Assembly (NCBI GenBank): GCA_029210175.1
Contig: JARGPL010000015.1
Location: forward strand, 186,001-250,000
Reading direction: 5' to 3'
Source of the DNA: Minwuia sp.
Lineage (GTDB): Bacteria > Pseudomonadota > Alphaproteobacteria > Minwuiales > Minwuiaceae
DNA length: 64,000 nt
A model generated the notes under the pieces. That model did not search any database. It saw only the letters and a program-made list of their open reading frames with translations, and was not told the origin of the DNA. Below, piece by piece: positions 1 through 64,000 of this stretch. Every line of letters starts with the position of its first letter. The stretch's first letter is position 1. The position numbers were made by a program, and so were the translations under genes.

Positions 1-309
1 GGCAAGCTGGCCATCGTTGGCTGGGGGTCGACCTATGGCCCGATCAGTCGTGCGGTGTCCAACATGCGCGACGCGGGGATGGATGTCTCGCACGTCCACC
101 TGCGCCATATCTGGCCGATGCCGGGCAATCTGGGTGAACTGCTTTCATCCTATGACACTGTGATCTGCCCGGAGATGAACAACGGGCAGCTTTCGACGGT
201 GCTGCGCGCCGAGTTCCTCATTGACGTTCGCCCCCTGACCAAGGTGGAGGGCATGCCCTTCAAGATCAGGGAAATCGAGGCGGCCATCCAGGCAGCCTTG
301 AAAGCCTGA
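1..309 (+). CDS. korA: 2-oxoglutarate:ferredoxin oxidoreductase alpha subunit, C-terminal part (partial)
   Basis: The frame is open from the first base of the window and stops at 307-309, so only about the last 102 residues are present. The fragment carries the C-terminal domain of the alpha subunit of 2-oxoacid:ferredoxin oxidoreductases (HIWPMPG and VICPEMNNGQL segments). With KorB it would oxidatively decarboxylate 2-oxoglutarate to succinyl-CoA while reducing ferredoxin, in the cytoplasm. korB follows after 13 bases, the usual two-gene arrangement. The substrate is inferred from the family. A related 2-oxoacid specificity cannot be excluded from this fragment. Confidence 0.85.
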   Translation, partial: GKLAIVGWGSTYGPISRAVSNMRDAGMDVSHVHLRHIWPMPGNLGELLSSYDTVICPEMNNGQLSTVLRAEFLIDVRPLTKVEGMPFKIREIEAAIQAALKA

Positions 310-322
310 GGGAGACAGAACC

Positions 323-1348
323 ATGAACCAGCAGGCCCCGATCGAATACAAGCCCAAGGATTTCGCCACCGATCAGGAGGTGCGTTGGTGCCCCGGTTGC
401 GGTGACTACGCGATCCTGAAGGGCGTGCAGAAGACGCTGGCCGAGATCGGCACGGCGCCGGAGAACGTGGTCTTCGTTTCCGGGATCGGCTGTGCGGCGC
501 GTTTCCCCTATTACATCGAGACATATGGCTTCCACACCATCCATGGCCGTGCCCCGGCTGTGGCGACGGGCGTGAAACTGGCCAACCCGGATCTGGATGT
601 CTGGCTGGTGTCCGGTGACGGCGATGCCATGTCGATCGGCGGCAACCACATGATGCACCTGCTGCGTCGCAACATCGATGTGAACTACCTGATCTTCAAC
701 AACGAGATCTATGGCCTGACCAAGGGGCAGTATTCGCCGACGTCGCGCCTCGGCACACGTTCGCCGTCCACGCCTGCGGGATCCATCGATGCGCCCGTAT
801 CGGCATGCGGGCTGGCGCTGGGGGCCGGGGGGCGGTTCGTGGCACGTGGGATCGACCGGGGCCAGAAGGACCTGCCGGGCATCCTGAAGAGCGCGCACGC
901 GCACAAGGGCGCCTCGTTCGTCGAGATCCTGCAGAACTGCATCGTCTACAATGACGGTGTTTTCGATGGTGTGGTCGACAAGAGTGTCGCGACCGAAGCC
1001 CAGATCCATGTGAAACACGGGCAGCCGCTGCTGTTCGGGGCTGACAATGCCAAGGGGCTGACGTTCAACGCAAAGGCGATGCGGTTGGAAATCGCGACCG
1101 TCGGTGAGAACGGCGTCACGGAAGACGACGTCATCGTGCATGATGAGACCAACCTGGCGCTTGCCCAGATGCTCGCCGCGATGGATCGCCCGGACTTCCC
1201 CGTCGCCGTGGGCGTGATCTACAACAATCCGACAGATGTGACCTACGATCAGGCGGTCCATGCGCAGAATGCCAGTGCGAAGGCCGAAGCCAGGATCACC
1301 ACGATTGATCAGTTGCTGCGGTCCGGTGCCACCTGGCAGGTGGACTGA
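323..1348 (+). CDS. korB: 2-oxoglutarate:ferredoxin oxidoreductase beta subunit
   Basis: The 341-residue protein has the expected length for KorB. Residues 22-27 (WCPGCG, Cys23 and Cys26) begin the iron-sulfur cysteine set, and SGIGCAARFPYY supplies another conserved Cys. GDGDAMSIGG from about residue 98 to IFNNEIYGLT form the thiamine diphosphate and Mg binding motif. It is the catalytic partner of the alpha subunit encoded just upstream. The start ATG at 323 follows a GGGAGACAG ribosome-binding region. The enzyme would give a ferredoxin-linked alternative to the NAD-linked 2-oxoglutarate dehydrogenase. Whether it runs oxidatively or reductively cannot be read from sequence. Confidence 0.92.
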   Translation: MNQQAPIEYKPKDFATDQEVRWCPGCGDYAILKGVQKTLAEIGTAPENVVFVSGIGCAARFPYYIETYGFHTIHGRAPAVATGVKLANPDLDVWLVSGDGDAMSIGGNHMMHLLRRNIDVNYLIFNNEIYGLTKGQYSPTSRLGTRSPSTPAGSIDAPVSACGLALGAGGRFVARGIDRGQKDLPGILKSAHAHKGASFVEILQNCIVYNDGVFDGVVDKSVATEAQIHVKHGQPLLFGADNAKGLTFNAKAMRLEIATVGENGVTEDDVIVHDETNLALAQMLAAMDRPDFPVAVGVIYNNPTDVTYDQAVHAQNASAKAEARITTIDQLLRSGATWQVD

Positions 1349-1354
1349 TCTGCC

Positions 1355-1783
1355 TTGGGGAATGATCTGCCTGATCTGACACGTGCCGAAGCCTACCGGC
1401 ACTGGATCACCGACCGCATCCGCTATTGCGACACGGACATGGCTGGCCACGTGAACAACGTGGCCTATGCCGCCTATGCCGAGACCGGGCGGCTGGACAT
1501 CATGCATGGTGTCATCCGCCCGCAAATGCCGGATGGGCTGAGGTTCATCGCTGCGTCGGTGACGATCAATTACGTGCGCGAAAGCCACTACCCCGGCGAG
1601 ATGCGTATCGGCACCGGTGTGGCGCGGATCGGGCGGACGTCGATCACCGTGGGGCAGGGCATCTTCAAGGACGACGCCTGCGTGGCGACTGCTCTCGGCA
1701 CTGTCGTGCTGCTGGATGGCGCGACCCCCACACCCCTGACCGATCACCTGCGCCAGGTCTGCAACGGCCTGTTGCTCAGCTGA
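1355..1783 (+). CDS. Acyl-CoA thioesterase, hotdog fold (4HBT/YbgC-like)
   Basis: This is a 142-residue single-domain hotdog protein. Residues 25-35 read CDTDMAGHVNN, the catalytic Asp plus GHVNN loop typical of 4-hydroxybenzoyl-CoA/YbgC-type thioesterases, followed by the long central helix (AYAAYAETGRLD). It would hydrolyse an acyl-CoA of unknown chain type in the cytoplasm. The TTG start at 1355 lies 6 bases after the korB stop, so it is probably cotranscribed with korAB. A role next to a succinyl-CoA-forming enzyme is suggestive but unproven. Confidence 0.8.
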   Translation: MGNDLPDLTRAEAYRHWITDRIRYCDTDMAGHVNNVAYAAYAETGRLDIMHGVIRPQMPDGLRFIAASVTINYVRESHYPGEMRIGTGVARIGRTSITVGQGIFKDDACVATALGTVVLLDGATPTPLTDHLRQVCNGLLLS

Positions 1784-1823
1784 CCGGGCTTTTCGGCTGA
1801 TCGGGGCCCAGACGGGCGAGTCC

Positions 1824-1882
1824 GGCAAAATTTGCCGGGTCATTGCTGCCCGGTCGGCATGAATTACCCGGCAAATTTTGCC
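1824..1882. promoter_or_regulatory. Pair of ftr-like palindromes upstream of the flagellin gene
   Basis: Two copies of a 17-base sequence face each other: GGCAAAATTTGCCGGGT at 1824-1840 and its exact reverse complement at 1866-1882. Each copy contains a near-palindrome (GGCAAA-N-TTTGCC type). As I recall them, the ftr enhancer elements bound by the NtrC-type activator FlbD in Caulobacter are rich in CGGCAAA and TTGCCG. A sigma54 promoter about 60 bases downstream fits an enhancer role. FlbD itself is not in this window, so the binding protein is inferred. Confidence 0.7.
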
Positions 1883-1943
1883 CTGGTTAACGGTTCCCCT
1901 GAAAAATTTCATATTCTTCAAATGGTTATCGGGTTTGGTTAAC

Positions 1944-1958
1944 TGGCCTGACGGTTGC
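1944..1958 (+). promoter_or_regulatory. Sigma54 (-24/-12) promoter of the flagellin gene
   Basis: TGGC at 1944-1947 and TTGC at 1955-1958 give the GG-N10-GC spacing required for sigma54 (GG 1945-1946, GC 1957-1958). The match to TGGCACG-N4-TTGC is good apart from the middle bases. Transcription would start near 1970, leaving a leader of about 50 bases before the flagellin ATG. The paired upstream palindromes are at a normal enhancer distance. Confidence 0.7.
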
Positions 1959-2018
1959 TCTTGATGGAACCGGGCAAAACGCCCTCCGAACCCAAATGAT
2001 CCAGAATGGAGAATTGAA

Positions 2019-2831
2019 ATGCTGTCAGTGAACACAAACAGTGGCGCGATGGCCGCCCTTCAGAATCTGAGCTCGACCAACAAGCAGATGAACGAAGTTC
2101 AGTCCCGCATCAACACCGGTCTGAAGGTTGCGACCGCGAAGGATGATGGCGCCACTTTCGCCATTGCCCAGAATATTCGTTCCACTGTCGCTGGTCTCGA
2201 CGCCGTCAAGGGAAGCCTTGATCGCGGTGTTTCTTCTGCGGATACAGCCATCGCGGCTGGTCAGTCGATTTCCGATCTTCTCATCGAAATGAAGGAGAAG
2301 GCGGTTGCGGCGACCGATGCGAGCCTGGATACGTCAAGCAGGAACGCCCTGAACAATGACTTCTCGGCTCTGCGGGATCAGATCTCGACCATCGTCAGCA
2401 ATGCCGAATTCGACGGTGTGAACCTGATCGATGGTTCCCTCTCGTCCATCGCCGTCCTGGCGAATGACGAAGGTTCCACGATCACCGTTTCCGCTCAGAA
2501 TCTGTCTGCCAACACCGGTCTGGGTGTTGCGTCGGTGGATCTGTCCACGGCAACGGGTGCTGCGGCTGCTCGTAGCGCGGTTGATGCAGCTATCCAGACG
2601 GCCAACTCGCGTCTCGCCTCCTTGGGTACCGACGCGAAGAGCCTCGAGATCCACAAGGATTTCGTGGGTCAGGTTCAGGATACGCTGACTGTCGGTATCG
2701 GTAACCTGGTCGACGCTGACCTGGCGAAGGAAAGTGCTCGCCTCCAGTCGCTGCAGATCAAGCAGCAGCTGGGTACGCAGGCCCTGTCCATTGCGAACCA
2801 GGCTCCGCAGTCGATCCTCGGTCTCTTCTAA
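2019..2831 (+). CDS. Flagellin (short form)
   Basis: The 270-residue protein has the conserved N-terminal D0/D1 coiled-coil region (about 1-140, MLSVNTNSGAMAALQNL at the start) and the C-terminal D1/D0 region (about 195-270, ending APQSILGLF). There is little sequence between them, so the variable surface domains are nearly absent, as in Caulobacter-type flagellins of similar size. It is exported by the flagellar type III system and polymerises into the filament. GGAGA precedes the ATG at 2019. FlaG follows. It is the only flagellin in the window and the main flagellar cluster lies elsewhere. Confidence 0.95.
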   Translation: MLSVNTNSGAMAALQNLSSTNKQMNEVQSRINTGLKVATAKDDGATFAIAQNIRSTVAGLDAVKGSLDRGVSSADTAIAAGQSISDLLIEMKEKAVAATDASLDTSSRNALNNDFSALRDQISTIVSNAEFDGVNLIDGSLSSIAVLANDEGSTITVSAQNLSANTGLGVASVDLSTATGAAAARSAVDAAIQTANSRLASLGTDAKSLEIHKDFVGQVQDTLTVGIGNLVDADLAKESARLQSLQIKQQLGTQALSIANQAPQSILGLF

Positions 2832-2848
2832 GTCGGGACCGCGTAACC

Positions 2849-2878
2849 GGGATATGGGGGCTCCGGCCCCCATATCCC
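2849..2878 (+). terminator. Perfect hairpin after the flagellin gene
   Basis: GGGATATGGGGGC (2849-2861) and GCCCCCATATCCC (2866-2878) pair over 13 bases around a TCCG tetraloop, 18 bases after the flagellin stop. No T tract follows, so it may act as an mRNA-stabilising or partly leaky terminator that separates abundant flagellin message from flaG. Confidence 0.7.
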
Positions 2879-2979
2879 CCGCGCGCCCCGCCACGGTTGC
2901 AGCAATCGAGAACGGCAGCAAAACAAACGTCGTCCGTGTTGCATCCTGAACCGGGGCTCGCCCATCGGGGGATGGCACT

Positions 2980-3369
2980 ATGATAAACAACCTGGTGACA
3001 GATCAGTCCCAGGCTATCGGTCGTACGCCGCCTGCAAGGGCTGTGGCTGACCGGCAGACTGAACCGGACAAATCGGTCGAGAAGAAAGACATCAAGGCAG
3101 AGCGTGAAGCCGAAGCCGCCGCACGGAAAGAAGACCCGAAGGTGGACAGGCAAAGGATCACGGATACGATCACCGCTGCCCTGCGCAATGACTTTCCGGC
3201 CAACACCAACCTGCAAATCGATATAGCCGACGCAACGGGCAGCTTTGTTTACAAGGCTGTCGATCGTGATTCCGGCGAAGTCGTGAAGCAGTTTCCGGCA
3301 GCTGATGTGCTGGAACGGCTGGAACGCATGGCCAAGGTCCAGGGACTGGGAATCGACAGCGAGGTCTGA
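2980..3369 (+). CDS. flaG: FlaG family flagellar protein
   Basis: This is a 129-residue protein with a disordered, charged first half (Lys/Glu/Asp-rich, about 20-60). The FlaG domain at about 75-125 contains LQIDIADATGSFVYKAVDRD and then GEVVKQFP, the family signature. FlaG proteins influence filament length and are usually encoded beside flagellin, as here (148 bases downstream, after a hairpin). No export signal is expected. The ATG at 2980 is preceded by a purine-rich stretch (GGGGGATGG). The exact molecular role of the family is poorly defined. Confidence 0.85.
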   Translation: MINNLVTDQSQAIGRTPPARAVADRQTEPDKSVEKKDIKAEREAEAAARKEDPKVDRQRITDTITAALRNDFPANTNLQIDIADATGSFVYKAVDRDSGEVVKQFPAADVLERLERMAKVQGLGIDSEV

Positions 3370-3387
3370 GGACCTGCTGCCGACAAC

Positions 3388-4125
3388 TCAGTAGCTGGCT
3401 TTTGTGCTGGTCGTTTGACTAGCGCTGGACATCCGCGCCGTCTGCACTGCCCCGGCCAGGTCCGACAGCCAGGCCGGGCGCGCTGGCGCGTGCAGCATCG
3501 ACAGCATCAGATGCATGCCCTTTGGTGCCTGTGTCAGGCCAGGCAGCCAGTCGCGTGCTGCCATCTCGTCCGCCACCTGAAAGATATCGACCTCGGAACT
3601 GCCGAAACTGATGATCGTCAGGTCGGGTTCGGCGTGCAGCTGCAGGCCTTGTATCGCCCTGATTCCGTCCGCATAGGCTTTGGCATTATCCATCAGATCG
3701 CGCACCATTGGCCCGTGCGAAGGGCAGCACGTAACCACCGACACACGCATCCACGTGCAGCCAGACGTCCTGGGCCAGCGCGACCTCTGAGAGTTCGGTG
3801 ATCGAACTCTAGCTCGGTCCTGCAAGACCATCGTTCCGTCGATCCATCCCCGACACCCCGGGCGGGTGGCCACCCGCCCGGGGCAATCCATCATCCCTGA
3901 TCCAGATCAGAGCCGAAAGACTGACAAAACCATAAGACAAGCGTTCTCGCTGAAGAACTGGTTGTAGGCGGCCTGACCGACATCCTGCACGCTGTCGGTG
4001 GCCTTGAACACGAACAGCGGCACGCGGCCGCCCCGCCAGTCCGTATCGTCGCGGGCCATTGCCGTCATCTGCTGTGACAGCATCGGCCAATCCGTTCCCT
4101 GTTCGGGCAATGCAATCCGTTTCAT
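3388..4125 (-). pseudogene. Decayed PLP-dependent decarboxylase, sphingosine-1-phosphate-lyase-like
   Basis: Three pieces of one protein lie in order in different minus-strand frames. Bases 4125 to about 3935 encode the N terminus (DWRGGRVPLFVF, then FFSENA). About 3817-3700 encodes VWLHVDACVGGYVLPFARA, the Asp-containing PLP region. About 3715-3388 encodes the C-terminal domain (IRAIQGLQL, FGSSEVDIFQVADEMAARDW). The block between the HVDACVGG segment and the C-terminal domain, which normally carries the Schiff-base lysine, is missing, as is sequence after the N-terminal piece. About 738 bases remain of a family that usually needs about 1.4 kb. Both original ends seem present, so decay was by internal deletions. 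No function is expected. Confidence 0.8.
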
Positions 4126-4140
4126 GCCCGAAAGGTTAAG

Positions 4141-4539
4141 TCACTCGGTGGATTTGAGATAGGCAATCAAGTCCTTGCGCATGCTGCCGCGCTTCACACC
4201 GACAAACTGCATCACCGTACCCGGTATGAAACCGCGCGGGTCACGCACGAAGGCGTAAAGGTTCTCCTCCGTCCAGATCATGCTTTCAGCCTTGCGGGCC
4301 AGGAAGGCATCGGAATAGCGATAGCCGTCCGCAGACGCGATGGGGCGACCCACGACGCCAACAAGGTTCGGCGCGGCGAGCGGATCACCAGGCAAAGGAA
4401 TGTGGCACTGGCCGCAGACCTTCCGGAAGGTCTTCTCACCCTTGACGGGGTCACCGTCTGCCATGGCTGCGCCGGTTGGCAGCGCAAGGGTGAGGGTCAG
4501 CAGGGCAGATACTGAAAGGTGCCTGATGAAGGAGCGCAT
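4141..4539 (-). CDS. Periplasmic class I c-type cytochrome
   Basis: The 132-residue protein starts at ATG 4539 with a Sec signal peptide (RSFIRHLSVSALLTLTLALP, cleavage probably near AMA-DGD). Heme is attached at CGQCH (Cys42, Cys45, His46), and Met110 in the PGTVMQF segment is the likely sixth ligand. It belongs to the small soluble electron carriers related to cytochrome c2/c550. A rhodanese-like gene lies upstream on the same strand, 84 bases away. Longer frames to 4614 exist, but the signal peptide fixes the start. The redox partner is unknown. Confidence 0.88.
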   Translation of the reverse strand: MRSFIRHLSVSALLTLTLALPTGAAMADGDPVKGEKTFRKVCGQCHIPLPGDPLAAPNLVGVVGRPIASADGYRYSDAFLARKAESMIWTEENLYAFVRDPRGFIPGTVMQFVGVKRGSMRKDLIAYLKSTE

Positions 4540-4623
4540 TTGGGCTTTCCCGCCATTGTTGGAACGACAATTGATTGCCCGCCGATCATCCGGCGTCAGG
4601 CACCTGTCGATCAATGGTCTTCA

Positions 4624-5049
4624 TCACTCCAGAGGCAATTTGCGCTGCAGCCAGCCAGGACCGGCGGCACTGCCCAGCATGCCTTCACCAATATCGCGCA
4701 CATTTGTGAACCCCTGCGCCTTCAGAAACGCCGTGGCCGCGCTGGACCTGACACCGCGCGCACAGATCAGGGCGATCGGCTTTGTCCGGTCATCACCTGT
4801 AATCTGCAGGATGTCGGCGAGAAATCCGCTCTCGCCCTGCACTTGCCACCAGCTGGCACGGGCAGCACCTCTTGCGACGCCGGTCCAGGCCCATTCGGGG
4901 GAATTGCGGATGTCGACGATCAGCACGGACCCAGCCCGGGCCTCGGCCCAGGCGTCGGGCGGGGAGAGCAGGGCATCATCGGCCGCTGCCCAGCCAGTGA
5001 CGGGCAGAACCAGAACGAGAAGGGTGAGGAACATGCGAATGGTGGTCAT
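4624..5049 (-). CDS. Secreted rhodanese-like domain protein
   Basis: From ATG 5049 the protein is 141 residues with an N-terminal signal sequence (MTTIRMFLTLLVLVLPVTGW), so it should act in the periplasm. A single rhodanese domain follows: VDIRNSPEW near 45-53 and the active-site loop CARGVRS with Cys96. Rhodanese domains move sulfane sulfur or bind related oxyanions. The substrate is unknown. A TTG at 5085 would add 12 residues, but the hydrophobic start argues for 5049. It lies beside a cytochrome c, and periplasmic rhodaneses are often encoded near such carriers. Confidence 0.8.
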   Translation of the reverse strand: MTTIRMFLTLLVLVLPVTGWAAADDALLSPPDAWAEARAGSVLIVDIRNSPEWAWTGVARGAARASWWQVQGESGFLADILQITGDDRTKPIALICARGVRSSAATAFLKAQGFTNVRDIGEGMLGSAAGPGWLQRKLPLE

Positions 5050-5101
5050 GCCCGTTACCTGATCGCCTTCCGGGCATCCGCGCAATTCAACGGGGCGTGA
5101 T

Positions 5102-5878
5102 TCAGAGAAACCCGTTCAGGCGAAACCATTGCAGACTGGCCTCCGTCGTGCCGGAGGGCATGTATTCCAGCCCGACAGGTCCGTCGTATCCCTGATCATC
5201 AACCATACTCAGGAACCAGCTGAAATCCACTTCACCATGGCCGGGTTCGTGTCGGTCCGGTGGATTGGCAATCTGGATGTGACCTGTTCTTTCCCGCAGC
5301 CCCCGGAATGCGCGGGTCAGGTCGCCCGTCATGATCTGCGTGTGATAGGCATCGAACTGCAGTTGCACGTTTTCCGCTGCGATCCGGTCCAGCAGGCGGC
5401 AGGCATGCGCATTCGTGCTGAGAAAGTATCCCGGACGGTCGACGAGGTTCAGCGGTTCCAGCATCAGGGTCACATTTCGTGTCCTTGCCTCGACGGCGGC
5501 CTGCCGGAAATTCGCGACAACACAGTCGTTGGCTGCCTGGCTATCAGGGTCGCCGTTTCCAACCATGACGTGGATACGCTGTGCACCGATGGCGCTGGCC
5601 ATATCGAGTGCCGCAATGACCGAGGATTCGAAGGTGTCGCGGCGTGCCGGGGCCGCGGCACAGCCAATGATGCCGGCTTCCGGGTTGAGGACCGGTGTGT
5701 TGATGAGAACGATCTCCGTACCCGCAGCGCCCGCCGCTTCCTGGATCGCGGGTGCACCATGCGGATAGGGGTTGAGAATTTCCACCGCATCCATGCCAGC
5801 GTCAGCCGTCGCCTGAAACCGGGAAAGGAATGGCCGTTCGGTGAACAGAAGGTCTATGTTGGCGTCGAACCGGGGCAT
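5102..5878 (-). CDS. hyi: Hydroxypyruvate isomerase family TIM-barrel protein
   Basis: The 258-residue protein begins MPRFDANIDLLFTERPF, the usual N terminus of the Hyi/OtnI family. Metal and catalytic residues are visible: Glu141 (LEPLN), Asp176 (FDAYH) and Glu238 (GLEYMP). It would interconvert hydroxypyruvate and tartronate semialdehyde, or a related 2-oxo acid, in glyoxylate-type metabolism. No gcl or glxR genes lie beside it, so the substrate is uncertain. The MlaE-like gene starts only 18 bases away on the other strand. Confidence 0.85.
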   Translation of the reverse strand: MPRFDANIDLLFTERPFLSRFQATADAGMDAVEILNPYPHGAPAIQEAAGAAGTEIVLINTPVLNPEAGIIGCAAAPARRDTFESSVIAALDMASAIGAQRIHVMVGNGDPDSQAANDCVVANFRQAAVEARTRNVTLMLEPLNLVDRPGYFLSTNAHACRLLDRIAAENVQLQFDAYHTQIMTGDLTRAFRGLRERTGHIQIANPPDRHEPGHGEVDFSWFLSMVDDQGYDGPVGLEYMPSGTTEASLQWFRLNGFL

Positions 5879-5896
5879 CCCTGTCCCTCCTGAACG

Positions 5897-7066
5897 GTGT
5901 TTCGTGACGTGTCCAATATTTCCGGTGCATCCACAGTTGGCAACAGCGGTGCCGAAGGCCCATGGCTGACTTTCGGTGACGGCGCCGCAATGCAGCTTTC
6001 CGGCGCGTGGACGGTCGCCAATGCGCGCCGGATTGACGGCCTGATTCGCGACATGCGCGTCGAACCGGGTGCCGTGCAGCAGCTGGATCTCGGCGCGGTG
6101 TCGGCCTTTGACACCACTGGTGCGTGGCTGTTGCTGAAACTGGCCGACCGGCTGTCAATCACCCTGCCTGATGGGATGACCGGCGCGCAACATGGCGTGC
6201 CCGAACTGGTCAGTCGCGTATCGTCCGCCCGCAGTGAGCCGGCAGAACAGCCGCCCGGCGACAACCCGTTCGTCGCCATGCTGATCCGCCTGGGTGGCGG
6301 TACTGTTGCCGCCATGCGCGAAGTCGGGTCCATGATCGGCTTCATGGGTGCCGTGGTGGAGGCCTTTGTCGGTGTTGTCCGCCGGCCCCGGCGCCTGCGC
6401 CTGACGGCAACTGTCCATCACATGGAACAGGCCGGACTGAATGCACTGCCGATTGTCGGCCTGATCTCGTTCCTCGTCGGCATCGTGCTGGCGTTTCAGG
6501 GCGCGGCCCAGCTGCAGCGCTTTGGCGCCGAGATTTTCGTCGTCAATCTGATCGGCGTCTCGATGTTGCGGGAAATCGGGATCCTGCTGACCGCAATCGT
6601 TGTTGCCGGACGTTCAGGCAGTTCCTACGCCGCGCAGCTGGGGTCTATGAAGGTCAATGAGGAAGTGGACGCCCTGCGCGCGCTCGGCCTCGACACCATC
6701 GAGGTTCTGGTTCTGCCGCGGGTGCTGGCGCTGTTCCTGATGATGGTGCCGCTGGCGCTGTTCGCCAATCTGATGGGGTTGATCGGTGGCGGTCTGATGG
6801 CCTGGGTCGCGCTGGATATCGCGCCTGCGCTCTATGTGGACAGGCTGGCCGCTGCCGTGACCCTGCCGACCTTGCTTGTCGGATTGATCAAGGCACCGTT
6901 CTTCGGTGCGCTGGTGGGGCTGGTCGGTTGTTATGAGGGGTTGAAGACACAGGGCAGTGCGGATTCGCTGGGCCGTCAGACCACGATTGCGGTGGTGCAG
7001 GGTATCTTCATCGTCATCGTTGTCGATGCGGCATTCTCCATTTTCTTCAATGTCATAGGGTTCTGA
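5897..7066 (+). CDS. mlaE: STAS-MlaE fusion, permease of an MCE-type lipid ABC transporter
   Basis: The protein is 389 residues. A STAS-like domain covers about 15-100 (LSGAWTVANARRIDGL, LDLGAVSAFDTTGAWLLLKL). The MlaE permease follows at about 130-389 with five or six membrane segments and the conserved GRSGSSYAAQLGSMKVNEEVDALRALG loop. Fused STAS domains are common in Mla-type permeases, whereas E. coli uses separate MlaB. It sits in the inner membrane and would move phospholipid with MlaF and MlaD. The start is GTG 5897, but the nearby divergent hyi start leaves little promoter space, so a slightly later start is possible. Confidence 0.9.
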   Translation: MFRDVSNISGASTVGNSGAEGPWLTFGDGAAMQLSGAWTVANARRIDGLIRDMRVEPGAVQQLDLGAVSAFDTTGAWLLLKLADRLSITLPDGMTGAQHGVPELVSRVSSARSEPAEQPPGDNPFVAMLIRLGGGTVAAMREVGSMIGFMGAVVEAFVGVVRRPRRLRLTATVHHMEQAGLNALPIVGLISFLVGIVLAFQGAAQLQRFGAEIFVVNLIGVSMLREIGILLTAIVVAGRSGSSYAAQLGSMKVNEEVDALRALGLDTIEVLVLPRVLALFLMMVPLALFANLMGLIGGGLMAWVALDIAPALYVDRLAAAVTLPTLLVGLIKAPFFGALVGLVGCYEGLKTQGSADSLGRQTTIAVVQGIFIVIVVDAAFSIFFNVIGF

Positions 7067-7072
7067 TCTGCC

Positions 7073-7873
7073 ATGACGGATCAAGCAAGGGAATCGAGCC
7101 CGGCATCCGATGACGTGATCATCCGGGTTGCCGGTCTGACCACGCGTTTCGGCCCGCAGGTGGTGCACGAGGATCTTGATCTGGAAGTCTTCAGGGGTGA
7201 AGTCCTGGGTGTTGTCGGGGGATCAGGCACCGGCAAGTCGGTGCTGATGCAGACCATCATCGGTCTCAACCGCGCTGCCGCAGGGACGATTGAGGTGTTC
7301 GGCGAAGAGCTGGCGAAACTGGAACCAGCCGCGCGACGTGCTGTCGAACAGCGCTGGGGGGTACTGTTCCAGGATGGGGCGCTGTTCAGTTCGCTGACGG
7401 TGGCCGAGAACGTGGAGGCACCGATGCGCGAACATGCGGACCTGCCTCGCAAGCTGATGGATGAACTGGCGGGCCTGAAGATCGCCATGGTCGGTCTGCC
7501 CCACAATGCCTGTGCCAAGTTTCCTTCGGAATTGTCGGGCGGAATGCGCAAGCGGGCCGGGCTCGCCCGCGCCCTGGCGCTGGACCCGGAAATCGTCTTC
7601 CTGGATGAGCCGACTGCCGGTCTGGACCCCGTTGGCGCGGCGGACTTCGACATACTGATCCGGGAACTGTCGGACACGCTGGGGCTTACCGTTGTCATGA
7701 TCACTCATGATCTGGACAGTCTCTACGCGATTTGCGACCGTGTGGCCGTACTCGCGGACCGCAAGGTACTGACCGTGGCGCCTGTTGCGGAGCTGGAGAA
7801 GCATCCGCATCCGTGGCTTCAATCCTATTTTCACGGACCCAGGGCGCGCGCCGCCCGTCAAGCGAGGCAGTAG
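7073..7873 (+). CDS. mlaF: ATPase subunit of the MCE-type lipid ABC transporter
   Basis: This 266-residue ABC ATPase has Walker A GGSGTGKS near 48-55, signature LSGGMRKRAGLARAL near 152, Walker B IVFLDEPTAGLDP near 172-184 and the switch His in MITHDLDSL. The LSGGMRKRAGLARA form is characteristic of the MlaF/Mkl group. It lies 6 bases after mlaE and directly abuts mlaD. It would power lipid movement between the membranes. Direction (import or export) cannot be told from sequence. Confidence 0.92.
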   Translation: MTDQARESSPASDDVIIRVAGLTTRFGPQVVHEDLDLEVFRGEVLGVVGGSGTGKSVLMQTIIGLNRAAAGTIEVFGEELAKLEPAARRAVEQRWGVLFQDGALFSSLTVAENVEAPMREHADLPRKLMDELAGLKIAMVGLPHNACAKFPSELSGGMRKRAGLARALALDPEIVFLDEPTAGLDPVGAADFDILIRELSDTLGLTVVMITHDLDSLYAICDRVAVLADRKVLTVAPVAELEKHPHPWLQSYFHGPRARAARQARQ

Positions 7874-8860
7874 ATGGAAACCCGTGGCAGTCACATCCTG
7901 ATCGGCAGCGCTGTCCTGCTGTTCACCCTGTTGTTCATGGGCTTGGTGATCTGGGTATCCGGCAGCGACCTGGATGACGAGACCCGGAGCTATGACATCT
8001 ACTTCCGCGGGTCCGTCAGCGGTTTGGCGACAGGTGGCGATGTGCGCTATCGCGGCATCCGGATCGGGCGCGTCGGCGATATCGAGATTGATTCGGACGA
8101 CCCCAGTCAGGTCAGGGCAACTGTCGAGATCAGCAACAATCTGGTGATCAAGGAAGGCGATGTCGCGCGACTGAAGCTGCAGGGCATTACCGGTGTGGCA
8201 TTCGTCAGTATCGAAGGTGCCGTGGCTGGCAGCCCGCCGCTCGGAACCCCGCCGCTGGCAAAGCGTCCGATCATCCCGTCGGCACCATCCGAGCTGGAGA
8301 AGCTGTTTTCCGGCGCACCGGAGTTGCTTGGCCGTGCCATTGTCGTGACAGAACGGCTCGCCGATCTGCTGGGTGAGGACAATCAGGCCCAGTTTGCAGG
8401 CATTCTGGCGGACCTGAAGGTATTGACCGGCACCCTTGCCAGCCAGCAGGCAGGTATCGCGAACACGCTGCAGGCGATGGAGCGAAGCGCCGCCAGCGTT
8501 GCCTCGGCGGCATCGAAGGCAGATGCGCTGATTGATGACATGGCGGAGACCATGTCGGTGGCGCGGGGTGCCATGATCGGCATCGACCAGACCGTTTCGC
8601 GCGACCTGGGGGCACTGATCGCGGAACTGCGCGCGACCAACCAGGACATGGCCGGGGTCATGGCGTCGGCCAACCGCATCGTGCAGCGGGCTGAGGAACC
8701 GCTTGTCGGTTTCACGCAAGACGGGCTGGGTGAGGCACAGCGCTTCATCACCGAAGCACGGCTGATGGTGGCGGCCATCTCGCGTCTGACTGAACGTCTT
8801 GAAACAGGTGGTGCCCAGACCTTGCTGGGCGTGGAAGGGGCTGAGGTGGACGCACAATGA
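7874..8860 (+). CDS. mlaD: MlaD-like MCE-domain substrate-binding protein
   Basis: The 328-residue protein has one N-terminal membrane anchor (about 9-30), then an MCE domain at about 38-125 (FRGSVSGLATGGDVRYRGIRIGRV), then a long helical tail (about 140-310) rich in Ala. MCE proteins form hexameric rings that pass lipids across the periplasm. The helical tail makes this longer than E. coli MlaD (183 residues) and closer to the Mce4/LetB-like or plant TGD2 layout, where it may form a tunnel. The ATG follows the mlaF stop with no gap, and the end overlaps the next gene by 4 bases. Confidence 0.9.
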   Translation: METRGSHILIGSAVLLFTLLFMGLVIWVSGSDLDDETRSYDIYFRGSVSGLATGGDVRYRGIRIGRVGDIEIDSDDPSQVRATVEISNNLVIKEGDVARLKLQGITGVAFVSIEGAVAGSPPLGTPPLAKRPIIPSAPSELEKLFSGAPELLGRAIVVTERLADLLGEDNQAQFAGILADLKVLTGTLASQQAGIANTLQAMERSAASVASAASKADALIDDMAETMSVARGAMIGIDQTVSRDLGALIAELRATNQDMAGVMASANRIVQRAEEPLVGFTQDGLGEAQRFITEARLMVAAISRLTERLETGGAQTLLGVEGAEVDAQ

Positions 8861-9501
8861 AACGGATGATCAGACGATTCCTGCGACTTGCCATCGTCGC
8901 CGTTCCGCTGACGCTGTCGCTGGCAGCCTGTGGGAACTTCCTCGGTGTGCCGCGTGCAGCATCGAACATCTATACCCTGACCCCGAAGAGCACGTTCGCA
9001 GCGGGCATGCCGCGCGTCGACTGGCAACTGGTGATCGAAGAGCCGCTGGCGTCAGGCGGGCTGGAAGGGGCGCGCATCGCCGTGCGCCCGAACGATCTGG
9101 AAATGAAATACTTTGCGGATACGCGCTGGACCGAACGCGCGCCAAAGATGATCCAGACCCTGCTGGTGGAGAGTTTCGAGAACAGCGGCACGATCATCGC
9201 CGTAGGGCGGCAGGCGATTGGCCTGCGGGCGGATTTCAGCCTGAAGACCGAGCTGCGGGAGTTTCAGGTTGAATCCTATCGCAATGGTCAGGTTCGGGTG
9301 CGGGTCAACGCGAAACTGATCCGCCAGGCGCGTCAGACCATCACGAACTCCGCCAGCTTCGAGGCAACGGCGCAACCGACCGGGCCGGGAATCGCGCTGG
9401 CCGTACGGGCATTCGATGCCGCATTGGGGGCGGTGCTGCGGGATATTGTCGAATGGACGATCAGGGAAGGGCAGGCCGCCCATCTCGCCGCCCGTCAGTG
9501 A
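8857..9501 (+). CDS. ABC-type transport auxiliary lipoprotein (PqiC-like)
   Basis: The 214-residue protein has a lipobox LSLAAC with Cys25 as the lipidated residue. The body matches the auxiliary lipoproteins found beside MCE transporters (ASNIYTLTPKSTF, DWQLVIEEPLASGGLEGARIAV, YFADTRWTERAPKMIQTLLVESFE). These are outer-membrane lipoproteins thought to dock the MCE tunnel, as PqiC does. ATGA overlap with mlaD indicates translational coupling. Confidence 0.88.
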   Translation: MKRMIRRFLRLAIVAVPLTLSLAACGNFLGVPRAASNIYTLTPKSTFAAGMPRVDWQLVIEEPLASGGLEGARIAVRPNDLEMKYFADTRWTERAPKMIQTLLVESFENSGTIIAVGRQAIGLRADFSLKTELREFQVESYRNGQVRVRVNAKLIRQARQTITNSASFEATAQPTGPGIALAVRAFDAALGAVLRDIVEWTIREGQAAHLAARQ

Positions 9502-9507
9502 TCTGCC

Positions 9508-12495
9508 TTGAGGCGCACCACCAAATTCGCGATATGGCTGCTGCTCGGTCTCGGGGTGCTGGTCGTCGCAACCGTGCTGGCCCGCAAACCTCTGGTTGCC
9601 TGGGCTGCCACGACCTATCTGGCGAGCCGTGGGGTTGAACCTGCACGTCTTTCGGTAACGCGGCTGGATCTTGAAGGGGCCGAGATCGCAGATCTGCGGA
9701 TCGGAGCGCCGGACGCCCCGCATGTGTCCGTTCGCCAGCTGATCGTCAGGCTTGATGGCTTCGAGGTATCGACGCTAAGCGTGGAAGGTGTCGCAATTGT
9801 CGGCACCTTGCGCGATGGGCGACCGGATATCGGGCCGGTGATGGCACTCGTTGCCTCAGAGCCTTCCGCCGCAGAACCAGCGCCACCAGGTCTGCCCGTG
9901 GCACTGCCTGATCTGACCCTCACCGATTTGCGGCTGGCCCTCAAAGGGCCACAGGGCGATCTGGGTCTCGATTTTTCCGGCATGTTCAGGCTCGTTCGCG
10001 GGGTGCTGAAAGGCGATGGAGAGCTTCAGGTCGCTGGTCCCGGCGGCAAGGGGGCAGGGGATCTGCAACTTGCGCTTCAGCCAGACCTTACAGGGCACGG
10101 AACGCTGGCTGCGCGTGATGTGACCATCGGGCCGCCCTGGCTGTCCCGGCCTCTGGTGATCCCTCAACTGAGCCTGCGCGCGGACCGAAGTGGCGAGCAT
10201 GCGTCTGCGGACCTGACCGCTGACATTGCCGACGGTGTTGTTTCGGCAAGTCTTCTGGGTGTCGGCCCGTTCGATCGACCCACCCTGGATCTGGGCGTGC
10301 AGGTCGATCTGCCAGCGCTGGCGCCACTGCTGCCACTGCTTGTGCCGTTCACCGGTGACCTGCCGCTTGCAGACGCTGCAATCGACCTGTCGCTGGCGCT
10401 CAGCGGCACCGGCGCGGAAGCGCCAGACCTTGCCACGCAACTGTTGAATGCGCGCGGTGAACTGACCCTGACTGGTCAGGTGACAGTCACACCTGCACCG
10501 GAAGCGACTGGCGGTCAGGCGCAGACCATGGACCTCGAACTGGAACTGGATGGCGCATTCGACCCGGCCTCGATTGATCTGCTGGTCCGAAAGGCAGGGG
10601 CAGGCGTGAAAGGTCTGAAGCCTGCCGGTATACCGGAAGACATCGCGCGTCTGCTGGGGCCGACCGCAGCACTTGCGGTGGAACCCGGTTTCCGCATTCA
10701 GGTATCACGCGATCAGGCGGGTACGGCGCAGATGCGCGGCGGGTTCACGGCCTCAAGTGGTACGCTGGCGTTGGCCGCAGGATTCGACGCCCTGGACCTG
10801 TTGCCCGAAGGGATTCAGGGGTCGGGAGCCGTGATTGATCTGAAGGGACTGGTCTGGGATGGACTGGCGCTCGACCAGTTGGCGTTCAGGGGCGACATCG
10901 GGACCATTGGCGGTATCACTGTGAAAGGCGCTTTATCCGGCGCCGGCGCAGAATGGCAGCAGAGGGAGCATGTCGTCAGTGCGCCTGAATTCCGGCTCGA
11001 TCTGAATGTTCAGGCCAGAAGCGTTTCAGACATGGATGGCCAGTTGCAGGGAACGTTGCGCGCGGCCAGCCTTTCGCTGGCTGATGGTGCGGTCGAAGTG
11101 TTTCAGCCGACGCTGAAGCTCGGTTCCCTGGTGATCGCCGCGTCGCCACAAGGGGGCATGTCCCTGAAAGGCGAGGCCGTCATGAACCAGTCCGGCCTGC
11201 GACTGGCGTCCGTGGGCACCGCAGGGATGATTCAAGCCGACCCGCAACTGATCACGCTTGATCTTGCAGGTGCAGAGGCGACAGCCCTGACAGGCACAGT
11301 CGCGCTGAACACAGCCAGTGTCACCGTGCCGGGACTGGCCGCAACCGGCGCAGTCAGCATCAAGGGGCAAGTTGAACTGGTGGGCGAGACCATTGTGGCC
11401 ATTGTGCAGGGCAATCGTGTCCAGGTCGACCGGTCGCTGATGGAAGGTATACCGGCGATCGACGTCGAGGTTCAGGTAACGGCTGATCCGCAGCAATTGA
11501 ACCTGCACGGAACGGCTGTCTCGGGTCCGGCCCGCGTCCTGATGAGCGGGAACCTTCAGCCCGAGACCGGGACTGCCGACGCGGTGATCGCGCTGGACCC
11601 GACGGCCCTGTCGCTGCTGTCAGATCACCTGCGCGGGACCATTCTTCCCGAAGGAATGGCAATGCCCGATGGCACTGTCTCAGTACGTACTGATCTGATA
11701 TTTGACAACGCCTTGTCCGGGAAATTGAATGTAGTAATTCAAGGCGGTGAAGTCGCCACACCGGAGGCGACGCTGTCCGGAATCAATACCGATATTCGTC
11801 TGGACAACATTCTGCCGCCATCCACATCAGCGATGCAGGAAGTGCGCATCGCGCGGCTTGCCGGACCAGCGGAGATGACAGACCTGTTGTTGCGGTTCGG
11901 ACTGTCGCAGGACGGTGATGAAACGGTTGCCCGGATCGCGCACATGGCAGGCAGCGTCTTTGGTGGTGAACTGGCACTGGAACCCTTCACCCTGCGACCG
12001 GATGAAACCAGCCGTGCCGTGGATGTTGCACTGCGCCGCATCGACATGTCGCAGATCGTCGAACTGACAGGGCTGACCGGGTTTGCCCTGAGCGGAACCC
12101 TGTCGGGAACCTTGCCGGTGACCATCGTCGGGGACAGTCAGGTCGCCGTGCGTGGCGGTTTGCTGAAGGCAGATGCGCCTGGCACCTTGAGGCTGGACGG
12201 CGCAAGCCTGCGTGGTGTTCTGGGGCAGCAGGGCGTCGAACAACTCGATCTGATGATCCAGGCCCTGGAGGATTTCAGGTACGACGTCCTCGAGATCGCC
12301 ATCGAGAAAGCGCTGGAAGGGGACGCGGACATGCGGGTCACCCTTGGTGGCCAGAACCCGGCTGTGCTTGACGGGCATCCGTTCCGCTTCAACGTTTCGG
12401 TCAAGGGCAATGCGGATCGCCTTCTTGAGACCATATTGACGGTGTATCGGGCATCGGGTGGTGTGATTGAACAGGGTATCAAGTCCTTGCAGTAG
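9508..12495 (+). CDS. ydbH: YdbH-like AsmA-family intermembrane lipid transport protein
   Basis: This is a 995-residue protein with one N-terminal membrane anchor (about 5-25, IWLLLGLGVLVVATVLA). The rest is a very long series of beta-rich repeats ending in the YdbH signature region (RLDGASLRGVLGQQGVEQLD, then ALEDFRYDVLEIAIEKALEG). YdbH is one of the AsmA-like proteins (with YhdP and TamB) shown in E. coli to support phospholipid delivery to the outer membrane, as a groove-shaped bridge across the periplasm. The next two genes encode its usual partners YnbE and YdbL. The start is TTG 9508, 6 bases after the lipoprotein gene. Confidence in the family comes mainly from the C terminus plus the two neighbours. 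Confidence 0.87.
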   Translation: MRRTTKFAIWLLLGLGVLVVATVLARKPLVAWAATTYLASRGVEPARLSVTRLDLEGAEIADLRIGAPDAPHVSVRQLIVRLDGFEVSTLSVEGVAIVGTLRDGRPDIGPVMALVASEPSAAEPAPPGLPVALPDLTLTDLRLALKGPQGDLGLDFSGMFRLVRGVLKGDGELQVAGPGGKGAGDLQLALQPDLTGHGTLAARDVTIGPPWLSRPLVIPQLSLRADRSGEHASADLTADIADGVVSASLLGVGPFDRPTLDLGVQVDLPALAPLLPLLVPFTGDLPLADAAIDLSLALSGTGAEAPDLATQLLNARGELTLTGQVTVTPAPEATGGQAQTMDLELELDGAFDPASIDLLVRKAGAGVKGLKPAGIPEDIARLLGPTAALAVEPGFRIQVSRDQAGTAQMRGGFTASSGTLALAAGFDALDLLPEGIQGSGAVIDLKGLVWDGLALDQLAFRGDIGTIGGITVKGALSGAGAEWQQREHVVSAPEFRLDLNVQARSVSDMDGQLQGTLRAASLSLADGAVEVFQPTLKLGSLVIAASPQGGMSLKGEAVMNQSGLRLASVGTAGMIQADPQLITLDLAGAEATALTGTVALNTASVTVPGLAATGAVSIKGQVELVGETIVAIVQGNRVQVDRSLMEGIPAIDVEVQVTADPQQLNLHGTAVSGPARVLMSGNLQPETGTADAVIALDPTALSLLSDHLRGTILPEGMAMPDGTVSVRTDLIFDNALSGKLNVVIQGGEVATPEATLSGINTDIRLDNILPPSTSAMQEVRIARLAGPAEMTDLLLRFGLSQDGDETVARIAHMAGSVFGGELALEPFTLRPDETSRAVDVALRRIDMSQIVELTGLTGFALSGTLSGTLPVTIVGDSQVAVRGGLLKADAPGTLRLDGASLRGVLGQQGVEQLDLMIQALEDFRYDVLEIAIEKALEGDADMRVTLGGQNPAVLDGHPFRFNVSVKGNADRLLETILTVYRASGGVIEQGIKSLQ

Positions 12496-12543
12496 GTCGT
12501 TGCAGACCGCACCATGTGCATCTTGGATAAGAGGAAACGGTAC

Positions 12544-12756
12544 ATGACACGATATTCCGGCCTGCGGGCGCGGACGGCCATTGGCACCATGATTGCCGTC
12601 CTGGCTTTGCTTGGGGCCTGCACACCGACAGTCCAGGTGGCTGCGCCAAAGGAGCCGATCACGATCAACCTGAACATCAAGCTTGATGCAGATGTACGTG
12701 TCCGGCTGGAAGAAGCCGCCAAGAAGGACATCAAAACCAACCCGGGGATATTCTGA
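12544..12756 (+). CDS. ynbE: YnbE-family outer-membrane lipoprotein
   Basis: The protein has 70 residues, with signal peptide and lipobox LLGAC (Cys26), then the family core CTPTVQVAAPKEPITINLN. In E. coli, YnbE multimerises and interacts with the C-terminal end of YdbH to complete a bridge to the outer membrane. I chose ATG 12544 with GAGGAAA upstream. An ATG at 12514 would add ten residues before the signal. It lies between ydbH and ydbL, matching E. coli gene order. Confidence 0.88.
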   Translation: MTRYSGLRARTAIGTMIAVLALLGACTPTVQVAAPKEPITINLNIKLDADVRVRLEEAAKKDIKTNPGIF

Positions 12757-13091
12757 TGCTGCGTCGCACCTTTCTGACCCTTGCCGCATCCATGCTGTTG
12801 GTCACCGCGCTGGGTCTCGGCCCGGCCACCGCGCAGTCGCTGGATGCGTTGCGCAGTTCCGGCGCTGTCGGTGAACGCTATGACGGGCTGTTGGCGGCGC
12901 GCGACAATACCGCCGGCACGCGCCAGTTCGTGGAGAGTGTCAACGCCCAGCGTCTGAACATCTATCGTGAACGGGCGACGGCGCAGGGCGTATCGCCAGA
13001 ACAGGTCGGTCGCGTCTATGCCCGCGAGATCCGGCAATCCGCGCCGCGTGGTACATGGTTCCTGCAGGACAATGGGGCGTGGACGCAGTAG
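12756..13091 (+). CDS. ydbL: YdbL-family periplasmic protein (DUF1318)
   Basis: The 111-residue protein has a cleavable signal peptide (about 1-27, cut near ATA-QS), followed by the DUF1318/YdbL domain (LDALRSSGAVGERYDGLLAA, ending WFLQDNGAW). In E. coli YdbL modulates YnbE multimerisation. The start overlaps the ynbE stop by one base (TGATG), indicating coupled translation. It is the last gene of the lipid-transport operon. A 70-base gap follows before an SDR gene. Confidence 0.88.
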   Translation: MLRRTFLTLAASMLLVTALGLGPATAQSLDALRSSGAVGERYDGLLAARDNTAGTRQFVESVNAQRLNIYRERATAQGVSPEQVGRVYAREIRQSAPRGTWFLQDNGAWTQ

Positions 13092-13161
13092 TGTCCTTGT
13101 CTGTGTGACGCCGGTCTGCTGTCCTTGCTGCCGGGTTTGAGGATGAAGGAACCGACGGGCC

Positions 13162-13926
13162 ATGTTCAATCAGATGAGGCTGGATAACCGGATTGCGCTT
13201 GTGACAGGCGCAAGCCGGGGGCTGGGCCGCGCCATGGCGCTGGGTCTTTCGTCCGCTGGCGCCCGGGTTGTCGTCAACGCCCGGAACGAAGACGCCCTGC
13301 GGGATGTGGTGACGGAGATCGAGCACAAGGGCGGCCAGGCCGATCACCGGTGCTTTGACGTGACGGACGAGGAGGCCGCGAAGGATGCGCTTGCCTCCAT
13401 CGTTACCGACCATCGCCGCCTGGATATCCTGATCAACAATGCCGGCACGATCGTCCGCTCCCCATTGCTGGACGCGACGACCGAGGATTTTCGCCAGGTG
13501 GTGGACACCAACCTGACTTCGCTGTTCGTGCTCTCGCGGGAGGCGGCGCGGCTGATGGTGCCCCGTGGTTATGGCCGTATCGTCAACATCGGTTCCGTCA
13601 TGTCGCAGATCGGGCGGCCCGACATCGTGTCCTATGTCTCCACCAAGCATGCGGTTGCTGGCCTGACCAAGGCACTGGCAGTGGAACTCGGCCCTCTGGG
13701 CATCTGCGTCAATGGCATCGGGCCGGGATATTTCGGCACGGAGTTCAATCGCCCACTGATGGAAGACGCCGAATTCACCGCAATGGTGGAAGGGCGGACG
13801 CCTGTCGCCCGATGGGGCCGACCGGAGGAGATTGCCGGTGCTGCCATCTTCCTGGCGTCCGAGGCCGCATCCTACGTCAATGGCCATGTCCTGATGGTCG
13901 ATGGTGGTCTGACGATCAAGCTTTGA
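13162..13926 (+). CDS. Short-chain dehydrogenase/reductase (gluconate 5-dehydrogenase-like)
   Basis: This 254-residue classical SDR has TGASRGLG cofactor motif near 16-23, INNAG near 91-95, catalytic Ser in NIGSVMSQ, YVSTKHA for Tyr and Lys, and the C-terminal VNGHVLMVDGG. The overall pattern is close to gluconate 5-dehydrogenase/IdnO-type enzymes, but SDR substrate prediction is weak. It is cytoplasmic. It may be transcribed with the preceding lipid operon (70-base gap), and its stop overlaps the putative TTG start of the next gene. Confidence 0.85.
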   Translation: MFNQMRLDNRIALVTGASRGLGRAMALGLSSAGARVVVNARNEDALRDVVTEIEHKGGQADHRCFDVTDEEAAKDALASIVTDHRRLDILINNAGTIVRSPLLDATTEDFRQVVDTNLTSLFVLSREAARLMVPRGYGRIVNIGSVMSQIGRPDIVSYVSTKHAVAGLTKALAVELGPLGICVNGIGPGYFGTEFNRPLMEDAEFTAMVEGRTPVARWGRPEEIAGAAIFLASEAASYVNGHVLMVDGGLTIKL

Positions 13927-14606
13927 AGGGGGTGGCAGACATTTCCAGCCATGGGATTCTCCTGGGCCTTGCCCTCACGCTGGCATGCGGCATGTTCCTG
14001 CTGCCGGGGCAGGGGGCACGGGCGGAAACCGCCGTCAGCACCGAAATCGCCGAAAGCACGGCCAGCGTGGTGGGCCGGATCAACCACGCTGGGTTCCGTC
14101 GCCGCGCCCATTGCACGGGCTTCGTCGTGACTGGCGGCCATATCGTGACAGCGGCCCATTGCCTGCCGGAGTGGGAAGAGGAAATGGTGCATTTCCAGCG
14201 CGGCTATGACCGTGGTGAAGATCTCAGTCACCACAAGGGCCAGCGGGCGACCTTTCGCAAGGTGAACAACAGCGATATTGCCATGCTGTGCAATGCCGTG
14301 CCGGACGTTGCCCCGCTTCGCATCACGACGCAACGCGTTGCACCCGGCGACATGCTGGGCATTCCGGGCTATCCGATACCCCGCGCGCATATCCTGCAGA
14401 TGCACAGTTGCAAGACGTGGAAGGTGGCGAAGGGCGGGCGCATCCATATCGCGTGTCCGGTCAGGCCGGGTACATCCGGCGCCCCCGTTCTTGTGGACAC
14501 GGCGGACGGGCCGCAGGTGGTGGCAGTGATGTCGGCCAGCAACCGCACCTCGGCCCGCGCGCACCGTCTGACACCGGCCATGCTCACCACCTGCAACACC
14601 CCCTGA
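13923..14606 (+). CDS. Secreted trypsin-like serine protease
   Basis: The protein is about 227 residues from TTG 13923. A signal peptide (GILLGLALTLACGMFLLPGQG, cut near ARA-ET) precedes a chymotrypsin-fold domain. The triad is complete: VTAAHCLP (His), NNSDIAML (Asp) and GTSGAPVL (Ser). CTGFVV before the His is typical of the group. Cysteines (C in HCTGF, AAHC, MLCNA, HSCKTW, IACPV, TTCNT) could form disulfides. The start is uncertain: TTG 13923 overlaps the SDR stop as TTGA, and GTG 13932 is the alternative. It probably acts in the periplasm or medium. The target is unknown. Confidence 0.78.
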   Translation: MKGVADISSHGILLGLALTLACGMFLLPGQGARAETAVSTEIAESTASVVGRINHAGFRRRAHCTGFVVTGGHIVTAAHCLPEWEEEMVHFQRGYDRGEDLSHHKGQRATFRKVNNSDIAMLCNAVPDVAPLRITTQRVAPGDMLGIPGYPIPRAHILQMHSCKTWKVAKGGRIHIACPVRPGTSGAPVLVDTADGPQVVAVMSASNRTSARAHRLTPAMLTTCNTP

Positions 14607-14651
14607 AGTACCCGGCCCGCCCGGGTGAAGATCAACGCACCGGAGGAAGAG

Positions 14652-15281
14652 ATGATTTTCTACGATTGCGCCACAGCACCCAGCCCGCGCCGCGCCCGCA
14701 TGTTCATTGCGGAAAAGGGGCTCGAGATCGAAACCCGCCAGATCAGCATCGCCGATCGCGAACAGCTCTCGGATGCCTTTCTGGCGATCAATCCGCGCGC
14801 CACGGTGCCGGTGCTGGTGACGGATGAAGGTGACACCCTGACGGAGAACGTCGCCATTGCCACCTATCTGGATGCCCGGTTTCCCGACAGGCCGTTGCTG
14901 GGCACCACGCCCTCGGAAGAGGCGCAGATCATGATGTGGAGTGCGATTGCGGAGGGGCAGGGCGGTGCACCGGTGGCAGAAACCCTGCGCAACAGCAATC
15001 CGGCCATGAAGGGACGCGCATTGCCCGGCCCGGCCAACTTCGAACAGATCCCCGAACTGGCCAATCGTGGCCTGGCGCGGGTCAAGCTGTTCTTCGGAAC
15101 GCTGGACAGGCAGCTGCAGGGCAGGGACTTCCTGACCGGTGACAACTTCACCTACGCCGACATCACCGCGTTCGTGTTCGTGGACTTCGCCCGCATCATC
15201 AAGCAGCGTATCCCGGAAGAGCTGACCGCCGCGACAGACTGGTACGCCCGCATCAAGGCCCGTCCCAGCGCAGGGCTCTGA
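14652..15281 (+). CDS. Glutathione S-transferase family protein
   Basis: The protein is 209 residues from ATG 14652, chosen because GGAGGAAG sits just upstream. A thioredoxin-fold N-terminal domain (about 1-80) shows the cis-proline region ATVPVL and LTENVAIATYLD for glutathione binding. A helical C-terminal domain (about 90-205) includes GDNFTYADITAFVFVDFA, a typical N-capping motif. It is cytoplasmic, with probable detoxification or glutathione-linked chemistry. It ends 33 bases from the convergent dehydratase gene. Confidence 0.88.
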   Translation: MIFYDCATAPSPRRARMFIAEKGLEIETRQISIADREQLSDAFLAINPRATVPVLVTDEGDTLTENVAIATYLDARFPDRPLLGTTPSEEAQIMMWSAIAEGQGGAPVAETLRNSNPAMKGRALPGPANFEQIPELANRGLARVKLFFGTLDRQLQGRDFLTGDNFTYADITAFVFVDFARIIKQRIPEELTAATDWYARIKARPSAGL

Positions 15282-15314
15282 ATCCGGTTATCAGATGACG
15301 TTGGCAGAGGTCTG

Positions 15315-17045
15315 CTACAGCACGCATCCATAGTGCGCGCTGGAAACCAGCCGCCGATACTTGCTCAACACCGACCCTTCCGGCACGGCAGAAAGCGCTG
15401 GCGCGGGTAACTGCGCCATGCGCGCCGCCATCTCTTCGGCCGAAATATCCAGGTCAAGCCGACGGGTCCTGGGGTCGATGATGATGGTATCGCCGTTGCG
15501 AACCGCGCCAATCGGGCCGCCCCTTGCGCCTTCCGGACAGATATGCCCGACGAGGATACCGTGGGAGACGCCTGAGAACCGGCCGTCCGTTATCAACGCA
15601 ACGTCCTTGCCCAGACCGCGCCCCTGCAGCTGGATGGTCAGATGCACCATCTCCGGCATGCCGGGTGCGCCAACGGGGCCCACGTTTCGTACGACGACCA
15701 CGTCCCCTGCAACCACGCTTTCGTCGCGTATCGCCGCCATCGCAGCCTGTTCGCTCTCGAATACCTTCGCCGGACCCCGAAACTCGCCATGCTCAAGCGT
15801 CTTGCCCGACAGCTTCAACAGGCAGCTCTCCGGCGCCAGGGAGCCGGACAGGACACTGATATGGTTGCCAGGTGCCGCCAGCGGCCTTGCCACCGGAAAG
15901 ACGACATCCTGGTCAGGCATGTCTTCCGGCAGGGGGACGTCAGCCAGGTTCTCGGCGAGTGTCTTGCCCGTCACTGTCATGACGTCACCGTGCAGCAGCC
16001 CGGCCTCAAGCAAGGCCTTCATCACCACGGGAACGCCGCCGACGTCGTGCAGCGAGACCATGGCATAGGCGCCATGTGGCTGCAGGTTGGCGATCAGTGG
16101 CACCCGCGCGCCGATCCGCCGCATGTCCTCGATGGTGAAGGCCACACCGGCTTCCCGGGCGATGGCCAGAACATGCAGGTACAGGTTGGTTGAACCGCCC
16201 ATCGCATAGGCGGTGGTCACCGCGTTCTCGAAAGCTTCCCGCACCATGATGTCCCGGGGCCGGATACCTTTCTGCATCAGGCCATAGAGCGCCTCGACAC
16301 TGGCCTGAGCCTGGTTCTTGACGTCGTCATGGATATCGCTGGCCGCGTCGTAGTCCGCCGGATGTGACGCGCCACGGGGCAGCATCATGCCAATGGCCTC
16401 GGCGATGCTGCTCATCGTGTTGGCGGTAAACATCGCGCCGCAGGTGCCGCTGCCCGGCATGACGCAGCGTTGCAGGCTCAACAGTTCATCGTCGGAGATG
16501 CGGCCCGCTTCCCGGGCGGCGGAACCTTCGACATAGTCCATGATGGTGAGGTTGTTGCCTTTGCTGGCCCAGGGTTCGAAATCAACCCGGCCCGGGGAAC
16601 TCGTTCCCGGATAGACCACCAGACCGAACGCATTGGTCCGCGCCAGGGGCATCAGGGCGGCAGCGCCGGTCTTGTCGCAGCCCGAAACCACGATCATCGC
16701 ATTGCCATGGTGCGCGTAATGGCCGGTCTCCATGCAGTCCGCCATCAGATCGCGCGACACCAGACTGTAGCCTGCGTTTTCCGTGCCCTGGGTCAGTGCA
16801 TCCGACACCGCCGGTGCCCCGACCAGCAGACCCTGGCCGCCTCTTGCGGAGACTGCATCCACAAGCAGATCGGCAATCCGGCGCACGCGATTGTTGCAGC
16901 GATGCGCGTTGGTATAGGCATTGGCGATGGTGACGACGGCGTTGGTCTGGCCCGCTTCCGAAGGATCGAACCCTGCCGCCCGCAATTCGACGGCGCGCAG
17001 GCCCTGTTTGGAATCGCTCCAGTAGCTCACTGACTTGTCCGGCAT
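15315..17045 (-). CDS. IlvD/Edd family dehydratase
   Basis: The 576-residue protein starts at ATG 17045 with GGAGA 9 bases upstream. Cluster-binding cysteines are visible: HRCNN in the N-terminal part, VVSGCDKTG and [18 protein letters not shown] and the C-terminal [11 protein letters not shown] are also family hallmarks. The family removes water from dihydroxy acids (branched-chain precursors) or sugar acids (gluconate, arabonate, xylonate). The usual N-terminal W-x-E-x-x-PCN segment is replaced by [13 protein letters not shown], so I do not assign IlvD itself. It is more likely a divergent dehydratase of unknown substrate. Confidence 0.83.
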
Positions 17046-17168
17046 TGATGTTCTCCGCAGTTCTGATCCCGTGACACTCAGGGTGCAGCGGCAAACCCGG
17101 TTGTGGCAAGCGTTAGCCGACATCGTCGACCTGATCCGCCTTTCAGCAAGGCTGCGAAGGCCCGGGAC

Positions 17169-17433
17169 GGCATTGTCAGAGCAAATCTGATGTGATCGCG
17201 GTAGGCTTTCGGGATGCGAAATCCTTTCCGCTATTTCAAAGGCTCGCCCGCACATCCGTTGGCGGTGGCATGTGGATGAGGTTTTCGTCCGGGTCAACGG
17301 CGAGCGACGCTATCTCTGGCGGGCCGTGGATCATGAAAGTGAGGCACTGGAAGTCCATGTCACGAAGGTGCGGGATCGCAGCGCTGCGATGGATTTCCTG
17401 AAGCGCGCGTTGAAACGCTTCTGCTCACGTTGA
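17169..17433 (+). mobile_element. IS6-family remnant A (one end plus part of the DDE domain)
   Basis: The left inverted repeat GGCATTGTCAGAGCAAAT at 17169-17186 is followed by the start of a transposase (ATG 17214, MRNPFRYF). The sequence then jumps, out of frame, to the DDE core (RWRWHVDEVFVRV, YLWRAVDHE) and stops near 17433. The right end is missing. Sequence after it to 17597 shows nothing recognisable. It shares its left end and core with remnant C at 20603. It is non-functional. Confidence 0.85.
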
Positions 17434-17597
17434 TCGAAATGGTTCCATGACAATTCTCATGGAAAGAGAGTTGGTGGCCCGCTACGGTTGCAAGGTGCGA
17501 ACCTGCCTCGCAAGCCGCCAACTGATCGCGCAATCAGTCCAGTGACAGTCTGTCGGGCGTCGGATTGTCGATTTCACTGCAAGAGGGAACTTCGAGA

Positions 17598-19061
17598 ATG
17601 ATCAATGACCGAGTACGGCGCCTGACCGGTGCGTTGGCCGCTGCTGGCCTGCTGTCCGTCGCCAACATGGCGTCGGCGCAACAGAATCCGCTTTTCGATG
17701 CCTTTGCCGACGCGCCCGCCATGACGGCCCGGGAGGGAACCTTCTTCCAGATCGTCGCGCCGAACGGCAAGCAGGTATTGGGAGCCGAGCGCAACTACGC
17801 GAATATTCCACAGCAGCGCCTGCGCAACTTCGCCTATGTGAATGTCATGCGCCTGGGTGCGCAGTCCTTCGACAATGTCCCAGAAACCTATCTGCGTGTT
17901 GCCAACGTCAACTGTCCGACAACCTGCTACGAGATTCGTCGGCGTTCTGACGGCGGCGATGCGCTGCTCGCGCTGACCCATCAGGCGTTCACCACGGAAG
18001 AGACCAAGGATGCTGGAGGCAACATCACCCGGCTGACTCTGCCCGCTGGCGAACCGGCCTGGTACAGCATTACCGATCAGTCGCTTATCGGAGAAGCGGA
18101 GATCTACACCAAGACAGCCGTCCTGATGCTTGTTGCCCATCCTTCGGTTCCAAAGCGATATGTCATCCGGGCGTACAGGAATGGCGCGCTGACGGACCAG
18201 GCCCTGCGCAGCACGATGCAGGACAACCTGATCTTCGACTATCAGAAGGTTGTTCGGAACAACTGGTCGGATACCTTCCAGATGAACGCTTTCGATCCTT
18301 CTGACGTCAGGCAGCAGATGAAGCTGAAACAGGCCGTCGGCGATCTTGCCGAACTGAATGTCGCGTTGAAGGACAATGGAGCCGAACAGGTGTCGTTCAC
18401 GCTGACGAACAACAAGGATGTCCGGCTGATTTTCGGCGGAATGCTGTTCAACATGAACGACCGCGATCCTGTCAGTGCCTTTGAGAGCACCGAGGTATTC
18501 CTCGGCTTCGGTACCCGGCTGTTCGAACGTATCGGCAAGAAGGACAGCATGAACCCGAACAGGATCACCTACTTCCCCTGGTCCATCATCGGGCGTCCGG
18601 GACTTGTCTTGGCGGTCCCCGCTGGTGCGACCGCCAGCGGGTGTAATTTGCGCCCCGTCTGGGGCTACCCGCTTTCACCTGAGGCGCAGGGCGGACAATG
18701 GCGGGTGTGCAGGTTCCCGATGGCTACAGTCGCCGAGCTTGCCTACGAATACCGGTTCCGCAGCGCTTCGGCGGATCACATGACGTGGATTGCTGAAGTA
18801 AGACCAGATGGCGAAACGGCGTTCCGCAAGATGGGTGAGGTCACGTTCACAAAGGCCATGAAGATCTACGGAGATGCTTCCGTTGCGGTCTCCACCTCCA
18901 TGACATCTGGTTGTGCCGACATGCCGCCGCCGAGTCTGACGGTTGCAGACGTAACCACGGCCAGCGGGATTGGAACCGCCGATCTCAAGGGGTTCAATTT
19001 CGGGCCCTGTGAACTGTCTGTGCACATCGTGAATGACACGGTGTTCGATTTCGGGAAATGA
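17598..19061 (+). CDS. Secreted protein of unknown function, about 54 kDa
   Basis: The 487-residue protein starts at ATG 17598 with a signal peptide (RLTGALAAAGLLSVANMASA, cut before QQNP), so it is exported. I recognise no domain. Visible features are six cysteines after the signal (NCPTTCYEI, SGCNLRPVWG, WRVCRFP, SGCADMPP, FGPCELSV), many aromatic beta-strand-like segments and no membrane anchor. It may be a periplasmic or secreted beta-rich protein. It stands alone between two IS6 remnants and is followed by two hairpins. This suggests an acquired or strain-variable gene. Codon use looks ordinary for the window. Confidence 0.75.
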   Translation: MINDRVRRLTGALAAAGLLSVANMASAQQNPLFDAFADAPAMTAREGTFFQIVAPNGKQVLGAERNYANIPQQRLRNFAYVNVMRLGAQSFDNVPETYLRVANVNCPTTCYEIRRRSDGGDALLALTHQAFTTEETKDAGGNITRLTLPAGEPAWYSITDQSLIGEAEIYTKTAVLMLVAHPSVPKRYVIRAYRNGALTDQALRSTMQDNLIFDYQKVVRNNWSDTFQMNAFDPSDVRQQMKLKQAVGDLAELNVALKDNGAEQVSFTLTNNKDVRLIFGGMLFNMNDRDPVSAFESTEVFLGFGTRLFERIGKKDSMNPNRITYFPWSIIGRPGLVLAVPAGATASGCNLRPVWGYPLSPEAQGGQWRVCRFPMATVAELAYEYRFRSASADHMTWIAEVRPDGETAFRKMGEVTFTKAMKIYGDASVAVSTSMTSGCADMPPPSLTVADVTTASGIGTADLKGFNFGPCELSVHIVNDTVFDFGK

Positions 19062-19088
19062 TCCCGAGCCCATGGTTTTTGGTAAGAG

Positions 19089-19117
19089 CGCGGGTCGGCA
19101 GGCACGGTCGGCCCGCG
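19089..19117 (+). terminator. Hairpin after the secreted orphan gene
   Basis: An 11-base stem (19089-19099 with 19107-19117, two G-T pairs) encloses a 7-base loop, 27 bases after the stop codon. A short T-containing stretch follows. It is consistent with a terminator for the 17598-19061 gene. Confidence 0.5.
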
Positions 19118-19149
19118 TCATTTCAGGAGTGGTCGCTGGCTGAACGGGA

Positions 19150-19177
19150 TCGGGCCCTGCCATTCGACAGGGCCCGA
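19150..19177. terminator. Second perfect hairpin, just left of IS remnant B
   Basis: TCGGGCCCTG (19150-19159) and CAGGGCCCGA (19168-19177) pair perfectly over 10 bases with an 8-base loop. There is no T tract. It may be a bidirectional terminator or a structural element flanking the IS end at 19183. Confidence 0.45.
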
Positions 19178-19182
19178 CCGAA

Positions 19183-19525
19183 GGCATTGTCAGAGCGAAT
19201 GCGGAGCGGATTCAGCCCGTTCCCGACAAGTTGGGCGGATGCTTAACCCTTTCCGCTATTTGAACAACCGGGCGGAAAATTCCCACCAGCCATTCCGACG
19301 ACGAGAGCGATCCATGCAACGTTTCCGAAGCAATGTCACGCTTCAGAAGTTGGTCTCCATTCACACTGCGATCCATAATCAATCCAACGGCGATCGCCAT
19401 CTCATCCGTCGGATCGACTTCAGGCTGCGCCGTGATGTGGCGCATGCTGAATGGCGACAATTGGCGATCGGACCTCTGCCAGATATGGCTCTGCCGCGCT
19501 TGGGCCAGATTGCTCTGACAATGCC
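19183..19525 (+). mobile_element. IS6-family remnant B, both ends present, internal deletion
   Basis: The left repeat GGCATTGTCAGAGCGAAT (19183-19200) and the right repeat ATTGCTCTGACAATGCC (19509-19525) are inverted copies. Between them, the first residues of a transposase (MLNPFRYL, from about 19239) are joined to its C-terminal part (NNRAENSHQPFRRRE), which includes the catalytic Glu. Most of the DDE domain is deleted. At 343 bp it resembles a MITE-like deletion derivative. No flanking direct repeat is visible. Confidence 0.85.
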
Positions 19526-19651
19526 CCATCATGGCCTCCTTGCCTCAAAATTGGGAAAGAAGGCGTCTATGATTCCAGGGACTACTCAGTCAGCCGTTCG
19601 CCTGTACTTTCAGGAAACTCCAAGCGTCACTCACCCTGTCTCTGGCTCAGT

Positions 19652-19945
19652 TCAGGCGAGGTGAGCATCCGGGTCGAGACCTGAAGCTCGTGCGGTCTCG
19701 ACTATATCGTCCCAGGCTTGACGCGCCAGAGGCAGGCCGCTGGCGAGACGTTCGGCCATCAGCCGCCGTTCCGGCTCACCCGGAACCAGAATTTCCCCGC
19801 CGGGCGTGGTCGGTACTGCGGATTTCACAAACGCCAGGTAGTCCAGAACTTCCGCTGCGAAACTGTCCCCCATTTCCCGCGGCGAGCCCTCCATTGCCTT
19901 CAGGTCTATGTAGAACGACAGCATGCCATTGCACTGAGCCCATTG
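19652..19945 (-). pseudogene. C-terminal fragment of a YbiC-like (Ldh2 family) hydroxycarboxylate dehydrogenase
   Basis: A minus-strand frame encodes NGMLSFYIDLKAME and then GGEILVPGEPERRLMAERLA, the C-terminal end of malate/L-lactate/hydroxycarboxylate dehydrogenases of the Ldh2 type. Only about 95 of about 350 residues are left. The frame continues to 20065, but residues upstream of NGMLSF do not resemble the family. It lacks the catalytic and NAD-binding parts, so it should be inactive. It lies between IS remnants B and C, consistent with IS-driven deletion. Confidence 0.65.
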
Positions 19946-20058
19946 TCTGGACCGTCGGCATTCGCTCATCTGGTGGCAGATATGAGCCGGAAGGTCATGG
20001 GCGTGATCACGGCCCACCAACAGCGCGAAGGTACCGAGTTTCTCGCGGCAAAGAACAT

Positions 20059-20072
20059 TTGACATAAATCAA
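20059..20072. promoter_or_regulatory. FNR/FixK-type box upstream of uspA
   Basis: TTGACATAAATCAA matches the FNR/Anr/FixK consensus TTGAT-N4-ATCAA with one mismatch. It lies 69 bases before the UspA ATG in an AT-rich stretch, at a plausible activation distance. It would link the gene to low oxygen. The regulator is not in the window. Confidence 0.6.
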
Positions 20073-20141
20073 ATATTTTCTGAGGTGGCAAGTGCAGGAT
20101 TGCCTACCAACATCTGAGGCAATTGGTTTGGAGATGGTGTC

Positions 20142-20549
20142 ATGTATAAGCGAATTCTTGTGCCTGTTATCCTTGATGAACAACACGATACTCAAGCTTC
20201 TTTTATGGCGGCCCGTATCCTGGCAGTTGAAGGAGCGAAATTTTCGGTGATCCATGTGATGGAATTTATTCCAGCTTATGTCACCGCTGAAATTCCCGAT
20301 GAAGTGTTGATACGGACACGCGAGAAGGTTGAAAGTTCTTTGGTGCAATCTGCAAAGGCCTTGCCAAATGCAGAAACAAAGTTGATATCGGGACATGCTG
20401 GAAGAGCCATCGTGGATTACGCTAGCGAAAACGATATCGATTGCATCGTCATGGCATCGCACTGGCCGGGCGTCAGCGACTTTTTTCTGGGATCCACCGC
20501 ATCCATGGTTGTGCGCCACGCCAAATGCTCGGTACATATTATCCGATAG
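20142..20549 (+). CDS. Universal stress protein UspA family, single domain
   Basis: The 135-residue Usp domain begins MYKRILVPVILDE. It has the ATP-binding pattern near the end (GHAGRAIVDY, VMASHWPG, then GSTASMVVRHAKCSVHIIR). Such cytoplasmic proteins aid survival under stress or energy limitation. Base composition is clearly AT-richer than the flanking genes, and it sits between IS6 remnants, so recent transfer is likely. The FNR-like box upstream suggests induction at low oxygen. Confidence 0.9.
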   Translation: MYKRILVPVILDEQHDTQASFMAARILAVEGAKFSVIHVMEFIPAYVTAEIPDEVLIRTREKVESSLVQSAKALPNAETKLISGHAGRAIVDYASENDIDCIVMASHWPGVSDFFLGSTASMVVRHAKCSVHIIR

Positions 20550-20602
20550 TGGCCAACATTACTTGTAAAGACGCATCATGAAAGTGAGCGATCCTACTGC
20601 GA

Positions 20603-21179
20603 GGCATTGTCAGAGCAAATTCGGAGCGGATCCAGTCCGTTCCCGGTAAGCTGGGCGGATGCGTAATCCTTTCCACTATTTCAATAGCGCGCCGGCGGTG
20701 ATCCGCATTGCGGTCCTGCTTTACATCCGGTTCCCGCTGTCGCTGCGCCAGGTCGAAGGCCTGCTGCACGAAAGGGGCATCGACATCAGTCATGAGACCG
20801 TCCGGTTCTGGTGGAACCGCTTCGGACCCATCTTCGCCGCCGAACTTCGAAAACGGCAACGGAGAACGGCTCGCCCGCACATCCGTTGGCGGTGGCACGT
20901 GGATGAGGTTTTCGTCCGGGTCAACGGCGAGCGGCGCTATCTCTGGCGGGCCGTTGGTCATGACGGTGAGGGACTGGAATTCCATGTCACGAAGACGCGG
21001 GATCGCAGGGCTGCGCCGGATTTCCTCAGGCGGGTGATGAAACGCTTCTGCTCACCACGCACCATCGCCACCGACCGCCTGCGTTCTTACAGCGGCTCTT
21101 GCTGAACGGCGACAGTTGGCAATCCGACCTCACCCGGATACAGCTCTGCTGCGGCGGGGTTGGATTGCTCTGACAATGC
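20603..21179 (+). mobile_element. IS6-family remnant C, both ends present, truncated transposase
   Basis: The left repeat GGCATTGTCAGAGCAAAT (20603-20620) and the right repeat ATTGCTCTGACAATGC (21164-21179) bound a 577-bp element. The frame from ATG 20659 to 21105 encodes 148 residues: an N-terminal helix-turn-helix part (ISHETVRFWWNRFG) and the first two catalytic Asp residues (HVDEVFVRV, ATDRLRSY). The region with the catalytic Glu is deleted and the frame ends early. Family transposases are about 230-240 residues, so it cannot transpose alone. No 8-bp target duplication is visible. It ends 27 bases from tRNA-Val. Confidence 0.88.
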
Positions 21180-21206
21180 TGGAACTCGGGTTCGAAGGAG
21201 AAGGAA

Positions 21207-21282
21207 TGGTGGGCGATACTGGACTTGAACCAGTGACCCCTGCGATGTGAACACAGTGCTCTACCAGCTGAGCTAATCGCCC
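21207..21282 (-). tRNA. tRNA-Val, anticodon CAC
   Basis: The reverse strand folds into a standard cloverleaf: acceptor GGGCGAT/ATCGCCC, D arm GCTC/GAGC, anticodon stem CTGTG/CGCAG with loop TTCACAT (anticodon CAC), and T arm ACTGG/CCAGT with TTCAAGT. CCA is encoded at 21207-21209. Its 3' end faces the IS-rich patch, the usual side for integrations. Confidence 0.95.
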
Positions 21283-21291
21283 CCACCATTT

Positions 21292-21328
21292 GGGATGTCT
21301 GGACCCGCCGTCTCAGGCGGGGCATCCC
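21292..21328. other. Two-part hairpin between tRNA-Val and fabD
   Basis: GGGATG (21292-21297) pairs with CATCCC (21323-21328), and CCCGCC (21304-21309) with GGCGGG (21316-21321), giving an interrupted stem. It lies in the 225-base gap before fabD. Function is unknown. It could end transcription toward fabD or shape the tRNA promoter region. Confidence 0.4.
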
Positions 21329-21507
21329 GGAGCGCGCTTGGTCTAGGACTGCGTGCGTTGGCTGTCAAGCGATCTTGGACATTGACCCGCTATCGCCATG
21401 GCGGTCTGCTTGACAGGTCGAAAGCGCCCGATAGAACAGCGCAGGAGAATCCAGCCGGATTGTGGCGGCAAGCGGCCTGCCGCAATCCATCGTGAGGGAG
21501 GGAACGG

Positions 21508-22449
21508 ATGGCAAAGGCTCTGGTATTTCCGGGTCAGGGATCACAGGCAGTTGGCATGGGTGTGGCGCTGGCGGAAGCATCCGCCGCCGCCCGTGCGGTG
21601 TTCGAAGAAGTTGACGACGCCCTGTCGCAGCCGCTGTTCCGGTTGATGAAGGACGGACCGGAAGGCGATCTGGTGCTGACGGAGAACGCACAGCCGGCCC
21701 TGATGGCCGTATCCATGGCCGTCATGCGGGTGCTGGAGCAGGAAGGCGGTTTCGACCTCGCCGCCCATGCCAAGTATGTTGCGGGCCATTCCCTGGGTGA
21801 ATATTCCGCGCTTGCCGCCGCCGGTGCGATAGAGCTTTCCGATACTGCCCGGCTGCTGAAACGCCGTGGGCAGGCGATGCAGCGCGCCGTGCCGGTGGGG
21901 GAGGGCGCCATGGCCGCCATCCTGGGGCTGAGCCTTGAAGATGCCGCCGAGGTGGCCGAAGCAGCAGCGCAGGGAGAGATCTGCCGAGCTGCGAATGACA
22001 ATGCGGACGGGCAGGTGGTCATCTCCGGATCATCCGGCGCCATTGACCGGGCTGTCGATATCGCAAAGGAGAAGGGGGCGAAGAAGTCGATGCGCCTGCA
22101 GGTCTCCGCACCATTCCATTGCCCGCTGATGCAGCCAGCCGCCGACGAGATGGCCGAAGCTCTGGGCGATGTGCGCATTGTCGTGCCGAAAGTGCCGCTG
22201 GTGGCCAATGTGACCGCCGCTGCCGTGGATGATCCGGAACGCATTCGGGCGTTGCTGGTGCAGCAGGTGACGTCCATGGTGCGCTGGCGCGAATCGGTGC
22301 TTTTCATGCGCGACAACGATGTGGTGGAACTGGCGGAGATCGGGGCCGGAAAGGTGCTGGCAACCATGACCCGGCGCATTGACCGCGCGGTTGCCGCGAA
22401 GGCGATCAACACGCCTGATGATATCGAGGCCTTTCTGGGCACGATCTGA
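21508..22449 (+). CDS. fabD: Malonyl-CoA:ACP transacylase
   Basis: The 313-residue protein begins MAKALVFPGQGSQ, the universal FabD start. It has the active-site GHSLGEYSAL with Ser near 95, and the later catalytic His in the SAPFHCPLM segment. It transfers malonyl from CoA to acyl carrier protein for fatty-acid elongation in the cytoplasm. GGAGGGAA precedes the ATG. It heads the fabD-fabG-acpP-fabF cluster. Confidence 0.96.
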   Translation: MAKALVFPGQGSQAVGMGVALAEASAAARAVFEEVDDALSQPLFRLMKDGPEGDLVLTENAQPALMAVSMAVMRVLEQEGGFDLAAHAKYVAGHSLGEYSALAAAGAIELSDTARLLKRRGQAMQRAVPVGEGAMAAILGLSLEDAAEVAEAAAQGEICRAANDNADGQVVISGSSGAIDRAVDIAKEKGAKKSMRLQVSAPFHCPLMQPAADEMAEALGDVRIVVPKVPLVANVTAAAVDDPERIRALLVQQVTSMVRWRESVLFMRDNDVVELAEIGAGKVLATMTRRIDRAVAAKAINTPDDIEAFLGTI

Positions 22450-22517
22450 ACCGGGTTCGCATTGATGCCCGGGGGTGCAGACGGACCTGGTTTCGGAACC
22501 AAGGGGAGAAGACGACG

Positions 22518-23255
22518 ATGTTTGATCTGACGGGAAAGACGGCCCTGGTGACAGGGGCATCAGGTGGAATCGGACGGTCGATTGCCGAACAGTTGTATGC
22601 AGCCGGTGCGACCGTGGGCCTGCATGGCACGCGGGAAGCGGTCTTGTCGGAGCTCAAGGCCTCGCTGGGTGAGCGCGCACATGTGCTGGTCGCGAATCTG
22701 GGGGAGCCGGGTGGCCCGGCAGCCCTGGCCAAGGATGCAGAGGCGGCAATGGGCAGTGTCGACATCCTGGTCAACAATGCCGGTATTACCCGCGATAATC
22801 TGGCCATGCGGCTGAAGGATGATGACTGGGATGCGGTGATCAACGTCAACCTGACCGCCGGGTTTCAGCTGGCCAAGGCCCTGATGCGCGGCATGATGAA
22901 ACGGCGCACCGGTCGCATCATTTCCATCACGTCCATCGTCGGTACCACCGGAAATGGCGGGCAGACCAACTATGCGGCATCCAAGGCCGGTACGGTCGGC
23001 TGGACCAAATCGCTGGCGCAGGAGATCGCGAGCCGTGGCATCACTGTGAATTGCCTGGCCCCTGGATTCATTGAAACCGCCATGACGGACGCCCTTGCAG
23101 ACGACCAGAAGACGGCGTTGCTGCAGTCGATCCCGGCAGGTCGGATGGGCGTTGGGGATGACATTGCCGCCGGGGTGGTTTATCTGGCCTCTGACGAGGC
23201 GGCTTACGTGACGGGTCAGACACTGCATATCAACGGTGGCATGGCCATGATCTGA
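22518..23255 (+). CDS. fabG: 3-oxoacyl-ACP reductase
   Basis: This is a 245-residue SDR with TGASGGIGRSI (NADPH site), LVNNAGITRDN, catalytic SITSIVGTTGNGGQTNYAASKAG and C-terminal GQTLHINGGMAMI, all typical of FabG. It reduces 3-oxoacyl-ACP in fatty-acid elongation. The position between fabD and acpP confirms the assignment. AAGGGGAGAAG lies before the ATG. A gap of about 200 bases precedes acpP, so acpP may have its own promoter. Confidence 0.96.
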   Translation: MFDLTGKTALVTGASGGIGRSIAEQLYAAGATVGLHGTREAVLSELKASLGERAHVLVANLGEPGGPAALAKDAEAAMGSVDILVNNAGITRDNLAMRLKDDDWDAVINVNLTAGFQLAKALMRGMMKRRTGRIISITSIVGTTGNGGQTNYAASKAGTVGWTKSLAQEIASRGITVNCLAPGFIETAMTDALADDQKTALLQSIPAGRMGVGDDIAAGVVYLASDEAAYVTGQTLHINGGMAMI

Positions 23256-23454
23256 GTGCGGCAGGGGGCGGGCTTCGGGTGGTTCCGCTCACTTTCCCTG
23301 CCAATTGAAGTATGTTAGGACGCGCCCGTTTTGCTGTGACCCGCCGGGTCGCGGTGCCGAGTTGAAACAGTCGAACGCAGTTGTCCGGACCTTGCGTCTG
23401 GGACGACAACACCAAGATTACTGATTGAGCCTTCAGGGACAAAGGAAACTGGAC

Positions 23455-23688
23455 ATGAGCGATACAGCAGACCGCGTGAAGAAGATCGTCGTGGAACACC
23501 TCGGTGTCGAAGAGGACAAGGTGAAGGAAAACGCGCATTTCATCGATGATCTGGGCGCCGACAGCCTGGACACGGTTGAGCTGGTCATGGCCTTCGAAGA
23601 GGAATTCGGGATCGAGATTCCGGACGACGCCGCTGAGAAGATCCAGACGGTCAAGGACGCGATCGACTACATCTCCGCCAACTCCTGA
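23455..23688 (+). CDS. acpP: Acyl carrier protein
   Basis: This is a 77-residue acidic helical protein with Ser37 in [11 protein letters not shown], the phosphopantetheine attachment site. It carries growing acyl chains for FabD/G/F. The start is ATG 23455 with AAGGAAA upstream. An earlier in-frame start at 23425 would add ten residues foreign to the family. A 199-base upstream gap suggests separate high-level transcription, as in other bacteria, though no promoter is certain. Confidence 0.96.
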
Positions 23689-23716
23689 TCCTCAGACCTG
23701 GTCAGGAAATCAGATC

Positions 23717-24988
23717 ATGCGTCGTGTAGTCGTTACCGGGCTGGGGGCTGTGACGCCCCTGGCCACCGGAGCCGAGGAGACGTGGGCCCGATTGCTGAAC
23801 AGCGAATCGAGTGCCGCGACCATCCAGAAGTTCGAGACATCGGATCTCGCGACGAACTATGCGTGCGAGATCAAGCCGAAGACGGATGCCTTCGCGGACG
23901 GCTTCAACCCCGACGAATGGGTTGAGCCGAAGGAACAGCGCCGTGTCGATGGGTTCATCGTCTACGGCCTCGCTGCCGCCAAGCAGGCGCTGGCGGATTC
24001 CGGCTTTGTCGCGGAGACTGAAGAACAGCAGTTCCGTTCCGGTGTGCTGGTCGGCTCCGGTATCGGCGGGCTGCAGGGCATCGAGGAAGGTGCGCGTATC
24101 CTGGCCGAAAAAGGGCCACGTCGCATTTCGCCGTTCTTCATTCCCGGGCGCCTGATCAATCTGCTTTCCGGCCACATCTCCATCGAGAACCAGTTCAAGG
24201 GCCCCAATCACGCTGTTGTGACCGCGTGCTCGACGGGCGCCCACGCCATCGGTGATGCCGCGCGCATCATCGCGCTCGACGATGCCGATGTGATGGTGGC
24301 AGGCGGGGCCGAGGCCGCGCTCAGTCGCCTCGGAATTGCGGGTTTTGCCGCTGCGAAGGCGCTTTCCACCGGCTACAAGGATTCGCCGGAAAGCGCCAGC
24401 CGCCCCTGGGATCAGGGACGCGACGGCTTTGTCATGGGTGAGGGCGCGGGCATCGTGGTTCTGGAAGAGCTGGAGCACGCGCGGGCCCGTGGTGCGAAGA
24501 TCTATGGCGAAGTCATCGGCTATGGCATGTCGGGCGATGCCTATCACATCACCGCCCCGTCGGAAGATGGCTCCGGTGCCTATCGCTGCATGGCCGCTGC
24601 CTTGAAGCGTGCGGGCCTGAACAGCTCCGACATTGATTACATCAACGCGCACGGTACCTCGACACCGCGTGGTGACGAAATCGAGCTGCGGGCCATCCGC
24701 CGGTTGCTTGGCAGCGATACAAGCAGCGTGACCATGTCTTCGACCAAGTCGTCCATCGGGCATCTGCTTGGTGCGGCAGGCAGTGTAGAGGCGATCTTCT
24801 GCCTGATGGCCATGCGGGACAGTGTGGCACCGCCAACGCTGAACCTGGAGAACCCGGATGCGGCTGCTGAAGGTCTCGACCTGTCGCCGCTGCGCCCGAC
24901 GGAGCGCAAGATCAAGGTCGCGCTTTCGAATTCGTTCGGCTTTGGCGGCACCAACGCCAGCCTGATCTTCCGTCAGCTGGACGACTGA
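23717..24988 (+). CDS. fabF: 3-oxoacyl-ACP synthase II
   Basis: The 423-residue thiolase-fold enzyme starts MRRVVVTGLGAVTPLATG at ATG 23717, 28 bases after acpP. The catalytic triad is Cys171 (VTACSTGAH), His in NAHGTSTP and His in SSIGHLLGAAG. It condenses malonyl-ACP with acyl-ACP. The open frame extends further upstream inside acpP, but the protein start is clear. mltG follows after 6 bases. Confidence 0.96.
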   Translation: MRRVVVTGLGAVTPLATGAEETWARLLNSESSAATIQKFETSDLATNYACEIKPKTDAFADGFNPDEWVEPKEQRRVDGFIVYGLAAAKQALADSGFVAETEEQQFRSGVLVGSGIGGLQGIEEGARILAEKGPRRISPFFIPGRLINLLSGHISIENQFKGPNHAVVTACSTGAHAIGDAARIIALDDADVMVAGGAEAALSRLGIAGFAAAKALSTGYKDSPESASRPWDQGRDGFVMGEGAGIVVLEELEHARARGAKIYGEVIGYGMSGDAYHITAPSEDGSGAYRCMAAALKRAGLNSSDIDYINAHGTSTPRGDEIELRAIRRLLGSDTSSVTMSSTKSSIGHLLGAAGSVEAIFCLMAMRDSVAPPTLNLENPDAAAEGLDLSPLRPTERKIKVALSNSFGFGGTNASLIFRQLDD

Positions 24989-24994
24989 TCTGCC

Positions 24995-25975
24995 ATGCGT
25001 GCGGCGTTGCGGCTGCTGCTGCTCGTCGTCGTGGTGGGCATCGCACTTGGCGGTGTGGTGGCATGGAACTGGTGGCAGGGTGCTGATGCGCCCGGCCCTC
25101 TGCCCGCTGCCGAGACCGTTGTCATTGATCGGGGTACAGGCCCGCGTGCCATCGCCGACAAGCTGGTCCTGAACGGCGTCATCGATGACCGCATGCTGTT
25201 CCTGGCCGTGCTCAAGGTGCGCGATCTCGGAACCCGGTTGAAGGCAGGTGAATATGCCTTCACGGCCCGCCAGAGCCTGAATGACGTCATTGCACAGGTC
25301 GTGGCCGGCAATACCGTCGTCCGACGCGTGACACTGGCGGAAGGGCTTACGGCAGTCGAAGTTGCCGATGTGCTGAATGCCACTGTCGGCATGGAGGGCA
25401 AGGCGCACGTGCCACCGGAAGGCGCGGTCCTGCCGGAGACCTATCACTACAAACTTGGTGATGACCGGCAGGAAATCATCCGCAGGGCGCGTATCGCGAT
25501 GCGCGATACCCTGCGTGAACTCTGGCCACAACGTCAGAAGGACCTGCCGCTGGAAAAGCCGGCAGACGCCGTCATTCTGGCGTCGATTGTCGAGAAGGAA
25601 ACCGGTGTCGCAGGGGAGCGCGCGCGCGTGGCGGCTGTGTTCATCAACCGGTTGCGCCAGGGGATGCGACTGCAGTCCGATCCCACGGTCATCTATGCGG
25701 TAACGGAGGGCAAGGTGCCGTTCGACCGTGCACTGACGCGCAAGGACCTGAACAACGATTCACGCTACAACACCTACAGACATGGCGGTCTGCCCCCGGG
25801 ACCGATAGCAAGCCCCGGACGTGCGGCGATTGCAGCAGTTCTTAACCCGGCTGATACGAATGAACTGTACTTTGTTGCAGACGGAAGTGGCGGTCACGCT
25901 TTCGCCCGCACCCTGAAGGAGCACAACAGTAATGTCCGGCGTTGGCGGCAGCTCATCAGGAAGCAAGGCGAATAG
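24995..25975 (+). CDS. mltG: Endolytic murein transglycosylase MltG (YceG)
   Basis: This 326-residue protein has one N-terminal membrane helix (about 4-25), a LysM-like region (GPRAIADKLVLNGVI, LKAGEYAF) and the YceG catalytic domain, with ILASIVEKETG supplying the catalytic Glu near residue 200. The later motifs LQSDPTVIYAVTEG, YNTYRHGGLPPGPIASPG and LYFVADGSGGH are also present. It cuts nascent glycan strands at the inner membrane and so sets strand length. fabF-mltG order is common in proteobacteria. Confidence 0.95.
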   Translation: MRAALRLLLLVVVVGIALGGVVAWNWWQGADAPGPLPAAETVVIDRGTGPRAIADKLVLNGVIDDRMLFLAVLKVRDLGTRLKAGEYAFTARQSLNDVIAQVVAGNTVVRRVTLAEGLTAVEVADVLNATVGMEGKAHVPPEGAVLPETYHYKLGDDRQEIIRRARIAMRDTLRELWPQRQKDLPLEKPADAVILASIVEKETGVAGERARVAAVFINRLRQGMRLQSDPTVIYAVTEGKVPFDRALTRKDLNNDSRYNTYRHGGLPPGPIASPGRAAIAAVLNPADTNELYFVADGSGGHAFARTLKEHNSNVRRWRQLIRKQGE

Positions 25976-28844
25976 CCGGGCCTTGCGCTATGCTGCGTCC
26001 GTGACCAAGGAAACTGACATTTCTGATCCCGATCAGGCCAAGCGGTCAAATGACGACGCATTGCTGCTCGCCCTCGACATGGTCGGCGAAGCGGCGGCGC
26101 TGTTCGACGCCGATGACCGCTTCATGTTCTTCAACCGTACCTACCTGAAGATATGGCCCGAGATATCGAAAGAAATTCAGGTCGGGCGTCGCTATCGCGA
26201 TGTTGTCGAGAGCATCTGGGACAAGGGCCTGGTGCCGGCTGATGAACGCTATGGTCGGGCTGACTGGCTTGCGTACGCCCTGAATCAGCACCAGACGTTC
26301 AATACACCATTTGATCGGCGCACCGCCGACGGTCGCTGGCTTCGGTTCAGAAACCGCAAGCTGGATGACAGACTGCTGACCGTAGTGTCGGACGTGACCG
26401 AAGAGAAGGTTGCCGCGGACCTGGCAGAGGCGCAGGAGGAGGCGTTGCGCGATTTCGCGCTCGCCACTGCTGATTGGGTCTGGCAGATCGACGAATCCCT
26501 GCGCTTCGTCAATCCGGAAGCCAATGCCGGTATCGGAACCGGGCCATATTTCACGCGTTTTCTCGGCATGACCCGCTGGGAAGCCCTTGGCATCGACCCG
26601 GATGTGGATCCCAAATGGCATGCACATCGCGAAGCGCTCTGGCGCAAGAAGCCGTTCCGCGATTTTCGCTATGACTTCGAGCAGGACGACGGGACCCGTC
26701 GGCATGTCCGGATCAGCGGAACGCCGATATTTGACCGGGCTGGGGTCTTTGCGGGCTATCGCGGAACGGCGATCGACGAGACCGCGCTGCTGCGCGCGAG
26801 CGAGCGTGCGCATACCGCCGAGCGCTGGCTGCGACATGCGATTGACACGACCGAACAGGGCTACGCCATGTTCGATGATCGGCAAGCGCTGATCCTGTGG
26901 AACAAAGCATTGGAGGGGTTTCTGAGGTCGACCGACCTGCAGCTTGATACCGGCTTGCCGCTCAGCAGGCTCACATCGCTGTATCAGCGCCCCGGTAATC
27001 TTGCGGCTCAGATGGGCGTGCAGAGTGCGATGCTTACCCTGGTCGAGCAGCCGGCGGCAGGTCGCGACCACGATCCGGTAACCTATCTGCATCGGCTGAA
27101 TGACTACTGGTTCGAGATTCGCGCACAGAAGACACCGGATGGGTCGACGCTGATCGTCTGGACAGACGTCACGGCCCTGAAGGCACGGGAAGACGAACTC
27201 CGCCTGTCGCGCGACCACCTGGAAGACCGCGTGCGCGAACGCACGAATTCCCTGGCCCGGGCGAAGGCCGAGCTCGAATCGGTCATCGAAGAGCGGTCTG
27301 TGGCAGAAGACCGGCTCAGACAAAGTGAAAGCCAGCTGCGCCAGCTCGTGGAAGGATCGATCCAGAGCATCATGATCCACCGGGACCACCGTATCCTGTT
27401 TGCCAACCCGGCATTCCTGGAGCTGTTCCATCTGCCGTCCCTGCAGGCGGCGCGCCAGATCAAGGATGTGGGCACGATGATCGCCCCGCATGAGCGGCAG
27501 AAACTCATGGCCATGGCGGATGCCCGCATCATGGGCGAGACATCGCCGGATCGCTTCGAGATGCAGTACCGCCGGATGGATGGGTCACTGTTCTGGGGCG
27601 AACAGTTCGTTTCCGTGACCGAATGGGAAGGCAAGCCTGCCCTGCAGGTCGCGATCGTCGAGATCGAGGAACGCAAGCGCGCGGAAGCGGAATACCGCAA
27701 CATCTTCGAACATGCGACCGAAGGAATCTATCGCTCGACAAGGGAGGGTATCCAGCTGAGGGCCAACCCGGCACTTGTCACCATGAATGGCTACGAGAGC
27801 GAGCGGAAACTGACGGCTGCTGTGCCTGATGTATCGGAACAATGGTATGTCGAGCCGGGGCGCCGACAGGAATTCGTCGATCTGATGGAACGTGATGGCC
27901 GCGTGACCGATTTCGTGTCGGAAGTACGTCGCCTTCGCACGAAGGAGCGGATCTGGGTTTCAGAGAATGCTTTCGCCGTCCGCGATGCGGATGGCGAACT
28001 GCTGTATTATCAAGGCACTGTCCGCGACATCACGAGCCAGGTGCAGTCTCAGCGGGAACTGATTGCCGCGAAGGATGAGGCCGAGCGCGCGAACCAGGCC
28101 AAGTCGCAGTTCCTGGCCAAGATGAGTCACGAGCTCCGGACGCCACTGAATGCCATCATCGGCTTTTCCGAAATCTTCAAGAACGAAATCTTCGGGCCCC
28201 TTGGACATGAGAAATACTCGGAATACGCCAACGACATACTCGCCAGCGGCGAGCATCTGCTGGACCTGATCAACGATCTGCTCGATCTGGCCAAGGTCGA
28301 AGCGGGGGCGGTCGAATTGCAGGACGAGACGGTCAATCTGGCTGAACTGGCGGAACGTGCCGTCGATCTCCTGCGTCCGATATCGACAAAGCTGGAAGTT
28401 GCCGTTGACGTGGTCGACATGCGGCAATTGCCCGTCATCCGCGCCGACTCACGCGTGATCACGCAGATCCTGGTCAACCTGATTTCCAACGGGGTCAAGT
28501 TCAACCGTGCTGGCGGTACGGTGCGAATCCGCGGTGTCGAGGAAACAAGGCGCGGCGTGGGGATCACCGTGCAGGATGATGGGATTGGCATTGCGCCAGA
28601 GGATCTTGAAACCGTGCTGAGGCCCTTCGGCCAGATCGCCAATCAGATGGTGGCGGAACAGAAGGGCACGGGGTTGGGACTGCCCATCGTCAACTCGCTG
28701 GTGGAGTTGCACGGCGGAACGCTGGATATCGAAAGCACATCGGGCAAGGGAACCAGCGTCACGATCTGGCTGCCCGCTGACCGCATCATCACCCAGACAA
28801 CCCTGCCGCTTGCGGACCCGTCAGGTGCAGGAAACACTGCCTGA
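25932..28844 (+). CDS. Soluble multi-PAS histidine kinase, PleC/DivJ-like catalytic core
   Basis: The 970-residue protein has no membrane segment. About five PAS domains occupy roughly 45-150, 170-285, 300-395, 465-570 and 580-705, with a coiled coil near 400-460. HisKA follows (KMSHELRTPLNAIIGFSEIF, His733), then HATPase (NLISNGVKFN, DDGIGI, GTGLGLPIVNSL). The phosphoacceptor helix resembles PleC/DivJ-type kinases, which act on DivK/PleD-like receivers. No receiver domain or neighbouring regulator is present. The start ATG 25932 lies inside mltG (44-base overlap) but has AAGGAG 10 bases upstream. TTG 25983 or GTG 26001 are alternatives. Confidence 0.88.
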   Translation: MSGVGGSSSGSKANSRALRYAASVTKETDISDPDQAKRSNDDALLLALDMVGEAAALFDADDRFMFFNRTYLKIWPEISKEIQVGRRYRDVVESIWDKGLVPADERYGRADWLAYALNQHQTFNTPFDRRTADGRWLRFRNRKLDDRLLTVVSDVTEEKVAADLAEAQEEALRDFALATADWVWQIDESLRFVNPEANAGIGTGPYFTRFLGMTRWEALGIDPDVDPKWHAHREALWRKKPFRDFRYDFEQDDGTRRHVRISGTPIFDRAGVFAGYRGTAIDETALLRASERAHTAERWLRHAIDTTEQGYAMFDDRQALILWNKALEGFLRSTDLQLDTGLPLSRLTSLYQRPGNLAAQMGVQSAMLTLVEQPAAGRDHDPVTYLHRLNDYWFEIRAQKTPDGSTLIVWTDVTALKAREDELRLSRDHLEDRVRERTNSLARAKAELESVIEERSVAEDRLRQSESQLRQLVEGSIQSIMIHRDHRILFANPAFLELFHLPSLQAARQIKDVGTMIAPHERQKLMAMADARIMGETSPDRFEMQYRRMDGSLFWGEQFVSVTEWEGKPALQVAIVEIEERKRAEAEYRNIFEHATEGIYRSTREGIQLRANPALVTMNGYESERKLTAAVPDVSEQWYVEPGRRQEFVDLMERDGRVTDFVSEVRRLRTKERIWVSENAFAVRDADGELLYYQGTVRDITSQVQSQRELIAAKDEAERANQAKSQFLAKMSHELRTPLNAIIGFSEIFKNEIFGPLGHEKYSEYANDILASGEHLLDLINDLLDLAKVEAGAVELQDETVNLAELAERAVDLLRPISTKLEVAVDVVDMRQLPVIRADSRVITQILVNLISNGVKFNRAGGTVRIRGVEETRRGVGITVQDDGIGIAPEDLETVLRPFGQIANQMVAEQKGTGLGLPIVNSLVELHGGTLDIESTSGKGTSVTIWLPADRIITQTTLPLADPSGAGNTA

Positions 28845-28873
28845 CGTCGGACAGATGATTCGAAGGATTGCGC

Positions 28874-29761
28874 ATGGCCATCAACAGCATGACCGGATTT
28901 GCCCGTCGCGAGGGCGCTCTGGATGACTGGAAATGGATCTGGGAAGCCAGGTCCGTCAATGGCAAGGGCCTGGATGTGCGGTTTCGTGTGCCTTCGGCGT
29001 TCAGCACCGATGATGCTGCACTGAAACGCCAGGTGCAGGCGGCCTTCGCCCGCGGCAACATCAATGTCACGCTGAACCTGGAACGGGACCGCAAGGAAAG
29101 TCATCTGTCGGTCAATGTCGATTGGCTGGCTGAACTGGCCCGCCAGGCACATGCCGTTGCTGCCGAAACGGGCGGGGGGGCGGTTGATGTCAGCGCTCTG
29201 ATGGCGGTACGCGGTGTCGTCGATGTGGCTGATCCCGAAGATGATGATGGCGCTACAGAAGCCCGTGACGCGCTCATCAGCGCAGACTTCTGCGAGTTGC
29301 TGGTCGATCTCGCCCGCGCCCGGGCCGAGGAGGGCGCGCGCCTGGCGGGGATCACCAGCGATCTGGTGGCTGAGATCGAGCAGCAGATCGCGGCTGCATC
29401 CACGACCGATGCAGCGAGGCCGGACCAGCGCAGGCTGCGCATGGAAACAGCATTGCGGGAACTGCTCGATCTGGATCCTCCGGTGACGGAGGATCGCCTG
29501 GCGCAGGAACTCGCGATACTGGCGACACGGGGCGATATCCGCGAGGAGATCGACCGCCTGATCGCACATGTTGCCCAGGCCCGGGATCTCGCTGCGAGCG
29601 AGGAGCCGGTGGGAAGGCGTCTGGATTTCCTGGCGCAGGAATTCAACCGTGAAGCGAATACGCTCTGTTCGAAATCGGGCGACGTGGCCCTGACACGGAT
29701 CGGCATGGCCATGAAAGCCACCATCGACCGCCTGCGCGAGCAGGTGCAGAACGTCGAATGA
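28874..29761 (+). CDS. yicC: YicC family endoribonuclease
   Basis: The 295-residue protein starts INSMTGFARREG, the YicC N-terminal signature, and ends with the conserved block RRLDFLAQEFNREANTLCSKS. YicC-type proteins are reported RNA-cleaving enzymes involved in small-RNA turnover. The yicC-gmk pairing is classical. ATG 28874 is chosen over TTG 28868. The stop overlaps an in-frame ATG of the gmk region (ATGA). Confidence 0.93.
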   Translation: MAINSMTGFARREGALDDWKWIWEARSVNGKGLDVRFRVPSAFSTDDAALKRQVQAAFARGNINVTLNLERDRKESHLSVNVDWLAELARQAHAVAAETGGGAVDVSALMAVRGVVDVADPEDDDGATEARDALISADFCELLVDLARARAEEGARLAGITSDLVAEIEQQIAAASTTDAARPDQRRLRMETALRELLDLDPPVTEDRLAQELAILATRGDIREEIDRLIAHVAQARDLAASEEPVGRRLDFLAQEFNREANTLCSKSGDVALTRIGMAMKATIDRLREQVQNVE

Positions 29762-29775
29762 CGGGGGAGAGCACG

Positions 29776-30426
29776 ATGTCTGCAGGCATGTCACGCAAGG
29801 GACTGATGTTCGTGATTTCCTCGCCGTCGGGGGCTGGCAAGACGACGATTGCACGTGAGTTGCTGGACAATGAACCGAAACTGGAAATGTCGGTGTCGAT
29901 GACGACCCGCCCGCAGCGCGCGGGTGAGGTGGAGGGGCGAGACTATTTCTTCGTGGACAAGGCGACATTTGATCAGACGGTCCAAGATGGCGGCCTGCTC
30001 GAACACGCTACTGTTTTCGGCAACAGCTACGGGACGCCGGTCGCACCGGTTGATCGGGCGCTTCAGGATGGCAAGGATGTCTTGTTCGACGTTGACTGGC
30101 AGGGAGCGCAGCAGATGCGAGCCCGGCGTGTCGACGATATCGTGTCTGTCTTCATCCTGCCCCCCAATGCCGAAGAGCTGGAGCGACGGCTGACGACCCG
30201 CGGGCGTGATCCCGATGAGGTGGTGCGGCAACGCATGGCCAAGGCGGCGGATGAAATGAGCCGCTACGACGCTTACGACTACATCGTCGTGAATGACGAC
30301 CTTGATCGGTGTCTGGGCCAGGTACGGGCGATTCTGCATGCCGAACGGGCGCGCCGCCAAAGGCTGGTCAATCTTCCTGCATTCGTGCGCGGCTTGAGCG
30401 GTCCTTACGCAGCAGAAGCCTCGTAG
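29776..30426 (+). CDS. gmk: Guanylate kinase
   Basis: The protein is 216 residues from ATG 29776, which has GGGGGAG 6 bases upstream. ATG 29758 overlapping the yicC stop would add six residues. P-loop [10 protein letters not shown], then [21 protein letters not shown] and the [11 protein letters not shown] segment are hallmark. It phosphorylates GMP to GDP in the cytoplasm. The 3' end overlaps the convergent rsmA end by 22 bases. Confidence 0.95.
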
Positions 30427-31244
30427 ACCCGCGCCAGCGCCGCGAACTCCTCGATCTGAAGTGTTTCCGCACGCCTTGTCGGGTCGATGCCAGCCGCCGC
30501 CAGTGCGGCAATGGGGTCACCACCCATCGACTTCAGGCTCTGGCGCAGCATCTTGCGACGCTGATTGAAGGCAGCGGCCACGACCTTCGACAGGATCTCA
30601 GGATCTGCAGCACCCCGTTTCGTTGACCGGGGTATCAGGTTGACGACGGCTGAGGCAACCTTGGGCGGTGGCGTGAAGGCACGGGCGGGCAGGTCCATGA
30701 CAATGTGGCAATCCGCTGCCCAGCCACACATCACAGCCAGGCGACCGTACGCCTTGTCGCCCGGGCTGGCGACGATGCGCTCTGCCACCTCACGCTGGAA
30801 CATCAGCGTCAGGCTGGCGAAATTGTCCAGGCGGTCGAGCCATTGAAACAGCAGCGGCGTGCCGACGTTGTAGGGCAGGTTGGCCACGACGCGGGCACCC
30901 GGGGCCAGGGTCCCCACATCATCGAATGTCAGGGCGTCACCTTCCACGATCTCCAGCCGCCCGTCACTTGCTGCGCGAATTTCCTCCAGCGCGGCGAGGC
31001 AGCGGCTGTCCTTCTCCACCGCGACCACGCGGCGGGCGCCGGCTGCCAGCAGCCCGCGTGTCAGGCCACCCGGGCCGGGACCGACCTCCAGCACGTCGCA
31101 CTGGCTGAGATCACCGGCCAGGCGGGCAATGCGCCCGGTCAGGTTCAGATCAAGCAGGAAATGCTGCCCAAGCCCCTTCCTGGCATCCAGCCCGTGGGTG
31201 CGGATCACATCACGCAGTGGGGGCAGATCATCAAGGCTGCTCAT
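30405..31244 (-). CDS. rsmA: 16S rRNA dimethyladenosine methyltransferase RsmA (KsgA)
   Basis: The 279-residue protein from ATG 31244 has KGLGQHFL, the SAM-binding [13 protein letters not shown] and the catalytic [14 protein letters not shown] motif (NLPY). It dimethylates two adjacent adenines near the 3' end of 16S rRNA. It lies 10 bases after pdxA in the lpt-surA-pdxA-rsmA operon. A longer frame to 31307 overlaps pdxA and is not favoured. Confidence 0.95.
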
Positions 31245-31254
31245 CTGGCGCTGC

Positions 31255-32241
31255 TCATCGGGTGCTGCGGCGTCTGGCAATATCGGCGGCCAGTCGGATG
31301 GCTGCAATCAGGCTGTCGGGTCGCGCGATACCCTTGCCCGCGATATCGAACGCCGTGCCATGGTCGGGCGACGTCCGCACGATCGGCAGGCCCAGGGTGA
31401 CGTTGACGCCCTGATCGAAATCCAGCGTCTTCGCCGGAACCAGCGCCTGATCGTGATACATGCAGATCGCCGCGTCGAAGCGCGCGCGTGCCGGGGCGTG
31501 AAACATCGTGTCGGCGGGCAGGGGACCAACCACGTGATGGCCCTCAGCATTCAGTGCTTCCACCGCCGGGCGGATGATCGCCTCGTCTTCGGTGCCCAAT
31601 GCACCGCCTTCTCCGGCATGGGGGTTGAGGCCCGCAAAGGCGACCCGCGCAGGCATGCAGCCAAAGTCTCTCGTCAGGGCTGCCAGCACGATGCGCCCGA
31701 TGGCTATCAGTTCGTCGGTGCGGAGCGCGCCGGACACTTCGGCGAGCGGCAGGTGGATGGTTGCCGGGACAACACGCAGGCTGGGGCCGGCAATCATCAT
31801 GACGGGACGGTCACCGCCCGACAGCTCGGCCACGAATTCCGTATGGCCGGGGTGACGAAAACCGGCGTCATACAGCAACGCCTTGTTGATCGGGTTGGTG
31901 ACCATGCCCGCCGCGGAACCATCCATGCACGCGGTCACCGCACGGCTGATGCTCTCGATCACCAGTGCGGCATCGGCGGCATGTGGACGTCCCGGATGCC
32001 CCTGCACCGAACTGGACAGGGGGATGACGGGAATGGCCCGACCGAAGCATGCACTTGCGTCCGCTGGCCGTGCGATCTCCATCAGGGGGGCATTGGTCAG
32101 GCGACGCAGGCGCGCCGGATCATCCAGCAGGCAGAATGGCGACAGGGCGCCTCGCGCGCGTGCCTCCCACGCGGCGACGGCGATCTCCCCCCCGATCCCG
32201 GCGGGTTCGCCCATGGTCAGGATCAGCGGGGTATCCGTCAT
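31255..32241 (-). CDS. pdxA: 4-hydroxythreonine-4-phosphate dehydrogenase
   Basis: The 328-residue protein begins [12 protein letters not shown]. Metal ligands are visible in the GHTEF segment, [10 protein letters not shown] and [13 protein letters not shown], and the C-terminal [15 protein letters not shown] is family-typical. It oxidises 4-phosphohydroxy-threonine in pyridoxal phosphate synthesis. ATG 32241 lies just after the surA stop (32244-32246). It is part of the same minus-strand operon. Confidence 0.95.
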
Positions 32242-32243
32242 GT

Positions 32244-33503
32244 TCAACGCAGGTCGATGATGGCATCACGGCGGAGGTCGCGCATGGCACTCTGCGCGCG
32301 CTGATTCAGCTTGCGCAGGATCAGGTCGGTTCGCACCTGCTCGCGATCCGGCTCCGCATTGACCGGTGCCGAGCGATTGCAGATGACCAGCACGTGTATA
32401 CCAGCTGCCGTGCGCAGGGACGCACTGCTCTCACCCACATTCAGCTGGGCAATGGCCTTGCCGAAATCATCTGGCAGGTCGCCGATCTTCAGCGTTCCCA
32501 ATTGGGCGGACTGGGCATTCTCGATGGTTGCTGCGACCTGCTCCAGCCCCGCGCAGCTGCGAATGCGTTCGCGTGCCTGTTCGGCATCGCTGCGGGCGCG
32601 GACGACCGATGCATCGCTGGCATTGCGGCCCAGCGGGATCAGCAGCTGTGCCAGTTCGACTTCGATACCGTCGACCGCTTCTTCACCGATGACCCTGCGC
32701 CCCTGCACCGACACGATGGTGAAGCCAAGGGGGGTCGGTATGGGGTCGGATACCTGTCCGGCGGAAAGGCTGCCAAGCACGGCTGCGACGTCATCGTTCA
32801 ACTGTGCCGGACGTACCCAGCCGACAAATCCACCCTCAGCCGCATTGGCACCGATGGAGAACTGTCTGGCCAGTGCTGCAAAATCGGCACCGGTGCGGAC
32901 CTGACGGACAAGCCGCTCCGCAGCGTCCAGAACATCCTGTTCATCCTGCGGTCGATCAACGCCGAGCACGATCTCGCTGACCAGGAACACCGGTTGTCCC
33001 TTGCTGGCAGCCCGCTCGGCAACGGCTGCGTCGATTTCCTCATCGGAAACATCGACGGTCCGCAGCAGTCGGGCACTGACATACTGTTCCCATGCGATGC
33101 TGGCCAGATACTGGCGGCGCAGGGTGGAGAGGTCGACCCCGGCCCCTTCCAGTCGCGACGACAGGGCCAGCGCACTCAGGTTGTTGCGCCGCGCAAGAGC
33201 CTCGATTTCCCTGTCGATCTGTTCGTTGGTGACTTCGACCCCGATATTGCGTGCGGCCTGCATCTGCAGGCTTTCGTCGATGAGATTGCGCAGCACCTGG
33301 GCGCGAACCCGTCGTCGGGTGTCTGCTGTCCGGGGCAGGTTGGCGCTGACAATGACCAGATTCAGCCGCTCTTCGAGGTCGAAGGCCGAGATCACCTCGT
33401 CATTTACGACAGCGGCAATGCCAAACACCTGCTGGGCCTGAGCCTCGCGGGGATGGCTGGTCAGGATCAACAGCCCGATCAAGGCAATGAGGAAGGCACG
33501 CAT
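32244..33503 (-). CDS. surA: Periplasmic chaperone/peptidyl-prolyl isomerase SurA
   Basis: This 419-residue protein has a signal peptide (MRAFLIALIGLLILTSHPREAQA). The SurA N-terminal domain follows (VVNDEVISAFDLEERL, VLRNLIDESLQMQAA). The following parvulin-like regions are diverged (FAALARQFSIGANAAEGGFVGWV, LGFTIVSVQGRR). It helps fold outer-membrane proteins such as LptD, encoded upstream. ATG 33503 is preceded by GGAG. The open frame runs further but without a sensible signal. Confidence 0.92.
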   Translation of the reverse strand: MRAFLIALIGLLILTSHPREAQAQQVFGIAAVVNDEVISAFDLEERLNLVIVSANLPRTADTRRRVRAQVLRNLIDESLQMQAARNIGVEVTNEQIDREIEALARRNNLSALALSSRLEGAGVDLSTLRRQYLASIAWEQYVSARLLRTVDVSDEEIDAAVAERAASKGQPVFLVSEIVLGVDRPQDEQDVLDAAERLVRQVRTGADFAALARQFSIGANAAEGGFVGWVRPAQLNDDVAAVLGSLSAGQVSDPIPTPLGFTIVSVQGRRVIGEEAVDGIEVELAQLLIPLGRNASDASVVRARSDAEQARERIRSCAGLEQVAATIENAQSAQLGTLKIGDLPDDFGKAIAQLNVGESSASLRTAAGIHVLVICNRSAPVNAEPDREQVRTDLILRKLNQRAQSAMRDLRRDAIIDLR

Positions 33504-33688
33504 GACAGCTTCGCTCCGGGTTTCACGTCTGTTCCATGGCTTAGCGGATTGCTCGGCGCTTTCCAACCGGGACTGCGATGCGACCGTGTCTTTGATATCC
33601 GGCTGGCGGCAGGCAATGCTTGCAGCAGGGGTTCTGCAACCCGCCCTGCCTTGTTCAGACAGGGTCAGTCTGGCGGGGGAGTGCGTCG

Positions 33689-35842
33689 TCAGTTGAGACC
33701 CAGCAGCTTCACGCGGACAAAGACCGAGGTTGACTCCTTGATGTCGCGGTCGCTGGTGAAGTCGCGCACGGCGCCGATCTGGAAATCGAAGCATTCGTCC
33801 AGATAGTGCAGCCCGATTTCTGCCCGCAACGACCCACCGGATCGGGTCAGGTCGCGGCGGTAGGCACCGAATATCTGCCAGTCCTTGGCCAGTGCGGCGG
33901 AGGCTTCCGTGTTCAGTTCCTCGACATCACCGGCTGCGACACCGCCGCCAATGGCCGACTGCGAGACATAGCCCAGCTTCAACTTGTACCGCTCGTCACC
34001 GGCCTCCAGCAGGTGTTCGTGGCGTTCGATGGTGGGACCGTCCGCATCGAAGCGGAACCGCAGGGAATAATTGACCAGGTCGGAAGGGGCGATGCTCAGG
34101 CGGCCCACGAAATCCGACAGCCTGTCCTCCAGCCCGGTTCCGACTGCCGCCGAACTTGTCTGGTTCAGGCGGATCGATTGCCCGACGATCAAATCCGTTC
34201 GTCCGCCACTTTCGCCGTGCAGGCCCAGGCGAATGCCGTAATTGACACGGCTGCCGCTCTCGATCCGGTCAAAGCCGACAAAACGGTTCCTCTCGAACAG
34301 ATTGGCCTCCGAGAATTCGAAACTCTGCGAATCCTCATTCGGGATGGCGCTGGGGTTGCCTCCGGCGGGGGACGCGATGATCTGGACCAAAGGCTCGAAC
34401 GTCTGCATCAGGCGGCCATCCTGGCGCGCCATGGGAAGCCGCCAGAGCATGCTGGCCATGGGCCAGACCCGCCCGGTCAGTTCATCATCGTTCGTGGCCG
34501 TGATGTCGGTGCTCTGCGCTTCGGATACCGAATAGCCGTCACCGCGCAGATGCAGACCGAACGTCATCAGGTCGCCAAAGGACCCGATATGGTCCGTCGA
34601 CCAGTCACCCTCCAGTGATACGCGCCGCGTATCGCGGCCACCGGTGCGCTGCAACGCCACCATGCTCGCCGTGCCATCCAGCCGTCCGCCAAACGACGGT
34701 TCGCCGCTGGCGGTATAGCTTGCCAGGGGCAGGACGAAGGGCGTGTCACCGTCCTTGTCGTTCTGCCGCAGGCTCTGGAACGCGAAAAATTCAACGGACG
34801 CTGCATGCCTTCCCTCGATACCTCGCAGATAGACATCGGACGTCAGGACATCAGCCGAACTGATGTCATATCGTTGCAGGTATGTATCGTCGCTGGCGCG
34901 GTTGATATCGAAGCCAGTGACGAAACCATTGCCAGCACTGAATTCGCCAGCCGAACTCAGGTGGCCACGAAATTCCTCTGCGCCGGTCTTGTTGTTGTTG
35001 ATGTCGACTTCATCGACGTAGGTGATGCTGCCGGTTGTATCGAACTTTCCTGTGTCATAGCGCTGGCGGTATTCACCACCGAAGACGACCCCCTCCTTGG
35101 TGGTGATGCGGGGGCTGAACGTCAGGTCACTGGTGTCATCCAGCACGACATACAGGGGCAGGGTCAGCTGTCCGCCAAGTTCCGTCGAAGATCCGATGAT
35201 CGGGGTCAGCAGGCCGGTCTTGCGCTTCACTGTCGGGTCCGGGTGATAGAAGTACGGCGTGTAGAAGATCGGCACACCGAACATCTCGAACATCGCGTCT
35301 TCGTACTCTACGATCTCCGTCGACAGGTCGCGGGTAACCGTGCCGGACTTGATCTGCCAGATGGGTGGCCGGTCCGGATGATCGGGGCAGGCTTCACAGC
35401 GGGTGTAGACCGCGCGCTCCAGGACCGTGCGATCCTCGCCTTCGCGTCGGGCGACGCGCGCTGACAGGCGGCTACGGTCGGCCCGCAGCACGCGAATTTC
35501 CCGGATAACGCCTTGCTTGAAGCTGTCGGAAAGTTCCAGATACTCGGCAAATGCCACATCGCCGCTCGGCTCCCGCAGCACCACATTGCCGCTGGCCGTG
35601 ACGATGTCATCGCGTTCGTTGTAGGTCACCGTGTCGGCGAACAGGATGCGGTCACCCTGGGATATCTCGACACTGCCACGCGCCGTGACCAGACCCAGCG
35701 TCCGGTCGTAGACCATCTCATCGGCCTCGAGTTCCGTAGGCAGGTTCGCGCTGTCCTGGGCAAGCAAGGGGGCAGCCAGACCGAACAGCAACAGGCCAAC
35801 CAGTGGTGCAAGTACCCTGCGTATCGGGAATGGAATTCTCAT
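33689..35842 (-). CDS. lptD: LPS-assembly protein LptD
   Basis: This 717-residue outer-membrane protein has a signal peptide (about 1-28), an OstA/LptA-like jellyroll (LEADEMVYDRTLGLVTARGS, YNERDDIVTASGNVVL) and a C-terminal barrel (FFAFQSLRQNDKDG, LHYLDECFDFQIGAVRDF). Cysteines in YTRCEACPDHP and DECFDF could form the inter-domain disulfide. With LptE it inserts LPS in the outer leaflet. The start overlaps the lptG stop by 4 bases (ATGA). Confidence 0.95.
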   Translation of the reverse strand: MRIPFPIRRVLAPLVGLLLFGLAAPLLAQDSANLPTELEADEMVYDRTLGLVTARGSVEISQGDRILFADTVTYNERDDIVTASGNVVLREPSGDVAFAEYLELSDSFKQGVIREIRVLRADRSRLSARVARREGEDRTVLERAVYTRCEACPDHPDRPPIWQIKSGTVTRDLSTEIVEYEDAMFEMFGVPIFYTPYFYHPDPTVKRKTGLLTPIIGSSTELGGQLTLPLYVVLDDTSDLTFSPRITTKEGVVFGGEYRQRYDTGKFDTTGSITYVDEVDINNNKTGAEEFRGHLSSAGEFSAGNGFVTGFDINRASDDTYLQRYDISSADVLTSDVYLRGIEGRHAASVEFFAFQSLRQNDKDGDTPFVLPLASYTASGEPSFGGRLDGTASMVALQRTGGRDTRRVSLEGDWSTDHIGSFGDLMTFGLHLRGDGYSVSEAQSTDITATNDDELTGRVWPMASMLWRLPMARQDGRLMQTFEPLVQIIASPAGGNPSAIPNEDSQSFEFSEANLFERNRFVGFDRIESGSRVNYGIRLGLHGESGGRTDLIVGQSIRLNQTSSAAVGTGLEDRLSDFVGRLSIAPSDLVNYSLRFRFDADGPTIERHEHLLEAGDERYKLKLGYVSQSAIGGGVAAGDVEELNTEASAALAKDWQIFGAYRRDLTRSGGSLRAEIGLHYLDECFDFQIGAVRDFTSDRDIKESTSVFVRVKLLGLN

Positions 35843-36933
35843 CCGTCTTCCAGGTGGAACATGGCTGCGACGGCGGACATGGATGTGACTGCAGCCGGTG
35901 TCCAGGCGGCAAGGATGACCGGCAGTTTTCCGGCCGAACCGAAGGCTTCCACCAGGTCGGTGATGAAAAACACCGCGAACCCGGACATGGCCCCGAGGAA
36001 GAACACCCAGCCCGTGCCGCCCTTGCGACGGGAAAGCCGTATGCAGAACGTTGCGGCCAGCAACACCATGCCAGACAGCAGCAGCGGCAGCGCCAGCAGG
36101 GAATTCCAGTGCAGGCGGTGCGACAGGGCGTTGAAGCCGGATTTCTCCAGCAGGCCAATGAAGCTGGGTAGTTCCCAGAACGAAAGCGTGTCGGGCGCGG
36201 CGAGACTGTCGACAATCTGCGCGAATGTCAGGGTCGTGGGGACTCGGGTCTGTTCCAGCAGGCGGCGTGGTTCACTGGGCGACGTGATGCGTGCGTTCTG
36301 CATCAGCCATGCCCCCCGGGTCAGCCGCGCGGTCTCTGCGTCTGTCCTGCGTTCGAACGCGTCATTCGGACCGTACGTGAAGATCGTGACGTCGTTCAGG
36401 ACATCGCCATTGCCTGACACGCTGGTCGCGTGGATCACCTGATGGCCGCTGTCACTCACTTCGCGCAGCCAGAGGCCGGTGCGGACGGATACGCTGATCA
36501 GGCTGCTTTCGCCCTTGAAGTACTGGTTGCTCATTTGGTCATAGCGACCGCTCAGGGCGGCACCCACGGGGTTGACCACCGTGACCAGAAACACGCCTGC
36601 GGCTGTCGCGACCAGCAGCAACGGGGCAAGTATCTGCCAGATCGAAACCCCGGCACCACGGGCGACGACGAGTTCACTGGAGTTGGAAAGGCGGGTCAGC
36701 GACAGCATGGCACCGAACAGAAACACGAAAGGCCAGAGTTTCTGGATTGTTGACGGCAGCTTCATCAGGGAAAGTTGCATGACGGCGAGAATGGTCACGT
36801 CGGGTCTGTCCCCGGCTTTCCGCAGGTGTTCGATCACTTCAACGGTAAACATGACCACGACAAGCAGGCCGAGAACGATGCCCGCGCCGACGAGGAACTG
36901 TCTGCCGATATAGACGCCAAGGGTCTGCAGCAT
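35839..36933 (-). CDS. lptG: LPS export ABC transporter permease LptG
   Basis: The 364-residue protein has six predicted membrane segments, three at each end, around a periplasmic beta-jellyroll (about 130-260). The LptF/G pattern SLMKLPSTIQKLWPFVFLFGAML and LSNSSELVVARGAGVS is clear. It works with LptF and LptB to extract LPS from the inner membrane. The ATG at 36933 follows the lptF stop by a few bases. lptB is not in the window. Confidence 0.94.
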   Translation of the reverse strand: MLQTLGVYIGRQFLVGAGIVLGLLVVVMFTVEVIEHLRKAGDRPDVTILAVMQLSLMKLPSTIQKLWPFVFLFGAMLSLTRLSNSSELVVARGAGVSIWQILAPLLLVATAAGVFLVTVVNPVGAALSGRYDQMSNQYFKGESSLISVSVRTGLWLREVSDSGHQVIHATSVSGNGDVLNDVTIFTYGPNDAFERRTDAETARLTRGAWLMQNARITSPSEPRRLLEQTRVPTTLTFAQIVDSLAAPDTLSFWELPSFIGLLEKSGFNALSHRLHWNSLLALPLLLSGMVLLAATFCIRLSRRKGGTGWVFFLGAMSGFAVFFITDLVEAFGSAGKLPVILAAWTPAAVTSMSAVAAMFHLEDG

Positions 36934-36937
36934 GACC

Positions 36938-38080
36938 TCAGTCTCCCCCGGCGGGTTGACCCGCCATGGGGCCAGGTCGGGTGTCGATGGGCGGTGCCTT
37001 GCCGCCCGCGCCAGGCCGGATGAGGTAGAGGCTGATACCCATGCCACCCAGGATGAGCAGATAGAGCAGCACCAGTGCGAATGGAGAACTGCCGCCCGCC
37101 TGCACCAATGCAAGTGCCGCCCCCTGGACCAATCCCGCAGATACCGATGCAACGAAAATCCGTCGCCCGAGGCCGCGTCGGTCGAATTCACCTGACAGGA
37201 TGGCCGCGATGGCGATCAGGCTGAATGTGAGGGCCAGCAGGGGCAGGGCCACGCGTTTGTGTGCCTCTGCCTGCTGGCGCCAGTAGGCATCGCCCGTCAG
37301 CCCATCACCGGCCCGCAAAAGGGTGAGAAAGCTGAGCTCTTCCAGTTTCTTGGGGCGGATGGGGACGGAGCTGCCGAACATGTTCACTTCGACATTGTAG
37401 CTGTCGAAGAACAGCAGACTGACATCCCCGGTCTTGCGATCCCGTTCCTGACGGTTGCCCTGCAGCAGCAGGATCTTCGGACCATCATCGCTGCGGATGA
37501 TCGTGCCCCGCTCCGCCATCATGGTCACGGTCTTTGTCTGGTCGCGATCATCCTGGATCAGCAGACCGCGCAGCTCGCCACCGGGATGGCGCTCCCTGAC
37601 GTAAACGGTCAGGCGGGTCTGCAGCGGGGTGAACTGCTGTTCGCGCAGGACAAGCGTCGAATAGATGTAATGCCAGGCGAATCTGGTGTCGCGCATGGTC
37701 GTGTTCGCCAGCGGCATGAAATAGAACGTCATGGACCCGACAATGACCGCGCAGGCAACACCCAGCATGATCCCGGGCCGCGCCAGATGCATCCGGCTCA
37801 ACCCCGCAGCGCGCATGACCACAAGCTCGCTGTCCGTCGACAGCCGCCAATAGGCGTACAGCATGCCGCAGAACAGTCCGATCGGCATGGTGACCGGCAG
37901 CAGCTGCGGCAGCAGCAGCACCGAGATGTAGGTGAAGGCGCCGATTGTCATGTCGTAATTGATGATCTCGTCAACAAAGCGCAGGGCCTGGACGATCCAG
38001 ATCACGCCGGTCAGGACCATGGTGACAAAGATGAAGGGGCCGATGGCCGCGCGGATCATGTATTTGCTGAGGGATCGCAT
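36938..38080 (-). CDS. lptF: LPS export ABC transporter permease LptF
   Basis: The 380-residue permease starts MRSLSKYMIRAAIGPF, has YAYWRLSTDSELVVMRAAGLS (coupling helix region with LptB) and ends with a Pro/Gly-rich tail. It is the partner of LptG. It is the first gene of the operon lptF-lptG-lptD-surA-pdxA-rsmA, divergent from pepA across 157 bases. Confidence 0.94.
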   Translation of the reverse strand: MRSLSKYMIRAAIGPFIFVTMVLTGVIWIVQALRFVDEIINYDMTIGAFTYISVLLLPQLLPVTMPIGLFCGMLYAYWRLSTDSELVVMRAAGLSRMHLARPGIMLGVACAVIVGSMTFYFMPLANTTMRDTRFAWHYIYSTLVLREQQFTPLQTRLTVYVRERHPGGELRGLLIQDDRDQTKTVTMMAERGTIIRSDDGPKILLLQGNRQERDRKTGDVSLLFFDSYNVEVNMFGSSVPIRPKKLEELSFLTLLRAGDGLTGDAYWRQQAEAHKRVALPLLALTFSLIAIAAILSGEFDRRGLGRRIFVASVSAGLVQGAALALVQAGGSSPFALVLLYLLILGGMGISLYLIRPGAGGKAPPIDTRPGPMAGQPAGGD

Positions 38081-38237
38081 GGGCGCGGAGTATACCCGTC
38101 ACGCCGCCATGTGAAAGATGCCCGACCCCTCACTTTTCGCGGCGTTTGCGCACCCCGGAAAACGCTGCAATATATGTTGCATGAAAAGGACATCGATCTG
38201 GTGTCCCGAAAAGTGGACCGAAAACGGGCGGAAACAG

Positions 38238-39740
38238 ATGGAAATCGATATCAAGGGCGGCGCAATCCCCGGACGTGGCGCGGTTGCAGTTGCTGTCTGC
38301 AAGGGCGGCAAGATGACACCTGCGGCGACGGATCTGGACAAGACGACCGAGGGCGCGATCAAGCAGGTCCTGCGCAGCACGCGTTTTGCCGGTAACAAGG
38401 GGCAGCACGCCGAAATTCTGGCTCCGCGCGGTACTCGGCTGGATCGGATCCTGCTGATCGGACTCGGTGATCCGGCTGCCCTGAAGCAGACCGATCTGGA
38501 GGCCATTGGCGGCCGCACGTTCAATGCCTGGGCGAAGACCGGCGTCAAGGTTGGCAAGATCATCATCGACGCTGACAACCTCGCCGGTGGCACCAAGTTG
38601 ACCAAGGGCGCGATACAGGCACACATTGCCGTTGGTGCGCGCCTCGCCAGCTACCGCTTCGACAAGTACCACACGAAGCTGAAGGACGAAGACAAGCCTA
38701 CTCTGGAGACCCTGACCGTTGGCACCCGCTCCGCCGCTGCGGCGCGTGACGTGTTCGCCGATCTGGACAAGGTGGCAGACGGCGTATTCCTGACCCGTGA
38801 TCTGGTTTCCGAACCGCCCAACATCCTGTACCCGCAGACCCTGGCTGACCGCTGTCAGGAACTTACCAAGCTCGGCATGAAGGTCGAAGTGCTGGGTGAG
38901 GCGCAGATGAAGAACCTCGGCATGGGGTCGCTGCTGGGTGTCGGTCAGGGGTCGGTGCGTGAAAGCAGGCTGGTCGTCATGCAGTGGAATGGCGGGCGCA
39001 AGAACAGCCAGCCCATTGCCTTCGTGGGCAAGGGCGTCACGTTCGACACCGGCGGTATCTCCCTGAAGCCCGCTGCCGGCATGGAAGACATGAAGTGGGA
39101 CATGGGCGGCTCCGCGTCCGTGATCGGTGCCATGGCCGCGCTGGCCGGGCGCAAGGCCAAGGTCAACGCTGTCGGCGTTGTCGGCCTGGTCGAGAACATG
39201 CCTGACGGCAATGCGCAGCGTCCCGGTGACGTGGTGACATCCATGTCCGGCCAGACCATCGAGGTCCTGAACACGGATGCCGAAGGGCGTCTCGTGCTGG
39301 CAGATGCGCTCTGGTACACGCAGGACCGGTTCAAACCGCAGTTCATGGTCAATCTGGCCACGCTGACCGGCGCGATCATCGTTGCGCTCGGGTCGGAACA
39401 TGCGGGTCTGTTTTCCAACAATGACGAGCTTTCCGAGCGCCTGCTTGATGCGGGCAAGACGGTTGAGGAAAAGCTCTGGCGCTTCCCGCTGCACAAGAAC
39501 TACGACGCCGATCTGAAGTCACAGATCGCCGACATGCGCAACATCGGCACGGGCCGTGGTGCGGGGTCGATCACGGCTGCCCAGTTCCTGCAGCGCTATG
39601 TCAATGACGTACCCTGGGCGCATCTGGACATCGCCGGTGTGGCCTGGTCGCAGAAGGGTTCGCCGACCGCACCGAAGGGGGGCACCGGATATGGTGTTCG
39701 CCTGCTGGACGAACTTGTCCGGCGCAATTACGAGAGCTGA
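38238..39740 (+). CDS. pepA: Leucyl aminopeptidase
   Basis: The protein is 500 residues from ATG 38238 (GGGCGGAAA upstream). The M17 metal site is complete: VGKGVTFDTGGISLKP, the MGGSASV segment and NTDAEGRLVLADAL. It removes N-terminal residues from peptides using two metal ions. In E. coli PepA is also a DNA-binding factor, which cannot be judged here. The pepA-holC order is widely conserved. Confidence 0.95.
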   Translation: MEIDIKGGAIPGRGAVAVAVCKGGKMTPAATDLDKTTEGAIKQVLRSTRFAGNKGQHAEILAPRGTRLDRILLIGLGDPAALKQTDLEAIGGRTFNAWAKTGVKVGKIIIDADNLAGGTKLTKGAIQAHIAVGARLASYRFDKYHTKLKDEDKPTLETLTVGTRSAAAARDVFADLDKVADGVFLTRDLVSEPPNILYPQTLADRCQELTKLGMKVEVLGEAQMKNLGMGSLLGVGQGSVRESRLVVMQWNGGRKNSQPIAFVGKGVTFDTGGISLKPAAGMEDMKWDMGGSASVIGAMAALAGRKAKVNAVGVVGLVENMPDGNAQRPGDVVTSMSGQTIEVLNTDAEGRLVLADALWYTQDRFKPQFMVNLATLTGAIIVALGSEHAGLFSNNDELSERLLDAGKTVEEKLWRFPLHKNYDADLKSQIADMRNIGTGRGAGSITAAQFLQRYVNDVPWAHLDIAGVAWSQKGSPTAPKGGTGYGVRLLDELVRRNYES

Positions 39741-39849
39741 TCACGGCCAGGCTGGCCGGCAATCGGTACGGCCACGGTTTCCGCCCTTCCTCTTGCCGGG
39801 GGAGGGCGGATTGCGTTGCGGCCCCATTCATGGAAGACCACATGCCGAG

Positions 39850-40296
39850 ATGACCGATATCGCCTTCTATCATCTGACCCGGAAGCCGCTGGAAACAGCC
39901 CTGCCAGAGCTGTTGGAAAAGGTGGTGGAACGCGGCCTGAAGGCCGTGGTGCGGGCCGCGACGGAAGAACGTGTAGCCACCTTGAACGAACTGCTCTGGA
40001 CCTATCGCAAGGATGCGTTCCTGCCCCATGGCTCGGCCGAAGACGGCAATGGTGAACAGCAGCCGATCTGGCTGACGCGTGGCACGGACAATCCGGCTGG
40101 TGCCCGGGTCCTGTTGCTCGTGGATGGTGTGGCGGCGGCTGATCTTGACGAATTCGACCGGTGTCTCGACCTGTTTGACGGGCGCGACGACGATGCGGTG
40201 GCCGGCGCGCGGGACCGCTGGCGTGCGGCACGCGGTGCCGGTCACAGCGTCACCTACTGGAAACAGGGCGAACGCGGCTGGGAAAAGGGCGCATGA
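39850..40296 (+). CDS. holC: DNA polymerase III subunit chi
   Basis: The 148-residue protein begins MTDIAFYHLTRKPLETALPE, with VVRAATEERVATLNELLWTY and SFLPHG-like AFLPHG, the chi signature. It ends with HSVTYWKQGERGWEKGA. It links the clamp loader to SSB. It lies 109 bases after pepA, the usual partner gene. Confidence 0.93.
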   Translation: MTDIAFYHLTRKPLETALPELLEKVVERGLKAVVRAATEERVATLNELLWTYRKDAFLPHGSAEDGNGEQQPIWLTRGTDNPAGARVLLLVDGVAAADLDEFDRCLDLFDGRDDDAVAGARDRWRAARGAGHSVTYWKQGERGWEKGA

Positions 40297-40384
40297 CAGC
40301 CTCCCCGTTCCCGGACCGTGCGAGAGCTTGCCTTCTGCGCGGTGCGGCGGGACAATCCGGCAAAATATGCGGGAGGAAGCAGAC

Positions 40385-41260
40385 ATGAGCGGACTGACCG
40401 AACAGGACTGCAGCCACATCAACGTGACACCACTGACCGGTGTGCTGGGCGCGGAGATCGACGGGATCGATCTGACATCCGGCCTGAGCGACCGGGTGGT
40501 GGAAGAGATCGAACACGCCTTCGCTCAACACAGCGTGATCGTGTTCAGGAATCAGAACATACAGCCGGAAGACCAGAAACGGTTCACCCGCATGTTCGGT
40601 GAATTCGGCGTCGAGCCATATGTGAAGACCATGCCCGATCACCCTGAGGTCATTGAGGTTGTGAAGGACAAATCAGAGATTGGCGTCAAGAATTTCGGCG
40701 GCAACTGGCATTCGGACTGGAGCTTTCAGGAAGCCCCGCCGCGCGCCACGATCCTGCATGCCAAGGAAGTCCCGCCCTATGGCGGTGATACGCTGTTCGC
40801 CAACATGTACATGGCTTACGACACGCTTTCATCTGGCATGCGGCGGATGCTCGACGGGATGCGCGTCATGCATTCCGCGCGTCGCCCCTATGGCATCGAC
40901 AACAAGCTGTTCGGCACCGCAAAGCGGTCTATGACCATCATCAATACGGAGGAAGCGCATGCGGAGTACGCCCATCCGGCGGTGCGCACCATCCCGCAGA
41001 CAGGCCGCAAGGCGCTGTTCATCAACCCGGTCTATGCGATCCGGTTCGAGGACATGACGGAACGTGAAAGCCGCCCGATTCTCGATTTCCTCAATGACCA
41101 TGCGACGCGCGACGAGTTCACCTGTCGGGTGCGCTGGCAGCCGGGCACGCTGACCATGTGGGACAACCGCTGTGTGCAGCACAATGCGATGAATGACTAT
41201 GACGGTTTCAGCCGTCGTTTGCACCGCACCACCGTTGCCGGTGACCGTCCCAGCATCTGA
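40385..41260 (+). CDS. TauD/TfdA family Fe(II)/2-oxoglutarate dioxygenase
   Basis: This 291-residue protein has GNWHSDWSF giving His and Asp iron ligands, the distal His in WDNRCVQHNAMNDY and a 2-oxoglutarate-binding Arg in FSRRLHRTTVAGD. The ATG at 40385 follows GGAGGAAG. The family hydroxylates taurine, 2,4-D or similar small acids. No sulfonate transporter is nearby, so the substrate is unknown. Confidence 0.9.
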   Translation: MSGLTEQDCSHINVTPLTGVLGAEIDGIDLTSGLSDRVVEEIEHAFAQHSVIVFRNQNIQPEDQKRFTRMFGEFGVEPYVKTMPDHPEVIEVVKDKSEIGVKNFGGNWHSDWSFQEAPPRATILHAKEVPPYGGDTLFANMYMAYDTLSSGMRRMLDGMRVMHSARRPYGIDNKLFGTAKRSMTIINTEEAHAEYAHPAVRTIPQTGRKALFINPVYAIRFEDMTERESRPILDFLNDHATRDEFTCRVRWQPGTLTMWDNRCVQHNAMNDYDGFSRRLHRTTVAGDRPSI

Positions 41261-41302
41261 TCCGTTCGCCGTCCCAACGCCCATTCGACCAGGAACATTC
41301 CC

Positions 41303-42544
41303 ATGGCCGCTTCCCTGCCTGTTTCGCCGCTTGCCCCGGCGACGCAACCCGACCTGCCGCCGATTGCGGGCTGTGAGCTTGGCAGCATTGCCGCTGGCCT
41401 GCGCTACAGCGGGCGTCCGGACCTGACGTTCTTCCGCTTTGCGCCGGGCACCACGGTGGCAGGCGTGCAGACCACGTCGACGACCGCAGGCGCGCCGGTG
41501 ATCTGGAACGCCCGGCATCTGCCCGGCGGTCAGGCGCGGGCGCTGGTGGTGAATGCGGGCAACGCCAACGTCTTCACCGGTCAGCGCGGCGAAGACGACG
41601 TGCAGGCGACGGCGGAAGCTGCGGCGGCGCTGGTCGGATGCGGGGCCGAAGAAGTTTTCGCCGCGTCCACTGGCGTGATCGGGGAACTCTTGCCCATCGC
41701 GAAACTGACTGCGGCGCTGCCGCAGGCCGCGGCCAACGTGAAAGCCGATGGCTGGGCGGAGGCAGCGGCCGGAATTCTGACCACGGACACGTTCGAGAAG
41801 CGGGCCACGGCCACCGTCGCGATCGGTGATGCCCAGGTCACCATCAACGGCATTTCCAAGGGGTCGGGCATGATCGCGCCGAACATGGCGACGATGCTGG
41901 CCTATGTCGTGACCGACGCGGCGCTGCCTGCCGATGTGTTGCGTGACCTGTTGCCTGGCATCAGCGACCGCACCTTCAACTGCGTGACCGTGGATGGCGA
42001 CATGTCCACGTCCGACATGTGCCTGCTGTTCGCCACAGGGCAGGCCAGCGGACAGCCGACCATCACCTCTGCGGATGATCCGGCGCTGGCCGCATTCCGG
42101 GCCGCGCTGCAGGATGTGCTGCAGACGCTTTCCATTCTGATCGCCCGCGACGGGGAAGGGGCGACCAAGCTGATCACCGTCGATGTGACCGGTGCGGAAA
42201 CGGAAGCCTCTGCCCGCGGCATCGCGCTCTGCATCGCCAATTCGCCGCTGGTCAAGACCGCGATTGCCGGGGAAGACGCCAACTGGGGCCGTGTTGTCAT
42301 GGCGGTCGGCAAGTCCGGTCAGCCGGTGAAGCGCGAACGGCTGGGCGTCCGCTTCGGCGGGGTCACGATTGCGGCAGACGGCGGCCTGTCACCGGACTAC
42401 CGCGAAGCCGACATCATCCCCCACATGAAGGGGCAGGAGATCGATATAGAGGTCTCGCTTGGTCTGGGAGACGCGATGGCGCGCATCTGGACCTGCGACC
42501 TGACCCACGGCTATATCGACATAAACGCCGACTACCGGTCCTGA
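41303..42544 (+). CDS. argJ: Bifunctional glutamate N-acetyltransferase/amino-acid acetyltransferase
   Basis: The 413-residue precursor autocleaves before Thr197 in GMIAPNMATMLAYVVTD. KGSGMIAPNMATML and the C-terminal EDANWGRVVMAVGKSG are hallmark. It recycles acetyl groups in arginine synthesis. mutT follows after 17 bases. In many alphaproteobacteria argJ is preceded by a SurA-like or peptidase gene, but here by a dioxygenase. Confidence 0.95.
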   Translation: MAASLPVSPLAPATQPDLPPIAGCELGSIAAGLRYSGRPDLTFFRFAPGTTVAGVQTTSTTAGAPVIWNARHLPGGQARALVVNAGNANVFTGQRGEDDVQATAEAAAALVGCGAEEVFAASTGVIGELLPIAKLTAALPQAAANVKADGWAEAAAGILTTDTFEKRATATVAIGDAQVTINGISKGSGMIAPNMATMLAYVVTDAALPADVLRDLLPGISDRTFNCVTVDGDMSTSDMCLLFATGQASGQPTITSADDPALAAFRAALQDVLQTLSILIARDGEGATKLITVDVTGAETEASARGIALCIANSPLVKTAIAGEDANWGRVVMAVGKSGQPVKRERLGVRFGGVTIAADGGLSPDYREADIIPHMKGQEIDIEVSLGLGDAMARIWTCDLTHGYIDINADYRS

Positions 42545-42561
42545 GAGGGCAGCGCGCGGAC

Positions 42562-42957
42562 ATGAAACTCATCCTCGTCGCTGCCATTGCGCTTGTCCGA
42601 GACGCCAGGGTGCTGCTGGCCGAACGTCCGACGGGCAAGAGTCTGGCTGGCCTCTGGGAGTTTCCCGGTGGCAAGGTGGAGGCGGGCGAAACCCCTGAAA
42701 CATGCCTCGCCCGCGAATGTCTGGAGGAACTCGGGATCACGGTCAGAGAGCAGGATCTGACGCCTTTGACGTTTGCCAGTCACACTTATGAAACATTCCA
42801 CCTGCTGATGCCGCTTTACGCCTGCCACGCGTGGCAGGGCGAGCTTACGGGCAGGGAAGGGCAACGCCTCGCTTGGGCCAGCGCAGCAGAGCTTGAAACA
42901 TACCCCATGCCCCCCGCCGACGACCCGCTGCTGCCTGCGATCCGAACTCTGCTGTGA
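42562..42957 (+). CDS. mutT: 8-oxo-dGTP diphosphatase MutT
   Basis: This 131-residue Nudix protein has the box GGKVEAGETPETCLARECLEELGI-type run, residues about 37-60, with the REC-LEE catalytic glutamates. EFPGGK precedes it as in MutT. It hydrolyses oxidised dGTP to prevent mutation. It follows argJ closely, as in related genomes. Confidence 0.93.
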   Translation: MKLILVAAIALVRDARVLLAERPTGKSLAGLWEFPGGKVEAGETPETCLARECLEELGITVREQDLTPLTFASHTYETFHLLMPLYACHAWQGELTGREGQRLAWASAAELETYPMPPADDPLLPAIRTLL

Positions 42958-42988
42958 CAGGCGGCGTTGCTTGCGGCACCATGGCCAC

Positions 42989-44098
42989 ATGAACATGCAG
43001 GTCGGTACAGTCTCCGGGCGATATTACTCGAAGCAGGATGACGGGCGCATCCGCTGCGAGGTCTGTCCGCGCTATTGCAAGCTGAACGACGGGCAGCGCG
43101 GCCTGTGTTTCGTGCGGGCGCGGCGGGGCGACGAAATCGTGCTCACATCCTATGGCCGCTCCTCCGGGTTCTGCATCGACCCCATAGAGAAGAAGCCGCT
43201 GAACCACTTCCACCCCGGCACACCGGTGCTGTCGTTCGGCACGGCGGGCTGCAATCTGACCTGCCACTTCTGCCAGAACCACGACATGTCGAAGAGCCGC
43301 GAGATGGACACCCTGGCCGACGCCGCGCCGCCGTCGATGCTGGCGGAGACGGCAGTACGGCTGGGCTGCACGTCGGTGGCCTATACCTACAATGACCCGG
43401 TCATCTTTCTGGAATATGCGGTCGATACCGCCATCGCCTGCCATGAGGTGGGGGTGAAGAACGTGGCTGTCACCGCCGGATACATCTGTGCCGAGCCGCG
43501 CGCCGAGTTCTATGCCCACATGGATGCCGCCAATGTCGATCTGAAGGCGTTCAGCGAGGATTTCTACCGCCGGGTCACTGGCTCGCAGCTTGGTGCCGTC
43601 AAGGAGACGCTGGAATATCTGGTGCGGGAGACGAATGTCTGGGTGGAGATCACCAACCTGCTGATCCCGGGCGAGAATGATTCGGACGCGGAGCTGGAGG
43701 CGATGACTGCCTGGGTGGTGGAGCGGCTCGGGCCCGACGTGCCGATGCATTTCACCGCCTTTCACCCGGACTTTCGCATGCTCGACAAGGAACGCACGCC
43801 GCCCGAGACCCTGTTCCGGGCGCGCAGCATCGCCCTGCGCGCCGGCGTCCGGCATGCCTATGTCGGCAACATCCATCACAAGCAGGCGCAGTCCACCTGG
43901 TGTTCAGGCTGTGGCGGGCTGTTGATTGGCCGGGACTGGCATCAGCTGTCGGATTGGCACCTGGATGATCACGGCGGCTGCCTCTGGTGCGGCACACTGC
44001 TGCCTGGCCGGTTCAATGGCCTGCCCGGGGACTGGGGCCGGCGGCGGGAACGGGTGCAGATGACCCCGAAACCGCCCGCTGCGTCGCCTCAGGCCTGA
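42989..44098 (+). CDS. amrS: AmmeMemoRadiSam-type radical SAM protein (AmrS-like)
   Basis: The protein is 369 residues. The radical SAM cluster is at CNLTCHFC (Cys88, Cys92, Cys95). An N-terminal Cys motif (IRCEVCPRYCKLNDGQRGLC) and the PIEKKPLNHFHPGTPVLSFG segment define the AmrS/PflA-like family. The C terminus has extra CxxC pairs (WCSGCGGL, CLWCGTLL) like a zinc ribbon. The partners AMMECR1 and Memo are not in the window. The start could be ATG 42989 or 42995. The reaction of the family is not settled. Confidence 0.85.
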   Translation: MNMQVGTVSGRYYSKQDDGRIRCEVCPRYCKLNDGQRGLCFVRARRGDEIVLTSYGRSSGFCIDPIEKKPLNHFHPGTPVLSFGTAGCNLTCHFCQNHDMSKSREMDTLADAAPPSMLAETAVRLGCTSVAYTYNDPVIFLEYAVDTAIACHEVGVKNVAVTAGYICAEPRAEFYAHMDAANVDLKAFSEDFYRRVTGSQLGAVKETLEYLVRETNVWVEITNLLIPGENDSDAELEAMTAWVVERLGPDVPMHFTAFHPDFRMLDKERTPPETLFRARSIALRAGVRHAYVGNIHHKQAQSTWCSGCGGLLIGRDWHQLSDWHLDDHGGCLWCGTLLPGRFNGLPGDWGRRRERVQMTPKPPAASPQA

Positions 44099-44694
44099 TC
44101 CAGCTTCCAGGCAATCTGGGGCAGGCGGTCGGCGCCCCAGAACAGTTCGCCATCAACGATGAAGCTGGGGCTGCCGAAGACGCCGGTCGCGACGGACTGA
44201 TTGCAGGCGTCCTTCAGCATTTCCTTCACCGCCGGGTCGTCCGGGGCGGCCCGGGCGTCAGCTTCGCCGAAGCCATGCCGGACGGCGATGGCGACTGCGT
44301 TGGCCTTGTCGGAAATGTCGATGCCTTCAGACCAGTGCGCCCGCAGCAGATCGCGCGCGGCATCGGTGGCACGTACCGGGTCTATGGACCGCATCCAGCA
44401 GAACAGGCGGGCGGGGACGAACGGCGAGGTGACGAAATCCGGGACCGCCGGGCGATAGTCGATGCCGTGAAAGCGATAGATCCGGGGCACATCCATGCGG
44501 ATGTAGTCGCCTTTCAGCGGGGTCTCCATCAGTGGCGGCAGCCCCATGGTCTTCATGACCGAGACCCCCAGCAGCATCGGTTGCCAGTCGACGCTTCGCC
44601 CATGCATGGCGGCCAGTTTCTCAATTCCCACCGCGCCGGGCCAGGCGTAGGGAGAGATGAAATCGAAATGAAACGCGATCGGGTGGTCAGCCAT
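44089..44694 (-). CDS. 2-hydroxychromene-2-carboxylate isomerase-like (DsbA-fold) protein
   Basis: The 201-residue protein from ATG 44694 begins with HFDFISPYAWPG, where Ser14 replaces the DsbA active-site Cys, as in HCCA isomerase and kappa-class GST. GVFGSPSFIVDGELFWGADRLP is the cis-Pro/C-terminal signature. It would use glutathione in an isomerase or transferase step in aromatic degradation. No naphthalene genes are near, so the substrate is open. The start overlaps the end of the hydrolase gene upstream, and the stop overlaps the convergent amrS end by 10 bases. Confidence 0.88.
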   Translation of the reverse strand: MADHPIAFHFDFISPYAWPGAVGIEKLAAMHGRSVDWQPMLLGVSVMKTMGLPPLMETPLKGDYIRMDVPRIYRFHGIDYRPAVPDFVTSPFVPARLFCWMRSIDPVRATDAARDLLRAHWSEGIDISDKANAVAIAVRHGFGEADARAAPDDPAVKEMLKDACNQSVATGVFGSPSFIVDGELFWGADRLPQIAWKLDQA

Positions 44695-45649
44695 CGGTCC
44701 TTGCCTCGTTGTCTTGGGCCCTGCTGTCTTGAGCCTCGCTGCCATGCGCCTGGATGTGTTCGATCAGCAGCCGCGCGGTGGCCTCCGGTGCTTCTTCCGC
44801 CACGAAATGGCCGACGCCATCCAGTGCCTCGAAGCGGCAGGTGGCCGCAACATGCTCCGGCGTCAGGCTGGCCGCCATCTCGCCGACGCTCATGTCCTCG
44901 CGGCCCCAGACATACAGGGTCGGCACCTGAATGGCGGGGAAGTCGCTGCGTGCCAGCGTCGACCCGCCCGCAAATGCGGCACGATACCAGTTGAGCGCCG
45001 CGTCGAGTGCAGCGCGGGTGCCGAGCACCGACAGGTGGCAGGATGCAAGGGCGTCCGACATCCGGCGTTTTCGCTCTGGCGCGGCAGGGTCCTCGGTGCC
45101 GAACAGTCCGGCGGCATTCTCGAAACACAGCGTGTTGCGCAATGCAGCCGCGCTGTCCTTCAGCAACCGGTCCGCCATGGCCGGATCCTGAAATGCCTTG
45201 TGATGGCGGGACCGGCTGGCTTGGGCCGGGTCATCCCTGAACGCCCTGGCGAAGGCCGCCGGATGCGGGCGCGAAAGCACGGTCAGGCTCAAAAGCCGTT
45301 CGGGATGCAATGCGGCTGCGGCCCAGGCAATCTGCCCGCCCCAGTCATGTCCCACGAGGTGAAATCGTTCTGCCCCGACAGCATCGGCAATGGCGATGGC
45401 GTCCGCCACCATCTCCTCGACCTGATAGGCATCAATGCCTTCAGGGCGTGCGCCGGAGGAATACCCGCGCTGATCCGGCGCAATCCCGCGAAACCCTGCT
45501 TTCGCCACCGCTTCCAGCATGTCGGTCCAGCTGTGGCGTGAATTGGGGAAGCCATGCAGGAACAGCACCTTCTCGGGCGCCTTTCCGGCACCGGCCACAT
45601 CAGTAGTGAAGCGCAGGCCGCGTACTGCAAATTCCTTGGTCTCGATCAT
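44687..45649 (-). CDS. Alpha/beta hydrolase, epoxide-hydrolase-like
   Basis: This 320-residue alpha/beta hydrolase has oxyanion HGFPNSRHSW, nucleophile Asp102 in VGHDWGGQ (Asp rather than Ser points to epoxide hydrolase or haloalkane/fluoroacetate dehalogenase), and the catalytic His in GVGHFVAEE. A cap domain spans about 130-220. ATG 45649 is chosen. The frame runs 8 bases into the isomerase gene, so the two are probably coupled. Together they suggest processing of an aromatic or epoxide compound, which is inference. Confidence 0.85.
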   Translation of the reverse strand: MIETKEFAVRGLRFTTDVAGAGKAPEKVLFLHGFPNSRHSWTDMLEAVAKAGFRGIAPDQRGYSSGARPEGIDAYQVEEMVADAIAIADAVGAERFHLVGHDWGGQIAWAAAALHPERLLSLTVLSRPHPAAFARAFRDDPAQASRSRHHKAFQDPAMADRLLKDSAAALRNTLCFENAAGLFGTEDPAAPERKRRMSDALASCHLSVLGTRAALDAALNWYRAAFAGGSTLARSDFPAIQVPTLYVWGREDMSVGEMAASLTPEHVAATCRFEALDGVGHFVAEEAPEATARLLIEHIQAHGSEAQDSRAQDNEARTDG

Positions 45650-45791
45650 CACCTCATGCCTCCCCCGGCAGAACTGACCCGGCAATCCTTGCTCGGCCAG
45701 GCATCGATTTCAGCCAACATGCTGATTTTTTTCAGTTTTATCTTGGCACCACATGTGCATCGCAAGCCGTGAAACCAACTGGAGCACGATC

Positions 45792-45980
45792 ATGTCAATG
45801 AACACCGCCATCGAAAAGTCCCAGATCGACTGGGCAGCCCAGCACCTGACGCTTGCCCTGGGCGGCATCGCAGCAGATATCGCCGGTTCATGGGCCGATC
45901 ACATGAGCCGCATGGACAAGCCTGAGCTGTCCGAGACCTGGCGTCAGGTTGAACAGCAGCTTGCCGCGCCGACGGAATAA
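45792..45980 (+). CDS. Small protein of unknown function (62 residues)
   Basis: ATG 45792 follows GGAG with good spacing and encodes 62 residues, Ala/Trp-rich and amphipathic (IDWAAQHLTLALGGIAADIAGS), with no signal or cysteine. I do not recognise it. An upstream in-frame start at 45753 is weaker. It lies between divergent and convergent neighbours (hydrolase start and methyltransferase end), with its own short intergenic region. Confidence 0.55.
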   Translation: MSMNTAIEKSQIDWAAQHLTLALGGIAADIAGSWADHMSRMDKPELSETWRQVEQQLAAPTE

Positions 45981-46030
45981 GTCGGCTCCGCCCGGCCTCC
46001 ATCGTCCTGTGCCTACACTGAACACCCTGT

Positions 46031-46666
46031 TCAGATCCGGCGCAGGACATGGACGCGGGCCAGCAGGCGCTCCGCCGCCGGGGCGCCGGGCAGGCCGACA
46101 TACTTCCGGCTCTCGTCTGCGGGTGAGAGAATATCTGCTGCAATCAGTTGCGTGATCACCGCCGCGTAGCTTTCTGTGTATGCCGCTTCCGTGATGGTCA
46201 CAATCATGTGGCCGCCAGGCCGGACGATACGCGCCAGTTCATGCAGGCAACTGGCGGGCGCATGGCCTGGTGTCATGACGCCGGAACTGATGATCGCGTC
46301 ATAGGTGTCATTGGCAAAATCCAGTTCCGCCCCCAGCATCTGCTGCCTCAGATGGCGATAGCACCCCTTGGATCCCGCGATCTGCAGCATGCCCTCCGAC
46401 AGGTCGATGCCGTCCACCTGATCATACCCCAGCACCGCCAGCGTCTCACCCAGCACCCCGGTGCCGCATCCCGCATCCAGCACGATGGCCGCCGGATCGG
46501 GCGCGTGGCGTCCCATCAACCCCGCGATCATGGCCGGATGACGATAGCCCCAACGGGACATGTCGCCATCATAATCCCTGGCCCAGCCGTCATAGCTCTG
46601 CTTCAGCGCGCCAGTGTCGCCGTCCGCTGCATAGACATCCTTCAGGTGTGCTTCGGTGTCCTTCAT
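46031..46666 (-). CDS. SAM-dependent class I methyltransferase
   Basis: This 211-residue protein has motif I LDAGCGTGVLGE at about 63-74, the acidic residue in VDGIDLSEGML and the post-I/II stretch DAIISSGVMT. The start ALKQSYDGWARDYDGDM resembles the Williams-Beuren/UbiE-like small-molecule methyltransferases. The acceptor is unknown. Confidence 0.85.
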   Translation of the reverse strand: MKDTEAHLKDVYAADGDTGALKQSYDGWARDYDGDMSRWGYRHPAMIAGLMGRHAPDPAAIVLDAGCGTGVLGETLAVLGYDQVDGIDLSEGMLQIAGSKGCYRHLRQQMLGAELDFANDTYDAIISSGVMTPGHAPASCLHELARIVRPGGHMIVTITEAAYTESYAAVITQLIAADILSPADESRKYVGLPGAPAAERLLARVHVLRRI

Positions 46667-46716
46667 GGTCCCGCTCCCGGTGATCAGGCTGCTGTCACTG
46701 CTGGCTCAGTCGACTA

Positions 46717-47988
46717 TTGTTCGGCGCAATCGCTGCAAATCGCAAGCGCAGGAGAGAGACCATCGATACCGACGCACCCTGGCTGAACACGCGTGATCTT
46801 CAGCAGATATTTGCGGCCATCGCGGCGGCGGGGGGCGAAGTGCGCGTGGTCGGCGGAGCTGTACGCGATCATCTGCTCGGCAGGCCGATCAAGGATGTTG
46901 ATCTGGCGACCACCCTGCAACCGGATGCGGTGATCGAGGCCGCGGCGCAGGCAGGCTTGAGAACCATTCCCACCGGTATGGATCATGGCACCGTCAGTTT
47001 CGTGATCAATGGCCAGACCTATGAGACAACGACCCTCCGCGCGGATGTGGAGACGGATGGCCGCCATGCGGTTGTCCGATACACCGATAACTGGGCAGAG
47101 GATGCCAGGCGGCGCGACCTGACCATGAACGCGCTTTATCTGGATCCGCACGGTGTGCTGCATGATCCGCTGGGGCAGGGAGAGGCAGATGCCCGCGCGG
47201 GCATCATCCGCTTCATTGGCGACGCCACAGAACGCATTCGGGAGGATTACCTGCGAATCCTGCGGTTCTTCCGATTTCACGCGCAACTGGGCTGGCCGAT
47301 CCGCGATGCGGTGGGGCTTGCGGCCTGCACGGCAGAGGCGGAGGGTTTGCGGCAGTTGTCTGTGGAGCGTGTCTGGCAGGAAATGCTGTTGCTGCTGTCA
47401 GCCCCCGCCCCCCTGCAGATCCTGCAGGCGATGCGAACCGGGGGGGTGTTGAACGTGGTTGCACCGGAAATCGATCCGCAGCGTCCGCTGCCCGTACAGC
47501 CTGATGCCGTCCTGCGCCTCGCTGCCCTGATCGAGACGCGCGACGCAGCAGATGCGCTGGCGCGGCGCTGGAAATTGTCGAAGGCTGACGCGTCCCGTCT
47601 GAGCAGGGCCAAGAGGCCGGCAGGAGATGCCTTTGCCTCGGTCCGCAGTGTCCGCCACGCGATCTATCGCGATGGGCGACAGGCCATAACCGACCGCGCC
47701 GTACTTGCCGACCTGGCGGGGCAGCCCGTTTCATCACCGGTTCTGGCCGAGATCGACGTCTGGGCGCCCCCTGTCTTTCCCGTCACTGGCAGGGATCTGA
47801 TACAGGCGGGAATGACACCAGGGCCTGAACTGGGACGGGCGCTCAAGGCGCTGGAGCGGCGCTGGCTGCAGGATGATTTCCGGGCTTCGCGTGACACATG
47901 CGTCGGCTGGTTGCCCGAAGTTCTCAGTGAGCTGCCTGAAATCCTCAGTGGGCTGACAGACCCAGAATCCAGCCCTCGTCGGTCATGA
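46717..47988 (+). CDS. cca: CCA tRNA nucleotidyltransferase / poly(A) polymerase family
   Basis: The protein is about 423 residues from TTG 46717, or 408 from ATC 46762. VVGGAVRDHLLGRPIKDVDLAT holds the catalytic DxD, then RRDLTMNALYLD and EDYLRILRFFRFHAQLG follow. It adds or repairs CCA on tRNA 3' ends. The family signature begins after residue 20, so the start is unclear. A good Shine-Dalgarno (GGAG at 46751) is correctly spaced for an ATC codon, while the TTG lacks one. Confidence 0.92.
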   Translation: MFGAIAANRKRRRETIDTDAPWLNTRDLQQIFAAIAAAGGEVRVVGGAVRDHLLGRPIKDVDLATTLQPDAVIEAAAQAGLRTIPTGMDHGTVSFVINGQTYETTTLRADVETDGRHAVVRYTDNWAEDARRRDLTMNALYLDPHGVLHDPLGQGEADARAGIIRFIGDATERIREDYLRILRFFRFHAQLGWPIRDAVGLAACTAEAEGLRQLSVERVWQEMLLLLSAPAPLQILQAMRTGGVLNVVAPEIDPQRPLPVQPDAVLRLAALIETRDAADALARRWKLSKADASRLSRAKRPAGDAFASVRSVRHAIYRDGRQAITDRAVLADLAGQPVSSPVLAEIDVWAPPVFPVTGRDLIQAGMTPGPELGRALKALERRWLQDDFRASRDTCVGWLPEVLSELPEILSGLTDPESSPRRS

Positions 47989-48826
47989 CCGCATCACGTT
48001 CCGCCGCTGTCAGTGCTTCCGGGGCTGACAGATACTGGCGCAGGGTTCCCTCGGCCTGCCACTGCAGGATCCGGTCGCGGGTGACAGCCACCTGCGCCTG
48101 ATCGCGGATCGGGTACGGGCTGCCGGAAAGGTCAAACAGGCTGGGCCAGCATTCGACGTGCACGAGACCGCTGAGGCGGCTTGCCCAAGCCGTCTCGAAG
48201 GGCCACCAGAATGCTGGAGATGCAGGTTCAAGGCGTTCATTCAACCGATGAATTGCGGCGAGTCCCATGAGGGCCTGCGAGCCAACGGAGCCGGTCGTGT
48301 AGAGCTTCCAGACGCTCTGTATGCCGGGGAACCCGGCGGCACGGGCATGGCGTTCGGCGATGCGCCATTCGGGAAAGGGGAACTGGCTGAAGTCAGGCTT
48401 CTTCTCCGGCACGGTGGCAACCGGGCGTGTTCGCGGCCGCGCCCAGAACGGTCCCGCATCGGAACCGAGGTCCCGGTTCAGGGCATCCGCCACGTCGAAC
48501 CGATTGTTGCTGTCCTGCGGGCCATCCTCCACCAGTCCGGCCAGCCGCCTGGCGATGCTGCGCCCGCCCCCCAGACCGCAAGCCGACGGATAACCGAAGG
48601 GGAAGTCCCAGGCGATCATGGCGTTGCCATCGACACTGCGCACCAGCCGCTCCAGGTAATCCAAGCACGCATTGCGGGTTCGGCAATAGACGGGATCGGG
48701 CCTGTCATCCGCAGTACCCCAGGCAATCCAGACGCGATCCTTCGTCGGGCGTGCCGGACCGGGTGTTGCCGCTGCTGACCAGTCGACAACCGCGATCAGG
48801 TCGAAGGTCGCTGACCGGTCAGCCAC
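47945..48826 (-). CDS. Conserved protein of unknown function, often mis-named CbiG or molybdopterin-related
   Basis: The protein is 293 residues from GTG 48826, 11 bases after the previous stop. The N terminus FDLIAVVDWSAAATPGP and KDRVWIAWGTAD matches an alphaproteobacterial family I have seen labelled as cobalamin or molybdopterin proteins without clear evidence. The WDFPFGYPSACG and HVECWPSLF segments are recognisable. The acidic beta-strand layout suggests an RNase H-like fold (inference). It is the last gene of a three-gene operon. An earlier in-frame start would overlap the upstream gene. Confidence 0.6.
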   Translation of the reverse strand: MADRSATFDLIAVVDWSAAATPGPARPTKDRVWIAWGTADDRPDPVYCRTRNACLDYLERLVRSVDGNAMIAWDFPFGYPSACGLGGGRSIARRLAGLVEDGPQDSNNRFDVADALNRDLGSDAGPFWARPRTRPVATVPEKKPDFSQFPFPEWRIAERHARAAGFPGIQSVWKLYTTGSVGSQALMGLAAIHRLNERLEPASPAFWWPFETAWASRLSGLVHVECWPSLFDLSGSPYPIRDQAQVAVTRDRILQWQAEGTLRQYLSAPEALTAAERDAVMTDEGWILGLSAH

Positions 48827-48837
48827 AGGGATCGCTG

Positions 48838-49698
48838 TCAGGCACGGGCCGCGCGCCGCTGCAGCACGGGACTGTAGATACTCAACAATTGCTTGTCCGT
48901 TTTCCAACCGGGAATAGACATGGATTCAGTATTTTCCGGTTCGTTCTTCAGAATGTGCTGCAGCATTGTGTCCAGCCGTGCCATGTCCTTCGGATGTTTC
49001 AAGGCGTCCTCGGCGACCTGTGCGAGACCGCGGATCAGGCCGCGCAATTCCTCGCGCAGGTCATTGCGTTCGGCCTTCACATGGGTCCAGAGCAATGCCG
49101 CCCCGGCGAGCAGGATGAACGCCGGCTCGGCGCGGGTGAAGGGGCGCAGGCGATCATCCCCCAACTGCCCGCCTTCGGGCACGTCCACATTGTCCAGTTG
49201 GGCGAAGCCCTGGCTCATCTCCACGATGTATCCGGGGTCATCGCGATGGCTGAGCGTGATGCCCGGTGCATGCGCATCCAGCAGGACGGCATGCCGCGCC
49301 TTGTCTTCCTCACCCGGCTTGCGGGCCGTGATGATCAGGTGATCCAGATGGGCCGACTGGGCAACCCAGGACTTGAAGCCGTTGACCCGCCAGCCGTCGC
49401 CTTCTTGCGTCATGCGGACACCCGGATGCCTGACGGGATCATGGCGGTCCTCGCTGCCGGCAAGCGCCGACCAGCCCGCCACCGGCAGTTCGGGGAAGCA
49501 ATGCGCCATGGCGGCCTGATAGCCGCTGACGAACACCCATGCCAGGCGGTCGGCGTGCAGGCCGCCCATGATGGCCATCGCCACAGGGGCATGCTGACCC
49601 AGATCATGCTGCATCCAGATCTGCCGCCATTCAGCCTCTGTCGCTGCCGTATCGCGGTCTGGAGGATTGTCGAGCAGATCATCGATCGGAGCAGTCAT
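48838..49698 (-). CDS. Shortened acyl-CoA dehydrogenase-like protein
   Basis: The 286-residue protein resembles the middle beta-domain of acyl-CoA dehydrogenases (WRVNGFKSWVAQSAHLDHLI, GFAQLDNVDVPEGGQLGD) with a shortened helical C terminus. Typical members are about 380 residues and carry a C-terminal catalytic Glu and FAD-binding Arg that I cannot locate. It may lack dehydrogenase activity. It overlaps the upstream exonuclease-like gene by 4 bases (ATGA), so translation is coupled. Confidence 0.65.
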   Translation of the reverse strand: MTAPIDDLLDNPPDRDTAATEAEWRQIWMQHDLGQHAPVAMAIMGGLHADRLAWVFVSGYQAAMAHCFPELPVAGWSALAGSEDRHDPVRHPGVRMTQEGDGWRVNGFKSWVAQSAHLDHLIITARKPGEEDKARHAVLLDAHAPGITLSHRDDPGYIVEMSQGFAQLDNVDVPEGGQLGDDRLRPFTRAEPAFILLAGAALLWTHVKAERNDLREELRGLIRGLAQVAEDALKHPKDMARLDTMLQHILKNEPENTESMSIPGWKTDKQLLSIYSPVLQRRAARA

Positions 49699-50612
49699 TG
49701 GCTGTCTTCTCCCTCGGGGTTTGATGTGCAGGGTAACGTCTGCCTGATCTCCACAGCGAGTCCATAGTGATCGGATAGCGGGATCATGCTGCCATCCGGT
49801 GCCATCAGGTCATGCGCCGTGGCGACATGGTGCGTCGCCATGGTGAGCCCATGCGACGACGGACGCACCCAGACATGATCAATGTCCTGATCCGGGTCGT
49901 CACCATTGATGATCGGGTTCTGTCTGGACCAGGTTGTCACCCCGCTGGAATCATGGGTTTCCGCATCGATGCGGGCATCCAGCCATCCCCGCAGGGCACC
50001 CAGGCCGAATGTCTCCGGCTCCAGGGCCGCCGCTGCGTTGAAATCGCCGCCAAGGACGAGCACCCGGTCACCGGCACCGCGTTCCATCGAATCGAGCGCC
50101 ATCGTGATCTGGCGCTGCCGGGTCTCCGGCGCGCGCGCAGCGACATCCGCCCTTCCGCGTCCGTCATAGCTGGTGTGCATGTTGCCGATGCGAAACGGCT
50201 GGTCATCGACCGAGATCTCTATGCAGTGCATGCCCTTGCGGGCGACAAATCGCTCGACCCAGTCGATTGCGGGAAAGAGCAGGGCGGCGGCGTGGCTGAC
50301 CTTGATACCCTTGCGCACCAGCATCACGAGGCCGGAATCCGGCCCCTGCGTCCGCGCTGCGACGGCGCGAAACCCCGGCGTTCGGGCCAGCAGGCGGGCC
50401 ACATCGCGTCCATAGGCTTCCTGCAGCAGCCAGACATCGGCCTGTTCGGCATTGCGGGCCAGATATGCAGCAATCGCAGGCAATCGGGTCCGTTGATGGG
50501 GCACGCCTTCACGCAGCGTGCGGCCCAGCAGGTGCAGCCGGGCCATGCCAATGTTGAATGTGGCGATACGGATCATCGGAAAATTCGCATGGGTGCTCGG
50601 GTTGCGGGGCAT
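49695..50612 (-). CDS. Endonuclease/exonuclease/phosphatase family protein
   Basis: The protein is 305 residues from ATG 50612 (50576 also possible). EEP-fold motifs: IATFNIGMARL, WLLQEAYGRD (metal Glu), IGNMHTSYDG, LGGDFNAAA and the C-terminal SDHYGLAVEI with catalytic Asp-His. It hydrolyses a phosphodiester or phosphoester of unknown identity. There is no signal peptide. It is divergent from dnaK with 159 bases between the starts. Confidence 0.82.
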   Translation of the reverse strand: MPRNPSTHANFPMIRIATFNIGMARLHLLGRTLREGVPHQRTRLPAIAAYLARNAEQADVWLLQEAYGRDVARLLARTPGFRAVAARTQGPDSGLVMLVRKGIKVSHAAALLFPAIDWVERFVARKGMHCIEISVDDQPFRIGNMHTSYDGRGRADVAARAPETRQRQITMALDSMERGAGDRVLVLGGDFNAAAALEPETFGLGALRGWLDARIDAETHDSSGVTTWSRQNPIINGDDPDQDIDHVWVRPSSHGLTMATHHVATAHDLMAPDGSMIPLSDHYGLAVEIRQTLPCTSNPEGEDSQ

Positions 50613-50629
50613 GGGGCACCCCCCTATAT
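50601..50629 (+). promoter_or_regulatory. Possible heat-shock (sigma32) promoter for dnaK
   Basis: GTTG at 50601-50604 and CCTATAT at 50623-50629 are 18 bases apart. This fits the alphaproteobacterial heat-shock consensus CTTG-N17/18-CYTATNT with one mismatch. It would start transcription about 135 bases before the dnaK ATG and overlaps the divergent gene start. I see no CIRCE element. Confidence 0.4.
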
Positions 50630-50771
50630 AGCAGTTCGCGTCAGGGTGATTGTGACAGTGGTTGCACCGGTTCCCGGACCATCCGTGACGCACAAGCGAA
50701 CCAAACTGCAAGGGGGCGCGGGCGGTGCCTGTAAGGGCCAACCGCGTCGGCCACATTAAAAGAGGAAGCTG

Positions 50772-52703
50772 ATGTCGAAAGTAATCGGTATCGACCTGGG
50801 CACCACGAATTCGTGTGTGGCCGTTATGGATGGCAGCAACGCCAGGGTTGTCGAGAATGCTGAGGGCGCGCGTACCACGCCGTCCATGGTGGCCTTCACC
50901 CCGGATGGCGAGCGCCTTGTTGGACAGGCTGCCAAGCGTCAGGCAGTGACCAACCCGACCAACACCCTGTTTGCGATCAAGCGCCTGATCGGTCGTCCCT
51001 ATGGTGACCATGTGGCGAACGAGATTGCCAAGACGGCTCCGTTCGAGATCGTGAAGGCGGACAATGGCGACGCCTGGGTCGAGGCGAATGGCGAGAAGTA
51101 TGCGCCTTCGCAGATCTCCGCCTTCATCCTTCAGAAGATGAAGGAAACCGCCGAAGCCTATCTGGGCGAGACGGTGGACAAGGCCGTGATCACCGTTCCG
51201 GCGTATTTCAATGACTCCCAGCGCCAGGCCACAAAGGACGCAGGCAAGATTGCCGGTCTGGAAGTGCTGCGCATCATCAACGAGCCGACTGCTGCGGCCC
51301 TGGCCTATGGTCTGGACAAGTCCGGCGAGAACAAGATCATCGCGGTCTATGACCTTGGTGGCGGTACCTTCGATATTTCCGTGCTGGAAATCGGCGACGG
51401 CGTGTTCGAAGTGCGCTCCACCAACGGTGACACCTATCTGGGTGGTGAAGACTTCGACATGGTTCTGGTGAATTACTTCGCCGACGAGTTCAAGAAAGAG
51501 AACTCGGTCGATCTGCGGAGTGACAAGCTGGCCCTGCAGCGCCTCAAGGAAGCTGCCGAGAAGGCGAAGGTGGAACTTTCCTCGTCGACGCAGACCGACA
51601 TCAACCTGCCTTACATCACCGCCGACGCATCCGGTCCGAAGCATCTGACCCTGAAGCTGAGCCGGGCGAAGTTCGAAAGCCTGGTGGGTGAACTGGTGCA
51701 GCGCACCGTCGCCCCGTGCAAGGCCGCACTGAAGGATGCCGGTCTGTCGGCAGCCGAAATCGACGAAGTGGTCCTGGTCGGCGGCATGACCCGCATGCCC
51801 AAGGTCATCGAGACGGTGAAGGAATTCTTTGGCAAGGAACCGCACCGGGGCGTGAACCCCGATGAGGTTGTGGCCATCGGTGCCGCGATCCAGGCCGGTG
51901 TCCTGCAGGGTGACGTCAAGGACGTCTTGCTGCTCGACGTCACGCCGCTGTCGCTGGGTATCGAGACACTGGGTGGCGTGTTCACCCGCCTGATCGACCG
52001 CAACACGACGATCCCGACCAAGAAGTCCCAGGTCTTCTCGACGGCGGAGGACAACCAGTCAGCCGTGACGATCCGGGTCTTCCAGGGCGAGCGTGAGATG
52101 GCTGCCGACAACAAGTTGCTTGGCAACTTCGACCTGGTCGGAATTCCGGGGGCGCCGCGTGGCGTGCCACAGGTGGAAGTCACGTTCGACATCGACGCCA
52201 ACGGCATCGTCAATGTTCAGGCCAAGGACAAGGCCACGAACAAGGAACAGTCGATCCGCATTCAGGCCTCCGGCGGCCTGTCGGACGCCGACATCGACAA
52301 CATGGTCAAGGAAGCGGAAGCCAACAAGGCCGAGGACGAGAAGCGTCGTGAGGCTGTCGAGGCGCGCAACCAGGCAGAGGGTCTGATCCACACGACGGAG
52401 AAGACGCTGGCCGACCTGGGTGACAAGGTGGATGCCGAAACGAAGACCGGTATCGAAACCGCAATCACCGATCTGCGTACCGCCATGGAAGGCGACGATG
52501 GCGACGCCATCAAGCAGAAGACGGAAGCCCTGGCTCAGCTGTCCATGAAGCTGGGCGAGCAGATGTATGCCGAACAGGCTGCAGCCGGTGATGCCGAAGC
52601 AGGTGGGGAGCCCGGCGCGGATGCCGGTGCCAGGCCCGCCGACGACGACATTGTCGATGCCGACTTCGAGGAAGTCGACGACGACAAGAAGAAGTCTGCC
52701 TGA
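50772..52703 (+). CDS. dnaK: Molecular chaperone DnaK (Hsp70)
   Basis: The 643-residue protein starts [19 protein letters not shown]. The ATPase domain (1-380) has [30 protein letters not shown] and [11 protein letters not shown] conserved linker ([10 protein letters not shown]), the peptide-binding domain and an acidic tail ([14 protein letters not shown]) follow. It folds proteins with DnaJ and GrpE. AGAGGAAG precedes the ATG. dnaJ follows after a hairpin. Confidence 0.98.
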
Positions 52704-52724
52704 TCGGCAACGGAGCGAATATGA

Positions 52725-52760
52725 CGGCACCGGCCATGTCCCAGTGACAGGCCGGTGCCG
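52725..52760 (+). terminator. Perfect hairpin between dnaK and dnaJ
   Basis: CGGCACCGGCC (52725-52735) pairs with GGCCGGTGCCG (52750-52760) over 11 bases, with a 14-base loop. There is no T tract. It may attenuate transcription so that less DnaJ than DnaK is made, or protect the dnaK message end. Confidence 0.6.
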
Positions 52761-52795
52761 TTCGTTCCGACTGACGTGAGAGGCGGGGACGACTG

Positions 52796-53947
52796 ATGGC
52801 CAAGACCGACTACTACGAGATGCTGGGTGTATCGCGCGACGTTGATGCGGCGACACTGAAGAAGGCCTATCGCAAGAAGGCGATGCAATATCACCCCGAC
52901 AAGAATCCGGGTGACGCCAAGGCCGAACAGACTTTCAAGGAACTATCGGAAGCCTATGACGTGCTGCGCGACGCTGAAAAGCGCGCGGCCTATGACCGTT
53001 TTGGCCATGCGGCCTTTGAAAACGGTGGCTTCAATGGCGCCGGGCGGGCCTCTGGTCCTGATTTCGCCAATTCGTTCTCCGACATCTTCGAAGACCTGTT
53101 CGGTGAGTTTGTCGGCGGCAGTCGTGGCGGCCGACGCGGCGGACCCGCCCGTGGCGACGACCTGCGCTACAACATGGAGATCGAGCTGGAAGACGCCTTC
53201 ATCGGCAAGCAGGCTCAGATCACCATCCCGACCGCGGTCAACTGTGATACCTGCAGCGGCAGCGGCGCAACGCCGGGGACGGACCCCATCGGCTGCAGCA
53301 CCTGCAACGGCATGGGCAAAGTCCGCGCGCAACAGGGCTTCTTCACCATCGAACGCACCTGTCCGTCCTGCGGCGGCCAGGGCCAGGTGATCAGCGATCC
53401 CTGTATCGATTGCAACGGCAACGGTCAGGTGCAGCGCGAAAAGACGCTTTCCGTCAACGTGCCTGCGGGTGTCGAGGACGGCACGCGGATCCGATTGTCA
53501 GGTGAAGGCACGCCGGGGGGCCGCGGTGGCCCCAATGGCGACCTCTACATCTTCCTGTCGCTGAACCCGCATCCGATCTTCGAGCGGGAGGGCATGAACC
53601 TGTTCTGCTCCGTTCCCATTCCCATGACCACGGCGGCACTGGGCGGCGATGTCGAGGTGCCGACAATCGATGGCGGTCGCGCCAAGGTGACCATTCCGGC
53701 GGGTACCCAGAACGCCAAGCAGTTCCGTTTGCGGGCCAAGGGCATGCCGCAGTTGCGTGGTGGGTCCTACGGCGACCTCTACATCCAGGCCGAGATCGAG
53801 GTGCCGGTGCATCTCTCCCGCCGCCAGAAGGAACTGCTGGAGGAATTTGCCACCGAAAGCAGGGATGGACGGGGCAAGAAGAACCACCCCCAGACCGAAG
53901 GTTTCTTCGACAAGGTGAAGGAATTCTGGTCAGACCTGACGGACTGA
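52796..53947 (+). CDS. dnaJ: Co-chaperone DnaJ (Hsp40)
   Basis: The 383-residue type I DnaJ has a J domain with YHPDK (His33-Pro-Asp35), a Gly/Phe region (about 75-125), four zinc repeats ([32 protein letters not shown]) and the C-terminal substrate domain. It stimulates DnaK ATPase. GGCGGGGAC lies before ATG 52796. It is followed by a strong hairpin. Confidence 0.97.
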
Positions 53948-53976
53948 CAGGCTGCGCAACCGCGAAAACGGCCGTC

Positions 53977-54062
53977 ACCCCGGGTGAAAGACCCGGGGTC
54001 CACGTTGTGAGTGTTCCGGATGCCAGGAAGACCGGATACCTGATCATCGCCGCGAAGGCGGC
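53977..54062. repeat. REP-like intergenic palindromes downstream of dnaJ
   Basis: ACCCCGGGT (53977-53985) and ACCCGGGGT (53991-53999) form a 9-base hairpin that can end dnaJ transcription. A second small hairpin, GCCGC-GAAG-GCGGC at 54049-54062, follows with the CGCGAAGGCGG core often seen in scattered alphaproteobacterial intergenic repeats. The block separates the convergent dnaJ and SMP-30 genes. Confidence 0.5.
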
Positions 54063-54069
54063 TGGCCTG

Positions 54070-54996
54070 TCAGGTGTTCAGGAAATTCAGTTTCAGCCCC
54101 GGCACTGGCCATTCCATCCGTGCCAGCTTGCCTGTGGAACTGAGAGTGATCCACGCCGTCTTCATGTCTGGCCCGCCAAAGCAGATGTTCGTTGTGACCA
54201 CATCCGGCATCGCAACATGGCGAATGTTTGCCCCGTCGGGTGAGATGACCGTGATGCCGCCATTGTGGATCGTGGCCACACAGACATTGCCTTCACTGTC
54301 GATGGCGAGCGAATCCAGCAGTTGATGGCCGGGCAATCCGGCAACCAGGCGGCCCTGATGGCCGCGAATTGGCTGCCTTCTTGCGGACAGTTTGCCTGGT
54401 CCGCTCAAGCCATAGGCCCAGACACGGCCTGTGTGTGTCTCGGCGACATAAAGCTCGTCCTCGGCTGGTGAAAGGCCGACACCGTTCGGCGCCTCGGAGG
54501 GGAAGATGACTTCCTCGATATGTGATCCGTCAGGCTGCGCGTAGTAGATGCCGGTCACGTCCCGGTCCCGTTCGCGGATCTTGCCGTGATCGGTGAACCA
54601 GAACCCGCCGGACCGGTCGAAGACAATATCGTTCGGTCCCTTCAGCGGATGGCCATCGCAGTGGGTGTAAAGCGTCTCGACCACACCCGTTTCGAGATCG
54701 ATCCGCTCGATCCTGCCGCCTGAGTAATCGTCCGGCTGATCCAGTGGAAACAGCCGCCCCTTGCTTTCCAGAATGCGAAAACCGCCATTGTTGCAGACGT
54801 AGCATTTGCCGTCCGGTCCGATCGCTGCCCCGTTCGGTCCGCCGCCTGGTGTGGCGACGACCGTCTTCGTGCCGTCGGGATGCACGCGCGTCAGTCGACC
54901 GGCAGCGATCTCCACCACAAGCACATCGCCATCTGGCAACGCAATCGGCCCCTCAGGAAAACGCAGTCCTTCGGCCACAATCGTGAAATCAGTCAT
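54070..54996 (-). CDS. SMP-30/gluconolactonase family protein
   Basis: The 308-residue six-bladed propeller has metal-binding residues in EGLRFPEGPIALPDG (Glu), KGPNDIVFDRSGGFWFTDHG (Asn/Asp), EAPNGVGLSPAEDELYVAET and the LDSLAIDSEGNVCVA segment (Asp). Members are lactonases acting on sugar or other lactones. It is cytoplasmic and stands alone. The substrate is unknown. Confidence 0.88.
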   Translation of the reverse strand: MTDFTIVAEGLRFPEGPIALPDGDVLVVEIAAGRLTRVHPDGTKTVVATPGGGPNGAAIGPDGKCYVCNNGGFRILESKGRLFPLDQPDDYSGGRIERIDLETGVVETLYTHCDGHPLKGPNDIVFDRSGGFWFTDHGKIRERDRDVTGIYYAQPDGSHIEEVIFPSEAPNGVGLSPAEDELYVAETHTGRVWAYGLSGPGKLSARRQPIRGHQGRLVAGLPGHQLLDSLAIDSEGNVCVATIHNGGITVISPDGANIRHVAMPDVVTTNICFGGPDMKTAWITLSSTGKLARMEWPVPGLKLNFLNT

Positions 54997-55131
54997 TTGA
55001 TGATTCTCCCCGATCCGGATGGTCGATCAGATCCGGCGATCTGACAACCCGTTGGCTTAACTGTTCATTGATGGATTTGGTTGCATCTTGCGCCGCAACG
55101 ATACCGATCCACTTCCGGGAGACACCGAACC

Positions 55132-56727
55132 ATGCAACAGCACAATTCAGAGACCACCGGTCTGACCCTCCGTCTGGATCCCTTTGGTGAAATCGGTGAA
55201 CTGAATGGTGATTCCGATCGTCTGCTGGGCCGGTCCAGTGTCGACCTCTGGCGTCGGCCCGTTTCGGACATCTTCAGCGCGGAGGCGAGCGCCACGCTCA
55301 GCCAGGCGCTTGGTGACATGACACAGGGCAAGGCAACCGAACGCCGTGTCATCGCCTATGATCGCCCCGACGGCCAACAGACCCACTTTGATCTTCGCGT
55401 TGGTCCGGCTGGCAAGGTGCCAGGGGATGGATACCTGGTCCGTCTCGCACCGACGCGTGCACCTGACGCATGGGAGCCTGCCGCCACCGATGCGGCTCTC
55501 GTCGGAACGGATGATGATGCAGGCAGCAGTCTGGATCGCATGGCGGGTCTGATGTCGGATGGCAAGGCGGGGCAGGGTATCACGCTGATGTCTGTCGATG
55601 GCGGGCTTGGTGCCTTCAATGGGCCGGACGCCGCGATGCACTTCCGGCGGATCGTGGACGCAAGTGCCCGCAGCCTGGGTGCAACAGGCACAGCCGACCT
55701 GTCGGATGGCGCTTACGGGGTTATCCACGGGGATGACTATGATGGCGCGCGCCTGGTCAGCGATGTGGGACAGGAAGCGGCTTCGCGCGGCATCCTGAAG
55801 GATGCGGACAGTCTGTCTGCCGAGACTGTGGTCGCGGATGCGACCAGTGTTTCTGCCGATGCGGTGCGCGGGACATTGAGCCACATGCTGGGGGGGCTGC
55901 GGCGTGGTCTGACCCGGGGCTTCAAGCGTTCCAACCTGCGGGAAGCGCACGGGAAAGCCCTGACCGCCGCCGAAAAGATGCTGGGCGATGTGCGCCAGGC
56001 CATCAAGGACGGTGCCTTTGTGCGTCGCATGCGCCCCATCCTGAGCCTGAAGCGCAACAAGGTGGCGATGCATGGCATTGGTGCCGACCTGCAACTGAAT
56101 GGGGAACTGGTCGCCCCCGAACAGATCTTTGGTCTGGTCGACAGCGATGATGTGCAATGCGATTTCGAGACCGCTTGCGTGGCGCAGGCCATCAAGCATC
56201 ATCTGGAGGCCAAGACGTGGCAGTCGATTTCGTTCCGGGCGCTGGTGTCGATCCGTCAGGACTACCTGCTGCGCCAGGATGTGCGCCAGCGGATAGCGTC
56301 TTTGGCCAAGGCCAGCGGCATCGACCGTACCAACCTGATCCTGCGCCCTTACGAGCCACTCAGCGGCAACCTGAACGGCAAGGGGAGCGCGCTGGTGGGT
56401 GATGAGAGCACGGATGCCCCATGGTGCCTCTCGGTGCCTGACTTCTATGCCTTTGTCGCGGGCGATGCTGACCGGCGGGAACGTCCGATCGAGATGGTGG
56501 AAAAGACTCAGGGTTACATCGAGATCGCAGCGGATCGGATCATGGGCCTTCTGGCGCAGAAGGACGGACGCTTTCTGGTACGTGGGCTGGTCGAGAACTG
56601 GCGCGGGCGGCAGATCGAACTCATCGCCACAAGCGTCAACAAGGCCGAACAGCAGCAGACCATTGCCGATCTGGGCATTCGCTACGCCCGGGGCCAGCTG
56701 ATCGGTGGCTGGGAGAGCCGCTACTGA
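55132..56727 (+). CDS. PAS-like plus degenerate EAL domain protein
   Basis: This is a 531-residue protein. A PAS-like region at about 10-110 (RLDPFGEIGELNGDSDRLLG, VIAYDRPDGQQTHFDLRV) and an Asp/Ala-rich linker precede an EAL-type fold at about 300-528 (RQAIKDGAFVRRMRPILSLKR, ending IRYARGQLIGGW). The catalytic E-x-L is replaced by MHGIGADLQ and other metal ligands are not evident, so c-di-GMP hydrolysis is unlikely. It may bind c-di-GMP or protein partners instead. Confidence 0.75.
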   Translation: MQQHNSETTGLTLRLDPFGEIGELNGDSDRLLGRSSVDLWRRPVSDIFSAEASATLSQALGDMTQGKATERRVIAYDRPDGQQTHFDLRVGPAGKVPGDGYLVRLAPTRAPDAWEPAATDAALVGTDDDAGSSLDRMAGLMSDGKAGQGITLMSVDGGLGAFNGPDAAMHFRRIVDASARSLGATGTADLSDGAYGVIHGDDYDGARLVSDVGQEAASRGILKDADSLSAETVVADATSVSADAVRGTLSHMLGGLRRGLTRGFKRSNLREAHGKALTAAEKMLGDVRQAIKDGAFVRRMRPILSLKRNKVAMHGIGADLQLNGELVAPEQIFGLVDSDDVQCDFETACVAQAIKHHLEAKTWQSISFRALVSIRQDYLLRQDVRQRIASLAKASGIDRTNLILRPYEPLSGNLNGKGSALVGDESTDAPWCLSVPDFYAFVAGDADRRERPIEMVEKTQGYIEIAADRIMGLLAQKDGRFLVRGLVENWRGRQIELIATSVNKAEQQQTIADLGIRYARGQLIGGWESRY

Positions 56728-56824
56728 TCCCGCGCATGGCCGGTACCAGCGCCTGAATCTTTGCGCCCATCCTGCTGCCGTGCGACGTTCCCTTCCACAG
56801 GCGTGACGTGGGGAGGCGGCATCC

Positions 56825-57778
56825 TTGAGCGTGGATATTCGACAGCCGGACACAGGTGGCGGTGCAGGGGCTTCCAGGTCGTCGGACCTGTTGCCCCAGT
56901 TCGCGCTGCTGGTCGCTGCAGTGCTGCTCGGCAGTTCGTTCGTTGCGGCCCGTGCAATCATGGACCATTCGGACAGTCCGGCGACGCTCGGGTTCCTGCG
57001 CTACATCCTTGCTGCGGTGTGCCTGTTGCCACTGGTTCTGCGCAGGGCCCACTGGCAGATGCGTCGCACCGATGTCGGGTTGGCGCTGGGGCTGGGCGTG
57101 CTGCAGTTCGGCCTGTTTCACCTTTTCGTGAACACGGCCTTGCAGGAAATTCCGGCTGCGCGCGGGGCGGTGATCTTCGCACTTGTGCCCATTCTCACCA
57201 TGTTGATCGCTGCCGCTGGCGGGCGCGACAGCCTGTCGTGGATCATGACCGTCGCCGCCGCGCTGTCGTTCGCCGGCGTTTCCCTGGTCGTCGGTGAAAA
57301 GGCATTCAGCCCGTCCGTCGGGGGTGACAGCCTGTGGGGGGAGGGGCTGTTCTTCCTCGCCGTCTGCTGTGGTGCGACCTACAACGCCTTTTCCGCGCGG
57401 CTCTACCAACGCTATTCGGTCGCCGCCGTGTCGATGCTGGCCATGCTGGGTGGCGTCATCACCCTGCTGCCCTTCGCGGTGGCGGAGGGGCTGTTCACGA
57501 CCGGGCCCGGGTACACGACGAAGGACTGGTGGCTGGGGGTCTATCTGGCTGTCTTCGGCGGCACGGCCAGCATGCTGCTGTTCAACTGGGGCCTTCAGCA
57601 GATGTCGCCCACCCGCGCGGCAATCTGGGTGCCCATGAGCCCCATTGCCGCGACGGCGTTCGGTGCGCTGCTGCTGGATGAAATCATCACACCACTGTTC
57701 ATGGTGGGACTGGTCTGTGCGGTTGCCGGCCCCTTGCTGGTCAGCTGGGGAAGAGGGAGGAGACAACGCAATGGCTGA
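56825..57778 (+). CDS. EamA/DMT family transporter
   Basis: The 317-residue inner-membrane protein has ten predicted helices arranged as two EamA repeats (LGFLRYILAAVCLLPLVL in the first, ISP-like SPIAATAFGALLLDEIITP in the second). The family exports or imports small metabolites such as amino acids. The start TTG 56825 is uncertain. The SDR gene starts inside its last codons. Confidence 0.87.
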   Translation: MSVDIRQPDTGGGAGASRSSDLLPQFALLVAAVLLGSSFVAARAIMDHSDSPATLGFLRYILAAVCLLPLVLRRAHWQMRRTDVGLALGLGVLQFGLFHLFVNTALQEIPAARGAVIFALVPILTMLIAAAGGRDSLSWIMTVAAALSFAGVSLVVGEKAFSPSVGGDSLWGEGLFFLAVCCGATYNAFSARLYQRYSVAAVSMLAMLGGVITLLPFAVAEGLFTTGPGYTTKDWWLGVYLAVFGGTASMLLFNWGLQQMSPTRAAIWVPMSPIAATAFGALLLDEIITPLFMVGLVCAVAGPLLVSWGRGRRQRNG

Positions 57779-58607
57779 TCTGACAGGCAAGGTGGCGATC
57801 ATCACGGGCGCGGCGCGTTACCGGGGAATCGGGCGGGCCATCGCGCTGCGGCTCGCGCAGGATGGCGCGGATATGGTGGTATCAGCGCGCGGGCAGGCCG
57901 GGCCTGCGCCGGAACATGAACAGCAGATGGGTTGGGACGGTACCGCGTCGCTGGCTGCGGAGATCAAGGCGCTGGGGCGCAGGGTCGAAGCGGTTGCCTG
58001 TGACGTGACCGATCGCCAGCAGGTGGCGGCAATGGTCGATGGTGTCGTCGCTTCGTTCGGGCGGCTGGACATCATCATCAACAATGCCGGCGTGCCAAGC
58101 GGTGCAGGCGCATCGCCGATCATCGACATGGACGATGACGACTGGTTTCGCACCGTCGATGTCAATCTGAACGGCGTCTATCACGTGTCGAAGGCCGGTG
58201 CGCGGGCCATGCTGGCCGCTGGCAATGGCGGCGCGATCGTCAACCTGTCGTCCACTGCCGGTCGCGTCGGCATGGCCAACTATGGTGCCTATTCAGCCAC
58301 CAAGTTCGGGGTGATCGGTCTGACCCAGCAGATGGCGGCTGAACTCGCCGCGGCTGGGATCCGGGTGAACTGCATCTGCCCCGGGTCCACGGACACGGAC
58401 ATGATGGACGGCACGTTCCGGCGCGTGGCAGGCCACGTCGGCACGGAATTCGACAGGATCAAGAAGGGCGTCCGCCGTCAGGTGCCGATGGGTCGCCAGG
58501 GGGATGTCGCCGAACAGGCCGCCGCCGTGGCGTTCCTGGCCAGCGATGATGCCAGCTACATCACCGGGCAGACCCTGAATGTGGATGGTGGCCTGCGCAT
58601 GGACTGA
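57771..58607 (+). CDS. Short-chain dehydrogenase/reductase
   Basis: This 278-residue SDR has the cofactor loop TGAARYRGIGRAIA (a slightly expanded glycine motif), IINNAGVPSG, catalytic Ser in NLSSTAGRVGMANYGAYSAT (Tyr) with Lys next, and YITGQTLNVDGG at the end. It overlaps the transporter stop by 8 bases, so both probably serve one compound. The substrate is unknown. Confidence 0.88.
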   Translation: MADLTGKVAIITGAARYRGIGRAIALRLAQDGADMVVSARGQAGPAPEHEQQMGWDGTASLAAEIKALGRRVEAVACDVTDRQQVAAMVDGVVASFGRLDIIINNAGVPSGAGASPIIDMDDDDWFRTVDVNLNGVYHVSKAGARAMLAAGNGGAIVNLSSTAGRVGMANYGAYSATKFGVIGLTQQMAAELAAAGIRVNCICPGSTDTDMMDGTFRRVAGHVGTEFDRIKKGVRRQVPMGRQGDVAEQAAAVAFLASDDASYITGQTLNVDGGLRMD

Positions 58608-58628
58608 CGGCATGGCGTCGATCGTTTC

Positions 58629-58659
58629 GCGCCGGGGTCCCGCGCCGGGGTCCCGCGCC
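58629..58659. repeat. Short tandem repeat after the SDR gene
   Basis: The 13-base unit GCGCCGGGGTCCC occurs twice (58629-58641, 58642-58654) followed by GCGCC. It lies in the 129-base gap before cinA. Probably replication slippage, with no known role. Confidence 0.7.
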
Positions 58660-58736
58660 TGCGGCAAGGCTTGACCGGGAAGCTTTGGCGCGGGAACACT
58701 GATGTTTCAACTGGTTATTCTTTGGGAGGTCTGGAA

Positions 58737-59285
58737 ATGTCGGGTGCGGGAATGGATGAACTGCTGGCGCTTGGTGTGGAAGTCGGGGCAATGCTGACGG
58801 CGCGCGGGGAACGGGTCGCGGTCGCCGAGTCATCATCCGGCGGTCTGCTGTCCGCCGCCTTGCTGGCTGTGCCCGGTGCCTCTGCCTATTACCGTGGCGG
58901 GGCTGTCATCTACAACCGCATGTCCATCAGGGAACTGACAGGGCTGGACATAAAGGCATTGATGAAGACCGGCATCCGGTCCAGTTCGGAGCCTTTCGCG
59001 GCCTGTCTGGCAGAGGCGGTGAAGACCAACATGCGCGGGGACTGGGGGCTTTCCGAAACAGGCGCTGCGGGACCGACGGGTAATGGCTACGGGGATGCCG
59101 CAGGGCACAGTTGCTGCGCTGTTGCAGGGGCTGCAACGGCTGCAACGGCTGCAACGGTTACCCGCACGCTGGAGACCGGGGACAGTGACCGTCCGGCGAA
59201 CATGGTCCGCTTTGCCATTGCTGCCCTGACCCTGTTCAGGGATGAGCTTGCCGCCGCCCCTGAAAAGACTGCAGAAACCGCGTAA
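58737..59285 (+). CDS. CinA-family protein (nicotinamide-nucleotide amidohydrolase domain)
   Basis: The protein is 182 residues from ATG 58737 with GGGAGG upstream. VAVAESSSGGLLSAALLAVPGASAYYRGG is the CinA C-terminal domain signature with the catalytic Ser. SETGAAGPTGNGYG is the second motif. It would deamidate NMN in NAD recycling. A 9-base in-frame triplication (ATA repeats) lies at 59131-59157. It may have been altered by slippage. Confidence 0.85.
   Translation: MSGAGMDELLALGVEVGAMLTARGERVAVAESSSGGLLSAALLAVPGASAYYRGGAVIYNRMSIRELTGLDIKALMKTGIRSSSEPFAACLAEAVKTNMRGDWGLSETGAAGPTGNGYGDAAGHSCCAVAGAATAATAATVTRTLETGDSDRPANMVRFAIAALTLFRDELAAAPEKTAETA
59131..59157. repeat. Three in-frame 9-base tandem repeats inside the cinA-like gene
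   Basis: CTGCAACGG is repeated exactly three times, encoding a short Ala-Thr-Ala run. Slippage would add or remove three residues without breaking the frame. Confidence 0.8.
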
Positions 59286-59319
59286 TCCGGTCGATCTGAC
59301 AGTGGACAACGGGGGCCAT

Positions 59320-59790
59320 TCAGCCTGACAGCGGCAGCTGTTCGCGACGCATCGTGAACCGGTCGTCGCGGTCGCGCGGGATCTTCATGATGCCGTTGGC
59401 CCGCAGCACTGGCGTGTCGTTGACGTTCAATGTGGCATTGCAGAACACCATGCGCGGCGTCGCACGGATTACCTCCGTGCGCCCTTCGACCCATTCCCCG
59501 ACCATGACGGGGACGAGGAAATCGCAGTTCAGGTTGATGGTGGGCAGGAACTTCCGCAGCTTCAATGCGACTGTGGCGCCGAAGGCGACCTGGACATCCA
59601 CCAGGGTAGCCAGCATGCCACCGTGACAGCTGCCTGACGGGTTCAGGTGCTTCTCTGCCACGCGGAATCCCAGATGCGCCTCCCCATCGACAATACGGCC
59701 GAATACGGGACCAACGAGACCGAACATGCCTTCGGTATCGCCGAAGACCTTGAATCCCTTGGGGGCATCGTGTTCCTGTTCCGGTGTCAT
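59320..59790 (-). CDS. PaaI-family thioesterase (first of two)
   Basis: The 156-residue hotdog protein has SGSCHGGMLATLVDVQVAFGA (catalytic HGGM), then LNCDFLVPVMVGEWVEGRTEV. It hydrolyses acyl- or phenylacetyl-CoA-type thioesters. It overlaps the start of its paralogue by 4 bases and probably arose by duplication. There is no clear substrate clue. Confidence 0.85.
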   Translation of the reverse strand: MTPEQEHDAPKGFKVFGDTEGMFGLVGPVFGRIVDGEAHLGFRVAEKHLNPSGSCHGGMLATLVDVQVAFGATVALKLRKFLPTINLNCDFLVPVMVGEWVEGRTEVIRATPRMVFCNATLNVNDTPVLRANGIMKIPRDRDDRFTMRREQLPLSG

Positions 59791-60239
59791 TGGAAAAGTT
59801 CCTTTGGATCAAGGGCATTGGGATCACCGTTGCGCGGCAGCTTGAAGATGCCAGCGGCGCGGGCGATCAGGGTTCCGTCCTGCTTGATGATGCGGCAGTC
59901 GGTGAACATCGTGCTGCCGCCACGTTTCAGCACTTCCGTCCTGCCCTGCACCCAGTCGCCAACGACAGCAGGGGCCAGGAAGTCCACATTGACCGATACG
60001 GTGGGGATGAACAGACCCGTGTCCAGCTGGTAGTTCAGCGAGGAATTGAGCTGCATGTCCACCAGTGTCATCAGCATGCCGCCGTGCAGGGTTTCGCCCG
60101 CGTTCGTGTGCCTGCTTTCGACACGGAACCCGAGAATCAGATGACCGCCCTCGTCACGCCAATAGAGCGGTCCATTGCCTTCGATGAAGGGCGCAGGCAA
60201 GCGGGCCGGGCGGAACCCGGCAGGTATTGTCGTTTCCAT
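59787..60239 (-). CDS. PaaI-family thioesterase (second of two)
   Basis: The 150-residue protein from ATG 60239 has GETLHGGMLMTLVDMQLNSSL and VNVDFLAPAVVGDWVQGRTEV, matching its neighbour's motifs. The two genes are translationally coupled and may form a heteromeric hotdog assembly. An earlier start at 60278 lacks family residues. Confidence 0.85.
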   Translation of the reverse strand: METTIPAGFRPARLPAPFIEGNGPLYWRDEGGHLILGFRVESRHTNAGETLHGGMLMTLVDMQLNSSLNYQLDTGLFIPTVSVNVDFLAPAVVGDWVQGRTEVLKRGGSTMFTDCRIIKQDGTLIARAAGIFKLPRNGDPNALDPKELFQ

Positions 60240-60255
60240 CGTGTTCCTTGTCTTC

Positions 60256-61212
60256 TCAGCGGATCGCCGGTGCCACATCTGCCATGAAGGCGGACATGCG
60301 GTCCGTGGTCGCCTGCGCGTCAGGGGCCGTGAAGTTGAGCATCAGGCTGCCGAACCCCTGTTCCTTCATCCGACCTATGTCATCGGCAATCGCATCGGCG
60401 GACCCGGTCAGGATCATGCGGTCGCCATCCTTGTTCTGCACCTCGTCGCCCAGATTGTACCAGTGGCTCCAGTACGCCAGGTCCAGGGTAGCAAGATCAC
60501 GTCCTTCTTCATCGGCGATGCCTTTCAGCCGATCAAGCCGCTTGGCGATGCGCGCGTGTGTGTCCATGGGGAATTTCGGATTGTTGCCGATCGGATACCA
60601 GGCATCGCCTTTGCGCACCGCGCGTCGGAGGGCCGGTGCGCTTTCCCCGCCTGTCCAGATCGGCACACCAGGTTTCTGCACCGGATTGGGCAGCACCGAG
60701 ACGTTGCTGAAATTCACGTACTGGCCCGCATGGCTGACGGTCTTGCCCGCCCATACCTTGCGGAAGACATCGATGTATTCGTCCGTCACGGCCCCGCGTT
60801 CGGCGTAGGGGGGCAGTTCCAGTGCCTCGAACTCCTCCTCCATCCAGCCTGCACCACAGCCCAGTACCATGCGACCACCGGACAGCTGATCGATGGTCGC
60901 GACCATCTTGGCTGTCAGCAGGGCCGGGCGATGCGGTACGACCATGACGGATGTCAGCAACCGCAGCCGGGTCGTCATGGCGGCCACGAATGACAGGGCG
61001 ACCAGTGTGTCCATGCATTCCCCATTGGCAGTGCCGGGGAAGGAGCCATCGGCGCTGTAGGGATATGTGCTGTCGATGGAGACCGGGATGACCACATGAT
61101 CCGGCACGACGACATGACTGAAGCCGAGTGTTTCGCCGGTCGTGGCAATGGTCCGCAAATCCGCTGGATTGGCAAGCGGTCCACGGGTAAACCAGGCAAA
61201 TCCGAATTCCAT
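60256..61212 (-). CDS. LLM-class (luciferase-like) flavin-dependent oxidoreductase
   Basis: The 318-residue TIM-barrel protein starts MEFGFAWFTRGPLANPADLRTIA. It has SHVVVPDHVVIP, MTTRLRLLTSVMVVPHRPALLTAKM and GGRMVLGCGAGWMEEEFEALE, the LLM pattern. It uses FMN or F420 to oxidise an unknown substrate. It lies 16 bases downstream of the start of the second thioesterase on the same strand and divergent from the PPOX-type gene. Confidence 0.86.
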   Translation of the reverse strand: MEFGFAWFTRGPLANPADLRTIATTGETLGFSHVVVPDHVVIPVSIDSTYPYSADGSFPGTANGECMDTLVALSFVAAMTTRLRLLTSVMVVPHRPALLTAKMVATIDQLSGGRMVLGCGAGWMEEEFEALELPPYAERGAVTDEYIDVFRKVWAGKTVSHAGQYVNFSNVSVLPNPVQKPGVPIWTGGESAPALRRAVRKGDAWYPIGNNPKFPMDTHARIAKRLDRLKGIADEEGRDLATLDLAYWSHWYNLGDEVQNKDGDRMILTGSADAIADDIGRMKEQGFGSLMLNFTAPDAQATTDRMSAFMADVAPAIR

Positions 61213-61239
61213 CTTGTACCTCCCTGCGTACAGCTCTGA

Positions 61240-61707
61240 ATGACCAACGATAAGGCGCTGCCCGCGCCGGGAGAACCCATGATAATCTCGCAACAGCAAC
61301 GCGCCTTTCTCAGCCGGCGACCTGTCGGGCGATTGGGCACGGCGAGCGGCGACGGGTTTCCGCATGTCGTGCCAGTGTGCTTCGCCCTGGCTGGCGACAC
61401 GGTCTTCATCCCGATCGACGAGAAGAAAAAGACAGGCGACCCGCGCCTGCTGAAGCGTCTGCGCAATATCATGGAGAACGAGAAGGTCTGCCTGTTGGTC
61501 GATCGCTACTCCGAGGACTGGGCTGAACTTGGCTGGGTCATGCTGCGCGGCAAGGCAAGGGTCGAGATGGTTGCCGCCGAGGTTCATACAGCTGTCCAAC
61601 TGCTTCGGGTGCGGTATCACCAATACGCCGATATGGACCTGGAAAGCCGACCGATCATCGTCATCGACGTCGACCTGTGTACGCACTGGGGCGATCTGAC
61701 GAGATAG
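61240..61707 (+). CDS. Pyridoxamine 5'-phosphate oxidase-fold protein (TIGR03668-like)
   Basis: The protein is 155 residues. The split-barrel motif FLSRRPVGRLGTASGDGFPHVVPV and KKTGDPRLLKRLRNIMENEKVCLLVDRY match PPOX-class proteins named as F420-dependent in actinobacteria. The cofactor here could be FMN or F420. A start at 61279 (MIISQQQ) is also possible. The start sits 28 bases from the divergent LLM gene. Confidence 0.8.
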   Translation: MTNDKALPAPGEPMIISQQQRAFLSRRPVGRLGTASGDGFPHVVPVCFALAGDTVFIPIDEKKKTGDPRLLKRLRNIMENEKVCLLVDRYSEDWAELGWVMLRGKARVEMVAAEVHTAVQLLRVRYHQYADMDLESRPIIVIDVDLCTHWGDLTR

Positions 61708-61752
61708 GGCCATGCCATCGGCACGGCGCCCATCCCGCCAATTCATTCGCAA

Positions 61753-62223
61753 TCACGCCACGTTTTCGCGGCCAAGCCGCATGTGTGGCGTGCCGTCTGA
61801 TCTTTTCTGCGGTGAAATACCGTCAGGTCCGATCTGACAGGCCACGCGTTTGCGGAACGATGAAAAGCTATCAAACGTCACGACGTCGACTGCCGCATCG
61901 AACTCTATGCTCACGCGCGCAAGCCGGTCCCTGGACAGCATGTTCACCGCCCGAACCTCCCCACGGAAGGGTTGGCCCATGAACAGGCCCTGGACCCGAT
62001 CCCCCGGCATCAGACGCAGCGCATTGGGGGCAGGGGCCTTGGCTGCTGGTGCTGAGGGCATTGTCGCCGCAGCCGTATTCCAGTCACGGAACCCGTGCTG
62101 GCGGGCCACGGCCTCCAGTGCCTGGGCGTGGCTCATGCTCTGACCGGTCTCGGCCAGAACGCTGCGCAGACGCTTGGCCTGCTGCTTCATGCTGATGGTG
62201 TCTGTCTGCTGGATACCAGACAT
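61753..62223 (-). CDS. Glyoxalase-associated N-terminal domain protein
   Basis: The protein is 156 residues from ATG 62223. The first part (SMKQQAKRLRSVLAETGQ, SHAQALEAVARQHGFRDWNT) matches the small helical domain that often precedes glyoxalase superfamily domains. The rest (LMPGDRVQGLFMGQPFRGEV, FDSFSSFRKRVACQIG) is a beta-rich module I do not recognise. No signal peptide. Function is unknown. Confidence 0.65.
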   Translation of the reverse strand: MSGIQQTDTISMKQQAKRLRSVLAETGQSMSHAQALEAVARQHGFRDWNTAAATMPSAPAAKAPAPNALRLMPGDRVQGLFMGQPFRGEVRAVNMLSRDRLARVSIEFDAAVDVVTFDSFSSFRKRVACQIGPDGISPQKRSDGTPHMRLGRENVA

Positions 62224-62399
62224 GGCTTGTCTCCGATCTCGCACACCTGCTGCAAAGGATAGTGGGGGCCTGCGTTGCCACCGATCAGGGCGTGCTGAAA
62301 GGTAGACAGTTCGTTCCCGACTTCACCGTTGCCAAAAAGGCATGCAGGCGGCAGGTGTCGGTGACCAAGGCCGCTATATGTTGCGAGACAGGGGTTTCG

Positions 62400-63590
62400 T
62401 CAACCCCGCCACCCGTCGGCGAACCGGATATCGGTCATGCCGACGAAGCGGCGAACACGATCCAGCTCCGCCATCAGCCGCGCATCGCGTTGCCTTGACT
62501 GCCGCACGCCCGGTTCCCACCAGATGCGACGGACAGCCAGTGTCCCGGTATCTGCCTGGCGTTTCATGTCGATGCGTCCAACCAGATGCTCCCCCTCCAG
62601 CAGCGGAAAAACGTAATATCCGTACTGGCGTTTCGCGGCGGGCGTGAATATCTCGATCCGATAGTCGAACCCGAACAATCGCTCACAACGTTTCCGGTCC
62701 CGGATCACCGGATCGAAAGGACTGAGCACACGCAGTCGCGTCGGGGGTTGCATGTCATCGGGATGGAGATCGAGCACCGATGGATCGGCCAGCGCCACCC
62801 GAGGGCGCTGGTCGTTGACGCTGTCCACGGTGACTCTGGGATAGGTGTCCCCGGCTTTGGTTTCGCTCCAGCTCTTTGCCTCTGCAGGCGTGATGACACC
62901 CCAGAACGCGGCGATCTCGCCCGTCGTCGCAAGGCCCAGCCGTTCAATTGCTGACCGGCAGGCCCAGTCGATGAAGGCCGGTTCGTCGTATGTCTCTTCA
63001 CGGTGTGCGGCAGGAATGACGTTCTCTGTAAGGTCATAGACCTTCTCGAAGCCTTCCCGGTGCCGGACGCAGATCGCGCCGGTTCGCCAGAGATACTCGA
63101 GCGCTGTCTTGGATGGATGCCAGTCCCACCAGCCGCCGCTTGGACGCCCGCCTGGGGCCAGATCGCGCGCCTTCACCGGGCCATTCTGGCGAATGTGGTC
63201 GAGAACCTGTTCGAACTGAGCTTCGAAACCTTCTTCCCGCCAGTTCCGCCAGCGCGCCAGTATCCGCGGGCCGTCGCGCAGGAACCGCCGTCGCCAGATG
63301 GGAAAGAACCGCGAGGGCAGGACCGACGCGTCGTGCGTCCAGTTCTCGAACAGACTGTTCTCACGCTCCAGCAGGGTCTGCAACTGCGCTGGCTGATAGG
63401 TCGTGTTGCGCGCAAACAGGATCATGTGATGCGCACGTTCCACCGTGCTGATGCTGTCGATCTGAACAAATCCAAGCCGGTCTATCAGGCTCTGCAATCC
63501 GTCATTGTCCATCCGGACACGTGGATTTCCGGTCAGCTGCTGACGGTCCAGCAGCACACGGCGGGCGAAGGTGGCATGAACATGGTGCAT
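62400..63590 (-). CDS. YcaQ-like winged-helix DNA glycosylase
   Basis: The 396-residue HTH_42 protein has LIDRLGFVQIDSISTVERAHH (the Q-x-D region used in catalysis by YcaQ/AlkX), FENWTHDASVLPSRFFPIWRRRF and GYYVFPLLEGEHLVGRIDMK. The family unhooks interstrand crosslinks or bulky alkyl adducts. It is cytoplasmic and stands alone. Confidence 0.87.
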   Translation of the reverse strand: MHHVHATFARRVLLDRQQLTGNPRVRMDNDGLQSLIDRLGFVQIDSISTVERAHHMILFARNTTYQPAQLQTLLERENSLFENWTHDASVLPSRFFPIWRRRFLRDGPRILARWRNWREEGFEAQFEQVLDHIRQNGPVKARDLAPGGRPSGGWWDWHPSKTALEYLWRTGAICVRHREGFEKVYDLTENVIPAAHREETYDEPAFIDWACRSAIERLGLATTGEIAAFWGVITPAEAKSWSETKAGDTYPRVTVDSVNDQRPRVALADPSVLDLHPDDMQPPTRLRVLSPFDPVIRDRKRCERLFGFDYRIEIFTPAAKRQYGYYVFPLLEGEHLVGRIDMKRQADTGTLAVRRIWWEPGVRQSRQRDARLMAELDRVRRFVGMTDIRFADGWRG

Positions 63591-63786
63591 GACACTCAGT
63601 TTCCTGTTTGTTCCATGCTTTGTCGAGCCGCTGCGGACATCTCACAGCAATAATGTGACGAGCAACTGCAAGTTAAATGGATTTCTCTGCATTCTACGTA
63701 TGCTAATATTGTGCTGGTCATTCGTTCAGTCACTGTCAGACTGATCTGGACGATAGAGAACAAGGGACAAGCAACACTTGATAAGC

Positions 63787-64000
63787 ATGAGACCCGGCGA
63801 CAACGAGATCACTTCACGGCAATTCGGCCAGATCGATCCGACCAGACTTGGACCTGACTATGCGAAAGTCTTCCGCCGCTGGGCAGATGCGTGCACTGAA
63901 CAGGCATTGACGTCCCGCTCGCTGGTTGACCCTGGCTGGGTGGGGCGCCTGATCAGTTCGGCAATGCTGTTTCAGATAGAAGGTGACGACATGCGTCACC
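63787..64000 (+). CDS. N-terminal part of a PAS-like protein, cut by the window end
   Basis: An open frame from ATG 63787 runs without stop to the last base (71 codons). It encodes YAKVFRRWADACTEQALTSR and VGRLISSAMLFQIEGDD, resembling the small PAS-5-type proteins common in this group. An AT-rich stretch upstream (63660-63780) could hold the promoter. The call is tentative because the frame is incomplete. Confidence 0.5.
   Translation, partial: MRPGDNEITSRQFGQIDPTRLGPDYAKVFRRWADACTEQALTSRSLVDPGWVGRLISSAMLFQIEGDDMRH

Follow-up and report, generated by a model that had tools for sequence, protein, structure and literature searches.

Why do three differently truncated copies of one insertion-sequence family lie within 4 kb beside a tRNA-Val gene? 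The copies are found in the 64,000-nucleotide stretch of Minwuia DNA analysed here (the window), which was compared with the rest of its own genome (G000) and with six sister genomes (G001 to G006). Our best explanation, to which we assign a probability of about 0.6, is that remnants A, B and C are IS6 copies, now inert, that mark where deletions ended within a variable region eroding next to the tRNA-Val 3' end. It looks like an ordinary, known kind of genome decay, the history of which is readable. The features concerned, by position in the window, are:

15315–17047, minus strand: dehydratase gene left of A, which we take to be ilvD-like
17169–17431 (end approximate), plus strand: remnant A, with the left end, transposase start (ATG at 17214) and DDE segment (17238–17428)
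17598–19061, plus strand: 487-residue open reading frame between A and B, with no Pfam, PHROGs or PDB match
19183–19525, plus strand: remnant B, 343 bp, with both ends
19526–19590, minus strand: left-end stub of an IS3-family element, about 65 bp, cut after the first orfA codons at the right end of B
19652–19943, minus strand: carboxy-terminal fragment of an Ldh_2 (malate/L-lactate dehydrogenase) gene, 34.8 bits against a Pfam cut-off of 38.8
20142–20549, plus strand: gene for a universal stress protein, lying between B and C
20603–21180 (21179/80), plus strand: remnant C, with both ends, the right tip with one change
21181–21206, no strand: 26 bp from the right end of C to the 3' end of tRNA-Val, resembling the block-side flank of sister genomes
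21207–21282, minus strand: tRNA-Val (CAC), with the block described below at its 3' end in four of the six sister genomes

When mapped on full-length relatives, the remnants show three different deletions, each retaining another part of the transposase, as the initial annotation had proposed. Remnant A consists of the left 83 bp and the DDE segment, with about 180 bp deleted internally and the right end absent. Remnant B is made up of the left 84 bp and the last 266 bp, about 465 bp being deleted inside, and its transposase start is joined in frame to the Glu-containing carboxy-terminus (NNRAENSHQPFR). In remnant C the first 487 bp are followed by the last 88 bp, some 230 bp in between being missing; of the catalytic residues the two Asp are retained and the Glu is lost. 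Where the G003 transposases end in TGA, B reads CGG and C reads CGA in the alignment. All three remnants are on the plus strand, with unrelated DNA in between. B and C do possess both ends, as claimed, though the right tip of C carries one change (AATGCT, at 21180); the terminal repeat said to be common to all three, GGCATTGTCAGAGC, is present at the left of A, B and C and at the right of B, A having a left end only. The 18-base end occurs five times in the window when up to three mismatches are allowed, always at the places described, against 0.02 times on average in dinucleotide shuffles.

Assignment to the IS6 family is borne out by protein models and by the end sequence. All three remnants match Pfam DDE_Tnp_IS240 above its cut-off, and C scores 143.8 bits with the NCBIfam model transpos_IS6 (NF033587, cut-off 125), while A (60.6) and B (25.6) stay below it because they are truncated. 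PMC6807381 describes inverted ends of about 14 bp with GG first and G seventh, which is what the remnant ends have, and a catalytic Glu context of E-DH---K or E-SH---R. The segment with this motif reads ENSHQPFR in B and in the G003 copy G003_3720 and is absent from A and C; in the other two of the three open G003 copies it reads ENSYQPFR, with Tyr for the conserved His of the family. A length of 700–890 bp with one transposase gene is given for the family in PMC7986276. The G003 copies, of 797, 808 and 809 bp with one open reading frame of 232 residues each, agree with this, and the window copies fall short of their length through deletion.

The initial annotation had asked for further ends and a full-length copy in the genome. 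Open copies, three with 232-residue transposases, are present in the sister genome G003; in G000 a profile search found no intact IS6 transposase, and besides A to C just one further left end of 82 bp and a weak model match (G000:C23, E 0.0026) were found. Full-length relatives exist in the genus, so at that level the outcome named as refuting, no other copies and no functional relative, does not apply.

Descent from a single parent is partly supported. In a repeat search, A and C share 191 nt at 90%, the two ends of B and C share 94 nt at 83% and 86 nt at 79%, and the left parts of A and C share 76 nt at 72%. In a tree of the DDE segment, A and C are grouped with 100% ultrafast bootstrap; the left ends fall into different subtypes, that of A differing from that of C; the tree of left ends has weak support and omits G003_3671. 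B is not tied to the other two and has no sequence overlapping with A to compare. C is 92% like a G003 IS6 copy, against 79–81% for fabD-side DNA. Values of dN/dS are 0.87 between A and C and 0.39–0.68 between A, B or C and G003, compared with 0.19 and 0.22 between open G003 copies; constraint on the remnants is relaxed.

None of the five two-ended copies tested (B, C and three in G003) has identical 8-bp flanks: three of eight bases are alike for B, none for C, and one, three and five for the G003 copies, a count that leaves out four G001 and G006 copies with missing or misplaced ends. Loss of the duplication is expected after intramolecular transposition, according to PMC7986276. These flanks bear on the proposal that B and C, being MITE-like and non-autonomous, are mobilised in trans or once were. 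Both ends are kept, and PMC7986276 lists two MITEs of the IS6 family (227 and 336 bp); yet no second place with the segment pair of B or C was found among matches in seven genomes, no duplications flank them, and no intact transposase was found in their own genome. Mobility in trans is therefore unsupported, and we consider this origin extremely improbable. A MITE has ends, no transposase and several dispersed copies with duplications, a combination that neither B nor C shows. Two-ended miniatures of 75 bp (two in G003, one in G001) were also considered as dispersed MITEs and rejected, because similarity of the outer flanks shows that a larger repeat was copied with the miniatures in it. G003 also holds a fourth miniature, of 74 bp, both ends of which are of the right type; its flanks agree at none of eight bases.

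The three remnants occupy the place at which four of the six sister genomes have a serine-recombinase block. A 4.9 kb block, containing a terminase, a DUF2924 protein and a large serine recombinase (PF00239 and PF07508), lies at tRNA-Val in G001, G003, G006 and G004, in the last cut by the contig end, while 2 kb of it are on another contig of G005. Among the 40 of 89 first-look candidates scored in G000, there was no block match at E 1e-8 and no serine recombinase next to the 3' end of the tRNA; 40 of 103 scored in G002 likewise gave no block match. With 26 matches in G004 and 16 in G006, the block belongs to a repeated family there and is thus not tied to tRNA-Val alone. A search for attachment repeats, using the tRNA 3' end and flank in relatives, gave short, weak matches only. 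A tyrosine integrase at tRNA-Val was also considered and rejected: no PF00589 match was present on the tRNA contig of the drafts G000, G001, G002 and G004, or within 400 kb of tRNA-Val in the closed genomes G003 and G006.

The 26-bp stretch between C and tRNA-Val, a short match, is identical to the block-side flank at 19 positions in G003, 18 in G001, 16 in G006 and 14 in G004, and at 18 in the second G003 block; with G002 it agrees at 7. We deduce that the block was lost at C; the pre-deletion state was not found. G002 has neither block nor IS6 (40 of 103 first-look candidates scored), so the block can be missing without IS6, and C might simply have been inserted 26 bp from the tRNA of a genome that never had the block there. 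This we regard as very unlikely, given that the 26 bp resemble the block-side flanks of four sister genomes and not G002, and that C lacks an 8-bp duplication.

Similar junctions occur elsewhere. In G001 an IS6 right end at 14962 abuts the block, which extends to 14964; the second G003 block starts at 3674143, directly after a right end at 3674142. The depth in the block at both differs from that in the window. Beyond the G001 IS6 copy, at C54:19123–19274, lies the start of the G003 block (152 bp), so that junction includes DNA of another origin. Within the window, the right end of B abuts the left end of an IS3 element at orfA codon 2–3; the IS3 stretch in L257, which is broken too, finds no counterpart to the left of B.

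Under our preferred reading, IS6 would have arrived after the species split from its sequenced relatives. By intramolecular replicative transposition in cis, active copies would have fused their right ends to new target sites, so that the intervening DNA was lost and an 8-bp duplication did not form. Such events would have reduced the serine-recombinase block next to tRNA-Val to 26 bp at C, and the IS3-family element to 65 bp at B. Afterwards internal deletions, different in each copy, would have followed, those of A and B at short repeats. Counted against this reading are the G006 copy facing away, Tyr in place of His, and the G003 copy with flanks alike at five of eight bases.

Right ends face the tRNA in 13 of 14 directional IS6 pieces up to 68 kb from tRNA-Val. 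The tally omits a miniature with two left-type ends at G003 3709116, a 17-bp end at G003 3681471 and two G006 matches from the regional search only, both facing the tRNA. In G006 the IS6 copy lies 5 kb from the block and faces away. This shared orientation also suits homologous recombination between direct IS6 repeats, by which the intervening DNA would have been removed without the transposase, leaving single copies with mixed flanks. The same junctions are then expected, which counts against the transposase reading, and A and C differ in left-end subtype yet group in the DDE segment, as copy exchange would give. Such recombination presupposes that a copy stood 26 bp from the tRNA beforehand, and the three different points at which the block is abutted (G000, G001 and the second G003 block) require three earlier insertions; we judge it fairly unlikely.

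The DNA between the remnants could instead be cargo of a fossil IS26-like array, in which translocatable units (one with the 487-residue frame, one with the Ldh_2 fragment and stress protein gene) joined a resident IS6 to give A-cargo-B-cargo-C. The single orientation and unrelated intervening DNA agree with this, and PMC7986276 describes IS26 arrays and loss of flanking repeats. B and C are only 79–83% alike, left-end subtypes differ, and no further copy of the 487-residue frame was found in its own genome; its best NCBIfam match has E 0.07, and one weak match (E 4.3e-4) was found among 59 other genomes. The Ldh_2 fragment matches a 427-residue frame in G001 (92 residues at 93%). Such an array seems quite improbable, and is compatible with our best explanation.

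Larger rearrangements were also considered. Parts of the left 14.6 kb of the window lie at 0.46–0.48 Mb in G003, where tRNA-Val and fabD are at 3.73 Mb. The ilvD-like gene has a long DNA match in G005 only, with short weak ones in other sister genomes. A reciprocal breakpoint at a solo IS6 end (G000:C20) was rejected, the surrounding 57 kb matching none of the sister stretches compared (E 1e-10, 150 bp). A chromosome break by IS6 is not claimed: G005:C153 too runs from the left flank into island-type DNA, so the join may predate the IS6 copies.

A genus-wide extension is tentative and, in our view, doubtful: IS6 may be a repeated one-sided eraser beside tRNA-Val, its right ends eating islands to different depths, locking them by removal of the recombinase and leaving nested endpoints that record the loss. 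Comparing this one tRNA gene between species may yield a series of natural deletion endpoints. The row of partial transposases, which had been said nearly to rebuild one enzyme, suggests scars of lost DNA rather than parts of a rebuildable element. The IS6/IS26 studies consulted deal mostly with resistance genes of clinical bacteria, and here similar junctions stand on an alphaproteobacterial chromosome. In the literature searched, nothing was found on insertion sequences in Minwuia, or combining serine recombinase, tRNA-Val, genomic island and alphaproteobacteria.

Compared with known systems, the remnants agree with IS6/IS26 in the transposase model match, the 797–809 bp of sister copies, ends with GG and G at position seven, and the E-SH---R motif (B and one of the G003 copies); 8-bp duplications are missing, as they would be after intramolecular transposition. 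They differ in being dead by internal deletion and in lacking resistance genes in the intervals. With IS26 arrays and translocatable units they share direct orientation and unrelated segments in between, but the window copies are diverged instead of identical, and any circular unit would be putative. B resembles the IS6-family MITEs MITEBth2 and MITEHarch3, named in PMC6807381, in its ends, size (343 bp) and incomplete transposase, and differs in being a single copy with transposase segments still present and no target duplication. As in tRNA-associated islands with a large serine recombinase, sister genomes have such an enzyme next to the tRNA-Val 3' end; the window genome, in which the block was not found, differs from them, and its tRNA is faced by the right end of C.

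Three IS6-family remnants lie next to a tRNA-Val gene, and repeat searches and mapping give them the following make-up:

17169–~17431, remnant A: left end and DDE segment
19183–19525, remnant B: left end, plus the C-terminal part including the right end
20603–21179/80, remnant C: left two thirds and right end
21207–21282, minus strand: tRNA-Val

The placing of the three in the initial annotation is borne out by repeat search, mapping and end count, the 18-base IS6 end occurring five times in the window where 0.02 occurrences are expected. All three score over the cut-off of the Pfam model DDE_Tnp_IS240; the NCBIfam IS6 transposase model also matches all three, with only C over its cut-off. Compared with the copies of sister genome G003, the inner deletions of A and B coincide with short repeats, the overlaps being 14 and 7 bp, respectively; mapping shows no short repeat at the inner junction of C. 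The remnants are a real feature, rightly described and ordinary in kind; the only surprise is that their deletion history can be read. Between A and B, an open reading frame of 487 amino acids (17598–19061) has a signal-peptide-like start, no match in Pfam, PHROGs or PDB and one weak match in 59 other genomes. Upstream of the usp gene, TTGACATAAATCAA (20059–20072) resembles an FNR/Anr-type site, a candidate by sequence.

In the draft genome itself, 43 contigs totalling 4.09 Mb, a search with the IS6 model gives A, B and C plus a weak match (E 0.0026), and a search with the DNA of C gives the same three places only, among the best 40 of 51 candidates. One more place, G000:C20:148598, retains the element's first 82 bp (83%). 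A hidden intact copy is conceivable in this draft, though neither search gave a strong partial match at contig ends. Of the seven genomes of the genus, counting this one, five match the model at E 1e-10 or better. Three open copies of 232 residues (797, 808 and 809 bp) are present in the closed genome G003; two of them have lost a conserved histidine, making present activity doubtful even in the sister; the copies of G001 and G006 each contain an internal stop. Mobility in trans, proposed earlier for B and C, finds no support.

Descent from one parent holds in part. The DDE-segment tree sets A and C apart from its 13 other sequences (ultrafast bootstrap 100%), and at four alignment sites the two have a common letter that is absent from every further genus copy in that alignment. 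The left end of A is nearest to the G003 copy G003_3671 (89%), and those of B and C to G003_3720; the tree of the left ends has weak support. B, which has no overlap with A, is 79–83% alike to C. A and C therefore go back to one source, their left ends having been exchanged, and B is separate. The dN/dS ratio is 0.87 between A and C and 0.39–0.68 between the remnants and the G003 copies, a trend like that of dead genes, over short segments of 63–143 codons; it is 0.19 and 0.22 among the open G003 copies, and 0.07–0.12 for G003_3720 against the G001 and G006 copies and an outgroup.

To the right of the remnants is tRNA-Val, followed by genes presumed to be fabD and fabG. In G003, a 4.9-kb block encoding a terminase, a DUF2924 protein and a large serine recombinase separates this tRNA from an IS6 copy. 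The recombinase end of the block is at tRNA-Val in G001 and G006, its last part is at a contig end in G004, and in G005 a 2-kb portion lies on a different contig. No block match at E 1e-8 was found in our genome or in G002 (best 40 of 89 and of 103 candidates, respectively). A second, partial copy is present in G003: the two blocks (L089:14144–17614 and L092:4879–8349) are separated by about 49 kb, each having a directly oriented IS6 element on its left, and the outer one ends at TGGTGG, like the tRNA 3' end. A 75-bp miniature with IS6 ends of the left type on both sides (L091:9117–9191, L101:7100–7174 and L105:386–460) is embedded in a longer repeat common to G003 and G001. Parts of window positions 1–14560 are syntenic with G003 at 0.46–0.48 Mb and the right side with 3.73 Mb, placing the remnants near a synteny break.

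The 26 bp between C and tRNA-Val match the block-side flank at 19 of 26 positions in G003, 18 in G001, 16 in G006 and 14 in G004, at 18 with the second G003 block, and at seven with G002. An IS6 right end directly abuts the block in G001 and likewise at the second block of G003, at differing depths; in G006 the IS6 copy is 5 kb away and points the opposite way. The right end of B adjoins an IS3-family left end that is truncated just behind the first orfA codons. The same orfA is whole (PF01527) in L257 of G005, where the IS3 stretch is itself broken and has no match left of B. At the break point of an Ldh_2 fragment (19929–19958), 30 bp beginning TTGCACTGAGCCCAT... also occur behind that element (L257:956–985) and may mark where a third mobile element ends. 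Among whole-genome matches within 68 kb of tRNA-Val, 13 of 14 directional IS6 pieces (three in our genome, seven in G003, two in G001:C54, two in G006) have their right end toward the tRNA, events that are not independent, since some pieces may have been copied together.

In the best reading, IS6 copies would have arrived after the species split and deleted the DNA next to them, starting from the right end, before they decayed. Late arrival is suggested by C being 92% like a G003 copy, compared with 79–81% for the host DNA beside it. Against right-end deletion stand the short 26-bp match, the failure to find a pre-deletion state in this species, G002 having neither the block nor any IS6, the histidine losses, and the block being a repeated family also found at other places in G004 (26 matches) and G006 (16). 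Recombination between direct IS6 copies would result in the same scars and is a less likely alternative; a fossil translocatable-unit array may have existed together with deletion from the right ends. Five copies that retain both ends were compared (B, C and three of G003), and none has identical 8-bp flanks, with 0, 1, 3, 3 and 5 bases agreeing. Intramolecular replicative transposition in cis, as described in the review PMC7986276, deletes the DNA between element and target, and the flanking repeats are lost.
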